Source of the DNA: Viola odorata
Taxonomy: Eukaryota > Streptophyta > Magnoliopsida > Malpighiales > Violaceae
NCBI GenBank assembly: GCA_963691705.1
Contig: OY829545.1
Span: 14,769,569 to 14,833,568, forward strand
Length of the DNA stretch: 64,000 nucleotides
Reading direction: 5' to 3'
Part shown: one piece after another, positions 1-64,000 of the stretch
How positions within the stretch are numbered: the stretch's first letter is position 1
Layout: the number at the start of each line of letters is the position of its first letter
Notes under the pieces: generated by a model
The model's input: the letters and a program-made list of their open reading frames with translations, nothing else
Told to the model about the DNA's origin: nothing
Databases searched by the model: none
Translations under genes and position numbers: made by a program

Positions 1-3000
1 GAGTGCCTCCTAACTTCTTGAACCAATTTGTAATTTTTTTTCCTTTTGTTTTGGGATCCCTATATTTTTTGGAAACTGGCCACTCTGTCATCTCTTTAAC
101 ACAGGAGGAGGGATATACAAAAAGTAAAATCTTACGTATTTGTTGCTGTCCTTTTTTCTTATTAAAAAATGATGGCATGTCTTGTACAATCTGGAAAACG
201 AATTTGAAGAGCACAACTGTACAAGGAAGGAAGCATCTATTAGAAAATTAAAAAAAGTTCAAGGATTTATTATTATTATTATTATTAATCACTCGATTTC
301 TAATTTTATTGAGCTGATTAATTCGGACTTTATCGTGTTGGACCATTTTGATTTCGAGTGACTTAAACTATACTGAATTTATAAATAATTATATTTTTAA
401 GATTCGAACTCAAAATTTTAATTAAGCTGGAGTAATTTCGAGCTATTTACAACGTAGAATCGTAAATGATTAAGTTATTAATTAATGCAGTTGAAAGTGG
501 GGGGTGGTGGCTTGGAATCAGGGGATTTGATGTGAAATGTTAGGAAATTCAAAGATTCTTAATTCTTAAGCGTTTGAAATTTAAATAAATATCGTTGAGA
601 TCAATCGTCATGGATGACGCATATCAACATGTAAACGAAGTTTGCATTGATCCATCTTGCCAATAACTACAATAGAAAAACATTTTAGGGTTGTGTAGTT
701 AATTATATATCTTTATAGTGAATTATATATTATTAAATTGAAAAAAAATAATTATACTTATTTAATCTTTTTTCAATAACAAGTTATTGATTTCTTATTA
801 AAAATTTATCTAAAATATATTGGTTTGTCGAAAGGTTAGTGTTTGATTATTTGTAATTTATGTAATACTAGCCTCACATCCGCGCATTACGCGAATTTCT
901 CTTTAATAATTTTTTTTAAATATTTTTTATTTAAATATTTTTAATTGAATGTGTTTGAATTTTTAAAAAGTTAGTATATTTTTACTATTTATTTTTTTCT
1001 AATTTATAATTTTTTAGTGTTTAATGTTTCATGAGCTTTATTATTAAGGTGCTTTTAAATGAAAAGCAATTTTGAGTTAATATTTATTTTAAATTTAAAG
1101 AATTCTTTTTTTTATAAAATAAAATTCAAACAATATTTTTTGTTTTGAATTAATTAATTTTTTTTCTTTAAATACCTCACGTTAAAATAATTACTTCTTA
1201 TATGATTTTTTTTAAAGAAAAGTTTATTTGATATTTACAAAGTGCATAATATTACATTATACATAGTTTAAAATTATATTCTTTTTTTATATATATAGGT
1301 TAGATTTATGAAAATATTAATATGTCAATTTATTTATTAAGTTAAGTTACCTAATATTGTCCTAATTAAATTAGTTAATTATAAAAATAAAGTGTCGAGT
1401 GTGTTTTGAAGAGAATTAAAAATTAGAAAAATAGTATTATTATTCAAATTTAATGAATAAAAAACCTACAATGCGAGACACCAATTTCTAGTACATCTCT
1501 ATAATGTAAAGCCTACAATTTTTCTTGACAAAATATTTTCTAAGTTGTTGGTTAGTTATATGAGTTTATTGTATCCACAAAACAAAATTAGAAAAATAGT
1601 ATTATTATTCGAATATAGAAATATTTATAATAATCTATAAGATACTATATTATACTTAACTAAAAGCATGTTTGAAAAAAAAAAATTAAAATTAGAAGTT
1701 AAACTTTAGAGAGTGTGAGACTAACATTGGTTCTTATGAAATATGCACCATCTAATAGAAACGTACAACAAATTGAAGATTTGTGAACACTTATATAAAG
1801 ATGATCATGCTAGAGTAACTTTTCAAATTCTTGAATATTGTCTTTATGAATTCCATCACTAACATTTTAATTAAATTGTATTAAAGGAATTAATTATACA
1901 AATTAAATTAACTAAATAGAGTAACCAAAGAGTTTTTTAAATTATGAAAGATTTTTATTTAGGTACTCGAGTAACTTTTCAAATTTTTGAACATTGTCTT
2001 TTCAAATTCCACCACTAACATTTTAATTAGATTGTATTAAAATAATTAACTATAAAAATAAATTAATTAAATAGAGTAACCAAAATATTTTTTAAGTTAT
2101 GAATTCTTTTTATTTCTTTTTATTGCCATGTATCAAACTCTAAGCTATCAAAGTAATGACACATGACATCACGAGAGAATTTAAGGATCGTAAGTGGCTT
2201 TCTCAAGTCTCCAAGAGAATTTCACCACATAATTTTTATATTTATACAGACTCTTTGTAATGACTTATATCTCCATATTTTGTGATGAATATAGATGGTA
2301 GTCACTTTTGTTGTAACTCATTAATTTAAATTTGTTGAAATAAAGATGTATTAAATAAATGATGAAGAGTATTATTGGATTATTAGTTAATATAAACGGT
2401 TTATCCTATAAATGCCGCAGACTGAAATTGAAAGTAAAAGACCTAACCATGTATAAAATAATATTTTCCGCTCACATTAATGCTGTTTGATTTAATTTTA
2501 AAATTAAAATATAATAATGATATATCTTAAAATTCTTTCTGCAAAAAGATAACGGGCTTCGGTTGGGCTTACAGTGAGAGATAGAGGAGCGAGTCCTAAC
2601 AAAGAAGAAATCCAAAGATATGATCCAGTTATGGTTCTGGGCCTTATGGCCCTTTTGATTAGCACTTTAAAAAAAGAAAAGTCCGTGGGCTTCAACAATT
2701 CGACCCAATTTTTCTTTTATTATTCTGTTTTTCCACAATAAATATTTCTAATTTCTTTCTAATCATCCGTCCAAATCAGTGAAATCACCCACCCTAAATT
2801 AAATCACGTTCTATCTTCTTTAGGATTTTGGGCATGTTCTAATTTTTTTTATCAATGCTCTAACCAGAGACTTAATCTTCTTAGTTCTTCCGGTAACTTG
2901 ACAACTCCCGGGAACATTACCGGCAATTGTTTTCAATCTTTTGCCAAGGAAATTGCAAAGAGGAAGAATTCTCAATGTAGCCATTGCTTTTACTTAATCA

Positions 3001-3314
3001 TAATAGCTCATAATCAATTACATGATCAGTTTCTAAATAGTGTGATACAGCAAAGATTTGGGTTTCATTTGTTTCCATTTCTGGCCACTTATGGATCTTT
3101 TCTCTTAGCCTAGTTTTGCTTGCATATCTTAAATCCTGATTTTGTTAACTTCGAGATGGGGAAATAAGAATCAGTGGACTTATCCTATACATTGTATTTT
3201 ACTACGCCTTGAACTCATCATTGTTACTAGACTCAAATCTGAGACCCACCCTACTGGTAATTGGCCTTCATCAAAAACACATTGTTGTGCAAACATAACC
3301 GTTGATTTTTGCAG
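1..3314. other. AT-rich intergenic region upstream of ABCB gene 1
   Basis: This stretch is very AT-rich and has no frame that looks like a conserved protein. It holds an (att)n microsatellite near 268-287, a GC-rich patch at about 870-890 of the kind often seen at dispersed repeat ends, a repeated segment of about 30 bp (near 1417 and again near 1585), and the tandem duplication listed separately. The end at 3301-3314 is a T-rich tract followed by gcag and looks like a 3' splice site. The transcript of gene 1 therefore probably has a 5' UTR intron whose acceptor is at 3314. Confidence 0.6.
1811..2118. repeat. Imperfect tandem duplication, about 156-bp unit, two copies
   Basis: A unit beginning with gagtaacttttcaaat occurs at 1813 and again at 1969. 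Both copies continue through similar text (accatcactaacattttaatt-like, then aaatagagtaaccaaa). The copies have diverged by several substitutions and small indels. It is non-coding. Confidence 0.7.
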
Positions 3315-3352
3315 GAAGCAACATTTTGGTTCTGTATTTGGGGTCTGATATT

Positions 3353-6300
3353 ATGGCTAGGGAGAATGCCACACATGAAGGAACCTCATCACACAGCCAA
3401 GAGCAAGGGGAAAGTTCTGGCTCGAATCCGGTTCAAGATGTTCCTAAGCGCGACAAAAGTAAAACAGTTCCATTTTATAAGTTGTTCTCATTCGCAGATT
3501 CAACTGACATCATTTTAATGGTTATTGGAACGGTCGGAGCGATTGGCAATGGAGTGGCTATGCCTCTTATGAATACACTCATGGGAGAGTTAGTTAATTC
3601 TTTTGGACAAAACCAGAATAACAAAGACATTGTTAACGTAGTCTCAAAGGTAACACACAAAAACACCTTTCGTGCATAGGATTTTGTCTCTATAATGTGA
3701 TTGAACTGTTGACATGATCCGTGAAGATGTTGCTAAGTCTGCAACTCATACTTATTTGCGTGCAGGTCTCTCTGAAATTTGTTTACTTGGCTTTGGCGTC
3801 GGGAGTGGCAGCTTTCCTTCGTAAGTACATGTCTGTCAGGAAAAAGTTTCATGCAAAGTATATATATCATGAAAGAAAAGAGAAATCACATTGTTTGTTT
3901 TGTCAGAGGTGGCTTGCTGGATGGTCACGGGGGAAAGACAGGCGGCACGTATAAGAGGTTTGTACTTGAAAACAATTTTGAGACAAGATATTGCTTTCTT
4001 TGACAAGGAAACGAACACAGGAGAAGTTGTCGGTCGAATGTCTGGTGACACTTTCCTAATACAAGATGCAATGGGTGAAAAGGTATACTTCACTGCTCAA
4101 ACTAACTTGATCCTCGTCGAAAGAGAAGAATGTTGTGATCTAATGGTCTATGCTAATTTTCTTTTCGTAAGGCTCGAAGAATGATCTCTGCTTATCTTGT
4201 TTCAGGTTGGGAAGTTTGTGCAGTTGTTGTCGACATTCATTGGAGGATTCATAATAGCTTTTCTCAAAGGGTGGTTACTTGCTCTTGTCATGTCATCTGC
4301 TATTCCCCTAATTGTGCTGGTTGGTGCTTCCATGTCTCTTTTCGTAACCAAAATGGCGGCTCGTGCACAAAGTGCTTATGCAGAAGCATCAACTTTAGTA
4401 GAACAGACAATTGGCTCCATCAGAATTGTATGTTGTTACATTTCCCGTATGTTGGAAGGAATCTTTCTTTCAATGTTTACTTTCTGATGACCTTTACTTC
4501 ACCTTCCAGGTTGCATCTTTTACTGGGGAGAAGCGAGCCATAAATCTTTACAAGAAGTTTATCAATAAGGCCTATCAAGTTGGCGTGCGCCAAGGATTAT
4601 TTTCTGGTTTTGGTACCGGAACTGTTATGCTAGTTGTGCTCGGCACCTACAGCTTGGCTGTATGGTTTGGTGGGAAGATGATATTGGAGAAAGGATACTC
4701 GGGCGGTCAAGTGATAAATGTGATCTTTGCTATGTTGTCTGGTTCCTCGTGAGTTTCATTTTCATTTCGCGGTTTCAATGTTATCATTTTCTGGTGAACC
4801 ATCTTTGATTTATTTGTTCATTGCATTTAACTTACTGATCACTTTAAAGGTCGCTGGGGCAAACATCGCCATGCTTGAGTGCATTTGCTGCTGGTCAGGC
4901 TGCAGCCTACAAAATGTTTGAAGTGATTAAAAGGAAGCCAGATATCGATGCTTATGGTAGTACCGGAAGGATATTGGATGAAATTAGTGGAGATATAGAG
5001 TTGAGGGATATATATTTCAGTTATCCAGCGAGACCAGAAGAGCAGATATTTCGTGGATTCTCTCTTTCGATCCCTAGTGGCACTACTGCAGCTATGGTCG
5101 GGGGCAGCGGAAGTGGGAAGTCAACAGTTATCAGTCTGATTGAGAGATTTTATGATCCATTAGCCGGCGAGGTTCTTATAGATGGCATCAACCTTAAACT
5201 CTTTCAACTTAAGTGGATTCGAGAAAAGATCGGTCTCGTTAGCCAAGAGCCTGCATTGTTTACATCTAGTATCAGGGATAATATTGCATATGGAAAGGAT
5301 GGTGCAACAAATGAAGAGATAAGAACCGCCGCTGGACTTGCCAATGCCGTGAAATTCATAGATAAACTACCTCAGGTTTTAGCTGCTGCATACATGTTGT
5401 TAAATTTCCAAGTTTGGTTTCGGTTTTTGCTGCATATACATGTTAAAAGTTTTCGCCTTATGATTTCAGGGATTTGACACCATGGTAGGAGAAAATGGGA
5501 CTCAACTTTCTGGTGGTCAAAAGCAAAGAATTGCAATAGCTAGAGCAATCCTGAAGGACCCGCGGATCTTACTTTTAGATGAAGCAACAAGTGCACTAGA
5601 TGCGGAATCTGAAAGAGTGGTGCAAGACGCGCTAGATAGAATTATGGTGAATCGAACTACTGTTATTGTTGCGCATCGTTTGACCACTGTGAGGAATGCT
5701 GATATGATTGCTGTCATTCACCGAGGGAAGATTTTGGAAAAAGGCACACATTCAGAACTACTTGAGGATCCTGATGGAGCATATTCTCAGCTTGTACAAT
5801 TGCAAGAAATGAATAAGGATACCACCCGTCAAGTAGCAGATGACGACACCAAATCAGAGATTACTCTCGCGTCTTTCAGTCGAAAATCAAGCCAAAGAGG
5901 GTCATTGCATGGATCCATCAACCGAGGATCTTCAATAGATAGCGTCAGCAGTCACTATTTATCACTTGCATTGTGTTTATCTACAGAATTCAGTATGCGC
6001 GAACGTGACCTGGATGAATCAAAAGATATTACCTCGCCAATAGAAAAAGCTCCAAAAGTCCAAATGCGTCGCCTTGCCTATCTCAACAAGCCGGAAATTC
6101 CATTTCTTCTAGCTGGGGCTACTGCAGCATGCATCAATGGTGTCATACTACCAATGTTTGGCTTAGTACTTTCCAAAGCAATCCAAGTGTTTTTTGAATC
6201 ACCTGACGAATTGCGGAAGGGTACAAAGTTCTGGTCACTAATGTTTATGACTGTTGGCGTCGCGTATTTTTTGATTCATCCAGTAAAGACGTACTTCTTT

Positions 6301-8198
6301 TCAGTCGCGGGTTGTAAGTTAATCGAAAGGATTAGATCAATGTGTTTCGAGAAGGTCGTTAACATGGAGGTTTCCTGGTTCGATGTTCCTGAGAATTCGA
6401 GTGGCGCGATAGGTGCTAGGCTTTCAGCAGATGCAGCTTCAGTCCAGTCTCTAGTAGGAGATCAATTAGCTACAATCGTTGAAATCATTGCAACTGTAAC
6501 GACAGCTATGATCATTTCTTTCACCGCAAGTTGGCAACTTTCTCTCATTGTCCTCGCGTTGATCCCGCTAGTAGGCTTCAATGGATTTGCCCAGGTGAAG
6601 TTCATGAAGGGATTCAGTGCTGATGCGAAGGTATGACATGAAAAGCTGACAAAATAATACGCAAAATGTACGATATTTTGTATGTTCGAATGTCTTATGA
6701 TATAAATGGTTGCAGATGATGTATGAAGAAGCTAGTCAAGTGGCCGCTGAAGCAGTTGGAAGCATCAGAACAGTTGCTTCTTTCTGCGCTGAAGACAAAG
6801 TCATGCAACTGTACAAAAAGAAATGTGATGGCCCTTTGAAGACCGGCGTAAGATTGGGATTGATCAGTGGCACTGGACTTGGATTTTCTTCTCTTACGTT
6901 TTACTGTTTCTATGCAATCAGTTTCTACGTGGGAGCAAGACTAGTTAAGGGTGGGCAGATAACATTCACAGACGTTTTTCGGGTCAGTATATCCCCGAAC
7001 AATTCGAACTGTTTTCTTGCAGAAATGATAAAGCTTTTCAATAGCTGCTGTTTCCTAGTGAGGTGTTTATGCACTTTTTGCAGGTTTTCTATGCTTTGAC
7101 AATGGCATCGGTAGCAATTACTCGTACAAGCAGCATCACTTCAGACTCCACCAAAGCAAAGAATGCTGCCGCTTCGGTGTTTACAATCCTAGACAAGAGA
7201 TCAAAGATAGACCCTAGTGATGAGTCAGGGATAACACTGTTTAATGTGAATGGAGATATTCGGTTTCGCCATGTCAGTTTCAAGTATCCATTGAGGCCAA
7301 ATGTTCAAATTTTTAGAGACATCAACTTGTCTATTCATTCCGGGCAGGTAATTAAACTAGTCTTATTATTAGTATATTTAAAAAATGTGTTTATGTTTAT
7401 TTCCATAAACAATCAGCAGAAAGCAGAATCAATTTTCCATTCGTTGCAGACTGTTGCTTTGGTTGGAGAAAGTGGGAGTGGCAAATCGACGGTGATTGCA
7501 TTGCTGCAAAGATTTTATGATCCTGATTCAGGTCGTATCACACTTGATGGAACTGACATCGAACAGCTACAATTGAAGTGGTTGAGGCAGCAAATGGGAC
7601 TTGTGAGCCAAGAACCTGCATTGTTTAAGGACACTATTCGCGCCAACATTGCCTACGGTAAGAGAGGAAATGTAACCGAGGCAGAAATCATAGCTGCATC
7701 AGAATTGGCAAACGCCCACATGTTCATAAGCAGCTTACATCAGGTGATCAGACTATACTTTCTTTGTCAGGACAAGAAAATGTCTTGTAACAAACTAACC
7801 AAAACCCGAAATTGATGCATGTTTCGTTTCACAAATGTAAAATGCAGGGTTATGATACGGTAGTTGGAGAGCGAGGAGTGCAGTTGTCAGGGGGACAGAA
7901 GCAAAGGATAGCCATCGCGCGCGCGATTGTGAAGAGTCCGAAGATATTGCTGCTGGATGAGGCTACCAGTGCATTGGATGCTGAATCAGAGAGGATGGTT
8001 CAAGCTGCATTGGACCAAGTGATGGTGAACAGGACAACAGTTGTCGTTGCGCACAGATTATCTACCGTTCGGAATGCGGATTTGATTGCGGTGGTTAGAA
8101 ATGGTGTCATTGCAGAAAAGGGGAGGCATGAGAGATTAATCAATGTCAGGAATGGTGTCTATGCTTCCTTAGTTGCACTTCATGCAAGTGCTAATTAA
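3353..8198 (+). CDS. ABCB: ABCB gene 1: full-size P-glycoprotein-type ABC transporter (intact)
   Basis: Predicted coding exons are 3353-3649, 3766-3820, 3907-4082, 4206-4427, 4510-4748, 4850-5375, 5470-6630, 6716-6982, 7084-7347, 7450-7743 and 7848-8198. All junctions are GT-AG and in frame, giving about 1283 residues. The order is TMD1, NBD1 (Walker A near residue 414, at nt 5100-5126; LSGGQ near 518; [11 protein letters not shown]), a linker, TMD2 and NBD2 (Walker [10 protein letters not shown] near 1075; LSGGQ near 1180; AHRLST H-loop). It should be an integral plasma-membrane, ATP-driven exporter or importer. Plant ABCB relatives of this type move auxin or alkaloids, but the substrate cannot be read from sequence. 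The ATG at 3353 follows a likely 5' UTR splice acceptor at 3314. Unlike its neighbours it has no intron in the NBD1-linker region, so exon 7 is 1161 bp. Confidence 0.93.
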
Positions 8199-9645
8199 TT
8201 AAAATCGCTTGAATTGTGCCTTTCTTTAACAAAACATAGGGGGTTACAATGTTACATTGTGTTGGAATCTTTATTTCGTTTGTTGTTATTAGCTAGCTAA
8301 CTTAATTATATATACAGTGCTTGGTTTAGTATGGCAAGTACTTTTTGAGAGCATGTATAGTTTCCTATCTGCATCCTCCGCAATGCTACCATAAAAAAAA
8401 TAAAAACGAATCATATAACTTATTAATTTTTTACCGTGATAAAATATCGGTAGGATTTAGGTTCGATAAAAAAACTTAACTAGAAAGAAAACGATTCACT
8501 TTTCTATGGTGAAGACATAAGGTAAGTTCTGATTTGTATTCTAATAGATAATATAAAACTTATAATTTAATTAGTTATTAAATTTATTCGACGGCATTAT
8601 AATTACGTTAATGTAGAATTTGAATGTCCTAATATAATGGACGTTTAAGGTTAAAAAGCTTGTCCTTTTATATTTGACGCCTTTGACTTCTGTATCAATT
8701 GGCACTGTGAAATTACTTGAATGTCCTCCACGCATTTGTCCATTGCAACGAAAAGGTGTGCATCACACATGGGCAATTTTGTATTTGCCCAGAGGTTGAA
8801 ATCGTCCTCATGTCAGCAAAAGCAGAAGGCCACTGACAAGCAATTCACTCTCTCTCATCATACTCATCATCACCGTTGAAAATATATTTGACCTTGGATT
8901 TTCAACCCATCCAACGATTATCTCCACGCTTGGCTTCCAATTTCTTTAAAAGCAGAGGTGTGCAGCTGACTCTATCAGCTGCCTTAATCCAAGATATTTA
9001 CTCCCTCGCGTCCAATAAATAAGGACACAGGGAGTATGCTATATTTTGTCCGAAGTGGAATTAAGGTTGCTGGTGCATTGTTGTTGACTTGTTATGTCCA
9101 AATATAAGAATCAGATGAGCGGCCAAAAGGGATTCCCTGGCAGCTATTGGATGGATGCAGAATTGCAGACGCATGCAGGTTTAACTAAGTAAAAAATTAT
9201 GCTCTCGGAGGAATAAAACTTTTAAGATAATCCGCCGCTTTTCTAGAATCAAAATGATGTTAATTATACCGTTGACCTACATTCACTAGAAGATGACATA
9301 CTAAATTCTTTTATTTACCTTCCTACTCATTTTATTCTAATTCATGTAATATTTGAATGTTAATGTCATTATTTAAATAAGACGATTCTTTTTTCTATCA
9401 ATCAGAGCAAGAGATATCTAAAATGTCACTAGATTGAGAGTAGAGAAAATCAATATGTCGTAAATAAATAAATTTAATATGTTATTTTTAACAAAATAGA
9501 GAGATCTACAATGAAGCGGAGGGAAAGTTCTTTGTTTTGGCGGTTATTGACAGTACAGTAGTTGTAACTAGCAACTACTATTAATTTCAGACTCCTCCCT
9601 CTATAATATATTCACGGTAACTGTGTAAAACCATACTATTTCATT
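8199..9645. other. Intergenic spacer between ABCB genes 1 and 2
   Basis: It holds the 3' flank of gene 1 and the promoter region of gene 2. A TATA-like ctataatata lies at 9601-9610, only about 40 bp before the gene 2 ATG. A Stowaway-like remnant is listed separately. No other gene is visible. Confidence 0.6.
8999..9036. mobile_element. Stowaway-like MITE remnant (terminal inverted repeats only)
   Basis: A 38-bp segment starts tactccct and ends agggagta, matching the inverted ends of Stowaway (Tc1/mariner-type) MITEs with their TA target dinucleotide. Almost all internal sequence is missing, so this is either a tiny deletion derivative or a chance palindrome. It lies about 0.6 kb upstream of gene 2. 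Confidence 0.4.
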
Positions 9646-10010
9646 ATGGCAGAGAAGGAAGGAGTGGATGATACAGAAATGCAAGAAGTCAAGAACTCCC
9701 AAAAAAGAATCCAAGAAACGACTGGGTTTGATGCTGGTAGTGGTCAAGAATTAGGGAAGAAGGGGAAAGAAGAAGATGAAGAGAAAGAGAAGGAGGACAG
9801 AGCAGTGCCATTTTTGAAGCTTTTCTCATTTGCAGATTCTGTGGATGTGATGTTAATGATGATCGGCACAGTTGCTGCTGTTGGAAATGGTATTTCTCTG
9901 CCACTAAACACTGTTCTTTTTGGAGATTTGGTTGATCATTTTGGACATAACCAGAACCCCAATGGCAGCGACGACGACACCGTTCGATTAGCTTCAAAGG
10001 TAATTTACGA

Positions 10011-10042
<32 letters not shown>

Positions 10043-13000
10043 AATTTTCATATTTAAGATGACCATGGTCTTTTTTTATTTGCACTAGTTTTTTTTGGGG
10101 ACAATATCTGCACTAGTTTAATAGGGTGCATCATCTTTTAAATTATTATTATCGGTCTCAAATAGTAAAACAAAAATATCAAGATTGATCTAAGGACTTG
10201 ATTTTTTTTTATTAAAATATGAGAATTTAAATTATTTTCATTGGGCGATAAGTATTATTCCAAATTACTTATTAACGGCTAATATAAAGAAAAAAAAGTT
10301 GACATTATAACTCTTCCAATGTGCTAACATCAAATTTCATTATTTTTCTCTTTTGTTTTTTAAACATTAGTATGATTATTTTTCTACGGTTGAACATGAT
10401 ATTTTTGTTCAATACTTTATAATAATGAAAAATTATAAACAATAGATTAATTAAATGCAAGAGGTAATTGCGTGTAAACTGAAACAATAATAAAAGAATT
10501 ATTTCATACAACAATTTCTATAGAAACAATTTCTATATCTTACCTTCAAATAATGTGCGTGCAAATCTTCATCATAATGTATATGTGCCAATTTAACTTG
10601 ACCAATTTGATAACCGGGTGTCTCGAAATTCTGGCAGATTTGTTTGAAATATGTTTACTTGGCAGCAGGAACAGGAATAGCAGCCTTCCTCCGTAAGTAC
10701 ATTACCCGTGTTTTTATGAAATGTTCATGTAAAATCTTGTGGGTTGATAAGAAAACAATGTGTTCTTTGTTGTCAGAGATAACTTGCTGGATGGTCACAG
10801 GGGAAAGGCAGGCGGCACGAATAAGGAGTTTATATTTGAAAAATATACTAAGACAAGATATTGCTTTCTTTGATAAGGAAACGAATACTGGAGAGGTTGT
10901 TGCTAGAATGTCTGGTGACACAATTCTGATACAAGATGCTATGGGTGAAAAGGTGCTGCATATATACACTGCTACGATGAGCATTATCTGTTTTGTGTTA
11001 GTTTGGGTTTACCTAAGCTTGCTTGTCTGTTGCAGGTCGGGAAGTTTATACAGCTGACAGTGTCTTTCATCACGGGTTTTGTAGTGGCATTTACCCATGG
11101 ATGGACGCTTGCCCTTGTCATGGTATCTGTTATTCCCCTTTTAGTGTTGGCTGGTGCCCTCATGACTGTATTTGCAGCCAAGATGGCAGTCTGTACACAA
11201 TCTGCTTACGGGGAGGCAGCAACTTTAGTTGAACAGACAATTGGCACAATCCGAACTGTATGTCACATGGTCGTCAATCTATAGAACTGCTTGGAAAATT
11301 ATTAGAATTTTATTCCAAATGCATCTTTATTTTTTTTTCTTAAATAGTTATCAGTGTTTAATGCACATTTGATGTTTTAGGTTGCATCATTTACTGGGGA
11401 AAAACAAGCCTCAAGTATCTACAACAAGCTTCTTGTTACAGCTTATGATTCCAGTGTTTGGCAAGGCACTTTAACCGGATTCAACATTGGTATAACATTG
11501 TTGCTTGTGCTCTCTAGTTATGGTATGGCTACATGGTTTGGTGCAAAGATGATATCAGATAGAGGATATACTGGTGGCCAAGTCTTTAACGTAATAATTG
11601 CGGTGTTGACTGGTTCCATGTGAGTTCCATTTTTTAGCTTGATATAAATGGAATAATACCCCATCCACAGCATGAAGTACTGTCATGTAGTTCACAACAT
11701 TATTATTTCCTTACTTCGTGCATTTACCATATGTTTTCTAAAGGTCCTTGGGGCAGGCATCTCCACACTTGGGTGCATTTACCGCTGCTCAAGTTGCAGC
11801 ATATAAGATGTTTGAGACTATTAATAGAAAGCCAGAAATAGATGCTTATGGCATTACGGGAAGAGTATTGGACGACATTCATGGAGAGATAGAGTTGAGG
11901 GATGTACATTTCAGCTATCCAGCAAGACCAAAAGAGCAAGTATTTACTGCATTCTCTCTTTTTGTCCCAAGTGGTACAACTGCAGCTTTGGTTGGGCATA
12001 GCGGAAGTGGGAAGTCGACAGTGATTAGTCTGATTGAGAGATTTTATGATCCACAAATTGGTGAAGTTCTTATAGATGGCATCAACCTCAAAGAGTTTCA
12101 GCTTAAATGGATTAGAGGGAAAATCAGTCTTGTAAGCCAGGAACCTGTGTTGTTTACATCCAGCATCAAGGATAATATTTTATATGGGAAAGTTGGTGCA
12201 AGTATGGAAGAGATACAAACTGCTATAGAACTTGCCAATGCTGCAAAATTCATTGACAAACTTCCAGAGGTTTTTTTTGCTAGTCCATATATTTATTGTT
12301 ACTTTTCAAGTTTCAACTGCTGCTTTTTGTTATTTTGTGGTATTATTAATTTCCAGCATATAAAGGTTTTATTTTTATTTTAGGGACTTGACACCATGGT
12401 TGGTGAGCGTGGAACTCAGCTTTCTGGTGGACAGAAGCAGAGAATTGCTATTGCCAGAGCAATTCTGAAGGACCCCAGGATTTTACTGCTTGATGAAGCT
12501 ACAAGTGCACTTGATGCAGAATCTGAGAGGATCGTTCAAGAGGCACTGGACAGGATAAAGATTAACCGAACTACTGTGGTTGTTGCTCATCGTTTGACCA
12601 CTGTGAGGAATGCCGATACTATTGCTGTTATTCATCAAGGGAAGGTGGTGCAGAGAGGTATCGTACTATCTCCTCCCATTGACCATTTGGATCTTTTCAG
12701 CACACAAAACGCTATTCTGCATGCTATTCACTCTGCTAAATCAAGTACAGATTTAACATGAATTGTCAAAAAATAGCATACTGAATTCATACTTGAATTG
12801 GGAGTTCGTTCATCTTGTGTTGTATTAATAGAGCAAGCTTTTAAAATGTGTTTTTTGATTGGTCAGGCTCGCATTCGGAACTACTTGAGGATCCTGCAGG
12901 AGTATACTCTCAGCTTGTATGCTTGCAGGAAATAATCAAAGAGTCAGATCATGACCACAATCAATCAGAAACCACCATGGCACCAATTAGAGGATCAGTT

Positions 13001-15255
13001 CAAAGCTCAAGATCATCAAGAAGCAGCAGTGAGTCTTTTTCATCCCCTCAAAATTTCCCCGTAGGAGGTGATGTGCCTGACAAGGATGAAGACATTCTTG
13101 AGCCAAATGATCAAGCTCCACAGCCACAGCTCTCTGTGAGTCGGCTTGCCCATCTTAACAAGCCAGAAGTTCCAGTTCTTGTCATTGGTAGCATTGCAGC
13201 AGGCCTCAGTGGTTCTATACTACCTATATTTGGTGCACTAATATCCAGGTCAATTAAGACACTTTTTGAGCCATCCCATAATTTGAAAACGGATACAAAT
13301 TTCTGGGCCCTGATGTTTACGGCATGTGGTGTGGCCTCATTTCTGATACATCCAGCGAGAGCATACTTCTTTTCTGTGGCTGGCTGTAAGTTAATCCGAC
13401 GAATTAGATCACTGTGCTTTGAAAAGGTAGTTCACATGGAGATTGGTTGGTTTGATGAGCCTGAGCATTCAAGTGGTGCAATTGGTGCAAGGCTCTCAAC
13501 GGATGCTGCACAAGTGCATGCTTTAGTTGTAGATCAACTAGGAGCATTCGTCGAAAACCTTGTTACAGCAGTAGTTGCTCTGGTCATTGCTTTTACTGCT
13601 AGTTGGCATCTAGCCCTGGTTGTTCTTGGACTAATCCCGCTGATGGGCATCAGTGGATTACTTGAAAGAAGGTTCTTAGGAGGATTCTGTGCAGATGCGA
13701 AGGTATGACTTACACATGATAAACATTGATTCTCGTAGTTTTTATCTTCTAAAACTAAATTTCTTATTAGAAGAGAAAAAAAGTAAAGAATATGAGTGCT
13801 GTGTGGTTGCAGTTGATGTATGCAGGAGCAAGTCAAGTGGCCAGTGATGCTGTAGGGAGCATTAGAACAGTTGCTTCTTTATGTGCTGAAGACAAAGTGA
13901 TGCAACTGTACAAAATGCAATGTGAAGTCCCTATGGAGACAGGAGTGAGGAAAGGAATTGTTAGTGGCATGGGATATGGACTATCTTCGTTCGTTCTCTT
14001 TGCTTTCTATGCAACCACCTTTTATGTGGCAGCACATCTATTACAGAGAGGTGAAACAACATTTACAGGAATTTTTCAAGTAGGTGCATCATATGTTCTA
14101 TCATCAGTTCTCTCTAATAAACCTCAATGCTTATTGTGTTCTAATGATATTGAGATCATCTGCTGGCAGGTATTTTTTACTTTGACATTGGGATCAATTG
14201 GGGTTGCAAATTCCAGTGCTTTCAATTCTGATCTCGTCAATGCCAAGACTGCTGCTGCTTCTGTATTTTCAATCATTGATCGGAAGTCCAAGATCGACCC
14301 AAGCGACGAGTCAGGGACGGAACTGGAATTTGTTAAGGGACAAATAGAACTTCATTATGTAAGCTTTAGGTATCCGTCTAGACCAGATGCGGTTATATTT
14401 CAAGACATTAGCTTGGCTATAACTTCTGGTGAGGTAAGTTGTTCCTATCGCAATTGGCACATGGTATGAAGTATCTTAAATGAGATTTACCTTGTCATTC
14501 TTGCTCATTGTTTTTAATTTCTCTCAGACTGTGGCTCTTGTCGGAGAAAGTGGGAGTGGGAAATCAACCGTGGTTGCATTGCTGCAGAGATTCTACGATC
14601 CAGATTCAGGCTTTATAACACTGGATGGGATTGAAATTCAGAAGCTCCAGTTGAAGTGGTTAAGGCAGCAAATGGGGCTTGTTAGCCAAGAGCCTGCATT
14701 GTTCAATGACACAATTCGGGCCAACATTGCGTATGGGAAAGGAGGAAATGCAACTGAAGCTGAAATTATAGCTGCAGCCGAACTGGCGAATGCACATACT
14801 TTTATTAGTAGTTTACAACAGGTGAGAAAATTGCATTTAGAACAAGCAAAATCGTAAACTTCAGCACTAAGTAGCTATAACTTTGATGAAAAATGCAGGG
14901 ATATGACACTAGTATCGGAGAGCGAGGAGTCCAGTTGTCGGGAGGACAGAAGCAAAGAATAGCAATCGCTCGTGCCATAGTAAAGAATCCAAAGATACTA
15001 CTATTGGATGAGGCTACAAGTGCATTAGATGCTGAATCAGAAAGAGTGGTTCAAGAAGCATTAGATCGAGTCGTGGTGAGCAGAACTACTGTTGTGGTGG
15101 CGCATCGATTATCCACCATCCAGAACGCGGACCTAATTGCAGTCTTCAAGGATGGAGATATTATAGAGAAAGGAAATCACGAGGACTTGGTCGCCATGAA
15201 AGGCGGATACTATGCCTCTCTGGTATCACTTCACGTGGGTGCTACAACTCCTTGA
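9646..15255 (+). CDS. ABCB: ABCB gene 2: full-size P-glycoprotein-type ABC transporter (intact)
   Basis: Predicted coding exons are 9646-9999, 10638-10692, 10777-10952, 11036-11257, 11381-11619, 11744-12269, 12384-12657, 12867-13702, 13813-14079, 14170-14433, 14528-14821 and 14899-15255. All are GT-AG, lengths keep frame, and they give about 1287 residues. The N-terminus is long and highly charged (lysine/glutamate-rich, about residues 38-50) before TMD1. NBD1 Walker A (GHSGSGKST) is near residue 433, followed by LSGGQ and [11 protein letters not shown]2 is followed by NBD2 with Walker [15 protein letters not shown] and AHRLST. The fold and site of action are as for gene 1: a polytopic membrane ATPase, probably at the plasma membrane, of unknown substrate. 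No lesions were seen. Intron 1 (10000-10637) is AT-rich with an (aat)n microsatellite. Confidence 0.93.
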
Positions 15256-15580
15256 GCTACTCTTGGAAGAGTTGTTGAAAGAAATCCATTGTTGCACTGT
15301 AGAAAAGAGCAAAGTTAATCAGAATCCATTATGTTCTGCTCTGCCAATTAGCAAAGCAACCATGTCCTGAGGAGTGAGAATTAATGATGGAAACAACGAG
15401 AAATTAATGTAAATTTACTATTCATTTTTTTGAACTTCTAGTGCATTCTTTAAAAAACTACCTATCTTGATTTTTTTTTCTTCTAAAGTTAAATTGATTG
15501 GAGAAATTTATGGTTAAGTTAATTCAGTTTTTGCTGTTGTGGACTGATCGACAGTCGAATATACTTAAAATTTATCCTGA

Positions 15581-17094
15581 TGTCTAAATGCACAATTAAA
15601 TGTGTACAAGGCAAATTAGGGTCGAACCAGGATTAATATATTAATAAAAATGTATGACAGGGAGAAAGTGACCGAGAAGGAACAAGTAACACGGGGGGAG
15701 GGGTTTATGTTGATTAGTGAACTAATCAACTCAGGATCAGGAGCTAACAAGACAAATAAGTAAAGTTGCTTGTCTATGACACGAAATGAAATCACAATCC
15801 AGGGCTAGATAACAAAACGCAATCGGGAGCAAGAAGAGTAAGAAAAGTAATTTAGACAGATATAAATCAAATAGGAAGGAATCTTAGCAAAAGATGTTCT
15901 CGGGTTGTTTTCTAGGTCAGTTAGTCATTGGCACAAAAATATTCTAGACTCATATACAGACTTGTTATAGGGACCGCGTTTCCACACCGCATCCCCTACT
16001 TACCTTCTTAGATAAAAGTCACCCCCCGTTTCCACATATGAGGTGACCTTGACATTCTGCCGTCCTCCCAGACACGAATGCGGGGAGGCACTACTCAGAA
16101 CGCCCATGAAGGGGAGGTAAGACAGATCTAAGGCGCGATAGCTCAGCTTATCAGACTCGTATCGCATACCCTAAATAACCGTTTACCCCTAGACAGAGGC
16201 CTCTCGCGCTGCCTCCACTAGGTGTCTACTCTAACTTAAGGCTTCGCGTCAGTTATAACCAAGAGAATGACAATACTCATGCAGAAATATCAACAGTTGA
16301 TCAGGCTCTTAACATTCCTAAATGAGCATGAGATTAAAATGGTAAACAATTATATGTCACAAGAGAATATATTAAGCATGCATTAGGCCTCCTAACTGAA
16401 CCCTACAACCCTCGAAACACCCTTTACTAAGAAGAGGGAACTTAGCTACTAATACTAGAATATAAACAATAGATGATAATAAACATACAATAAATAAACG
16501 AGAAGGATTAGAAGAAACCGAAAAGATGAAATAGTATTAATCAAAAGCTTCCCCTTTTACAAAGTTGGCGGCTGCTCCAAAATGCTAAGAGGAGATGATC
16601 CCTAGAAATTAGGGTAAGAGAGAGTGATGTATTAATTGCCTAGGTCAGTCGTCCTTACACAAAACCCTAAAACTTAGTTTATATAGGCTAAAGCTAGTTA
16701 GGGGACAAAAACAGCTAAGGGGAAGGAGGATGAATAGGGGCGTGACAACACATGTCCTTCAGGGGAATATCCTGGAATCCTGGCGCGCCTGACAACTTCT
16801 GGAAGTGCACGGAATCCCGTGCGGATCTTTGAAGATGCTTCTCTTTGGTTTCGATTAAGAGAAGATGTAGATTTGTTGTGGCCGAGAGACTGCTCACTGG
16901 TCTGGTTCGCGTCTAGACCTTGACGACAATCTGCCTTGAAGCTGAAAATCCTTAGGAATACTCAAAAAATGCTTCTTTCCGATCTTTTCCTTCTATTGAC
17001 TCTGATCTGCAATAAAGATAGAAATAAGGATCAAATGGCAGAGTCAAGCCCCCGAAAGGGCTAGAAAAGAAGGTAAAATCATGCTTATGAGACA
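15581..17094 (-). mobile_element. Probable solo LTR (about 1.5 kb), minus orientation
   Basis: This block has a different base composition from its surroundings and ends with short inverted termini, tgtct at 15581 and agaca at 17090-17094, as an LTR would. Read on the minus strand it has a TATA motif (tatataaac, plus coordinates about 16677-16685). Near its far end is a gggtcgaacc motif (15619-15628) of the type seen close to the 3' ends of plant Ty3-type LTRs. No internal retroelement genes or second LTR are present, and I find no convincing 5-bp target duplication. It could also be a truncated LTR or an unrelated repeat. Confidence 0.4.
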
Positions 17095-17393
17095 TGCTAT
17101 CATGGACAGAAGAATTATCTATCTAATGAGGTTTAATACACTGGTCAGTCCTCAATGTTTGTCAAAATGATTATTTTAACCCCAAATAATTTTTTTGTCT
17201 TATCTGGTCCCAAACGTTTTCTCCATCTGTCGATTTGACCCCATCGTGATAATAAGAGTAATGAAGATAAACTCCATTAATTTTAAACATTTTTGCCGGC
17301 GTCGCTTGCCATTCAGACGCCACGTCAGATTTAAAAAAAATATATTATAAAAAAAAATGAAATTTCACAAAAACTCAAGATACCTTATTTTAG
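17095..17393. repeat. Dispersed-repeat-like sequence upstream of pseudogene 3
   Basis: The stretch about 17140-17340 resembles low-complexity, transposon-derived plant repeats that read like 'ccccaaataa...gtcccaaacg...gatttgacccc'. It ends in a (ta)/(a) tract. The pseudogene begins directly after it, so this repeat probably marks the break that removed the 5' half of ABCB copy 3. Confidence 0.3.
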
Positions 17394-18185
17394 GGACTTG
17401 ACACCTTGGTTAATGAGCCATGGATCTCAGCTTTCTGGTGGACAGAAGCAGAGAATTGCAATTGCCAGAGCAATTCTGACGGACCCCCAAATTTTACTCT
17501 TGGATGAAGCTACAAGTGCACTTGATGCAGAATCTGAGAGGATAGTGCAGGAGGCATTAGATACTAGGATCATGGTCAACCGAACTACTGAACTACTGGA
17601 TTGTGAGCATTCCCTTGATGAATGCACTTGTAGCTTTTAGATGTCTTGCATAATTATCTTGTAGTACGACTGTCGCATTTCCACAACTTGCTCCAGAGTT
17701 ACGCAAGTAGCATTTTGAATAACATTTGGAAGTGTTAGTTAGTTTGTGCTTTGCTTAAGTAATGAAGTCAAGTTGTTAATGTACTTTCCATCTCATCAGG
17801 ATCACATTCAGAACTACTCGAGGATCCTGAAGGAGCATACTGTCAGCTCATACGTTTACAAGAAGTAAACAAAAAGTCAAGACATGACCTCAATCAGTCA
17901 GAAATTGTCCTGGAATCTCATAGACAATCAAGTCGAAGGTCAAGATCTAGGAGCCAAGGATCATCAAGAGGTAGTAGCAAGTCTTTTTCATCCCCAATCA
18001 GTATCTCTGAGAATTCCCAGGATAAAGACTTTCCACAAGACGAGCAGAATCTATAGGTCTCGGTCAGTTGGCTTGCTTGTCTTAACAAGCCAGAACTCCC
18101 GTTTCTCATCAATGGAAGCATTGCAGCAAGCCTAAATGCTTCATCACCCTCTTTTTGGTGCACTGGTATCCAGAGCAATCAAGAC
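17394..18185 (+). pseudogene. ABCB copy 3 pseudogene, part 1 (NBD1 remnant, linker, start of TMD2)
   Basis: This part starts at an exon matching exon 7 of the other copies: LSGGQKQR at about 17428-17451, then [12 protein letters not shown] 1-bp insertion just before the signature (extra c near 17416) shifts the frame, and the exon breaks off after the MVNRTT region at about 17590, losing the H-loop. The intron before the next exon is still recognisable. The exon-8 remnant (17800-18185) encodes the linker and reaches a TAG stop at 18054-18056. The N-terminal half (exons 1-6) is absent. The exon is then split by the copia element, whose target duplication is the last five bases here. A 14-nt piece of the exon (17507-17520) recurs in inverse at 17623-17636. 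Confidence 0.9.
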
Positions 18186-18469
18186 TATCAAGCCCACAAG
18201 AATATATCAAACCCAAGCCCACAAGAACACAAATAATGTTGTTGAATATCAGAGAAACCCAAAGTCCACCTCCGCGTGCTCCACCTCCGCGTGCACCGTC
18301 TCCACCTACCATGCACCAAAGTCCAAGAGCTGAAGATATGCAATATCTCTAGGTTGAATACACACACATCCAAGCTCATCCTTGTATCTATAAATAGACG
18401 TAGCATAGCATTGTAATAAATCAAGCAATTCATTCAAAATATCAATCAATACAATTCTAAGTTTTTATA
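18186..18469 (+). repeat. 5' LTR of copia element
   Basis: A 284-bp direct repeat identical to 23448-23731 except for two substitutions. It begins tatcaagcccac and ends ctaagtttttata. A TATA-like ctataaatag lies at about 18390-18400. Confidence 0.95.
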
Positions 18470-18482
18470 TGGTAGCGGAGCG
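18470..18482 (+). other. Primer binding site of copia element
   Basis: The sequence tggtagcggagc directly follows the 5' LTR and resembles the usual plant copia site tggtatcagagc, which is complementary to the 3' end of initiator tRNA-Met. There are two mismatches. Confidence 0.7.
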
Positions 18483-18729
18483 ATATCTCTAACGAGCTCT
18501 CTGCAATTTAGCATATATTTTTTTTTACGGCCAAAAGCCTCCGCACGAGCCTCACGCGCCGCTCACTCGGTACGACTCTGGCCAACTGTAATCGTCCATT
18601 TACAGTGCCTTCCAACCATTTTCTTGATACACGCACCACTCCAACACGTTCACCACCGTCGATTTCATCGACCTGAGAAGTTTCATCCAATTCACTCATT
18701 TTCCTCCTTCACGCGCAGGCAAGCTGTCA

Positions 18730-18925
18730 CCAGTCCACGTGTCCCATTCTCAGTGGTCCACGCGTCGCCTACTCACTGGTCCACGTGTCGCTCAATCACT
18801 GGTCCACGTGTCGTTAAACACTGGTCACGTGTCACCTCAATACATGTCCACGTGTCGTCTCAACACTGGTCCACGTTTCGTCTCAATACTGGTCCACGTG
18901 TTGCCTTATCGCTGGTCCACGTGTC
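18730..18925 (+). repeat. Tandem G-box-containing repeats in the copia leader
   Basis: Roughly nine degenerate copies of a 20-24 bp unit (core ctggtccacgtgtcg) lie between the primer site and gag. Seven retain an exact CACGTG core and six read CACGTGTC. This is the G-box/ABRE class bound by bZIP and bHLH factors in plants. Their role here is inferred, not shown. Confidence 0.8.
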
Positions 18926-19171
18926 TTTTTTACTATAGAATTGTTGACTTTGACCAGTCGGTTCAACTCTTTGACCGACTGGTTCATCATCATCCAGACC
19001 GGTTTTTCAGAATTTTCGACCGGTTCCTACCATTTTCGAAGGTTCTCTTTCCGAATCCGAGGTCCGTTTTGTCAAAATCAGACTTCAATTATCCGGTTCA
19101 TCATCATTACGACCAGTTTGATCACTCACTTTGTTATTTACCTAGTTCAATTGATCTAAATTCCTATCATC

Positions 19172-22100
19172 ATGACTACTCCGCCATCCACCACTTCTTC
19201 AAACACCTCACCCATCATAAATATCACAAATCCAACTCATTTTATCTCTCTCAAGCTGACAAACCGAAATTATCTTTTCTGGCGAGATCTTGTCGAACCT
19301 TATCTTACCGGGCTGGGTCTGCTCGGCTATATCAATGGTACAGTCCCCTGTCCAGCTTCTCATCTTCCTGGCGCGGAGTCACAACCGCCTACTGCAAATC
19401 CTGCTTATCAGTCATGGATCCAACAAGATAGTCTTATCATCAACACTCTCTGATCCTCTCTCTCCGAAGAAACGATGGGTCTTGTTAGTGGTATGAAAAC
19501 TTCCCATCAGATTTGGCAGACCTTGGCATCCTCTCTGGCCTCTCCCTCCAACACCCGGATCTCAACCCTCCATCAAGGTCTCCATGACCTCTCGTTCGAC
19601 TCAAGTGAATCGATCTCAGTGTTTTTACACCGAGCTAAAGCCATTGCAGATGAACTAATGGCAGCTGGACGCCCGATTTCCTCCGCGGATCTGAATGTTC
19701 ATGTCTTTCGCGCACTCAACAAACATGATGATTATAAGTCCCTCGTCACCACTCTCAATGCTCGAGATGAACCTGTCAAATTCAATGATCTGATCAGTCT
19801 CTGTTTATCCCAGGAGTTCCTCAACAAATCTGTCAATACTCCAAGCACACAAGAAACCGTCAATCCGCCCATGTTACCACCAACTAACAACCCTCATGTT
19901 GCCAACAATGCTCAACGCACCACAAACTTTTCCTCTCCATCATATTATGGTCGCGGTGGTTGCAATAGTGGTCGTGGTCGTGGTCGCGGCCGTTATAACA
20001 ATCGAGGTGGTCGTAGTGACTACGGATCAGCACGCACCACAAACGGTCGACCTTGGTGCACATACTGCTCAAAAATAGGCCATCTGGCAGCCACTTGCTA
20101 TCAACGATTTCCTCCTCAACAATTTTCTGGTCCACGCGCCAACTCTGTCATGCACTCGCCTACTGCCCATCACTACTGGTACCCAGATACAGGTGCCTCG
20201 CATCATGTCACTCCTGATTTGTCTCAACTCTCTCAATACGAAGAATATCACGGGTCTGACTCCCTGCAACTCAGCAATGGTAAGCATGTTCCAATTGCTC
20301 ATATCGGTAAAGGTCTCTTACTTAGTCCCTCAAAACCTCTTAAATTATCCTCTATTCTTCATGTCCCAGAACTAAATAAACCTTTACTTTCTGTTCAAAA
20401 ATGTGCACAAGACAACAACGCCTACTGGACTTTTGACTCTAATTCTTTTTCCTTGAAGGATATGGCCACCAAGACTACACTGCTGGAAGGACCGAGTAGA
20501 CATGGCCTGTACCATCTCCAATCATCAAGTCTCCCTCTCAATAACAACTCCTCCTCACAATCTCTTTTATCTTCATCATCTCCAACTATCAACTCCCTAG
20601 AACGTGTCTCTATTCCCTTATGGCATCATCGACTAGGTCATCCAAATTCCAAGGTTCTTACTTATGTCATCTCTCAATTTAATCTACCTGTATTGCATCT
20701 TAAATCAAATCAATCGCAAAAGTTCTTCTGTCCCTCATGTCCAATGGGAAAACTATCTCGACAACATCTTCCCCTTACGGGACACACAACGTCCTCCCCT
20801 CTTGAACTCATTCACTCCGACGTCTGGGGTCCATCTCCCTGTGCGTCAACCACTGGTCATAAATACTATGTTATCTTTGTAGATGATTATTCCAAATTCA
20901 CTTGGTACTATCCCATTACAAAAAAATCAGATGTTTTTCCTACCTTTAAAACCTTTAAAACCTTTGTCGAACGCCAATTTCAAAAACAAATAAAATCTGT
21001 CCAAACAGATTGGGGTGGGGAGTACCGTAAACTAAATCAATATTTCTCTTCTTTGGGCATTCGTCACAGAATAATGTGCCCACATACCCATGAGCAACAA
21101 GGTCAAGTTGAACGCAAGCATAGACACATTGTTGATACTGGTCTTTCACTCCTTGCCAATGCAAATCTTCCTCTAAAATTTTGGGTCTATGCCATGGAAA
21201 CAACTGTTTATCTCATCAATCGTCTACCTACACCTGTTCTCAAAAACCAATCACCATATCAAAAATTATTTCACCAAGTTCCAAATTATAAATTCCTCAA
21301 AATCTTTGGTTGTCTATGCTTCCCGTATCTCAGACCATACAATACCCACAAATTTAATTATCGGTCTCACCCTTGTGTCTTTCTTGGCTACAATCCTCTC
21401 CACCTTGGGTATCGTTGTCTAGATAAATCCACTGGCAGAATTTATGTGGCTCGCCATGTTAGCTTTGATGAAAATACATATCCTTTTATCAAAACAGACC
21501 TTCCTCTCTCATCTATATCTAAAAATCACACTACTGTTCTCGCACCAAGCCCACAATTATCCACTACATTCATCCCTCCAACTCAGCCACATCCAATCAC
21601 TCCTTCAACTCATCCAAATCCAGGTCAGTCATCCATCACCCACTCAGACGTTCAACCCTCACTATCCTCTCCATCCTCTACTCCATGTTCGGCATCACCT
21701 GAACGTCAACAGGCGCCATGCATGTCTACTCAGTCCATCAGTACTCTTGGTCCATGCCCGGATAGCACCACCACACCTACAACCACAACCACGCCCACAA
21801 CTACCCTTAAAACTCACCCCATGACACTCCGTTCCACTAAACATCCAAATCCCAAATATGCCAACTCAACAACTACACAACTTTCTCTCACACCATCTGA
21901 ACCGTCCTGCTTCACTGAAGCTAACAGAGATCCCCTATGGAGAAAAGCCATGACAGAAGAGTTGAATGCCTTACTATCCACTGGCACTTGGACTCTCACA
22001 CCAAAAGAACCACATATGAATGTCATTGGCAACAAATGGGTTTTTTCACATCAAACGACGATCCGACGATACCATTGAACGCTATAAAGCCCGTCTCGTC

Positions 22101-23498
22101 GCCAAGGGGTTTCACCAAATTGAGGGCCTAGACTACGGTGAAACATTCAGTCCAGTTGTCAAACCACCTACTATCCGTACTATCCTCAGCATTGCCACTT
22201 CCCTTAACTGGCCTTTGCGCCAACTTGATGTCAACAATGCTTTTCTTCATGGTGAGTTACAGGAGCAGGTATACATGGAACAACCAATCGGATTTCATGA
22301 TGCCCATCATGCCACACATGTCTGTCTACTGAAGAAATCTCTTTATGGTCTCAAGCAAGCACCACGGGCTTGGTATCGACGCTTGAGTGACTTCCTCCAA
22401 TCCACTAGTTTCGTTCCTTCTACTCTTGACACATCTCTTTTCATACTCAACAAAGGGGGTCTAATTGTTTACATCCTTGTTTATGTTGATGACATCATCA
22501 TTACTGGCAACAATCTGTGTTTCCTGGAACAGACCATCTCCACACTTGGCAAGACCTTCAAATTACGAGACTTGGGTGAACTCAGCTTCTTTCTTGGTGT
22601 CTCTGCCTTACGAACCAAATAGGGCATGTTCCTATCTCAACAGCAATATGCTACAGACATTCTCTCTCGAGCCGGCATGACTACCTGTAAGCCACTCCAC
22701 ACACCATCAGCATCTGATTCTGAGTTAGTTCAAACCACCACATCTGCCAATTTCTCCAATCCGACTCTGTATCGTTCTATTGTCGGTTCACTTCTATACT
22801 TAACAATGACTCGTCTAGATATCACATATGCTGTTAACCGAGTGTGTCAATTCATGCATGCACCGTCTGATTTACACTGGAACTATGTCAAACGAATTCT
22901 GCGATATCTACAGGGCACCTCCAAATATGGTCTTTTCTACTCAGTTACTAGTCCACTTCGTGTCCAAGTTTTCACAGACGCTGATTGGGCTGGCAATCAG
23001 CAAGATCGTAAGTCTACTGGGGGATTTCTCACTTATCTCGGTTGCAACCTCATTACATGGCAAGCCAAGAAACAACGGACTGTTGCCCGTAGTTCCACTG
23101 AAGCTGAATACAAATCCCTCGCTGATGGAGCCGCTGATGTTGTCTGGCTGCGGAATCTCTTGAGTGAATTAGGCTACACCAATTTACCGCCGCCCATTCT
23201 CTGGTGCGACAATCTTGGTGCCACATATATGGCAGCCAATCCAGTATTTCATGCTCGCACAAAACACGTCGAGGTCGATTTTCATTTCGTCAGGGATCTT
23301 GTCAAGAAGGGTGAACTCTTAGTACAGTACGTCTCTACCACCGACCAACTTGCTGATGTACTGACTAAGTCACTATCCACCAAACGGTTCAACTTTCTTC
23401 GTTCCAAACTGAGTCTGGTGTCATCCCCGCCTCAGTTTGCGGGGGAGTATCAAGCCCACAAGAATATATCAAGCCCAAGCCCACAAGAACGCAAATAA
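19172..23498 (+). pseudogene. Copia gag-pol polyprotein, disrupted
   Basis: Gag opens at 19172 with the LTNRNYLFWRDLVEPYL-type copia N-terminus and meets a TGA at 19451-19453. The same frame resumes and runs to 22078. It contains a CCHC zinc knuckle (CTYCSKIGHLAATC, about 20058-20100), the protease motif DTGAS (about 20186), the integrase HHCC region (HHRLGH ... CPSC), and the DDE core (IHSDVWGP; VDDYSKF; E in QQGQVERKHR). An extra base in a T run near 22031-22036 shifts the frame into the RT frame (22020-22622), which carries YVDD at about 22482-22493. A TAG at 22620-22622 interrupts RT. RNase H (DADWAG; SSTEAEY) then runs to 23498. Confidence 0.93.
23439..23447 (+). other. Polypurine tract of copia element
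   Basis: The purine-rich gcgggggag lies immediately upstream of the 3' LTR, the expected place for plus-strand priming. Confidence 0.8.
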
Positions 23499-23731
23499 TG
23501 TTGTTGAATATCAGAGAAACCCAAAGTCCACCTCCGCGTGCTCCACCTCCGCGTGCACCGTCTCCACCTACCATGCACCAAAGTCCAAGAGCTGAAGATA
23601 TGCAATATCTCTAGGTTGAATACACACACATCCAAGCTCATCCTTGTATCTATAAATAGACGTAGCATAGCATTGTAATAAATCAAGCAATTCATTCAAA
23701 ATATCAATCAATACAATTCTAAGTTTTTATA
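23448..23731 (+). repeat. 3' LTR of copia element
   Basis: A 284-bp partner of the 5' LTR, with two substitutions (a/g near LTR positions 26 and 44). It is followed at once by the target duplication aagac. Confidence 0.95.
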
Positions 23732-25157
23732 AAGACATTTTTTGAACGCCCGCACAGATTGAGAAAAGATTTACAGTTCTGGGCGCCGCTGATGTTTATG
23801 ACTCTTGGCCTGGCCTCATTTCTGATAAGTCCAGTGAGAGCATACTTCTTCTCGGTGGCTGGCTGTAAAAGTTAATCCAAGGAATCAGAGCAGTATGCTT
23901 TGAGAAGGCAGTTAGCATGGAGAGCCTGGTGCAATTGGTGCAAGGCTCTCAGCGGATGCTGCAAAAGTCCATACTCTAGTTGGAGAGCAATTAGGTGCAG
24001 TAGTTCAAAATCTTGGCACTAGTTATCCTAGCACTAATCCCTCTGGTCGCCATCAGTGGATTTGATGAAAGAAGGTTCCTTAGAGGAGGATTCAGCACAG
24101 ATGCAAAGGTATGAAGTAAATTGAGATAATGCTGGTTTTTCCTGACTGCAGCCAACTAAACTTTCTTAATTTTGGTTAATAAAATGAATTATTTCTTTTG
24201 GATAACAGTTTCAGACTTTTGAATTGTTATTTGCAAGCAACTAATTCATAATAGCTATTTGATGCTTGTAATGTTTTTTTAGAGTTTGTAATATGCAATT
24301 CAACATGTTTAGTTACCATAAAAAATCTCTATGGTTGCAGTCTTGCAGATGATGTATGAGAAAGCAAGCCAAGTGGTTGGTGATGCAGTTGGGAGCATCA
24401 GAACAGTTGCTTCTCTCTGTGCTGAAGACAAAGTGATGCAACTGTTCAAAAAAAAATTATGATCCCGATTCAGGTTGCATGACACTGGGTGGAATTGATA
24501 TACGGAAGATCCAACTGAAGTGGTTTAGGCAGCAAATGGGGCTTGTAAGCCAAGAGCCTGCGTTGTTCAATGACCCAATCCGAGCGAACATTTCAACTGA
24601 GGCTGAAATTATAGCTGCTGCAGAATTGGTAGATGCCCATATTTTTGTCAGTAGTTTACAACAGGTCAGAAAGTTGTATTGTATTTCATTTGAAGCAAGC
24701 AAATTTCTAATGCCATTTTATTTGATTGTTCATGTCTGGATTAGAAATACATTGCGATAACTTGTGTTTCATAGTACAATGTAAATTACAGGAATATGAT
24801 ACTGTCGTTAGACAGACAGGAATCCAGTTATCTGGAGGACAGAAGCAAAGGATAAGCCATTGCGCGTGCCGTAGTGAAAAGTCCAAAGATAATACTGCTA
24901 GATGAGGCTACCAGTGCATTAGACGCGGAATCATTGAGAGTGGTTCAAGACGCATTAGACCGAGTGATGGCATGGCGAACAGAACTACTGTAGTCGTGGC
25001 GCATCGATTATCGACCATTCAGAATGCGGATGTAATTGCAGTCTTCAAAGATGGAGCAATTGTAGAGAAGGGAAAACATGAGGACTTGGTCAAAATCGAA
25101 GGCGGTGTGTACTCCTCCTGGCTCCTTGGTCGAACTTTATGCGAGTACTGCTGCTAA
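23732..25157 (+). pseudogene. ABCB copy 3 pseudogene, part 2 (TMD2 remnant and NBD2)
   Basis: It resumes the exon split by the copia element and encodes the FFERPHRLRKD region, then an internally deleted TMD2 ending at about 24108. An exon-9 remnant starts near 24350. At about 24452 it jumps from the VMQLFK region straight into the middle of the NBD2 exon (PDSG...IQLKWFRQQ), so exon 10 and Walker A of NBD2 are gone. The last exon (about 24792-25157) keeps LSGGQKQR and DEATSALD. It has a frameshift just after the signature (an extra base in aggataagccatt) and a 5-bp duplication near 24968. Many lesions make this a dead copy. Confidence 0.92.
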
Positions 25158-26585
25158 AACTTCTTGATGAGCCGACATTGACGCAAAGAGGGCATGCCGA
25201 TTTTGATTAATCTTTTGGTTTCAAACTTTCAAGTACTGTTTGATTAGTTTATTATCAGGTTGATGACATTGACAAGAGATTAATTTACAATTTTTTCAAC
25301 ATCTTTTGTCACATCTCATGACTTTTGCTTAATCAATCTGATTATCGGCCGAACGAACCAATGTAGATGTTGAGTTTAAGTATAAGATATTTATCCGATT
25401 AAGATGGAGAGAGGAAGCAAGGAAACTATAATTAATCAATTAGAATGTGATCTATAACCTAACCATAGGTAAGATTAGTAACTAATTTGCAGCAAACAAT
25501 GATAACCTTTGCAAGATGTTGACCTATTTCGTAAACGCCAACGGTAAACACCAACATTCAAGCATAACGCCTGAATTCGAGCTGTCCAAAGATGCAGACA
25601 TGATGAACATCTAAAAAGAATAGCTGAGAATTGATCTACAAGTATTTTTTTCCAGTGGTCCGTGTGCCCTCTCTACCCGAAACCCTTTCGGGTAATGAGA
25701 GTAATTATTTAGTTTAAGTATAATCGAGCCTCTAAAAAAATACTTTTCTAGCATGATTTTTTTTATTCCCCAAACTTGAATATAGTTGGTATATATATAT
25801 ATATAACTTAAATGAACATTTTTGGTTCTTAAAGTATAATATTTTATTTAATTTGTTCCATAAGACTTTATTTAATTTAATCCCTCTAAGATTTTCCGCT
25901 AACTAAGAGTGTTGACGTGTAAGTTTCATACCACGTGTTAAATGATCAAATTAAACAAAATGATCATGCTTTAGGGACCAAATTAAACAAAGTGTAAGGA
26001 CTCCACTACTCCTTTCAATTTGTGAATCGATCATGTAATTGGGTAGTCCGTGATGTGGCGAGAAAAACCCTATTTGAAGATGCATTATATCACTCTAGTT
26101 ACTCAGTCATGAGTTAGCTTCAGACTACCACTCATGTGTAGAAGTCACCTCTTTTTTTTCTCGTCAATGAAATATTTTTTCTTTTGACAAAAAAAAATTA
26201 TACTTTAGCAGCTAAATTAAACAAATTTATAATTTACGGTGCATGTTAGTTACAGCCTATGTGGCCCAAAAATGGCACATCTTCAACCTTAGCCGGTTGC
26301 AAGTAATAGAAAGACCAAATTAAACAAAATTGTTATACTTTAAGAATCAAATTAAATAAAATTATATTTATGGAACTAGCTTAAATAAAGTATTACATTT
26401 TAGGTACAAAATGTCATTTGAACATATCACTTTCGATGGTTCATTTCATTAATTTTGTCCTGGAATCTTTGATTGTGTATAAATTGTGAACTTTCCTATA
26501 GTGTTAATTCAACCAAAACTAAGACACTAATTAAATCAACAAGTAGTAGTAGTACTTGCAACTGAGCTGATCATCCTTAATTGTC
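25158..26585. other. Intergenic spacer and promoter region of ABCB copy 4
   Basis: Part of this spacer (for example gaattcgagctgtccaa near 25574) is also found upstream of copy 5 (near 54264), so spacer and gene were duplicated together. A TATA-like tataaat lies at 26478-26484, about 100 bp before the copy 4 ATG, with the same surrounding text as upstream of copy 5. A MITE-like repeat is listed separately. Confidence 0.65.
25806..26424. mobile_element. MITE-like element with imperfect terminal inverted repeats
   Basis: The two ends are imperfect inverted repeats of about 40 bp: ttaaatgaacatttttggtt at the left, and the reverse of a tail reading aggtacaaaatgtcatttga at the right. The interior repeats phrases such as accaaattaaacaaa. 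There is no coding capacity. The superfamily is not clear and no target duplication was established. Confidence 0.45.
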
Positions 26586-27210
26586 ATGTCACAAGAAATC
26601 GTAGGAGAGGATCATGGTGCTGATCATCATACAACAATATTAATGCAAGAAGAAGTCGTCAAGGTCAAAGATACTGCTGCTGCTGCTGCTGATCATGATG
26701 AAAAGAAGCCTGAAGCTGCAGGGAAGAACAATAAAACAGTGCCATTTCTAACACTTTTTGGATTTGCAGATTCAATTGACATGGTGTTGATGGTGATTGG
26801 GACGGTTGGTGCCGTCGGGAATGGGGTCTCCATGCCCATCATGGCCATACTCTTTGGAGATTTGATTAATTCCTTCGGCCAAAACCAGGGCAACAACAAA
26901 GGCATGCTTGAGCTCGTCTCCAAGGTAACACAAAATTATAGTACTACTTAACTAGTCTCGAACGCGTGATATATATACGAAGGCCGGATAAACAAAGCTG
27001 GTGTTGAAGATATACAGTACCAACAGTCACCGGTTTGACTTTTTTTTTAATTTTTAATTTTTTTTATATATGGGCTACTGTTTAGTGCTTGGGAACTAAG
27101 GGGCTGTTAAGGCTAGAAACTAGAGAGAGAAATTAGTGAGACATAGAGATTGAAGGAAAGTGCTCTCGTTATATTGATTTCTCGTGTTTTACAAATGAAG
27201 GAGAAGTCTC

Positions 27211-27503
27211 CTTATATAGAAAAACTAATCATGAAAGGCCAAAACAGGTGGCCGACAAAAAGAAAGGGAATCTTAAAAAGAAATGGCCTTAATTAAAAGT
27301 GGCCAAAAGATAAAAAGCTAAAGCTAAATAATTACATCCTGCCAAAAGACAGGCGGCTAGTTGATATTTAACTTTAACAGCTGTCTTCTGTGTATGTCAT
27401 CGCTTACGTCTGTTTATTGTAGACGTCATTGCTTGCGTCATTTCTTTCGTCTGCCTGAGTGTTTTCTAGAGGTCTCTGTGTGTATCTGGAATACTTACGT
27501 CAT
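27211..27503 (-). promoter_or_regulatory. Viral promoter, left copy, pointing toward ABCB exon 1
   Basis: Mirror of the right-arm promoter. On the minus strand there are as-1-like motifs at about 27494-27503, 27421-27440 and 27394-27412, then a TATA box (plus text cttatataga at 27211-27220). Transcription from here would run leftwards, antisense through exon 1 and the promoter of ABCB copy 4. Confidence 0.7.
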
Positions 27504-28074
27504 TGTCTTCTTCCATGTCTGTTATCGCGTTGTCTTGAAGATCTGTTACTAGATTGACGATGTGATCTTCATCTAACAGTCGTCCATCTCCTGAGTGTGG
27601 TAGGAACATCCTCCACTCTCTGGTGCTGTAGATTTGAATGAAATACCCTTCTCCTAGGAGACGATACTCCATCCATTTTTCTGGTGTATATAGGCTGTGA
27701 GGACTCTGTGCTACTTTGTAGATTTCTGGATTTTCTATTTCTTGGAAATCATAGGGAGATAGTGAAATCCCCATATGAATATCATGAATGCTTTCTTCTT
27801 CTCTGTCTGCCGAAAAGATGAAGATTCTTTTCTTTGCAGGGATAACTTCAAATCCTCTGGCCACTGGTAGTGTGGAATCAATGAAACATTCTAGTTTCTT
27901 TCTTATTGCCATGTTTCCTGCAACTAGAAAGAACTTTTCTCCAAACTCTTCTAAATATTTATCAATGTTTCCTTCTTCTTCCAATTTGAATGTGATTTTA
28001 TCAATCATTCCCATATGGAAAAAAGAAAGAATTTTCTGGAATGGCATGTCTGTATCGTTTAAAGAATTTTTCAA
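27466..28074 (-). pseudogene. Viral transactivator/viroplasmin C-terminal part (left arm)
   Basis: A 202-residue open frame overlaps the end of the RNase H frame and lies just before the viral intergenic region, the usual place of gene VI (transactivator/viroplasmin) in several caulimovirid genera. I recognise no domain in it directly. The call is inferred from position and from the fact that the N-terminal part of a viroplasmin-type protein follows a second copy of RNase H elsewhere in the locus. It is probably the remainder of that gene after an internal deletion. An identical copy is at 40377-40985. Confidence 0.5.
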
Positions 28075-28417
28075 TATTTCTAGATAATAAATCTGCTAAA
28101 CTGTTATTTTTTTCTTTAATATGTTCGAAACATATTTTGTATCCATTTCCCTGTATTAAATTCTGTAAATTAACCCATCGAGTTCTGTTTATTTTCTTGC
28201 TGTTTTCGTTTTTAAGAAATTTAACTATGGCTTCACAATCTGTTCTAACTGTGAATTCATTTTGTAGATATATTTTAAACTTATCTAAAGCATTTATTAA
28301 TGCTTGGATTTCATAGTCTAAACTAGTCCAATTTTGTCCTGTTTTAAAATTACCACTCGTATATGCAGCAATTTTTTCTATTTCTTTATCTGAATACTTA
28401 TTGGGTTTACAAAGCAT
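28001..28417 (-). pseudogene. Viral RNase H domain (left arm, out of frame with RT)
   Basis: It encodes the caulimovirid RNase H C-terminal half (NWTSLDYEIQALINALDKF; DCEAIVKFLKNE). The RT frame ends at 28446, about 30 bp away and in another frame. A single-base change between the domains has split the polyprotein. The same split is in the right arm, so it predates the inversion. The tail after FFK differs from the RNase H copy at 30627-30995, which shows two different downstream contexts. Confidence 0.85.
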
Positions 28418-28445
28418 TACTGCTCCCCATCCTTCTTTACTGCCA

Positions 28446-30455
28446 TCACATTCTTATAATAATATAATCTGTGGTTAAGGGTAATTCTAATGGTTTTATC
28501 CTCTTAACTTGTTCTTTAATTCTTTTTACTAATTCTATGTCCTCTTTGTTAAAATTTCTCTGACCATTCTTCGTTGTTTTGCTGTATAAAGGTCCTACTA
28601 GTTTACTTAAATTTGGAATAAATTTTCTAGCGTAATTTAATATTCCTAGAAAGGCTTGTATCTGTTTTAAGCCTTCTAATTTGTCTGGAAAATTTAATAT
28701 TTTTTCTGCTATATGTGGTTGTAGTTCTATCTTTCCATTTCCTATTTCTAATCCTAAGAAGGATATCTTTTTCTTGTATAACTCCATTTTTCTTTTACTA
28801 ACTACTATACCGTGTTTCTCTATTTCATTAAAAATCTGTCTCAAGTGTTCTTCGTGTTCTTTAATAGAGTTGCTTGCTACTAATATATCATCTATATAAA
28901 CTAGACAGAATTCGTATTTTAAGAATATCGAATCCATAAATCTTTGGAAGACTGCTGGTGCATTCTTTAAGCCAAAAGAGAGAACATTCCATTCGAAATG
29001 TCCTTCTGAGCATGTAAAAGCAGTCCATTGTTTAAACCACTCTTCTAATTTTAATTGATTATATCCTGATTTTAGATCAAATTTGCTAAAAATCTTTTTT
29101 TGTTGTATTAATCCTATCAGGCTATCTTTGTTAGGGATGTTATAGGCATCGTCTATGGTGTTATCATTTAATCTTTTATAATTATAAACTATTCTAGCTT
29201 TTCCTCTCTTGATTTCGCTATGATTTCTTACTATAAATGCGGCTGATCTGTGTGGACTCTCCGATCTTTTAATTAGTCCTTGTTTTAACATTTCTGGAAT
29301 CTGTTTTCTAAATTCTTCTTTATCTAATGGACTATAGTCTATATTGGCTGTTACTATTCTTATATCTGGATTTTTAATCTGCATTTTTACTTCATAATTT
29401 ACTTTACTTTTAGTAATATCTTCTCCTATTAATCCTATCTTTTCTAATTTCTGTATTATAGGATAATTTCTACTAGTCCTAATGTCTGGTCCTTTTTCTA
29501 ATTCTAAGGCTAATTCTTTTCCTAGCATAGTATATGTTTCATTTTCTATATACTCTGTTCTCTTATTATCCGGTTTTAAAAATTCTAAGGTGGGTTGTCC
29601 ACCACGCTTTCGTGCTAACTCTGCTGTTTGTATATATTTATTAGTTGGAAAGGTATATACATTTTTACTGATTGTTATGCTGTTTCTAGCTATAGCAATA
29701 CTGCCATTTAAACTACATATGAAATTTAGTCCTAATAAAAAGTCATTACTTTTTGTTTCTTCAGGTGCTATATTGATCTGTGGAATGTCGTATTTTATAC
29801 TGTAATTTTGTGCAAAATCTATAAACTGTATTCCTAAAGCTTCTACTTGATGTGTTATAACCATTGTTCTTTGTTCAGCTGTTTTTGTAATTATTCTATA
29901 TTGTAATTTTTTATGATATTTTAGTGGTATTAAGCTATATCCCACCATACTTTTTGAGCTTGCTGTGTCTAAAATAGCATTTAATTCTACAAAGGTATTT
30001 GTATCTAACCAAAGTCTACATTTTAGGGTTATTAGGGTTATTAGGCTTGCTATACATTTACTAATAGTAAAGGCCGATTCTTCCTGAATTTGTTCTGTGA
30101 GATAACTTGACTCTGCATCTACTTGCTTCTTTTTATCATGTTGATTCTCAAGTTCTTTTACTCTATGTTTTAAGAGTTCTATTTCTACATCATGCCTTTT
30201 AATTTGCTCCCTAAGTGTTTCATCTACTGTATCACTGTGATTCCTATCTGTGGTTTTTCCTGATATATCTGTTTCTATTTGGAATAATTTTCTAATACAC
30301 ATAAAACATATTTCTTTAAAGCAATTATTACATTGGTATCTTCTGTCTATAGCTGGATATAGTCTACAGTTATAACAATTTATATGATTGTTTCCTCTGT
30401 TTCTAATCCATTCATGTAAACATTCTACTACTTCTTCATTCTGTTCTCTATTCAT
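28446..30455 (-). pseudogene. Viral polyprotein part: Cys-rich motif, aspartic protease, RT (left arm)
   Basis: An open frame of 669 residues. A Cys-rich motif with spacing C-x2-C-x11-C-x2-C-x4-C-x2-C (residues about 23-50) is followed by a coiled-coil-like charged stretch, an aspartic protease region with LDTASS (near residue 158, DTA rather than the usual DTG), and a full RT with the YIDDILVAS active-site motif. The frame continues upstream into the coat protein zinc-knuckle region (about 30638), so this is part of a longer movement/coat/protease/RT polyprotein. It copies the viral genome through an RNA intermediate in the family. Here it is cut at the 5' end by an inverted junction and at the 3' end by a frameshift. 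Confidence 0.9.
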
Positions 30456-30626
30456 GTATGTATATGTAATTTTTGTACTGTTTTCTGGCTCATTTTCTGA
30501 TGCTATACTGTATACTGATTCATTATCGGAATCTGTCTTGATATTTTCTATTTCGTATTCTCCTAATTGTTCTACTAAATTTGTTCTATCTATATTTTTA
30601 TGCTTATTAGGACATCTATTTGCTAA

Positions 30627-30995
30627 ATGCGGTGGATCTGTAAACCCAATAAGTATTCAGATAAAGAAACAGAAAAAATTGCTGCATATACGAGTGGTAA
30701 TTTTAAAACAGGACAAAATTGGACTAGTTTAGACTATGAAATCCAAGCATTAATAAATGCTTTAGATAAGTTTAAAATATATCTACAAAATGAATTCACA
30801 GTTAGAACAGATTGTGAAGCCATAGTTAAATTTCTTAAAAACGAAAACAGCAAGAAAATAAACAGAACTCGATGGGTTAATTTACAGAATTTAATACAGG
30901 GAAATGGATACAAAATATGTTTCGAACATATTAAAGGAAAAAATAACAGTTTAGCAGATTTATTATCTAGAAATATTGAAAAATTCTTTAAATGA
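30627..30995 (+). pseudogene. Second viral RNase H fragment (left arm, opposite orientation)
   Basis: The same RNase H segment as 28001-28417, now on the + strand, starting abruptly at the junction near 30638 with the coat-protein zinc-knuckle region facing the other way. Here the frame ends FFK and stop, and the stop overlaps the start of the next gene (ATGA at 30992), a compact arrangement typical of these viruses. Confidence 0.85.
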
Positions 30996-31925
30996 TACAG
31001 GCAGAGATGAAAAAACGGGTGTTAAAACCCAAAGAGCAGATGTTTCAAGAACAGACAGAAGATCAACAGAAACAAGATACTCAAGAATCAGTATCAGACA
31101 GAACTATTATGTACAGAAATAATTTGGCTATGCCAGTTACAATTACAGAAAGAGTATCATCATCCTCAAACATACAGATTCCATTCACACAGGTAAACAG
31201 AAATCTCTCTACTAGAAGAGGAGCACAGAACGAGATTAGATTTGGAACAATGTATCTCACAGAATTTCCTGATGGAGGAAATAAAAAATTTAAACCCTTT
31301 GAGGGATTAAATATCGACAGAGAACAACAGTGCCTGCTAGATAACCTCTGGCATATACAGACAGCTCCCGTAGCAACACAGTTCAAGGTACAATGCTTAA
31401 ATGCTTTAAGCATGTACTTCTCTGAGAAGAACCCAAAGATACAGAAAAAATCCTTTTCACATTATGTCATTTATAGAGGTTTAAAAACAGGTGTCTTTAA
31501 CAGTTTCAACACAGTAAAAAATTACATCATGTGTCAAAACCCAATCTATGTGGGTTATCACAGTTTTGCAGAAGCCCTAGAAGAAGCAAGGGCCCAGCTA
31601 GGCCCAAACTTCTACATAGAACCTGAAACAGTTAGACCCTATTCAGAAGTGGCCCAAGAAAATCCCAGTCGACTAATAGCCAGATTAGAAGACAAAAACA
31701 GAAAGCTAGAAGAACAACTACCACAGTTTCAACAACAGACTGCCAACCAAATAACCTTCATAGAACAAGAAAAGATTGAAGCAGAAAGAAAGATCAAACA
31801 GAAAGATAGTATAATGGGTAGCTTAACTACCAAATTACAGCAATTAGATAAATTTATACAGGAAAACAAACAGAAACCCAAAAATAGAAGCTTTTCACAA
31901 CTTCGAGCTAGGTTATTAGATATGC
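30992..31925 (+). pseudogene. Viral transactivator/viroplasmin, N-terminal part (left arm), interrupted by LTR element
   Basis: The ATG at 30992 overlaps the RNase H stop. Residues about 150-205 (HYVIYRGLKTGVFNSF ... YHSFAEALEEARAQLG) resemble the viroplasmin / RNase H1 N-terminal domain of caulimovirid gene VI proteins. Residues about 225-295 form a long charged coiled coil. In this family the protein builds inclusion bodies and lets ribosomes reinitiate on the polycistronic RNA. The viral frame is recognisable to about 31925 (LRARLLDMP). The remaining residues to 31996 come from the inserted retroelement, so the gene is truncated. Confidence 0.75.
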
Positions 31926-31953
31926 CAGCCTATTTCACCCTTAAACCATTGAT

Positions 31954-33635
31954 TGATGGTTTATTTTGGATGTTTTATCTTCTCTTTTATTATTAATTTA
32001 GATGATAATTATGCTACTTTAAGCCCTTTTGCTTCCTTTCTCTATAAACAACCTTTGGTACATCAATATGAAGAAAAGGAGCAGAAAGCTTGAAGATTAG
32101 AGCTTAAATCAATCATTTGGTGATGGAGTCCCGTTTTCAGCTTTGCTGCCTTGAATTTGGTCCATTCGTCCCAAGGCCACTTCACTATTTTGCCGAGATC
32201 AGCTCTTCTCGAGGCCTTGACATGAAGCGACCTGTCAGAGTTCCAGCCTGGACAGCACTGGGCGTATTTTTGTATTTAATTTGTGAGTGCTGGTTCAGCC
32301 AGCCTGGAACCTGGAGGACTTGAGCACGAGTATTAGTGCCTGGATTCCCTCTTCCACCTTGCAGAAGCACCAAGGGGACATCAATGGAAGAATGACGAAA
32401 CATTCCCTTTGCATTATTCATGAATATTCTCTCCAAAAGTGATGTAGTGCCCAGCTCCAGCCTGGTTTGGCAGCACATGTTTGTGAGTGCTGTAATTATT
32501 TTATGGTGAAGGCTGGACCTTTGAAGTCTATCAGAGGAGAAGAAGAATGGCTATTAATAGGACAACGAAGCTAAGAAGAGGGGGGAATCATTAGGACAGT
32601 AGGAGGAAAGTGGAGAGAAAATCAGCATTTTCTCTCATTTTCCAGATTTTCCAGCTTTTTGTATTTTCGGTTTTGCACTTCTTGTATCATTTTCCATTAT
32701 GTTTTGTAACTAAGAACCTCCATTCCTGGTAGGGATCTTGTGGTTGATGATTCCTGTAGGTTGTGAGACTCTTTGATCTTCAATAAAAACGTTTTTCATA
32801 TTTCTTTCCTTCTTGTTTTAACTCCAATTTGTTCATGTTTAAGTTTGAGTTTGGCCAACTTGGATTTTGATTTGAATGATTACAGTCAGTTCTCTTGTGA
32901 TTAAATCACTCTTAGAGAGCAGTAGTAGACGAATCAGCAGGGCATGAGGTGCATGTGCTTGGTCTAAGCTGATAGAAGGAACTGAACTAGACTACCCTCC
33001 CATCCCGAGGCCTTGAGAAGGGCCGACCTAGGTGACAGCTGGGTCAAGTGCCAGACTAGACCAGACTTGTGGATGATGAAAGTACTCCCTTGTCTAGAAG
33101 AGGGACCTCACTATTTTTAATCAATCTCTTGAGCTTTTCCATAAGTATTCTGATCCCTTTGTCGAAGGCTCTGCATAGCCAAGCAAAGTGGCGGGTCAAG
33201 AGTCTTAGGATGAGCTTAGGAAGATTAGGGTGTTTAAAATGAAGTGATTCTTTTAAATACTTTTGTAGCAGGTTGGGAATCTAGTGTGAGCTGGTTCCAC
33301 AACTTCTTCTATGAAACCGTTTTGAAAATACCTTTGTCAATGATCAACTAGCTTGGAATTGTCACCTCATAAGGATCTCTACTAGGGATTTTCTTTCTCT
33401 TCTGTACCTCTTCGTTTCACTTCTGTTTTCTTTCATGCATTCTTATTTTCGTTCTTTTTGTTTCTCAACCAATCAAACTCTCACCTCTTTACTTATTATT
33501 GTCATTTGCAGGAGCAATAAAGATCAGACCGATTTGTCCCTGTGTTCGAACCTCTTGCCGCTATGCACAAATCCTTTTTGCTGCTTGGTGATAAGTTGTA
33601 ATCTTTTTATTTATGATCGGATTCGACCCCCGTCA
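31954..33635 (+). mobile_element. LTR of a Ty3-type retroelement nested in the viral gene (left arm)
   Basis: A 1682-bp segment with termini tgatgg and ccgtca, followed five bases later by a tRNA-Asp primer site. A TATA box (ctataaaca) is at 32042-32050. The exact left edge is uncertain: it lies between 31925, where viral coding stops, and 31954. Small frames inside the LTR are not genes. An identical-length copy is in the right arm at 34816-36497. Confidence 0.75.
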
Positions 33636-33640
33636 TAAAT

Positions 33641-33657
33641 TGGCGCCGTTGCCGGGG
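33641..33657 (+). other. Retroelement primer binding site (tRNA-Asp)
   Basis: tggcgccgttgccgggg is the complement of the 3' end of plant tRNA-Asp. This site is typical of Athila/Tat-type Ty3 elements. Confidence 0.85.
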
Positions 33658-33715
33658 ACAACGGTGTACTGATTTTCGTTTTTCTTGTTTCTGATAATTT
33701 TCAGTTTTCTTTTTT

Positions 33716-34390
33716 ATGAGCAATTTCAATTATTTTTCTCAATCAGCCCCTATTCCTCAAAGTTTTGGTGTAGGAGATGTGTCCAGCCATGAAGGATGTT
33801 TTGGTCCGCCACAGTGGGGATATGAGCCAAATTATAATCCATCCATATCTACTCCTTATCCCACTTGGTGGAACCAACAAAGTTCTGATTATGGAGTGCA
33901 ATCAGTTCCTGATTATCAATATTTCCAGCCTCCGCAACCTAGCCAAGTACCTACTGTTTCTGAAATTTTAATGAAAACCTTAATTCCATTTATGCAGGAA
34001 ACAGAGGAGAATTTAGCAAGGTTAGCGAAGCAAATGAGAGAACTTGCACTTGAGCAGGAAAGACAGAGATGCATACCTTCAAACTTCCAACCAGATGTGG
34101 AATCTGATGCTAGCACTGCCTCTTTTGTGAGCAACAAAAATCTGCCCGAGCAGGACGCTTCATCTCAAGGCCTTGAGATGAACGACCCGGAACCAGAAAC
34201 AAGCCCAGAAAATTCAGCAGAAGTTGCCACTCAGTCAAAGCAGTCCAATCAGACCCAAACTCATTCTAGCACGTCACTGGAGCAGAAGACGAAGTTTGTG
34301 GACACTTGTTGTAGCATCGAGCTAGAGGAGGATGAGAGGAAGATTGAGGAAGAAATCAAAGTGGTTGAGAATCCACATACGGTTGTGTAG
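33716..34390 (+). pseudogene. Retroelement gag N-terminal fragment (left arm)
   Basis: A 224-residue frame starts 59 bp after the primer site. The first half is rich in Q, P, Y and S (MSNFNYFSQSAPIPQSF...). A predicted helical stretch follows (about residues 85-120), then an acidic S/T/E/Q-rich tail. I recognise no domain. Its position right after the primer site and its composition suggest the leader-proximal frame (gag or equivalent) of an Athila/Tat-like or non-autonomous Ty3-type element. It is cut off by the palindrome centre, so there is no pol and no 3' LTR. Confidence 0.5.
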
Positions 34391-34447
34391 CATCGAGATA
34401 TTAAAGGGATCAATATAATCAAAGAAATTTAAAACTTCCCTTTCACA
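34389..34447. other. Loop at the centre of the giant palindrome
   Basis: About 59 bp of unpaired sequence separates the two arms. The innermost paired segment is gtggttgagaatccacatac plus ggttgtgt at 34361-34388, with its complement at 34448-34475. Read on the minus strand, the loop continues the retroelement coding frame, so the fold-back point lies inside the retroelement. Confidence 0.9.
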
Positions 34448-34475
34448 CACAACCGTATGTGGATTCTCAACCACT

Positions 34476-34735
34476 TTCATTAAAATTTCAGAAACAGTAG
34501 GTACTTGGCTAGGTTGCGGAGGCTGGAAATATTGATAATCAGGAACTGATTGCACTCCATAATCAGAACTTTGTTGGTTCCACCAAGTGGGATAAGGAGT
34601 AGATATGGATGGATTATAATTTGGCTCATATCCCCACTGTGGCGGACCAAAACATCCTTCATGGCTGGACACATCTCCTACACCAAAACTTTGAGGAATA
34701 GGGGCTGATTGAGAAAAATAATTGAAATTGCTCAT
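34476..34735 (-). pseudogene. Retroelement gag N-terminal fragment (right arm, 384-bp deletion)
   Basis: Mirror of the left fragment but missing the 128 codons that lie at 33977-34360 on the left. The frame is kept and runs across the central stem and loop to 34322. Deletion ends share an aaa microhomology. Confidence 0.7.
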
Positions 34736-34793
34736 AAAAAAGAAAACTGAAAATTATCAGAAACAAGAAAAACGAAAATCAGTACACCGTTGT

Positions 34794-34810
34794 CCCCGGC
34801 AACGGCGCCA
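34794..34810 (-). other. Retroelement primer binding site (tRNA-Asp), right arm
   Basis: Reverse complement of the site at 33641-33657. Confidence 0.85.
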
Positions 34811-34815
34811 ATTTA

Positions 34816-36497
34816 TGACGGGGGTCGAATCCGATCATAAATAAAAAGATTACAACTTATCACCAAGCAGCAAAAAGGATTTGTGCATAGCGGCAAGAGG
34901 TTCGAACACAGGGACAAATCGGTCTGATCTTTATTGCTCCTGCAAATGACAATAATAAGTAAAGAGGTGAGAGTTTGATTGGTTGAGAAACAAAAAGAAC
35001 GAAAATAAGAATGCATGAAAGAAAACAGAAGTGAAACGAAGAGGTACAGAAGAGAAAGAAAATCCCTAGTAGAGATCCTTATGAGGTGACAATTCCAAGC
35101 TAGTTGATCATTGACAAAGGTATTTTCAAAACGGTTTCATAGAAGAAGTTGTGGAACCAGCTCACACTAGATTCCCAACCTGCTACAAAAGTATTTAAAA
35201 GAATCACTTCATTTTAAACACCCTAATCTTCCTAAGCTCATCCTAAGACTCTTGACCCGCCACTTTGCTTGGCTATGCAGAGCCTTCGACAAAGGGATCA
35301 GAATACTTATGGAAAAGCTCAAGAGATTGATTAAAAATAGTGAGGTCCCTCTTCTAGACAAGGGAGTACTTTCATCATCCACAAGTCTGGTCTAGTCTGG
35401 CACTTGACCCAGCTGTCACCTAGGTCGGCCCTTCTCAAGGCCTCGGGATGGGAGGGTAGTCTAGTTCAGTTCCTTCTATCAGCTTAGACCAAGCACATGC
35501 ACCTCATGCCCTGCTGATTCGTCTACTACTGCTCTCTAAGAGTGATTTAATCACAAGAGAACTGACTGTAATCATTCAAATCAAAATCCAAGTTGGCCAA
35601 ACTCAAACTTAAACATGAACAAATTGGAGTTAAAACAAGAAGGAAAGAAATATGAAAAACGTTTTTATTGAAGATCAAAGAGTCTCACAACCTACAGGAA
35701 TCATCAACCACAAGATCCCTACCAGGAATGGAGGTTCTTAGTTACAAAACATAATGGAAAATGATACAAGAAGTGCAAAACCGAAAATACAAAAAGCTGG
35801 AAAATCTGGAAAATGAGAGAAAATGCTGATTTTCTCTCCACTTTCCTCATACTGTCCTAATGATTCCCCCCTCTTCTTAGCTTCGTTGTCCTATTAATAG
35901 CCATTCTTCTTCTCCTCTGATAGACTTCAAAGGTCCAGCCTTCACCATAAAATAATTACAGCACTCACAAACATGTGCTGCCAAACCAGGCTGGAGCTGG
36001 GCACTACATCACTTTTGGAGAGAATATTCATGAATAATGCAAAGGGAATGTTTCGTCATTCTTCCATTGATGTCCCCTTGGTGCTTCTGCAAGGTGGAAG
36101 AGGGAATCCAGGCACTAATACTCGTGCTCAAGTCCTCCAGGTTCCAGGCTGGCTGAACCAGCACTCACAAATTAAATACAAAAATACGCCCAGTGCTGTC
36201 CAGGCTGGAACTCTGACAGGTCGCTTCATGTCAAGGCCTCGAGAAGAGCTGATCTCGGCAAAATAGTGAAGTGGCCTTGGGACGAATGGACCAAATTCAA
36301 GGCAGCAAAGCTGAAAACGGGACTCCATCACCAAATGATTGATTTAAGCTCTAATCTTCAAGCTTTCTGCTCCTTTTCTTCATATTGATGTACCAAAGGT
36401 TGTTTATAGAGAAAGGAAGCAAAAGGGCTTAAAGTAGCATAATTATCATCTAAATTAATAATAAAAGAGAAGATAAAACATCCAAAATAAACCATCA
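34816..36497 (-). mobile_element. LTR of nested Ty3-type retroelement (right arm)
   Basis: A 1682-bp mirror copy of 31954-33635 with the same termini. Near-identity shows it comes from the inversion, not from a second insertion. Confidence 0.75.
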
Positions 36498-36589
36498 ATC
36501 AATGGTTTAAGGGTGAAATAGGCTGGCATATCTAATAACCTAGCTCGAAGTTGTGAAAAGCTTCTATTTTTGGGTTTCTGTTTGTTTTC

Positions 36590-37459
36590 CTATATAAATT
36601 TATCTAATTGCTGTAATTTGGTAGTTAAGCTACCCATTATACTATCTTTCTGTTTGATCTTTCTTTCTGCTTCAATCTTTTCTTGTTCTATGAAGGTTAT
36701 TTGGTTGGCAGTCTGTTGTTGAAGCTGTGCTAGTTGTTCTTCTAGCTTTCTGTTTTTGTCTTCTAATCTGGCTATTAGTCGACTGGGATTTTCTTGGGCC
36801 ACTTCTGAATAGGGTCTAACTGTTTCAGGTTCTATGTAGAAGTTTGGGCCTAGCTGGGCCCTTGCTTCTTCTAAGGCTTCTGCAAAACTGTGATAACCCA
36901 CATAGATTGGGTTTTGACACATGATGTAATTTTTTACTGTGTTGAAACTGTTAAAGACACCTGTTTTTAAACCTCTATAAATGACATAATGTGAAAAGGA
37001 TTTTTTCTGTATCTTTGGGTTCTTCTCAGAGAAGTACATGCTTAAAGCATTTAAGCATTGTACCTTGAACTGTGTTGCTACGGGAGCTGTCTGTATATGC
37101 CAGAGGTTATCTAGCAGGCACTGTTGTTCTCTGTCGATATTTAATCCCTCAAAGGGTTTAAATTTTTTATTTCCTCCATCAGGAAATTCTGTGAGATACA
37201 TTGTTCCAAATCTAATCTCGTTCTGTGCTCCTCTTCTAGTAGAGAGATTTCTGTTTACCTGTGTGAATGGAATCTGTATGTTTGAGGATGATGATACTCT
37301 TTCTGTAATTGTAACTGGCATAGCCAAATTATTTCTGTACATAATAGTTCTGTCTGATACTGATTCTTGAGTATCTTGTTTCTGTTGATCTTCTGTCTGT
37401 TCTTGAAACATCTGCTCTTTGGGTTTTAACACCCGTTTTTTCATCTCTGCCTGTATCAT
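36590..37459 (-). pseudogene. Viral transactivator/viroplasmin, N-terminal part (right arm)
   Basis: Mirror of 30992-31925 with a premature TAG (about 36590-36592) and a few substitutions in the coiled coil. It keeps the viroplasmin-like domain. The last viral residues before the LTR lie beyond the stop. Confidence 0.75.
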
Positions 37460-37824
37460 TTAAAGAATTTTTCAATATTTCTAGATAATAAATCTGCTAA
37501 ACTGTTATTTTTTCCTTTAATATGTTCGAAACATATTTTGTATCCATTTCCCTGTATTAAATTCTGTAAATTAACCCATCGAGTTCTGTTTATTTTCTTG
37601 CTGTTTTCATTTTTAAGAAATTTAACTATGGCTTCACAATCTGTTCTAACTGTGAATTCATTTTGTAGATATATTTTAAACTTATCTAAAGCATTTATTA
37701 ATGCTTGGATTTCATAGTCTAAACTAGTCCAATTTTGTCCTGTTTTAAAATTACCACTCGTATATGCAGCAATTTTTTCTGTTTCTTTATCTGAATACTT
37801 ATTGGGTTTACAGATCCACAGCAT
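37456..37824 (-). pseudogene. Second viral RNase H fragment (right arm)
   Basis: Mirror of 30627-30995. It joins the plus-oriented zinc-knuckle segment at about 37812. Confidence 0.85.
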
Positions 37825-40005
37825 TTAGCAAATAGATGTCCTAATAAGCATAAAAATATAGATAGAACAAATTTAGTAGAACAATTAGGAGAATACGAAA
37901 TAGAAAATATCAAGACAGATTCCGATAATGAATCAGTATACAGTATAGCATCAGAAAATGAGCCAGAAAACAGTACAAAAATTACATATACATACATGAA
38001 TAGAGAACAGAATGAAGAAGTAGTAGAATGTTTACATGAATGGATTAGAAACAGAGGAAACAATCATATAAATTGTTATAACTGTAGACTATATCCAGCT
38101 ATAGACAGAAGATACCAATGTAATAATTGCTTTAAAGAAATATGTTTTATGTGTATTAGAAAATTATTCCAAATAGAAACAGATATATCAGGAAAAACCA
38201 CAGATAGGAATCACAGTGATACAGTAGATGAAACACTTAGGGAGCAAATTAAAAGGCATGATGTAGAAATAGAACTCTTAAAACATAGAGTAAAAGAACT
38301 TGAGAATCAACATGATAAAAAGAAGCAAGTAGATGCAGAGTCAAGTTATCTCACAGAACAAATTCAGGAAGAATCGGCCTTTACTATTAGTAAATGTATA
38401 GCAAGCCTAATAACCCTAATAACCCTAAAATGTAGACTTTGGTTAGATACAAATACCTTTGTAGAATTAAATGCTATTTTAGACACAGCAAGCTCAAAAA
38501 GTATGGTGGGATATAGCTTAATACCACTAAAATATCATAAAAAATTACAATATAGAATAATTACAAAAACAGCTGAACAAAGAACAATGGTTATAACACA
38601 TCAAGTAGAAGCTTTAGGAATACAGTTTATAGATTTTGCACAAAATTACAGTATAAAATACGACATTCCACAGATCAATATAGCACCTGAAGAAACAAAA
38701 AGTAATGACTTTTTATTAGGACTAAATTTCATATGTAGTTTAAATGGCAGTATTGCTATAGCTAGAAACAGCATAACAATCAGTAAAAATGTATATACCT
38801 TTCCAACTAATAAATATATACAAACAGCAGAGTTAGCACGAAAGCGTGGTGGACAACCCACCTTAGAATTTTTAAAACCGGATAATAAGAGAACAAAGTA
38901 TATAGAAAATGAAACATATACTATGCTAGGAAAAGAATTAGCCTTAGAATTAGAAAAAGGACCAGACATTAGGACTAGTAGAAATTATCCTATAATACAG
39001 AAATTAGAAAAGATAGGATTAATAGGAGAAGATATTACTAAAAGTAAAGTAAATTATGAAGTAAAAATGCAGATTAAAAATCCAGATATAAGAATAGTAA
39101 CAGCCAATATAGACTATAGTCCATTAGATAAAGAAGAATTTAGAAAACAGATTCCAGAAATGTTAAAACAAGGACTAATTAAAAGATCGGAGAGTCCACA
39201 CAGATCAGCCGCATTTATAGTAAGAAATCATAGCGAAATCAAGAGAGGAAAAGCTAGAATAGTTTATAATTATAAAAGATTAAATGATAACACCATAGAC
39301 GATGCCTATAACATCCCTAACAAAGATAGCCTGATAGGATTAATACAACAAAAAAAGATTTTTAGCAAATTTGATCTAAAATCAGGATATAATCAATTAA
39401 AATTAGAAGAGTGGTTTAAACAATGGACTGCTTTTACATGCTCAGAAGGACATTTCGAATGGAATGTTCTCTCTTTTGGCTTAAAGAATGCACCAGCAGT
39501 CTTCCAAAGATTTATGGATTCGATATTCTTAAAATACGAATTCTGTCTAGTTTATATAGATGATATATTAGTAGCAAGCAACTCTATTAAAGAACACGAA
39601 GAACACTTGAGATAGATTTTTAATGAAATAGAGAAACACGGTATAGTAGTTAGTAAAAGAAAAATGGAGTTATACAAGAAAAAGATATCCTTCTTAGGAT
39701 TAGAAATAGGAAATGGAAAGATAGAACTACAACCACATATAGCAGAAAAAATATTAAATTTTCCAGACAAATTAGAAGGCTTAAAACAGATACAAGCCTT
39801 TCTAGGAATATTAAATTACGCTAGAAAATTTATTCCAAATTTAAGTAAACTAGTAGGAACTTTATACAGCAAAACAACGAAGAATGGTCAGAGAAATTTT
39901 AACAAAGAGGACATAGAATTAGTAAAAAGAATTAAAGAACAAGTTAAGAGGATAAAACCATTAGAATTACCCTTAACCACAGATTATATTATTATAAGAA
40001 TGTGA
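37813..40005 (+). pseudogene. Viral polyprotein part: zinc-knuckle end, Cys-rich motif, protease, RT (right arm)
   Basis: Plus-strand mirror of the left-arm block. The Cys-rich motif (CYNC ... CNNCFKEICFMC) is at about 38063-38145, the protease DTA at about 38482, and RT YIDD at about 39553. A CAG-to-TAG change at 39613-39615 stops the frame inside RT. The same frame resumes to 40005, where the shared frameshift separates it from RNase H. As in the left arm it is not functional as read. Confidence 0.9.
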
Positions 40006-40033
40006 TGGCAGTAAAGAAGGATGGGGAGCAGTA

Positions 40034-40450
40034 ATGCTTTGTAAACCCAATAAGTATTCAGATAAAGAAATAGAAAAAATTGCTGCATATACGAGTGGTA
40101 ATTTTAAAACAGGACAAAATTGGACTAGTTTAGACTATGAAATCCAAGCATTAATAAATGCTTTAGATAAGTTTAAAATATATCTACAAAATGAATTCAC
40201 AGTTAGAACAGATTGTGAAGCCATAGTTAAATTTCTTAAAAACGAAAACAGCAAGAAAATAAACAGAACTCGATGGGTTAATTTACAGAATTTAATACAG
40301 GGAAATGGATACAAAATATGTTTCGAACATATTAAAGGAAAAAATAACAGTTTAGCAGATTTATTATCTAGAAATATTGAAAAATTCTTTAAACGATACA
40401 GACATGCCATTCCAGAAAATTCTTTCTTTTTTCCATATGGGAATGATTGA
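40034..40450 (+). pseudogene. Viral RNase H domain (right arm)
   Basis: Mirror of 28001-28417, out of frame with RT. The catalytic-Asp region (ECDGS) lies just before the listed start, in the same frame. Confidence 0.85.
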
Positions 40451-40985
40451 TAAAATCACATTCAAATTGGAAGAAGAAGGAAACATTGATAAATATTTAG
40501 AAGAGTTTGGAGAAAAGTTCTTTCTAGTTGCAGGAAACATGGCAATAAGAAAGAAACTAGAATGTTTCATTGATTCCACACTACCAGTGGCCAGAGGATT
40601 TGAAGTTATCCCTGCAAAGAAAAGAATCTTCATCTTTTCGGCAGACAGAGAAGAAGAAAGCATTCATGATATTCATATGGGGATTTCACTATCTCCCTAT
40701 GATTTCCAAGAAATAGAAAATCCAGAAATCTACAAAGTAGCACAGAGTCCTCACAGCCTATATACACCAGAAAAATGGATGGAGTATCGTCTCCTAGGAG
40801 AAGGGTATTTCATTCAAATCTACAGCACCAGAGAGTGGAGGATGTTCCTACCACACTCAGGAGATGGACGACTGTTAGATGAAGATCACATCGTCAATCT
40901 AGTAACAGATCTTCAAGACAACGCGATAACAGACATGGAAGAAGACAATGACGTAAGTATTCCAGATACACACAGAGACCTCTAG
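40377..40985 (+). pseudogene. Viral transactivator/viroplasmin C-terminal part (right arm)
   Basis: Mirror of 27466-28074, 202 residues and apparently identical. It overlaps the RNase H frame by 74 bp and is followed directly by the viral promoter region. The function call is inferred from position. Confidence 0.5.
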
Positions 40986-41240
40986 AAAACACTCAGGCAG
41001 ACGAAAGAAATGACGCAAGCAATGACGTCTACAATAAACAGACGTAAGCGATGACATACACAGAAGACAGCTGTTAAAGTTAAATATCAACTAGCCGCCT
41101 GTCTTTTGGCAGGATGTAATTATTTAGCTTTAGCTTTTTATCTTTTGGCCACTTTTAATTAAGGCCATTTCTTTTTAAGATTCCCTTTCTTTTTGTCGGC
41201 CACCTGTTTTGGCCTTTCATGATTAGTTTTTCTATATAAG
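40949..41240 (+). promoter_or_regulatory. Viral promoter, right copy: three as-1-like elements and TATA box
   Basis: TGACG-type motifs occur at 40949-40957 (tgacgtaag), 41011-41029 (tgacgcaagcaatgacgtc) and 41039-41057 (cagacgtaagcgatgacat). The last closely matches the as-1 element of the cauliflower mosaic virus 35S promoter, a site for TGA-type bZIP factors. A TATA box (tctatataag) is at 41231-41240, so transcription would start near 41265 and run rightwards through the primer site, the movement/coat protein frame and on toward ABCB exon 2. Confidence 0.75.
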
Positions 41241-41475
41241 GAGACTTCTCCTTCATTTGTAAAACACGAGAAATCAATATAACGAGAGCACTTTCCTTCA
41301 ATCTCTATGTCTCACTAATTTCTCTCTCTAGTTTCTAGCCTTAACAGCCCCTTAGTTCCCAAGCACTAAACAGTAGCCCATATATAAAAAAAAAAAAAAA
41401 AAAAGTCAAACCGGTGACTGTTGGTACTGTATATCTTCAACACCAGCTTTGTTTATCCGGCCTTCATATTTTTAT

Positions 41476-41487
41476 TGGTAGCAGAGC
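41476..41487 (+). other. Viral minus-strand primer binding site (tRNA-Met)
   Basis: tggtagcagagc differs at one base from the plant pararetrovirus consensus tggtatcagagc, complementary to initiator tRNA-Met. It lies about 235 bp downstream of the TATA box, as expected for the pregenomic RNA leader. The palindrome ends just 10 bp before it. Confidence 0.75.
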
Positions 41488-41743
41488 TCAGACGTTTCCT
41501 TTGGGCAAATCTGACAAAAGACCGAGACAGGCGTGGTAAGGGTATCCACAGAAGGAGTAAAGCCTGCTTTAGCCACGAACCCGCTAGGGTGAGTCAGTTT
41601 TCTTAAAGAACTTGTTTAAAGTTCTGCTTATCATAAAGTTGTGTAGATGCTTTTATGATTATTTTCATTTATGCTATTATAAATTGGGCTTAATCTTTAA
41701 AGGGAACTAATGCTATAAAGCTAGAAACTATCTAAAAACCTGA

Positions 41744-42250
41744 AAACTTTTTCCAAACATCTTCAAAGTATTAAAAATTGCAAATCCAAGGCTAAAACGC
41801 ATCGAATACCTAGATCTAGAAGTATCAAAAGAAAAATATAGGATAACAACAGAAGGAAGTGAAGTTAGTTGCAGAATAGACAAATCTGTAGAGCATAAAC
41901 TTCATAGTTCAAACGCTCATTTAAACGGATTAACAGATCTAATCATAAGTCTAGGAAATCACCTAGAAACAGAAAAATAAATTATTAATAAACAGATTAG
42001 TAATATAACAGGAGTTATATCAGAAAATAATAGATTCATAAAAATTATAACAGAAAATTTAGATTATATCAGAGGACAAAACGAACATATTCTTACAGAA
42101 TTTAAAAAGACCAGATCTACAGACAAAAGACCAGAAGAGTCACAAGATATCGTAGGATTAACGAAAGCCTTAGATAGGTTAAAACTAGACAACAATCAAA
42201 GAGTTAGTGTTAAACCTATTAAATATAATCACTGGTTACCTAGAAAATGA
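41744..42250 (+). pseudogene. Small viral frame upstream of the movement/coat protein frame, no ATG, one internal stop
   Basis: One frame reads like coding sequence (many charged residues, no stop except one TAA at 41978-41980) from the stop at 41741-41743 to a TGA at 42248-42250. That TGA overlaps the next ATG as ATGA. No in-frame ATG is present before the internal stop. It resembles by position the small ORFs before the polyprotein in badna- and tungro-type viruses, some of which start at non-AUG codons. I recognise no domain. The internal TAA marks it as broken. Confidence 0.5.
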
Positions 42251-44886
42251 ATAACTTTACACCTTTTAGTGGATCCAGTAGAACAGTACAGGAACCAAGT
42301 AGAAGAGAAGAATCTAGGAGAAGTGTATCTTCTAGAGACGAGGTAAACAATTCATTCTTAGGAAGAGTATTTAGTAGAGGGTCAGGAAGTAACAGTTCAG
42401 AAACAGTAGTCCAATTAGAAGAAGAAATCGATTTAGACAGAAACTTAGAAATATATAACAATGAGCAATTAGATGCTCTAAATCCTAGAACTTTATACAG
42501 GGTAGGACCTCTAAATATAAATACAGTACTTATTAGAAGTAATAGAGAAGAAAGTCTAAGGGTAGTGGATACAGCAGAAACAATAGATTTATTCACCCCA
42601 GAAATGATAAATAAAATAAAGAAAACAGAGAAAATATTTGCACATGTAGGGTTAGTAGTAATAGGAATAAAAGGATTAGGAAGAAAAGAACTAGGAACCA
42701 AAGTTTTAGTTTTAATACTAGATAAATCATGGAAAACAGACGTCAAGAAAGCAACCATAGCTGGAATGGAAGTAGACCTTAGTCAGAACTGTGCACTTTT
42801 TTATTGTGCGCCAGCAATATTAAAAGATATAAGAGATTTAAAAAATTTAAAAATAGGACTATCAACAAAAGGATATGAAGACTACAAAGGAAACAATCTA
42901 GTAATTAGTATAGGAATACTAGGAAAGGCTAGTAATAGATCAGGAATGAATTATAACATTAATATAGAAGGAATTGTAGAAAACTTAGCAAGTCGTGGTA
43001 TAAGAATGATAGATCCAGTTAAAATAGATGCAGAAAATTCAGCAGGATTAGAATGGCCTCTAAAGGAATTTATAGACACAACAGAAAAAAATTTAGTACC
43101 AGAAAAAAGTGTGATATATGAAGATAAAGATGGTAACTATAGCATGAGATTTAATAATTATGTAGAAAAAGAACCAACCAAAGAAGATGATAGTGACCAA
43201 GAAATTAGTATGATGAATGCAGATTTAGGAGAACCAGTATATGATACAGAAGGTGAAATAGATCCTATATATGACACAGAAAATGAAGAAATAAATGATC
43301 TTATAGGATACGGATTATATGAAGAACTAGGCGAAGAACTAGAAGAATTAGAAGAAGTAGCTGGTTTCAAAACAGAAGAAGTACAAAAGACATTTGAACA
43401 AATAGTAAATAAAAAATTTATAGAGACCAACCTACAGGAACAAGTCGATGACATGATAATAGAATGTATGACAGAATTAGGATTAGAATATGAAGAGGCT
43501 TATAACAAGCTAAATGAAGTATTTAACCTACCATTAGTAACAGATATAGTCAATGGAAAAATAGTAATTAGTGATTTTTACAAACCAGAAGTTAGTTTTA
43601 TGGACCAAAATATAGACTCAAGAGGAATAAAAAGACCAAAACCTGAGTTCGTAACACCGGGAACATCAGGAACAGAAGTATTAGGTAGAGAACCTTGGAC
43701 ACCTGCTACGACGGTATACCAGGGAGAGTCGAACTTCAAAGGAAGAGGGGCAAGAATGCCAATAGGAAAATTGTATAGTTCAAACATGCTATTAATAGAA
43801 CAACAGAGTCCTCAGTTATGGCCAGATGAAATACTAGTATGGGAACAAACAGTAGTCAGGAATTGGGAAACTAACAAAAGAGATAATATAGATATGTTTT
43901 CCTACTTAGAAACAACATTAGGACCAACAGCCTTAGGTATTTGGCAAAGTAAAAAATTAAAAGATCCAGATAGTATAAACACTATTAAATCATTAGGAGA
44001 CAATCCCTATAATTTCACAAGCCAAATTAGAATTTTATTATTAGGAGTAGATCCAGCAAAGGAAAATACATTTATACAGGATACTGCAGTCAGAAATTTA
44101 GAACAGCTTAGTATTACAGATTTCAAATATATCAAAGAATTTAGCTCAGATTTTGCTAGATTGTTAGCACAAACTGGTAAAGCCATGGATGATGATTTAT
44201 GCAATAAATATTTCATAAAGCTTCCAGGCGATTTAGGTAGATTAATGCATGAGGAATGGAATAGAGATTGTGGTCACATAGTAGACTTAGGAATAGGACC
44301 GAGAATTACATACGTATTTAAAAAGTTAGAAGATAAATGCAAAGAAGCTACAATGCAAGAACAAATAAAACGTCAATCTTGGGCGTTTTGTAGAACAGCT
44401 ATTTATACACCACAGGCATATGGATACTATGATAAAAAGAAAAAATTCCTTAGAAAAAGTACGTCTTATAGAAAAGATAAACCTTGGAAAAATAAAGATA
44501 GATATGTTAAAAAACCTAGAGATAGAAGTTGCACGTGTTTTATCTGTGGAGATCCACAGCATTTAGCAAATAGATGTCCTAATAAGCATAAAAATATAGA
44601 TAGAACAAATTTAGTAGAACAATTAGGAGAATACGAAATAGAAAATATCAAGACAGATTCCAATAATGAATCAGTATACAGTATAGCATCAGAAAATGAG
44701 CCAGAAAACAGTACAAAAATTACATATACATACATGAATAGAGAACAGAATAAAGAAGTAGTAGAATGTTTACATGAATGGATTGGAAAGGTATTCAAAA
44801 CAGAAGAAGTACAAAAGAACCTTGAACAAATAGTAAATAAAAATATATATTATTTTTTATTTATTTTAATTACATATTTATTATAA
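42247..44886 (+). pseudogene. Viral movement protein / coat protein frame, 3' end rearranged
   Basis: An open frame of 879 residues. Residues about 60-290 show the pattern of a 30K-superfamily movement protein (SQNCALFYCAP, then hydrophobic strands to GILGKASN). An acidic linker (about 300-400) follows, then a coat protein (about 510-740) ending in a basic region and a CCHC zinc knuckle (CFICGDPQHLANRC, residues 764-777, nt 44536-44577). The frame then enters the start of the Cys-rich region shared with 37996. At about 44787 it jumps to a copy of its own internal segment (compare 43369) and ends in host-like AT text. In intact relatives the protein would continue into protease and RT. The start ATG overlaps the upstream stop. 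Confidence 0.88.
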
Positions 44887-46202
44887 ATGTACGTTTAAAT
44901 CATAAAAGATATTGAAAAAAAAGGGCATACAACTATTGCACGTAAAATTAATGATGTTTTTTAAAATTTAAGAAAATTGAAAAAAATCTAATCACTAGAC
45001 TAATCAATCATTTTTTACTATTTTATTTATATTTATTAGTCATGTGTTTCTTTTTTTTTAAAGAATAAAAATTATAAGAAAATTAAATTTTGCAAATATG
45101 CTGAGGTGACTCATTGGTTGTGCCTGATGGTAAAGTATTAGTAGGGTTTCGGGTTTGAATCTCACATCCGCCTATAAAAAAAAACTATATTGAGGCGGAT
45201 TCGCCTCCTTCTAAAAGTGCATTTAAACTAATCTGATCCATTGAGGGGGGGGGGGGGGGGAAATGGTAGAATCTTAACGACGTTAAGATAAAATAAAATG
45301 TAACTTATTTCTAACAAATACTTTTATTGAAAAGTAAAAACATAAAATAAAATTTTTAGTTCAATAAATACTAATAACTGATTAACCAGAAAAAACAAAA
45401 AAAAAAGTATAGTTATAAAAGTCATGAAAAATTAGATTTATAATTGCATAATAGAAAGAGAAGGAATGAAAGGTAGAGAGAGAAAGGATGAACACAAAAA
45501 GAAATATTTCCTAGTCCTTTTATAGAGCTAATTAACATTTGATAGAAAAATTAATTATAATAAGTATAGGCCAAGTGAATAGATATATATTACATGATAA
45601 TTAAGTCTTATAAATTTTATTTATTAATCAATTAGTAATGATATAAAAGTAAAAACAATTATAATAATTAGAAGGGAAAATGAGTAGGTATATAAATTAC
45701 ATCCAAATTAACACCCATCAATATAAATTAAATTAATTAATAATTAAATTTTTAATAAAAGGTAACTCTTTGAAACTTAGGTGGCATCATAAGAAGACGC
45801 TTTTTTCACCAATTAATTAATATTATATTTATATTTTAACTAAGTTAACTAAATCTACTAAATTCGTTGCACATTTTAAATTATTATTTCCACATCATTG
45901 TATTTAAAAATTTACAACAATATCCCTATTTGACTATTAAAAAATTACTCCTTCCTGTCTAAAATGAACATGACTTCTAAAAAAAACATATTAAAAAAAT
46001 ATTTTTCACTATTGTTTTTTGGGTAACTTCTGATAAGATTATTTATATTCTTATTAAATAGCTCACTAATATTATCAATAAATTCTATAATTTTTAATTC
46101 AAATTTAATTATTAAAGTAAAATATATTAAAAATAAAAAAATTATATTTGTAAGATATCATTTTTTTTTCGAGACCAAACTTCTCCACTAAAACGTTACT
46201 AG
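44846..46202. other. Host intron 1 sequence between viral locus and hAT-like element
   Basis: AT-rich, without coding potential. It contains a SINE-like fragment and a run of 16 G (45245-45260), followed by a stretch of simple AT-rich text. Confidence 0.5.
45100..45243 (+). mobile_element. tRNA-related SINE-like fragment
   Basis: The text gggtttgaatctc (45151-45163) resembles an RNA polymerase III B box. An A-box-like tggttgtgcctgatgg lies about 35 bp upstream. This pairing at the start of a short non-coding repeat is the mark of plant tRNA-derived SINEs. The 3' end is unclear because a poly-G run follows. Confidence 0.35.
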
Positions 46203-46210
46203 GGCTGCGT

Positions 46211-47765
46211 AGGGGTGGTAAAAATCTACCCATACCCAACTAATTTAAGTGGGTATGAGTGTTAAATGGCTCAGTGCAATTTTTAAATGGGTAGAATTGG
46301 ATAATATACCCATTTAAACTAAAATATGTGGGTTTTATTGGGTTGGTTAATGGGTACCAATTAAACCAAAACCAACCCTATCCCTCCCCTTCTCCTCTCT
46401 CTCTCATCTTTTTTTTTTTTTTTTTTAAATAAATTCAATTTTCTTAATTTATATAATGAACAAAATAAATTAAAAACTATAACAATTTAATCTCTATCTC
46501 AAGATGAGTAATTCTATATCCACTTTTCTTATTTTTTTTTAAGTTTTAAAAAATGGGTTTTATACTTAAAAGCATGAAAAAATCATAGTCATAGATAATT
46601 CAAAATTATTTAAATATATTTTGAATTAATTTAAAATTTTCATAACTATTCTTATAATTAATAGTAAGCTTTTTTTTTATTTTTTTTATTTTTTTAAGAT
46701 TATGATATTATTATGATAATGAGATATTATTTCCACTGTATGCATATTTCTAATCGGAATATTAGAAGTACTGGATTGAAATGTAGTATTTTAATTAATT
46801 TAAAATGGCATGCATATAATTATGGCCATAATTATATATTAATCTATGCAAGGGGTGGGCATCGGTCGGTAGTTCGGTATACCGACTGAAATATTTCGGT
46901 ATTCGGTATACCGAATGACCAAAAATAATTAACATACCGTACCGAAATATCGAATTTAATTCGATACGGTATTTCGATATACCGAAATACCAAACTTAAT
47001 TCTTCATGAGTTAATAAAATGCAAAAGAATTTATAAAATTAAAATCAGCATATATATATATGTTGCAACAGTAAAAAGAAACAGTGGAGTAATGCATACT
47101 CCTTAATAATGCAACAGTGGAGTATGCATGCAGTGGCCAACACGGATGGATTGGAGTATGCATGCAGTGGCCAACACTAGATTAATCTAGTGTTGTACAC
47201 AAGTTTTAAATTAATAACTAGCATAAATAATTTATAAATTAATAACTAAATACTATGTTAATTTAATCAATCAATTTATTTATAAAATAAAAATAAAATA
47301 ATTAAATTTTACTTTTATTATTATTTAATATTTATTCTATTTATTATATATATATAATTTTAAATTATTTATTTTAGTAAAATAAAATTTGAGCCTAAAC
47401 AATAAAACCCGAGCCTAAACAGTCAAACCCGAGCCTAAATGGTCAACCCCAAACCTAAATGGTCAAACCCGAGTCTAAACGATCAAATCCGAACCTAAAT
47501 GGTCAAACCCGAGTCTAAACGATCAAACCCGAACCTAAATGGTGAAACATAGTATTTTTAATTTTACTTAATAAAAATTATATTTATTGAGTAAGTATAA
47601 TTTAAATGGGTGTAAATGGGTATAAATGGGTGGGTATAATTTAAATGGGTATAAATGGGTATGGGTACCCATTTAAAAAATTATATGGGTAATAAATGGG
47701 TATGATACCCATACCCACCCATACCCATTTAATCCTTACCCATACCCACCCATTTGCCACCCCTA
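46211..47765. mobile_element. Non-autonomous hAT-like element with 8-bp target duplication
   Basis: The ends are inverted: taggggtggtaaa at the left (from 46210) and tttgccaccccta at the right. They are flanked by ggctgcgt at 46203-46210 and 47766-47773, an 8-bp duplication as made by hAT transposases. The subterminal regions are dense in aaatgggtat motifs in both orientations. There is no transposase. Inside are a second hAT-type terminus (near 46855, ggggtgggcatcggtcggt), a perfect 22-bp palindrome at 47173-47194, and a minisatellite. Confidence 0.7.
47388..47548 (+). repeat. 20-bp minisatellite, about eight copies, inside hAT-like element
   Basis: The unit is close to cccgagcctaaatggtcaaa and is repeated head to tail with a few substitutions per copy. 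Confidence 0.85.
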
Positions 47766-50700
47766 GGCTGCGTTTACTTCGCAGAATTCTCCGAAAATTT
47801 TCCAGTTTTTAGCCATAGCCATAGGACGACATGTCGGATCAGTGGTGGCTCTTGTGTCGTGTTCTTCCCCATCTAAAAATTTCTGATTTATTAGGAGCGA
47901 AGCTTTCAGAATTCAGAGGTTTGAATAAAAAATTACCCAATTAATTTCAATGAGATTAGGGTTTGAAACTTCTCCACACAGCCTCAACCGCTCCTTTCAT
48001 AATCGCTCACTGGAATCGGAATGGAGGCGATTTGACAACTTGAAAGTTTAAATGGGTCACATCCATGTGAAACCCGACACTAAAGGTAAAAACTTTAAGC
48101 TAGAAAAAAAGGAAAAAAAAAAAGGGGTTTGTGAGTGTGCGTCGGCAGCAGAAGATGATGAATCTGATACAACTGCCAGATGAAAGAGAAGGAAAAGGTA
48201 GGGCAAGTATGGAACTGGAAGAATCCAATCCAGCACTGTTAACAATAGGAACGAAATTTGGTATCTTTATGCATTACCTTGCTTATTTACACGCACATAT
48301 ATAAATTTTGATGATTTACTACTGAGCATTGAAATTTGTCATGTTACTAATTTTGGGTACTTGCAACTTCTTGCAGATTTGTATAAAATATGTTTACTTG
48401 GGAGTAGGGACTGGAGCAGCAGCTTTCCTTCGTAAAGTTCTTTACATCCTTGAAGATCACCATAAAATTTTAAGCAAACATAATGAATTAACAATACTTT
48501 TTGTTGTCAGAGGTGACTTGCTGGATGGTCACAGGGGAAAGGCAGGCGGCACGGATAAGGGGATTATATTTGAGGACTATACTAAGACAAGATATTGCTT
48601 TCTTTGATAAGGAAACCAACACTGGAGAAGTTGTTGGAAGAATGTCTGGTGACACAGTTCTCATACAAGATGCCATGGGCGAAAAGGTACTTACTTTACT
48701 GTATGATTAGTAGAAACTCATTGAACAATGGATTTTCTCTCGTCCTTCTTACTCTGGGTTTAAGAAAGCGAGCCCATTTGTTTATGCAGGCTGGAAAGTT
48801 TCTGCAGCTGATAGTAACCTTCATCACAGGTTTTGTAGTGGCATTTGCAAAAGGGTGGATGCTCACTCTTGTCTTGGTATCTGCAATTCCCCTTTTAGTA
48901 TTAGCTGGTGCAATCTTGGCTCAATTATCAGGCAAGATGGCTGCTCGCTCACAAAACGCTTATGGCAAAGCAGCAACTTTAGTTGAACAGACAATTGGCA
49001 CAATCCGAACTGTATGTCTTGTAGTCACTCAATAATTCTTGTAAATTATTAGAAACTTTCTTTGGTTAAAATATGTATGAATATTTGTGTAACATTTTGC
49101 CATTTCATGTTCCAGGTTGCATCATTTACTGGGGAAAATCAGGCCATAAGAAATTATGACAGGCTTCTGGTTACAGCATACCATTCAGGCGTGCAGGAAG
49201 GTGCTCTTATTGGACTGGGTAATGGGGTAATAGTGTTAATTGTCTTCTCTAGTTATGCCATGGAGTATGGTTTGGTGCAAAGTTGATATTAGAACACAGG
49301 TATACTGGTGGCCAAGTTCTTAATGTAACCCTTGCAGTGTTGACCGGATCCATGTGAGTTCCATTCTTGTATATAGACCACACACACACTAGTTGATGCA
49401 ATTGTTGACCATTGAAAAACAGTCATATACTCACAATTTGGTTCATGGATCTTCCTTTTCCTTACTTCTTGCTTCAATATTCAAGGTCCTTGGGACTGGC
49501 ATCTCCGTGCTTCAGTGCATTTGCTGCTGGTCAGGTGGCAGCATATAAGATGTTTGAGACTGTTAACCGGAGGCCAGAGATAGATGCCTATGATACAAGT
49601 GGAAGAGTATTAGATGAAATTCAAGGAGATATTGAGTTGAGGGATATACATTTTAGTTATCCAGCCAGACCAGAAGAGAACATATTTAGTGGATTCTCTC
49701 TTTCCATCCCAAGTGGCACAACTACAGCTTTGGTTGGGCATAGTGGAAGTGGGAAGTCAACAGTTATCGCTCTGATTGAGAGATTTTATGATCCACAAGC
49801 CGGAGAAGTTCTTATAGATGGCATTAACCTCAAACAGTTACAGCTTAAATGGATTAGAGGAAGAATTGGTCTTGTTAGCCAGGAGCCTGTGCTATTTACA
49901 TCCAGCATCAAGGATAATATTGGATATGGGAAAGATGGCGCTAGTACGGAAGAGATACAAACTGCAGTTGAACTTGCAAATGCGGCAAAATTCATTGACA
50001 AACTACCGCAAGTTGTTCATCACTGCATATATTTCTTGTCAATTTTCAACTGGTAAATCTGTTTTGTGGTCAGATTTTTTTACTTTTTATTTTAGGGACT
50101 TGACACCTTGGTTGGTGAGCATGGAACTCAGCTTTCTGGTGGACAGAAGCAGAGAATTGCAATTGCCAGAGCAATTCTAAAGGACCCCCAAATTTTACTC
50201 TTGGATGAAGCTACAAGTGCACTTGATGCAGAATCTGAGAGAATCGTGCAAGAGGCATTGGACAGGATTATGGTTAACCGAACTACTTTGATTGTTGCTC
50301 ACCGTTTGACTACCGTAAGGAATGCTGATACAATTGCTGTCATTCATAAAGGGAAGGTAGTACAAAAAGGTACTGTTTGCAAGTTTCCTGTTAGATTGAA
50401 CGTTTTGGCTTATTGGCCTGCAATGCACTATGCAGTATGACACTCATGCAAAAAATCCTCATGAACTTGGTTTTTCAGGTCGGATGCCAGTTCTTTCTAC
50501 TAACTTTTCTTTTTAGGTTGGTCAGTTCTTTTTCTCTGTTAAGTATTGGTGATCGGTCCTGGTGTTGGACGGAAAACCTACTTATATAAAGTAGCTATAA
50601 AATGTCCTTTTTCTTGTTGTACGACTCATCACACCCCCAACATCTGGCTCCAAAGTTAAACAAGTAGCACTTTGAGTGACATTTGGAATTCTTAGTTCTT

Positions 50701-53436
50701 TCATATTTTGTTTAAGTTATGAAGTCAAGATGTTAATAAACTTGTCAACCCATCAGGATCGCATTCAGAACTACTTGAGGATCATGAAGGAGCATACTGT
50801 CAGCTGATACGTTTACAAGAAATAAACAAAAAGTCAACATATGACCTCAGCCATTCAGAAATTACCCCGGCACCACATATACAGTCAAATCAAAGGCCAA
50901 GATTTAGGAGCCAAGGATCATCAAAAGGCAGTAGCAAGTCTTTTTCCTCCCCAATTAACTCACCCACCACAGGATGGAAGAACATCCTTGAGAATTGCCC
51001 GGATGAAGAAATTCCACAAGGTGAAGAAGCTCCACAAGTCTCGATCGGTCGGCTTGCTTATCTTAGCAAGCCAGAACTTCCATTTCTTATTGCTGGTAGT
51101 ATTGGAGCGACCCTAAATGGTTCAGTACTTCCTATTTTTGGTGCACTATTATCCAGAGCAGTCAATATATTTTTTGAGCCACCACGTGAGTTGAGAAAGG
51201 ATTCGAAGTTTTGGGCACTGATGTTTATTACTCTTGGTCTGTCCTCATTTCTGGTGAGTCCAGTGAGAACATATTTCTTTTCTGTGGCTGGCTGTAAGTT
51301 AATTCAACGGATAAGATCAATGTGCTTTAAGAAGTTAGTTAGCATGGAGATTAGTTGGTTTGATGAACCTGATCATTCAAGTGGTGCAATTGGTGCAAGG
51401 CTCTCAGCGGATGCTGCAAAAGTCCATACTGTAGTTGGGGAACAATTAAGTGGACTGGTTCAAAACATTGGGACAGCAGTAGTTGCTTTGATAATAGCTT
51501 TCACTGCCAGTTGGCAGCTAGCGCTAGTTGTCCTAGCACTGTTCCCTCTAGTGGCCATCAGCGGAATTGTCGAAAGAAGATTCATTAAAGGTGGATTCAG
51601 TTCAGATGCAAAGGTATGAACTAAATTTAGGAACATTGGGTTTTCTGGCTGCTGCCACCTACCATTTATCAACTTGAGGGAGAAGAATGAAGAAAATTTT
51701 GTTTATGGTTAAGAAAATGAATTTTTGAAATGATATAAGTTAGAACTAAATTCATAACAGCTATTTGATGCTTTTAAAGTTTTTATGAGTTTAAATCATG
51801 CAATGCGACATGTTTATGGTTATCATAGAAATCTCTGTGGTTACAGATGACGTATGAGAAAGCAAGCCAAGTGGCTGGTGATGCAGTTGGGAGCATCAGA
51901 ACAGTTGCTTCTTTCTGCGCTGAAGACAAAGTGATGCAACTGTACGAAAAACAATGTCAAGGCCCCATGAAGAAGGGAGTGAAGCTCGGATTTATTAGTG
52001 GCATGGGATTTGGATTATCTTCTTTCTCAACGTTTGCGGTCTATGCAACCAGCTTTTATGTGGGAGCTCTTTTAGTAGAAGGTGGCCACTCGACATTTCC
52101 AGATGTTTTTCAAGTGGGTGGTTTTTATGTTTCCCATCAATTTTTTCTTTAAGATTTTAAAGCTTATGATGTCTTGTTTATTCTTTAATGATACTGAGAA
52201 CCTTCTGCTTGCAGGTTTTCTTTAGTTTAACCATGGCATCCGTGGCAGTTGCAAGTTCAAGCACCTTCACTTCTGATTTCATCAAAGCGAAGACTGCTGC
52301 TGCTTCTGTATTTTCAATCATAGACCAGAAGTCAAAGATCGACCCAAGTGATGAGTCTGGGAATGAACTGGGAGTTGTTAAGGGAGAAATAGAACTTCAT
52401 GATGTTAGCTTTAGGTATTCATCTAGACCAGATGTCGTTATTTTTCGAGGCATTAGCTTGGCTGTTCACTGTGGTAAGGTAAGTTTGTAATGTAAATGCT
52501 GTATAGTCGGTTTGTTTTTTGCAATTCGCACACATTATATGCCCCCATAAATCAGGTTTAACTTTGTCACTCTTGTTCATTGTTTTGAATTTCTTTCAGA
52601 CTGTTGCTCTTGTCGGAGAAAGTGGGAGTGGGAAATCGACCGTGATTGCATTGTTGCAGAGATTCTATGATCCAGATTCAGGCTTCATAACACTGGACGG
52701 AATTGATATACGGAAGCTCCAACTGAAGTGGTTTAGGCAGCAAATGGGGCTTGTCAGCCAAGAGCCTGCATTGTTCAATGACACAATCCGTGCCAACATT
52801 GCATATGGGAAAGGGGGGAATGCAACTGAAGCTGAAATTATAGCTGCAGCAGAATTGGCAAATGCCCATACTTTTGTCAGTAGTTTACAGCAGGTCAGAG
52901 AATTGTATTATATTTGACTCTTCATTCCATTTGGAGCAAGCAAATTATACATAGGCAATGATTATAACTGCTCTGGTCCATTTTAGTTGATTGTTCATGT
53001 CTTGATTAAATTATACTGTGAATACAATTTGCTAACTTGTTTCATGCTACAATGTAAATGGCAGGGATATGATACTGTGGTTGGAGAGCGAGGAATCCAG
53101 TTATCTGGAGGACAGAAGCAAAGGATAGCCATCGCACGTGCCATAGTGAAGAGTCCAAAGATATTACTGCTAGATGAGGCTACCAGTGCATTAGATGCGG
53201 AATCAGAGAGAGTGGTCCAAGAAGCATTAGACCGGGTGATGGCAGATAGCACTACAGTTGTCGTGGCGCATCGATTATCGACCATTCAGAACGTGGATCT
53301 AATTGCAGTCTTCAAGGATGGAGGGATTGCAGAAAAGGGAAAACATGAGGAGCTAATCAGCATCAAAGACGGTGTATGCGCCTCCTTGGTCGAACTATAT
53401 ACGAGTACTAGTACTGCTAAAACAAAGGGGACATGA

Positions 53437-54869
53437 ATATTTTGATGAACTTTTTGGTTTCAACTTTCAAGTAGTGTTTGATCAGTTTCTTGATTATCAA
53501 GATGAATACATTGACGAGGTTAATTTGCACTTTCTTTATCATTTGTCTTTGTGCTGGCATAAGGTGACCAGGTATTTAGGTCCATTTTCGTGACATCTTA
53601 TGACTTTTGCTAAATTAATGTCTGGAGATCAAACGTTATGCTCGACCACTGCCGGCCATGTTTTCAACTTTAAAGCAAGTTCTGTCATTTTGCATACTTG
53701 TCTGTATTACGAATAAGGGTGTCATTGCATCAAACAATTAGTTTCGGAACTCAAATCAGATTTTTGAGAAACACAATTACCCCAACAACATCAATTCTAG
53801 GGCTGCAAATTTAGTGTAATCTGTTAAAATGAAGAAAAATTAAGGCCTCTAAAATGAAAAAAAATATATACTCGCTCTGTCCGTTTCACAACAAACGGAA
53901 AATGAAAAACAAGATGATTGTGTAAGATAGCATACTAATTACTGGGTATTGATATAGACTTGAACCAAGGCTCGAACTGTACCCTTTCCATAAAAAAGTA
54001 TAACATATTTATCTGATTGACATATAGGAAAGAAAAGAAACTATAATCAATCAATCAATTAGATTGTGATATATATAACCAAGTCAATAACTAATTAAAT
54101 ATTTGTACCAAACAAATACAACGATCGTCTTTGGAAGATGTCGAGCTATATATCATAAACGCCAACTAGTAATAGCCAAATTTGCTTATCAGACTGACAA
54201 TTATTAATTAAAACTCTGATAGTTCTATTTCTAGTCACACAATTAGTGAAGTCAGTCCACACGCGAATTCGAGCTGTCCAAGATGCAGACATGAACATCT
54301 AAACAAATTGCTGAGAAATTCGTGGTGAAAACTATTTTATGATTCCCTCGTCGTGCTTCCTCTTTTCTTTTATCTCTACATCGAAAACTAAAACCGTTTG
54401 ACCTAGTATAGTCGAAAAATGTGACTCTTCTAATATAATTTTTTTTTTCATTTTCTAAATGTTAATTTTAAAGTCTTCGAATTTATTACTATTTAATCCC
54501 AACTAATACTGATCGTACGTATATAAGACAACACTGATTTAATTTCGAATACAGTCTGCAGATGCTACAAATTGTTCTTGTCATTAATTGTCTTGGACTC
54601 CTCGTCCATTCCTTACGTTATTGAGACATTCACCCATTCATACATTATCAAGAAGATCAAGTACAAAGCTTAATTTGATTGTGTATAAATTATTGATAAC
54701 ATGTTGAATAACGCGACCCTCCCCCTCGAGGATATAAGTCACGATCTCAGCTAAAAAATATACGCGAATGATGAAGAACGGATATTCTGACACAAACAAG
54801 TACATTAATTTCTTATTACATATTCATCAAAAAAGGTAGTTACAATTGAGCTGATCATCCTTGACTGTC
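53437..54869. other. Intergenic spacer between ABCB copies 4 and 5
   Basis: It holds the 3' flank of copy 4 and the promoter of copy 5. A TATA-like tataaat (54684-54690) sits in the same tgattgtgtataaatt context as upstream of copy 4, and other segments match 25400-25640. A Stowaway-like end (tactcgctctgtccgt near 53871) is visible but has no clear partner. Confidence 0.6.
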
Positions 54870-57800
54870 ATGGAACAAGAAATTAATAGAGAAGATCATG
54901 GTGCTGATCATCATACAACAATAATGCAACAAGAAGTCGTCAAGATCCAAGATACTGCTGCTGCTGCTGCTGATCATGATGAAAAGAAGCCTGAAGTTGC
55001 AGGGAAGGTGCCATTCCTAAAACTGTTCGGATTTGCAGATTCAGTTGACATGGTGTTGATGGCTTTCGGGACGGTCGGTGCCGTCGGGAATGGGGTTTCC
55101 ATGCCGATCATGGCCATACTTTTGGGAGAGTTGATTAATTCCTTCGGTCAAAACTAAAGCAACAATAAAGGCATGACTGAGCTCATCTTCAAGGTAACAA
55201 AATATTATACTAAACGAAAATTTACACTTAAATCTGCGCACATTTCACGATGATCTTATACCATTTTCCGAGACAATGATATTGGTTGATCATGCATAAA
55301 TGATTTTTTTAGTAAAATTTACATTATATACTACCTCTGTTGCATAATAAATGATTATATATTTTGTACAAATGGTAATTTTTTTTATGAATTAACCCAA
55401 TTTGATGACGGTATGGTAATTTAAATAGAAATTAGAAGTAAAAATGAAATAATATAGAATAAAATAATATCAAAGATCATTGTTTTACGAATTTTTACTT
55501 TACCCCCAAAAGGAGTACTTTTTTTAAAATTAGTTCATAATACTACCTTATACGTAAATGTTATAAAAAATATGTACTATAAACATATAGAAATGCACAC
55601 CATTCAAAATTTTATTTACTTAAATAAAAAACTGACATTTACGTGATCGTGACCTTTAATAATTTTCTATTTCAATATTGAATTTATATTAAAAATAATA
55701 TTTTATTATTATTCGTCATAAAATTAGCTAAATTGTTCGTCATAAAATTAGTTTCGCGAAACACTAAGCATATTGACCTCTCAAATATCTAAAATTAAGA
55801 AGAAGCTTAATTCTTCTAACTAGATCCATACTATTAGCCATAGAAAATGAGCAATTATTTTTTATACATTTCACCTTTTTTTTCCCCCCACTTTTCAATT
55901 GGACAAATTACCGAACATAACCAACATGCCAGGACGACGTGTCGCATCAGTCGTCGCTCTTGTGTGTGTTTTCCCAATCTAAAAATTCTGATTTAGGAGC
56001 GAAGCTATCATTGTTTAGAACAGGTTTGAATAAAAAATTACCCAATTAACTTCAATAGAGATTAGGGTTCAAAACTTCTCCACAACCGCTCCTCCTCTGA
56101 ATCGCACACTGGAATCGGAATGGACAACTTGAAAGTTTTACGTGGGCACATTCATGTGTAACCCGACACGAAAGTTGAAAACTTTAAGCTAGACATTTGA
56201 GTGTGCGTCGGCAGCAGAAGATGATGAAGCTGATACAGCTGCCAGGTGAAAGAGAAGGAAAAGGTAGGGCAAGTATGGAACTGGAAGAATCCAATCCAGC
56301 ACTGTTAACAATAGGAACGAAATTTGGTTTCTTTGTGTATTACCTTGCTTATTTACACACACACACGTAGATTTTGATGATTTACTACTGAGCAATGAAA
56401 ATTGGCATGCTACTAATTTTGGGTACTTTCAAATGCTTGCAGATTTGTTTAAAATTTGTTTACTTGGGAGTAGGGACTGGAGTAGCAGCTTTCCTTCGTA
56501 AGTTCTTTACATCCTTGACGTTCACCCTAAAATTTTAAGCAAACATAATGAATTAACAATACTTTTTGTTGTCAGAGGTGACTTGCTGGATGGTCACAGG
56601 AGAAAGGCAGGCGGCACGGATAAGGAGATTATATTTGAGGACTATACTAAGACAAGATATTGCTTTCTTTGATAAGGAGACCAACACTGGAGAGGTTATT
56701 GCAAGAATGTCTGGTGGAACAGTTCTCATACAAGATGCCATGGGCGAAAAGGTAAAAAAGAAACTCATTAGACAATGGATTTTATCTTGTCCTTCTTATT
56801 CTGGGTTTAAGAAAGCGAGACCATTTGTTTGTGCAGGTTGGAAAGTTTCTGCAGCTGATAGCAACCTTCATCACAGGTTTTGTAGTGGCATTTGCTAATG
56901 GGTGGATGCTTACCCTGGTCTTGGTATCTGCAATTCCCCTTTTAGTATTAGCTGGTGTAATCTTGGCTCAATTATCAGGCAAGATGGCTGCTCGCTCACA
57001 AAACGCTTATGGCAAAGCAGCAACTTTAGTTGAACAGACAATTGGAACAATTCGAACTGTATGTCTTGTAGTCAGTCAATAATTCTTGTAAATTATTAGA
57101 AACTTTCTTTGGTTAAAATATGTATGAATATTTTGTGAAACATTTGGCCATTTCATGTTCCAGGTTGCATCATTTACTGGGGAAAAGCAAGCCATAAGAA
57201 ATTATAACAGACTTCTGGTTACAGCATACCATTCTGGTGTGCAGGAAGGTGCTTTTATTGGACTGGGTAATGGCGTAATTATGTTAATCGTTTTCTCTAG
57301 TTATGCCATGGCTGTATGGTTTAGTGCAAAGTTGATATTAGATCACGGATATACTGGTGGCCAAGTTCTTAATGTAACCCTTGCAGTGTTGATCGGATCA
57401 ATGTGAGTTCCATGTTTGTATATAGACCACACCACACACACACTAGTTGATGCAAACCATTAAAAAACAGTCATATACACACAATTTGGTTGATGGATCT
57501 TCTTTTTCCTTACTTCTTGCTTTACAATATTCAAGGTCCTTGGGACTGGCATCTCCATGCTTCAGTGCATTTGCTGCTGGTCAGGTGGCAGCATAGAAGA
57601 TGTTTGAGACTGTTAACCGGAGGCCAGAGATAGGTGCCTATGATACAAGTGGAAGATTATTAGATGAAATTCAAGGAGATATTGAGTTGAGGGATATACA
57701 TTTTAGTTATCCAGCCAGACCAGAAGAGATCGTATTTAGTGGATTCTCTCTTTCCATCCCAAGTGGCACAACTGCAGCTTTGGTTGGGCATAGTGGAAGT

Positions 57801-60800
57801 GGGAAGTCAACAGTTATCAGTCTGATTGAGAGATTTTATGATCCACAAGCCGGAGAAGTTCTTATAGATGGCATTAACCTCAAACAGTTACGGCTTAAAT
57901 GGATTAGAGGAAGAATCGGTCTTGTAAGTCAGGAGCCTGTGCTATTTACATCCAGCATCAAGGATAATATTGGATATGGGAAAGATGGCGCTAGTACGGA
58001 AGAGATACAAACTGCATTGAACTTGCAAATGCGGAAAAATTCATTGACAAACTACCACAGGTTGTTCATTGTCAATTTTCAACTGGTAACTCTGTTTTGT
58101 GGTCAGATTTTTAATTTGTAAGATTTTTTTTATTTTTTGTAGGGACTTGACACATTGGTTGGTGTGCATGGAACTCAGCTTTGTGGTGGACAGAAGCAGA
58201 GAATTGCAATTGCCAGAGCAATTCTGAAGGACCCCCAAATTTTACTCTTGGATGAAGCTACCAGTGCACTTGATGCAGAATCTGAGAGAATGGTGCAAGA
58301 GGCATTGGACAGGATTACGGTCAACCGAACTACTTTGATTGTTGCTCATCGTTTGACTACTGTAAGGAATGCTGATACAATTGCTGTCCTTCATCAGGGG
58401 AAGGTAGTACAAAAAGGTACTATTGGCAAGTTTCCTGTTAGATTGAACGTTTTGGCTTATTGGCCTTCAATGAACTATCCAGTATGACACTCATGCTGTT
58501 AATTCTCATGAACTTGGTTTTTCCCATTGCATGCCAGTTTGTTCTACTAACTTTGCATTTGAGACTGGACAGTTCTTTTTCTCTGTTAAGTTTTGGTGAT
58601 TTGTTCTGGTGTTGTACTGAAAAACCTACTTATACAAAATAGCTTTAGAATGTCCTTCTTCTTGTAGTACGACTTGCCACATTCCCAACATCTGGCTCCA
58701 AAGTTAAACAAGTAGCACTTGGAGTGGCATTTGGAATTCTTAGTTCTTTCATATTTTGTTGAAGTAATGAAGTCAAGATGTTAATGTGCTTGTCAGCTCA
58801 TCAGGATCGCATTCAGAACTACTTCAGGATCCTGAAGGAGCATACTGTCAGCTGATGCGTTTACAAGAAATAAACAAAAAGTCAACACATGACCTCAATC
58901 ATTCAGAAATTTCCTTGACACCACATATAGGATCAAGTCGGAGGTCAAGATTTAGGAGCCAAGGATCATCAAAAGGCAGTAGTAAGTCTTTTTCCTCCCC
59001 AATTAACTCACCCACCAGAGGATGCCAGGGTGAAGTCATTCCTCAAGATGAAGAAGCTCCACAGGTCTCAATCAATCGGCTTGCTTATCTTAACAAGCCA
59101 GAACTTCCATTTCTTATTGCTGGCAGTATTGGAGCAACCCTTTCTGGTTCAGTACTACCTATTTTTGGCCTTCTATTATCCAGAGCGGTCAAATTATTTT
59201 TTGAGCCACCACATGAGTTGAGAAAGGATTTGAAGTTTTGGGCACTGATGTTTATTACTCTTGGTCTGTCCTCATTTCTGGTGAATCCAGTGAGAGCATA
59301 TTTCTTTTCTGTGGCTGGCTGTAAGTTAACTCAATGGATAAGATCAATGTGCTTTGAGAAGGTAGTTAGCATGGAGATTGGTTGGTTTGATGAACCAGAT
59401 CATTCAAGTGGTGCAATTGGTGCAAGGCTCTCAGCGGATGCTGCAAAAGTCCATACCGTAGTTGGGGAACAATTAAGTGGACTGGTTCAAAACATTGGGA
59501 CAGCAGTAATTGCTTTGATAATAGCTTTCAGTGCCAGTTGGCAGCTAGCGCTTGTTGTGCTAGCACTGTTCCCTCTTGTGATCATCGCCAAACTTGTCGA
59601 AAGAAGATTCTTTATAGGCGGATTCAGTGCAGATGCAAAGGTATGAGTTAAATCTAGGAACTTTGGGTTTTCTAGCTGGTTCTACCTAACCATTTATCAA
59701 TTTGAGGGAGGAGAGTGAAGAAATTTTTTTTCATGGTTAAGAAAATGAATTCTTCCTTTCGAAAATTAGACTTCTGAATTGATATTTGTAAGACGCTAAA
59801 TCCGTAATTGCTAGTTTATTGCAACATGTTTATGGTTACTAAGTATCTATGGTTGTAGATGATGTATGAGAAAGCAAGCCAAGTGGCTAGTGATGCAGTC
59901 GGGAGTGTCAGGACAGTTGCTTCTTTTTGTGCTGAAGACAAAGTGATGCAACTGTACGAAAAGCAATGTGAAATCCCTTTGAAGACAGGGGTGAGGCTAG
60001 GATTTATTAGTGGCATGGGATTTGGAGTATCATCGTTCTTAACCTTTGCGGTCCTTGCAACCAGCTTTTATGTGGGAACTCTTTTAGTAGAAGGTGGTCA
60101 CACAACATTTGCAGATGTTTTTCAAGTGGGTGATTTTTATGTTTCCCGTCAATTTTTTCTTTAAGATTTTAAAGCTTCCCGTGTGTTGTTAATGCTTTAA
60201 TGAGACTGATAACCATCTGCTGGCAGGTTTTCTTTGCTTTGACCCTGGCTTCGTCGGGAGTTGCAAGTTCAAGCACCTTCACTTCTGATTTCATCAAAGC
60301 GAAGACTGCTACTGCTTCCGTATTCTCAATCATAGACCAGAGGTCAAAGATTGACCCAAGTGATGAATCAGGGAATGAAGTGGAAGTTGTTAAGGGAGAA
60401 TTAGAACTTCATCATGTTAGCTTTAGGTATCCATCTAGACCAGATGTTATCATTTTTCGAGACATTAGCTTGGATGTTCACTATGGTGAGGTAAGTTTGT
60501 AATCTAACTGTTGTATGGTCACTTTGTTTTATGCAATTCTCACGTTATAATGCACCTTAAATCTGTTCTACCTCGTCACTCTTGTTCATTGTTTTAAATT
60601 TCTTTCAGACTGTTGCTCTTGTGGGAGAAAGTGGGAGCGGAAAATCAACTGTGATTGCATTGCTGCAGAGATTCTATGATCCGGATTCAGGCTTCATAAC
60701 ACTGGATGGAATTGATATTCGGAAGCTTCAATTGAAGTGGTTGAGGCAGCAAATGGGGCTTGTCAGCCAAGAGCCTGCATTGTTCAATGAGACAATCCGA

Positions 60801-61442
60801 GCCAACATTGCGTATGGGAAAGGAGGAAATGCAACTGAGGCTGATATATAGCTGCAGCAGAATTGGCAAATGCCCACACTTTTGTTAGTAGTTTACAACA
60901 GGTAAGAAAATTGTGTTTGTATTGGCTATTCATTCCATTTGAAGCGAGCAAATTTCTAAATATAGGCAATGATTATAACTTCTTTGGGCCATTTTAGTTA
61001 ATTGCTCATGCTCATTGAAATGTATAATTGCTTAGCTTGTGGTGCACTACAATGTAAATTGCAGGGATACGATACTGTTGTTGGAGAGCGAGGAATCCAG
61101 TTATCTGGAGGACAGAAGCAAAGGATAGCCATTGCGCGAGCCATAGTGAAGAGTCCAAAGATATTACTGCTAGATGAGGCTACGATAGCATTAGATGCGG
61201 AATCAGAGAGAGTGGTTCAATTCGCATTGGACCGAGTGATGGCGAACAGAACTATTGTAGTTGTGGCACACCAATTATCGACCATTCAGAACTCGGATTT
61301 AATTGCAGTCTTCAAGGATGGAGGAATTGTAGAAATGGGAAAACATGTGGACTTGATCGACATCAAAGACGGTGGTCTGCATGCCTCCTTGGTGGAACTT
61401 TATACGACTAGTGCTAAAACTTCTTTGATGAGCTCAGTTTAG
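54870..61442 (+). pseudogene. ABCB copy 5 pseudogene, full length with multiple lesions
   Basis: Exon equivalents are 54870-55193, 56443-56497, 56576-56751, 56837-57058, 57164-57402, 57536-58060, 58143-58416, 58805-59640, 59859-60125, 60227-60490, 60609-60901 and 61065-61442, all with usable splice sites. Lesions: a TAA at 55155-55157 in exon 1 (Gln in copy 4), a TAG at 57594-57596 in exon 6 (Tyr in copy 4), a 1-bp deletion near 58017 in exon 6, and a 1-bp deletion near 60845 in exon 11. NBD1 has LCGGQ instead of LSGGQ, and NBD2 has DEATIALD and AHQLST. It is closest to copy 4, sharing intron sequence as well. No function is expected, although the exon 1 stop alone could leave a short peptide. 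Confidence 0.93.
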
Positions 61443-63509
61443 GCGAGGGGGACAGGCTGCTCCAATGGAACTAACTGTGTGAAATTACTTTTTCAGTTGA
61501 CGTGGCGTTATAAGCCACATCATTGTGGTGGGTCCCACGTAGGGAAAGTCCTCGCATATGAGGGAGACAGACTAGACTAGTAGTGTAGTTCAACATAAAT
61601 ATTATGGGTATTTGCGTTTTTAATATATATTTTCGATTCAGCCATTCTTTTTTTCCTTTGTAACTACAAGTTTAGTCGCTTCTAATCGGATAAGTTCAAA
61701 TAATTAATAAGATTTTGTTGATGTTGCTAACGGTAGCTAATGGTGAACTTCTGCCACATCTCTTCCACTCCACTGTCTGCTCCTCTTCCCTTAACCTCTA
61801 GACAAAAACCAGTTTCAGTTTTCTTCCATTGCAACAATTTCTCTGCTACTCACTTGTTTTAGGCACACAGGAATCCACTTCTGCTAAGAGATCAAGCAAT
61901 TGATGTCATAAGCAAATTTCATTGCATCATCGTACTCCTTCATCCAGGAAATCGATGAGGACTTCATTCTGCACAATCCAGCAAGTGAATTTATCAAAAA
62001 ATCAAATTGAAAAGGGATCGTGTCCAATTAGGAAAAGAGGAATGAAATTGATTGCGATTTTTTTATGGATTTTGTGATGAGAATGAGAATTATGAATTGG
62101 GAACGAAAGAAGGTAGTGATGGAAGAGATGAAGCAGAATTATGAATTGGGAACGAAAGAAGGTAGCGATGGAAGAGATCAAGCCGTGTCCACGCCGTGTC
62201 AGAGCCGCGTTCTTATGTTCTCTTTCTATTCTCTACAAATCGTTTCCTAGCTTCCCTAGTATTCAAAATATCATAAAAATGTATTTACTTAGATTATTTT
62301 TTAAAAAAAAAAAAAAAACTAGAGGTTTATATATTTATTGGGCTTAATTTGTTGTCCGGAATTAGAAAATAAATAATTAAAATATTATTTACTGTATATT
62401 TTTTATTATTTTATTTTATATTAATCATTTAAAAATAATTTAAATCCATGACAGTGACACCCATCAGCTTCAGTGCAAACTGGAGCTCCTCTCCCTCCCT
62501 ACTCCCGCCAATGCACGCCTCGCCTTAACCGCCGCCACCACCACCACCACCACCAACAGTAGATTTAATTAGGAGGAATTTGAGACGTATGCTCACTCAC
62601 CGCGAAAAATCTCGCACCAGCATAGAAGGAGGAGACGCAAAACTTGATTCAATCTCTACATTGCGAATGATCACGAGGCGTTTCAGGTATTCCAGCGACG
62701 GCGCGTGGAAGAGACGGAGACGATATGTGAAATGGAGTGGCTCGGCTCCGATTTTCTTGTACGTACCCGTCTGATTGAGTCCTTTGTTTTGATTGAGCTT
62801 ATTGATTCTCATTTTAATAGCTTTCTCAATGATCAAACAAAATTTAGGTTTTGGGTAGTTGGCGAAGTAGAAAATCTCAGTTGGTATTTAATGAATAGTA
62901 AATATACATTATGAATAGTAAACGTGCATGAATAGTAGAAACAAATTAATATCCGCTTTGATTTGCTTAAATCTTACAGCCCGGTGGAGGAGACCTATTT
63001 ATACATGGAATTCTAATGAAGTAAGTATCTATGCATATCATAGAAGATATGTAGTCCAAGATATGATATGCAGTCCAAGATATGCAGGGATATCATATAT
63101 GCATATCTTTGGACTTGCTGGGACGTGGTAGGTAACGTGCATTATTCTTCAGTCCAAGATATTGGACTAGGTGGCTGTCATGTGCTGTTGATTCAACAGG
63201 CGAATGTGAGGAAGAAGAGTACCTAGTTGTTCTTCCCTATTTCAATTGAAATTATTTATTTTTTTCCAGCTGTTTTCTGGTTTATTCTGTCTTTTCTATT
63301 GTTATTATAAATCAATTAAGGAGTTGGTGCCGATGATATCATCATATTAATTCAAGTTGCATTTTTTTGTTTATGGCAAGTCAAAGAAAGAGAACCAATT
63401 AGTTAAGTACACTATTTAACAAAGGGATCTGGTGGTGTACAAGTTTCTTTTAAACCACCCTTGAATCGGGTTTTTGAGAGCATTGGAGTCAAATATAGTA
63501 GAGCTTTGA
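61443..63509. other. Intergenic spacer between ABCB copies 5 and 6
   Basis: Mostly non-coding. It has a 49-bp tandem duplication, a (cca)n microsatellite near 62530-62555, and an imperfect hairpin at about 63073-63116 (agtccaagatatgca and its inverse). A TATA-like tataaat near 63306 may serve gene 6. I see no convincing gene. Confidence 0.55.
62091..62187 (+). repeat. 49-bp tandem duplication
   Basis: The unit tatgaattgggaacgaaaga (continuing to 49 bp) occurs at 62091 and 62140, with two or three differences. Confidence 0.85.
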
Positions 63510-63833
63510 ATGATTGCTATGGTCAAAGAGAATGCTATCGGTAGTGATACAAAGGTAGAAGAAACCACCACATCAACCGGACAAGAGGAGGAAGGAACTG
63601 GAGGAACCATCAATGCTGATAAGGAGAAGGCAGCTGGGAAGAACAAGACAGTTCCACTCCATAAGCTGTTCACTTTTGCAGATTCTACTGATGTCATGTT
63701 GATGATCGTTGGCACGATTGGCGCGATTGGAAATGGTGTGTCTATGCCCATCATGACAATACTTATAGGAGAAGTGGTTAATTCTTTTGGTCAAAACCAG
63801 AATACCAAAAGCACACTTGATTTGGTTTCTCAG
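63510..63833 (+). CDS. ABCB: ABCB gene 6, first coding exon (gene continues beyond the window)
   Basis: The exon encodes a charged N-terminus and the start of TMD1 ([21 protein letters not shown] ... [11 protein letters not shown]), ending at cag followed by gtaagt, exactly where exon 1 ends in the other copies. There are two in-frame ATGs (63510 and 63519), and the first is taken. Its sequence is closer to exon 1 of gene 1 in the ADSTDVMLM region than to copies 4 and 5. The rest of the gene lies outside, so integrity is unknown. Confidence 0.85.
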
Positions 63834-64000
63834 GTAAGTAAAAGTTGCATATCTTTTTCTTTTTTTGAGTGATGTTGCTTATCTTCTCAATTGTGGCGTA
63901 TATAGAAGCTAAAATATCAGTTTGATTGAGATTAGGTTTTAAGACCGATGATTTGTTATAAGGATATCTTCTGCAGCTTCCGATGCTTGTTCGTATGATC

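Follow-up and report, generated by a model that had tools for sequence, protein, structure and literature searches.

The window analysed here, a stretch of 64,000 nucleotides of Viola odorata DNA, contains a 14.5-kb mirror-image block that combines endogenous caulimovirid sequence with part of an LTR retrotransposon and is situated within the first intron of an ABCB gene copy. The explanation that best accounts for this block, to which we assign a probability of roughly 60%, is that it is a late genomic mirror of virus plus LTR that would behave as a passive hairpin-RNA locus, comparable to those of tomato and soybean.

Geometry and genomic setting of the palindrome

The block was confirmed as assembled, with near base-exact geometry in the 64-kb window. 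In line with the original prediction, repeat search, blastn and global alignment all recovered a near-perfect palindrome of 14.5 kb, and the arms, expected at about 7.4 and 7.0 kb, were delimited by the same approaches at 7413 nt (left arm, 26976..34388, minus strand) and 7022 nt (right arm, 34447..41468, plus strand), with a partner absent from the right arm for 381 nt of the left. Repeat search paired 27051-33976 with 34475-41400 and, as an outer piece, 26969-27055 with 41389-41475. Comparison of arm against arm by blastn gave 99.70% identity with 14 mismatches over 7008 columns. Global alignment from 26976 to 41468 showed 12 substitutions (11 inner and one at the border) and a short poly-A/T indel stretch, in agreement with the ten or so substitutions estimated earlier.

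At the centre, a 31-bp tip stem (34358-34388 with 34447-34477) closes on the loop (34389..34446), which had been correctly anticipated, although its length is 58 nt by alignment instead of 59 nt. The loop begins with a 13-nt filler (34389-34401), the first 9 nt of which recur at 34313; the remainder of the loop consists of native retroelement sequence oriented as in the right arm, and the continuation of the right arm into the loop matches the native copies L009-L012. The left-arm segment without a right-arm partner (33977..34357, plus strand, 381 nt) corresponds to a deletion with a 3-nt overlap, and native copies of the element have this segment.

We also considered whether a chimeric fold-back read could have been built into the contig, since artificial palindromes from amplified long-read libraries are described in PMC6218980. 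However, the two sides have different flanks, the 381-nt deletion is one-sided, and a filler is present. Further, both arms carry private changes: five of the 11 inner substitutions are private to the left arm and four to the right, while at the other two sites both forms exist elsewhere in the genome (36 loci compared). Other inverted loci, with arms diverged by up to about 1.7%, were also found, and we regard an assembly or library artefact as extremely unlikely.

The position within intron 1 of an ABCB gene was likewise borne out. Exon 1 of gene 4 of a tandem array (26571..26924, plus strand) has an open frame alignable to the first exon of gene 1 and a GT donor at 26925, and the remaining exons (48365..53436, plus strand) start from about 48.4 kb. 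A paralogous stretch at 54836-55212 showed 85% identity to 26552-26943 by blastn. Judging from one exon (about 49116-49354) that is split across two frames, this gene copy is probably a pseudogene. Intron 1 of the paralogous gene 5 was alignable over its first bases only and, because of this, the empty integration site is unreadable from the paralog.

The left border (26969..26978) is a short TA run between host DNA and the viral end; the viral primer site follows after a few bases, and the exact base of the border is ambiguous. Nine of 18 other distinct viral copies also depart from viral sequence at or beside the primer site, five of them passing into TA runs. The left border thus looks like an ordinary viral end, and chance placement was dropped as an explanation. 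The right border lies inside continuous virus, which extends past the arm to about 44.8 kb. Directly outside the right arm, the virus continues through the primer-site-like word TGGTAGCAGAGC (41476..41487, plus strand), which we take to be its tRNA-primer site. Because both outer borders look native, either arm could be the copy. A fold-back or long-TIR DNA transposon was rejected, as these borders fall in a host TA run and within virus, and no target-site duplication was seen.

Viral and LTR-element parts of the arms

The arms had been described as viral sequence. This holds for their outer part, whereas 31950-34388 and its mirror derive from an LTR retrotransposon, which rules out a wholly viral palindrome.

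On the minus strand of the left arm, we found a frame for aspartic protease and reverse transcriptase (RT) (28446..30656; PF21024, E=4.1e-25; PF00078, E=1.6e-34), the outer copy of an RNase H frame (28001..28453; PF17917, E=7.8e-13) and, also in the outer copy, a viral frame downstream of the transactivator/viroplasmin (TAV) region (27466..28095), which is devoid of Pfam matches and colinear with an RNase H-TAV match at C2:46.39 Mb. The best protein match to the protease/RT frame came from Helianthus annuus (70%), followed by seven others at 31-54%. A second RNase H piece (30639..31003, plus strand), head to head with the outer copy, matches 28047-28411 at 99%; by repeat search, this 365-nt piece is present twice per arm in opposite orientations. 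The TAV frame (30992..31949, plus strand; PF01693, E=1.5e-4) is interrupted by the LTR element, and its score of 22.4 bits is barely above the cut-off of 21. In the right arm, repeat search and ORFs placed the mirror of TAV and the second RNase H piece at 36502..37812 (minus strand), and ORFs together with comparison of both arms placed that of the protease, RT, RNase H and downstream frames at 37795..40985 (plus strand).

A movement protein-coat protein (MP-CP) frame is located outside the palindrome (42244..44886, plus strand), where the coat protein profile is clear (PF22909, E=1.6e-29) and the 30K movement protein profile lies exactly at the cut-off of 23 bits (PF01107, E=6.6e-5). Within this region, a 240-nt repeat of 37812-38051 (44550..44789, plus strand, 98.75%) represents the self-overlap of the circular virus map. 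The features by which Caulimoviridae are recognized, namely protease, RT and RNase H, 30K MP plus CP, and TAV, were all found with Pfam profiles. A bipartite virus, with the outer RNase H copy and RNase H-TAV as two components, was rejected because RNase H, TAV and the downstream frame follow each other in a single colinear series at C2:46.39 Mb. Single-protein queries with RT or TAV, which reach close relatives only, found no relatives in viral contigs, and an Rfam search gave no match.

Non-viral sequence makes up the inner third of the arms (2.4 kb in each), comprising a 5' LTR, a primer-site-like word and a leader ORF. In the left arm, the LTR (31950..33635, plus strand) is directed towards the loop, and starts with TGATTG and ends with GTCA as in the relatives L011 and L012. 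It is followed by a sequence (33640..33658, plus strand) that resembles a primer-binding site, and which has the same place in both relatives with small differences. The left copy of the leader ORF (33698..34388, plus strand), whose frame extends to 34390, had neither Pfam nor protein matches in profile and protein searches. The mirror LTR was placed at 34816..36501 (minus strand), with its inner coordinate set by symmetry.

The whole element is about 4 kb long and occurs in at least 39 other places among the matches listed. Both L011 and L012 have TG...CA LTR pairs that are 99.6% identical and a primer site, and L012 has a 5-bp target-site duplication, GTGGC. The palindrome keeps one LTR per arm and the element's other end is gone, the target-site duplication being known from the L012 relative only. 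The LTR-element portion inside the window contains no polymerase; from its primer site, we guess that the element belongs to the Athila/Ty3 lineage.

Origin of the mirror

The TAV/LTR junctions, at 31949/31950 and 36501/36502, are common to both arms and, among the matches listed, were observed in this pair of arms only. Among 39 other TAV matches listed, 34 reach query base 1318-1319, five stop earlier and none crosses this point, which lies at most 8 bases from the LTR start. The viral copies compared continue as virus there, unlike the LTR, and match the LTR start at the first one or two bases only; joining of TAV and LTR via shared bases was therefore rejected. Both arms also have lesions in common: in left and right arm alike, the protease/RT frame and RNase H lie in different registers, and the outer viral copy is devoid of part of the TAV region when compared with the colinear match at C2:46.39 Mb. 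Since the TAV/LTR junction is common to both arms, the mirror would have formed in the genome, and late. Either inverted duplication or conversion would have made it, leaving a scar that resembles end joining.

Alternatively, the head-to-head form could have come from viral replication or integration, the arms being two viral molecules. Both orientations of the virus were detected at 13 of 49 loci among the matches listed (97 of 99 matches used), or 12 of 48 when the window is left out, and primer-site viral ends are common, so that integration may often give inverted forms. On the other hand, both arms carry the LTR joined at the same base, together with the same viral rearrangements and an identity of 99.8%. 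A viral concatemer is therefore very unlikely and was set aside as sole cause, although an older inverted pair, later homogenized, still fits. Only one of the 11 inner substitutions falls in the LTR part and ten fall in the viral part, a distribution that leans towards an older viral pair, though it is compatible with chance (P=0.13).

As each search scores 40 candidates, the whole-genome counts are lower bounds; two probes served for the virus and a single one for the LTR element. With the window left out, inverted pairs were observed at 12 of 48 viral loci vs. one of 26 loci of the LTR family (two-sided P=0.026, two probes against one), which is weak evidence for an enrichment in the virus; single-probe viral counts, window included, were 5 of 33 and 8 of 35.

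For the late genomic mirror, we propose the following course of events. A caulimovirid would have entered a TA-rich site within the first intron of the ABCB gene copy by integration and then been rearranged, after which the LTR element of about 4 kb would have entered the TAV region, most likely by insertion. Repair of a break within the LTR element may then have doubled the virus-plus-LTR block head to head, either by inverted duplication or by conversion between the arms of an inverted pair that already existed, with the 13-nt filler as a seal; thereafter, 381 nt would have been lost close to the centre and some ten point changes acquired. These historical steps (integration, LTR entry, mirror and losses) are read from the sequence, and from them we infer how the locus might work in siRNA production. 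The order virus, LTR element, mirror would show that DNA repair after integration can build such loci.

Predicted hairpin RNA and related loci

The left LTR is host-sense, and motif look-up revealed AATAAA words at 32782 and 33516, ahead of the loop, which may be functional. In either arm, the outer viral copy is directed away from the loop; the parts that face it are limited to the LTRs and the short RNase H-TAV pieces. An intron transcript had been predicted to carry a 7-kb stem. A near-perfect hairpin would indeed result if one transcript crossed both arms, but the AATAAA words and the outward viral copies disfavour a 7-kb viral hairpin from the host promoter. Instead, read-through from either of the two LTRs that face the loop would generate a hairpin whose stem could reach about 2.4 kb, to be diced by DCL2/3/4 into 21-24-nt siRNAs mainly matching the LTR family. 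Pairing of the outer viral arms would be confined to longer transcripts, which would be less common. By analogy with known loci, hairpin RNA from this locus is plausible. Such siRNAs would reinforce the silencing of many other copies; a dedicated immune role is unnecessary.

Hairpins that give siRNAs from the intron of an expressed gene are known as sirtrons; here, the intron-1 position is established and the host gene copy is frameshifted. The existence of sirtrons, a name used in PMC5545994, together with the ability of tomato inverted-repeat copies to silence matching transcripts in trans, as described in PMC10377300, would favour an intron-1 hairpin RNA dedicated to protection against a living viral relative or to silencing of the ABCB gene. 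However, the searches gave no living virus, and 89-91% of the viral 22-mers have exact copies among the 36 other loci compared; therefore, few viral targets are unique to the locus. In addition, the stem is non-viral over its inner third, and silencing of the host copy would matter little if it is already frameshifted. We consider a dedicated immune or regulatory locus highly improbable, and antiviral immunity is unsupported.

A palindrome of the same structure and history could also be an inert by-product in silent methylated chromatin, with no hairpin transcript and with any small RNAs being 24-nt products of RNA-directed DNA methylation, a situation shared by many integrated pararetroviruses. 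Consistent with this, pararetrovirus copies of Citrus and Fritillaria are described as yielding mainly 24-nt siRNAs (PMC6256188), and the host ABCB copy is decayed. By contrast, those members of the class in tomato that are transcribed and produce 22-nt siRNAs are the ones in inverted-repeat form, according to PMC10377300, and the LTRs of the Viola odorata locus are directed at the loop. We judge an inert by-product possible but rather unlikely, and favour the passive hairpin-RNA locus.

The closest known systems are the tomato rearranged inverted-repeat endogenous caulimovirids (TSAs; Valli et al., as reported in PMC10377300), which give DCL2-dependent 22-nt siRNAs. As in those loci, integrated caulimovirid pieces form an inverted repeat with long-hairpin potential, and rearranged caulimovirid DNA in inverted-repeat form, the hallmark of the tomato type, was found here at the sequence level. 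In contrast with the TSAs as reported, the hairpin core is the 5' LTR of an unrelated repeat, and the loop is just 58 nt. Soybean caulimovirid- and TE-derived inverted repeats also give DCL2-dependent 22-nt siRNAs (PMC10377300), and a soybean insertion of CMV RNA1, sited downstream of a Copia promoter, forms a 3.4-kb repeat whose spacer measures 0.5 kb (PMC6256188). These are likewise virus-derived and lie beside or with a retroelement; compared to the CMV case, which involves an RNA virus, the Viola odorata arms are about twice as long and hold the LTR within them, facing the loop. Endogenous banana streak virus, with copies duplicated in both directions and, in eBSGFV, a flanking Ty3/Gypsy element (PMC10377300), resembles our locus in being a rearranged pararetrovirus with direct and inverted copies and an adjacent LTR retrotransposon, but in Viola odorata the LTR element is inside the virus and mirrored with it.

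Arabidopsis IR-2039 is an inverted repeat able to give hairpin siRNAs. Together with IR-71, named in PMC6256188, it shares with the Viola odorata locus an inverted-repeat structure with hairpin-siRNA potential, while the latter is composed of virus plus LTR element, intronic and a putative siRNA source.

The locus is thus a long, young and very perfect addition to the known class of inverted-repeat endogenous caulimovirids. As a rule, we suggest that siRNA output should track loop-facing promoters (the LTRs in this case) instead of the viral promoter or the host gene. We consider it unlikely that the two inward LTR promoters turn dead virus into a self-transcribing siRNA source against both virus and LTR families, within a dispersed, piRNA-cluster-like battery of inverted pararetrovirus loci. 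Five other loci, chosen for their inverted pairs, have arms of 2.3-7.9 kb with 98-99.7% identity, one of them without a spacer. The class is suggested to be common in another plant genome.

Geometry and composition of the palindrome

The arms of the palindrome in intron 1 of gene 4 were delimited by repeat search, blastn and global alignment, and the three methods agreed. The left arm covers 26976-34388 (7413 nt) and the right arm 34447-41468 (7022 nt); the innermost 31 bp are perfectly paired around a loop of 58 nt. Between their borders, the arms differ by 12 substitutions, all but one of them internal, and by a short poly-A/T tract with indels; a 381-nt segment of the left arm (33977-34357) is unmatched in the right arm. 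In the original prediction, the arm lengths (7.4 and 7.0 kb), the number of substitutions (about ten) and the loop size (59 nt) were thus right or nearly so. Perfect pairing extends to 6728 of the 7392 left-arm 22-mers (91%).

The palindrome had been described as viral throughout. Judged by its sequence, about two thirds of each arm, the outer part, is indeed viral, but the core, from 31950 inward in the left arm, is an LTR element. Outermost in the left arm are minus-strand viral frames: first the downstream frame (27466-28095), then RNase H (28001-28453) and RT plus protease (28446-30656). A second RNase H piece (30639-31003, 365 nt) lies head to head with these outer frames on the plus strand and leads into the transactivator/viroplasmin (TAV; 30992-31949, plus strand). 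Among protein matches of the RT frame, the best comes from Helianthus annuus (70%), and the register between RT and RNase H is broken in both arms. Part of the TAV is absent from the outer viral copy, as seen from a locus at 46.39 Mb of contig C2 of the same assembly, where the RNase H-TAV and downstream stretches are colinear with 242 nt between them.

The non-viral sequence starts with the LTR (31950-33635), after which come a primer-site-like word at 33640 and the leader ORF, opening at 33698. This element was found in at least 39 other places in the genome (best 40 of 184 candidates scored); in the native copies L011 and L012 its LTRs form pairs spaced by about 4 kb, and L012 also shows a target duplication of 5 bp. 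At C2:39363776-39380324, C5:33876772-33889453 and C3:1164541-1177111, four or five copies of the 4-kb element follow one another head to tail at near-constant intervals (4035, 4091 and about 4050 bp), as if LTRs were common to neighbours.

Order of events and age of the mirror

A search with 30639-32300 gave 41 matches, two being the arms themselves (best 40 of 1479 candidates scored). Among the 39 other matches listed, 34 reach query base 1318-1319 (window 31956-31957), five stop short of it and not one extends into the LTR. In the loci compared, viral copies reaching this point resemble the LTR in at most the first two bases. Because of this minimal likeness and the lack of crossing matches among those listed, the LTR element is taken to have joined the TAV at the present locus, most likely by insertion. 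Since both arms carry the same TAV/LTR junction, the mirror is, on this evidence, the younger of the two.

In the centre, the right arm matches native LTR-element copies (L009-L012) as far as 34402; the left arm ends at 34388. The left-arm end and native sequence are separated by 13 nt, the first 9 of which copy a word at 34313. End joining with templated filler is a repair mechanism, and the centre has the look of it.

The left arm stops within a short run of TA, a few bases short of the viral primer site. In 18 distinct other viral copies (duplicates merged; loci from L015-L039, a chosen set and no random draw), nine leave the virus at or beside this site, five of them into TA runs, and nine continue through it. 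Based on this tally, and since TA repeats often flank such insertions according to a passage in PMC10377300, the left border resembles the end of an ordinary integration. Copies ending at the primer site may derive from viral DNA linearised at the gap in the minus strand. The right arm continues past the site into the leader and the movement protein-coat protein frame. With both outer edges native-looking, either arm could be the copy. A duplication that was closed when shared viral sequence recombined would fit, and so would conversion of a previously existing inverted pair.

When the 11 inner substitutions were compared with 36 loci, five were private to the left arm and four to the right, and two had both forms at other loci. 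Arms drifting apart would show this pattern, although errors could equally account for private changes taken by themselves. The distribution of ten viral substitutions and one in the LTR fits chance (P=0.13). At commonly used plant rates, the arm divergence of 0.16% would correspond to an age of the order of 0.1 million years, and conversion would make the mirror look younger. The flank difference, one-sided deletion and filler make a chimeric read less likely.

Inverted copies of the virus elsewhere

Two viral probes were used to look for opposite pairs within 10 kb (97 of 99 matches used; two at 68-71% dropped). Together, they lay in both orientations at 13 of 49 viral loci, and singly at 5 of 33 and 8 of 35; as a control, the LTR element did so at 2 of 27 loci, one being the window. 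Five other viral loci, chosen for their opposite pairs, were read (loci read span L025-L037). Inverted arms were found at C10:15.57 Mb (3794 nt, 99.7%; spacer 4.0 kb), C2:5.54 Mb (3018 nt, 99.6%; spacer 448 nt), C1:18.54 Mb (6760 plus 1121 nt, 98-99%, in total longer than those of the window; spacer 4.8 kb), C9:23.09 Mb (2324 nt, 99.3%) and C9:41.43 Mb (about 8.1 kb in all, 98.8%, no spacer; innermost 300 bases per side 90% paired). A locus chosen for a same-direction pair, C7:36.99 Mb, holds direct repeats (3.8 kb) as well as inverted ones (about 2.7 kb, 99.8-100%), clipped by the ends of the stretches read. Inverted arms above 87% were absent from the stretches read at two more loci with one RNase H-TAV match each. 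These counts indicate that inverted copies of the virus are common in this genome; the window palindrome belongs to this common local kind and, among the inverted loci read, combines very long arms with a short loop.

Host genes and predicted hairpin RNA

In the window (C9:14769569-14833568; the assembly has 26 contigs and 699 Mb), ABCB-type transporter genes, recognized from open reading frames, form a tandem array. Frames of genes 1 and 4 match Pfam ABC_tran and ABC_membrane, and for one frame of gene 1 the best relative with a solved structure is ABC transporter B family member 19 (8woi). Gene 3 (17385-25302) consists of ABCB fragments broken up by a Copia element with 287-bp LTRs (18183-18469 and 23445-23731, 99% identical). 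Exon 1 of gene 4 lies at 26571-26924 and the remaining exons at about 48.4-53.4 kb, leaving an intron 1 of more than 21 kb, compared with about 1.2 kb in gene 5. Genes 4 and 5 are probably pseudogenes, unless the breaks are sequencing errors, because one exon of gene 4 (49116-49354) is divided between two frames near 49.26 kb, and gene 5 has a stop inside exon 1 (54.9 kb; 54855-55212) and a frame break near 60.85 kb (within 60570-60919). To the right of the virus lies an AT-rich stretch (44790-47822) with 20/40-bp tandem repeats (47391-47548), parts of which recur around other viral loci.

The LTR in each arm points to the loop, and the outer viral copies read outward; the left LTR contains TATAAA (32043) and AATAAA (32782 and 33516) words. 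Transcripts started in the LTRs would pass through the loop and then fold, viral transcripts would exit the palindrome, and host transcripts from exon 1 would run into the left LTR in sense and probably terminate there. The expected product would be an LTR-element hairpin of up to about 2.4 kb per arm, including the viral stem less often. With two near-perfect arms, the hairpin-RNA locus originally predicted is plausible and of a known kind, but its promoter logic would move to the inward-facing LTRs. The suggested roles in antiviral immunity and host-gene silencing are unsupported.

The dicing of such hairpins into 21-24-nt siRNAs in plants is established, as a passage in PMC6256188 states. 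In tomato, rearranged caulimovirid inverted repeats are linked to DCL2 and 22 nt siRNAs (section 3.5 of PMC10377300), and altered 22-nt small RNAs from endogenous pararetroviruses in tomato hybrids are described in PMC9124383. Among the titles and abstract openings listed by searches of a library with few subscription journals, none described a pararetrovirus/LTR mirror within an intron. Since exact copies of 89-91% of the viral 22-mers exist in 36 other loci, any siRNAs from the palindrome could hit many virus copies and few reads would map uniquely; mapping would be informative at the TAV/LTR junctions and the filler.
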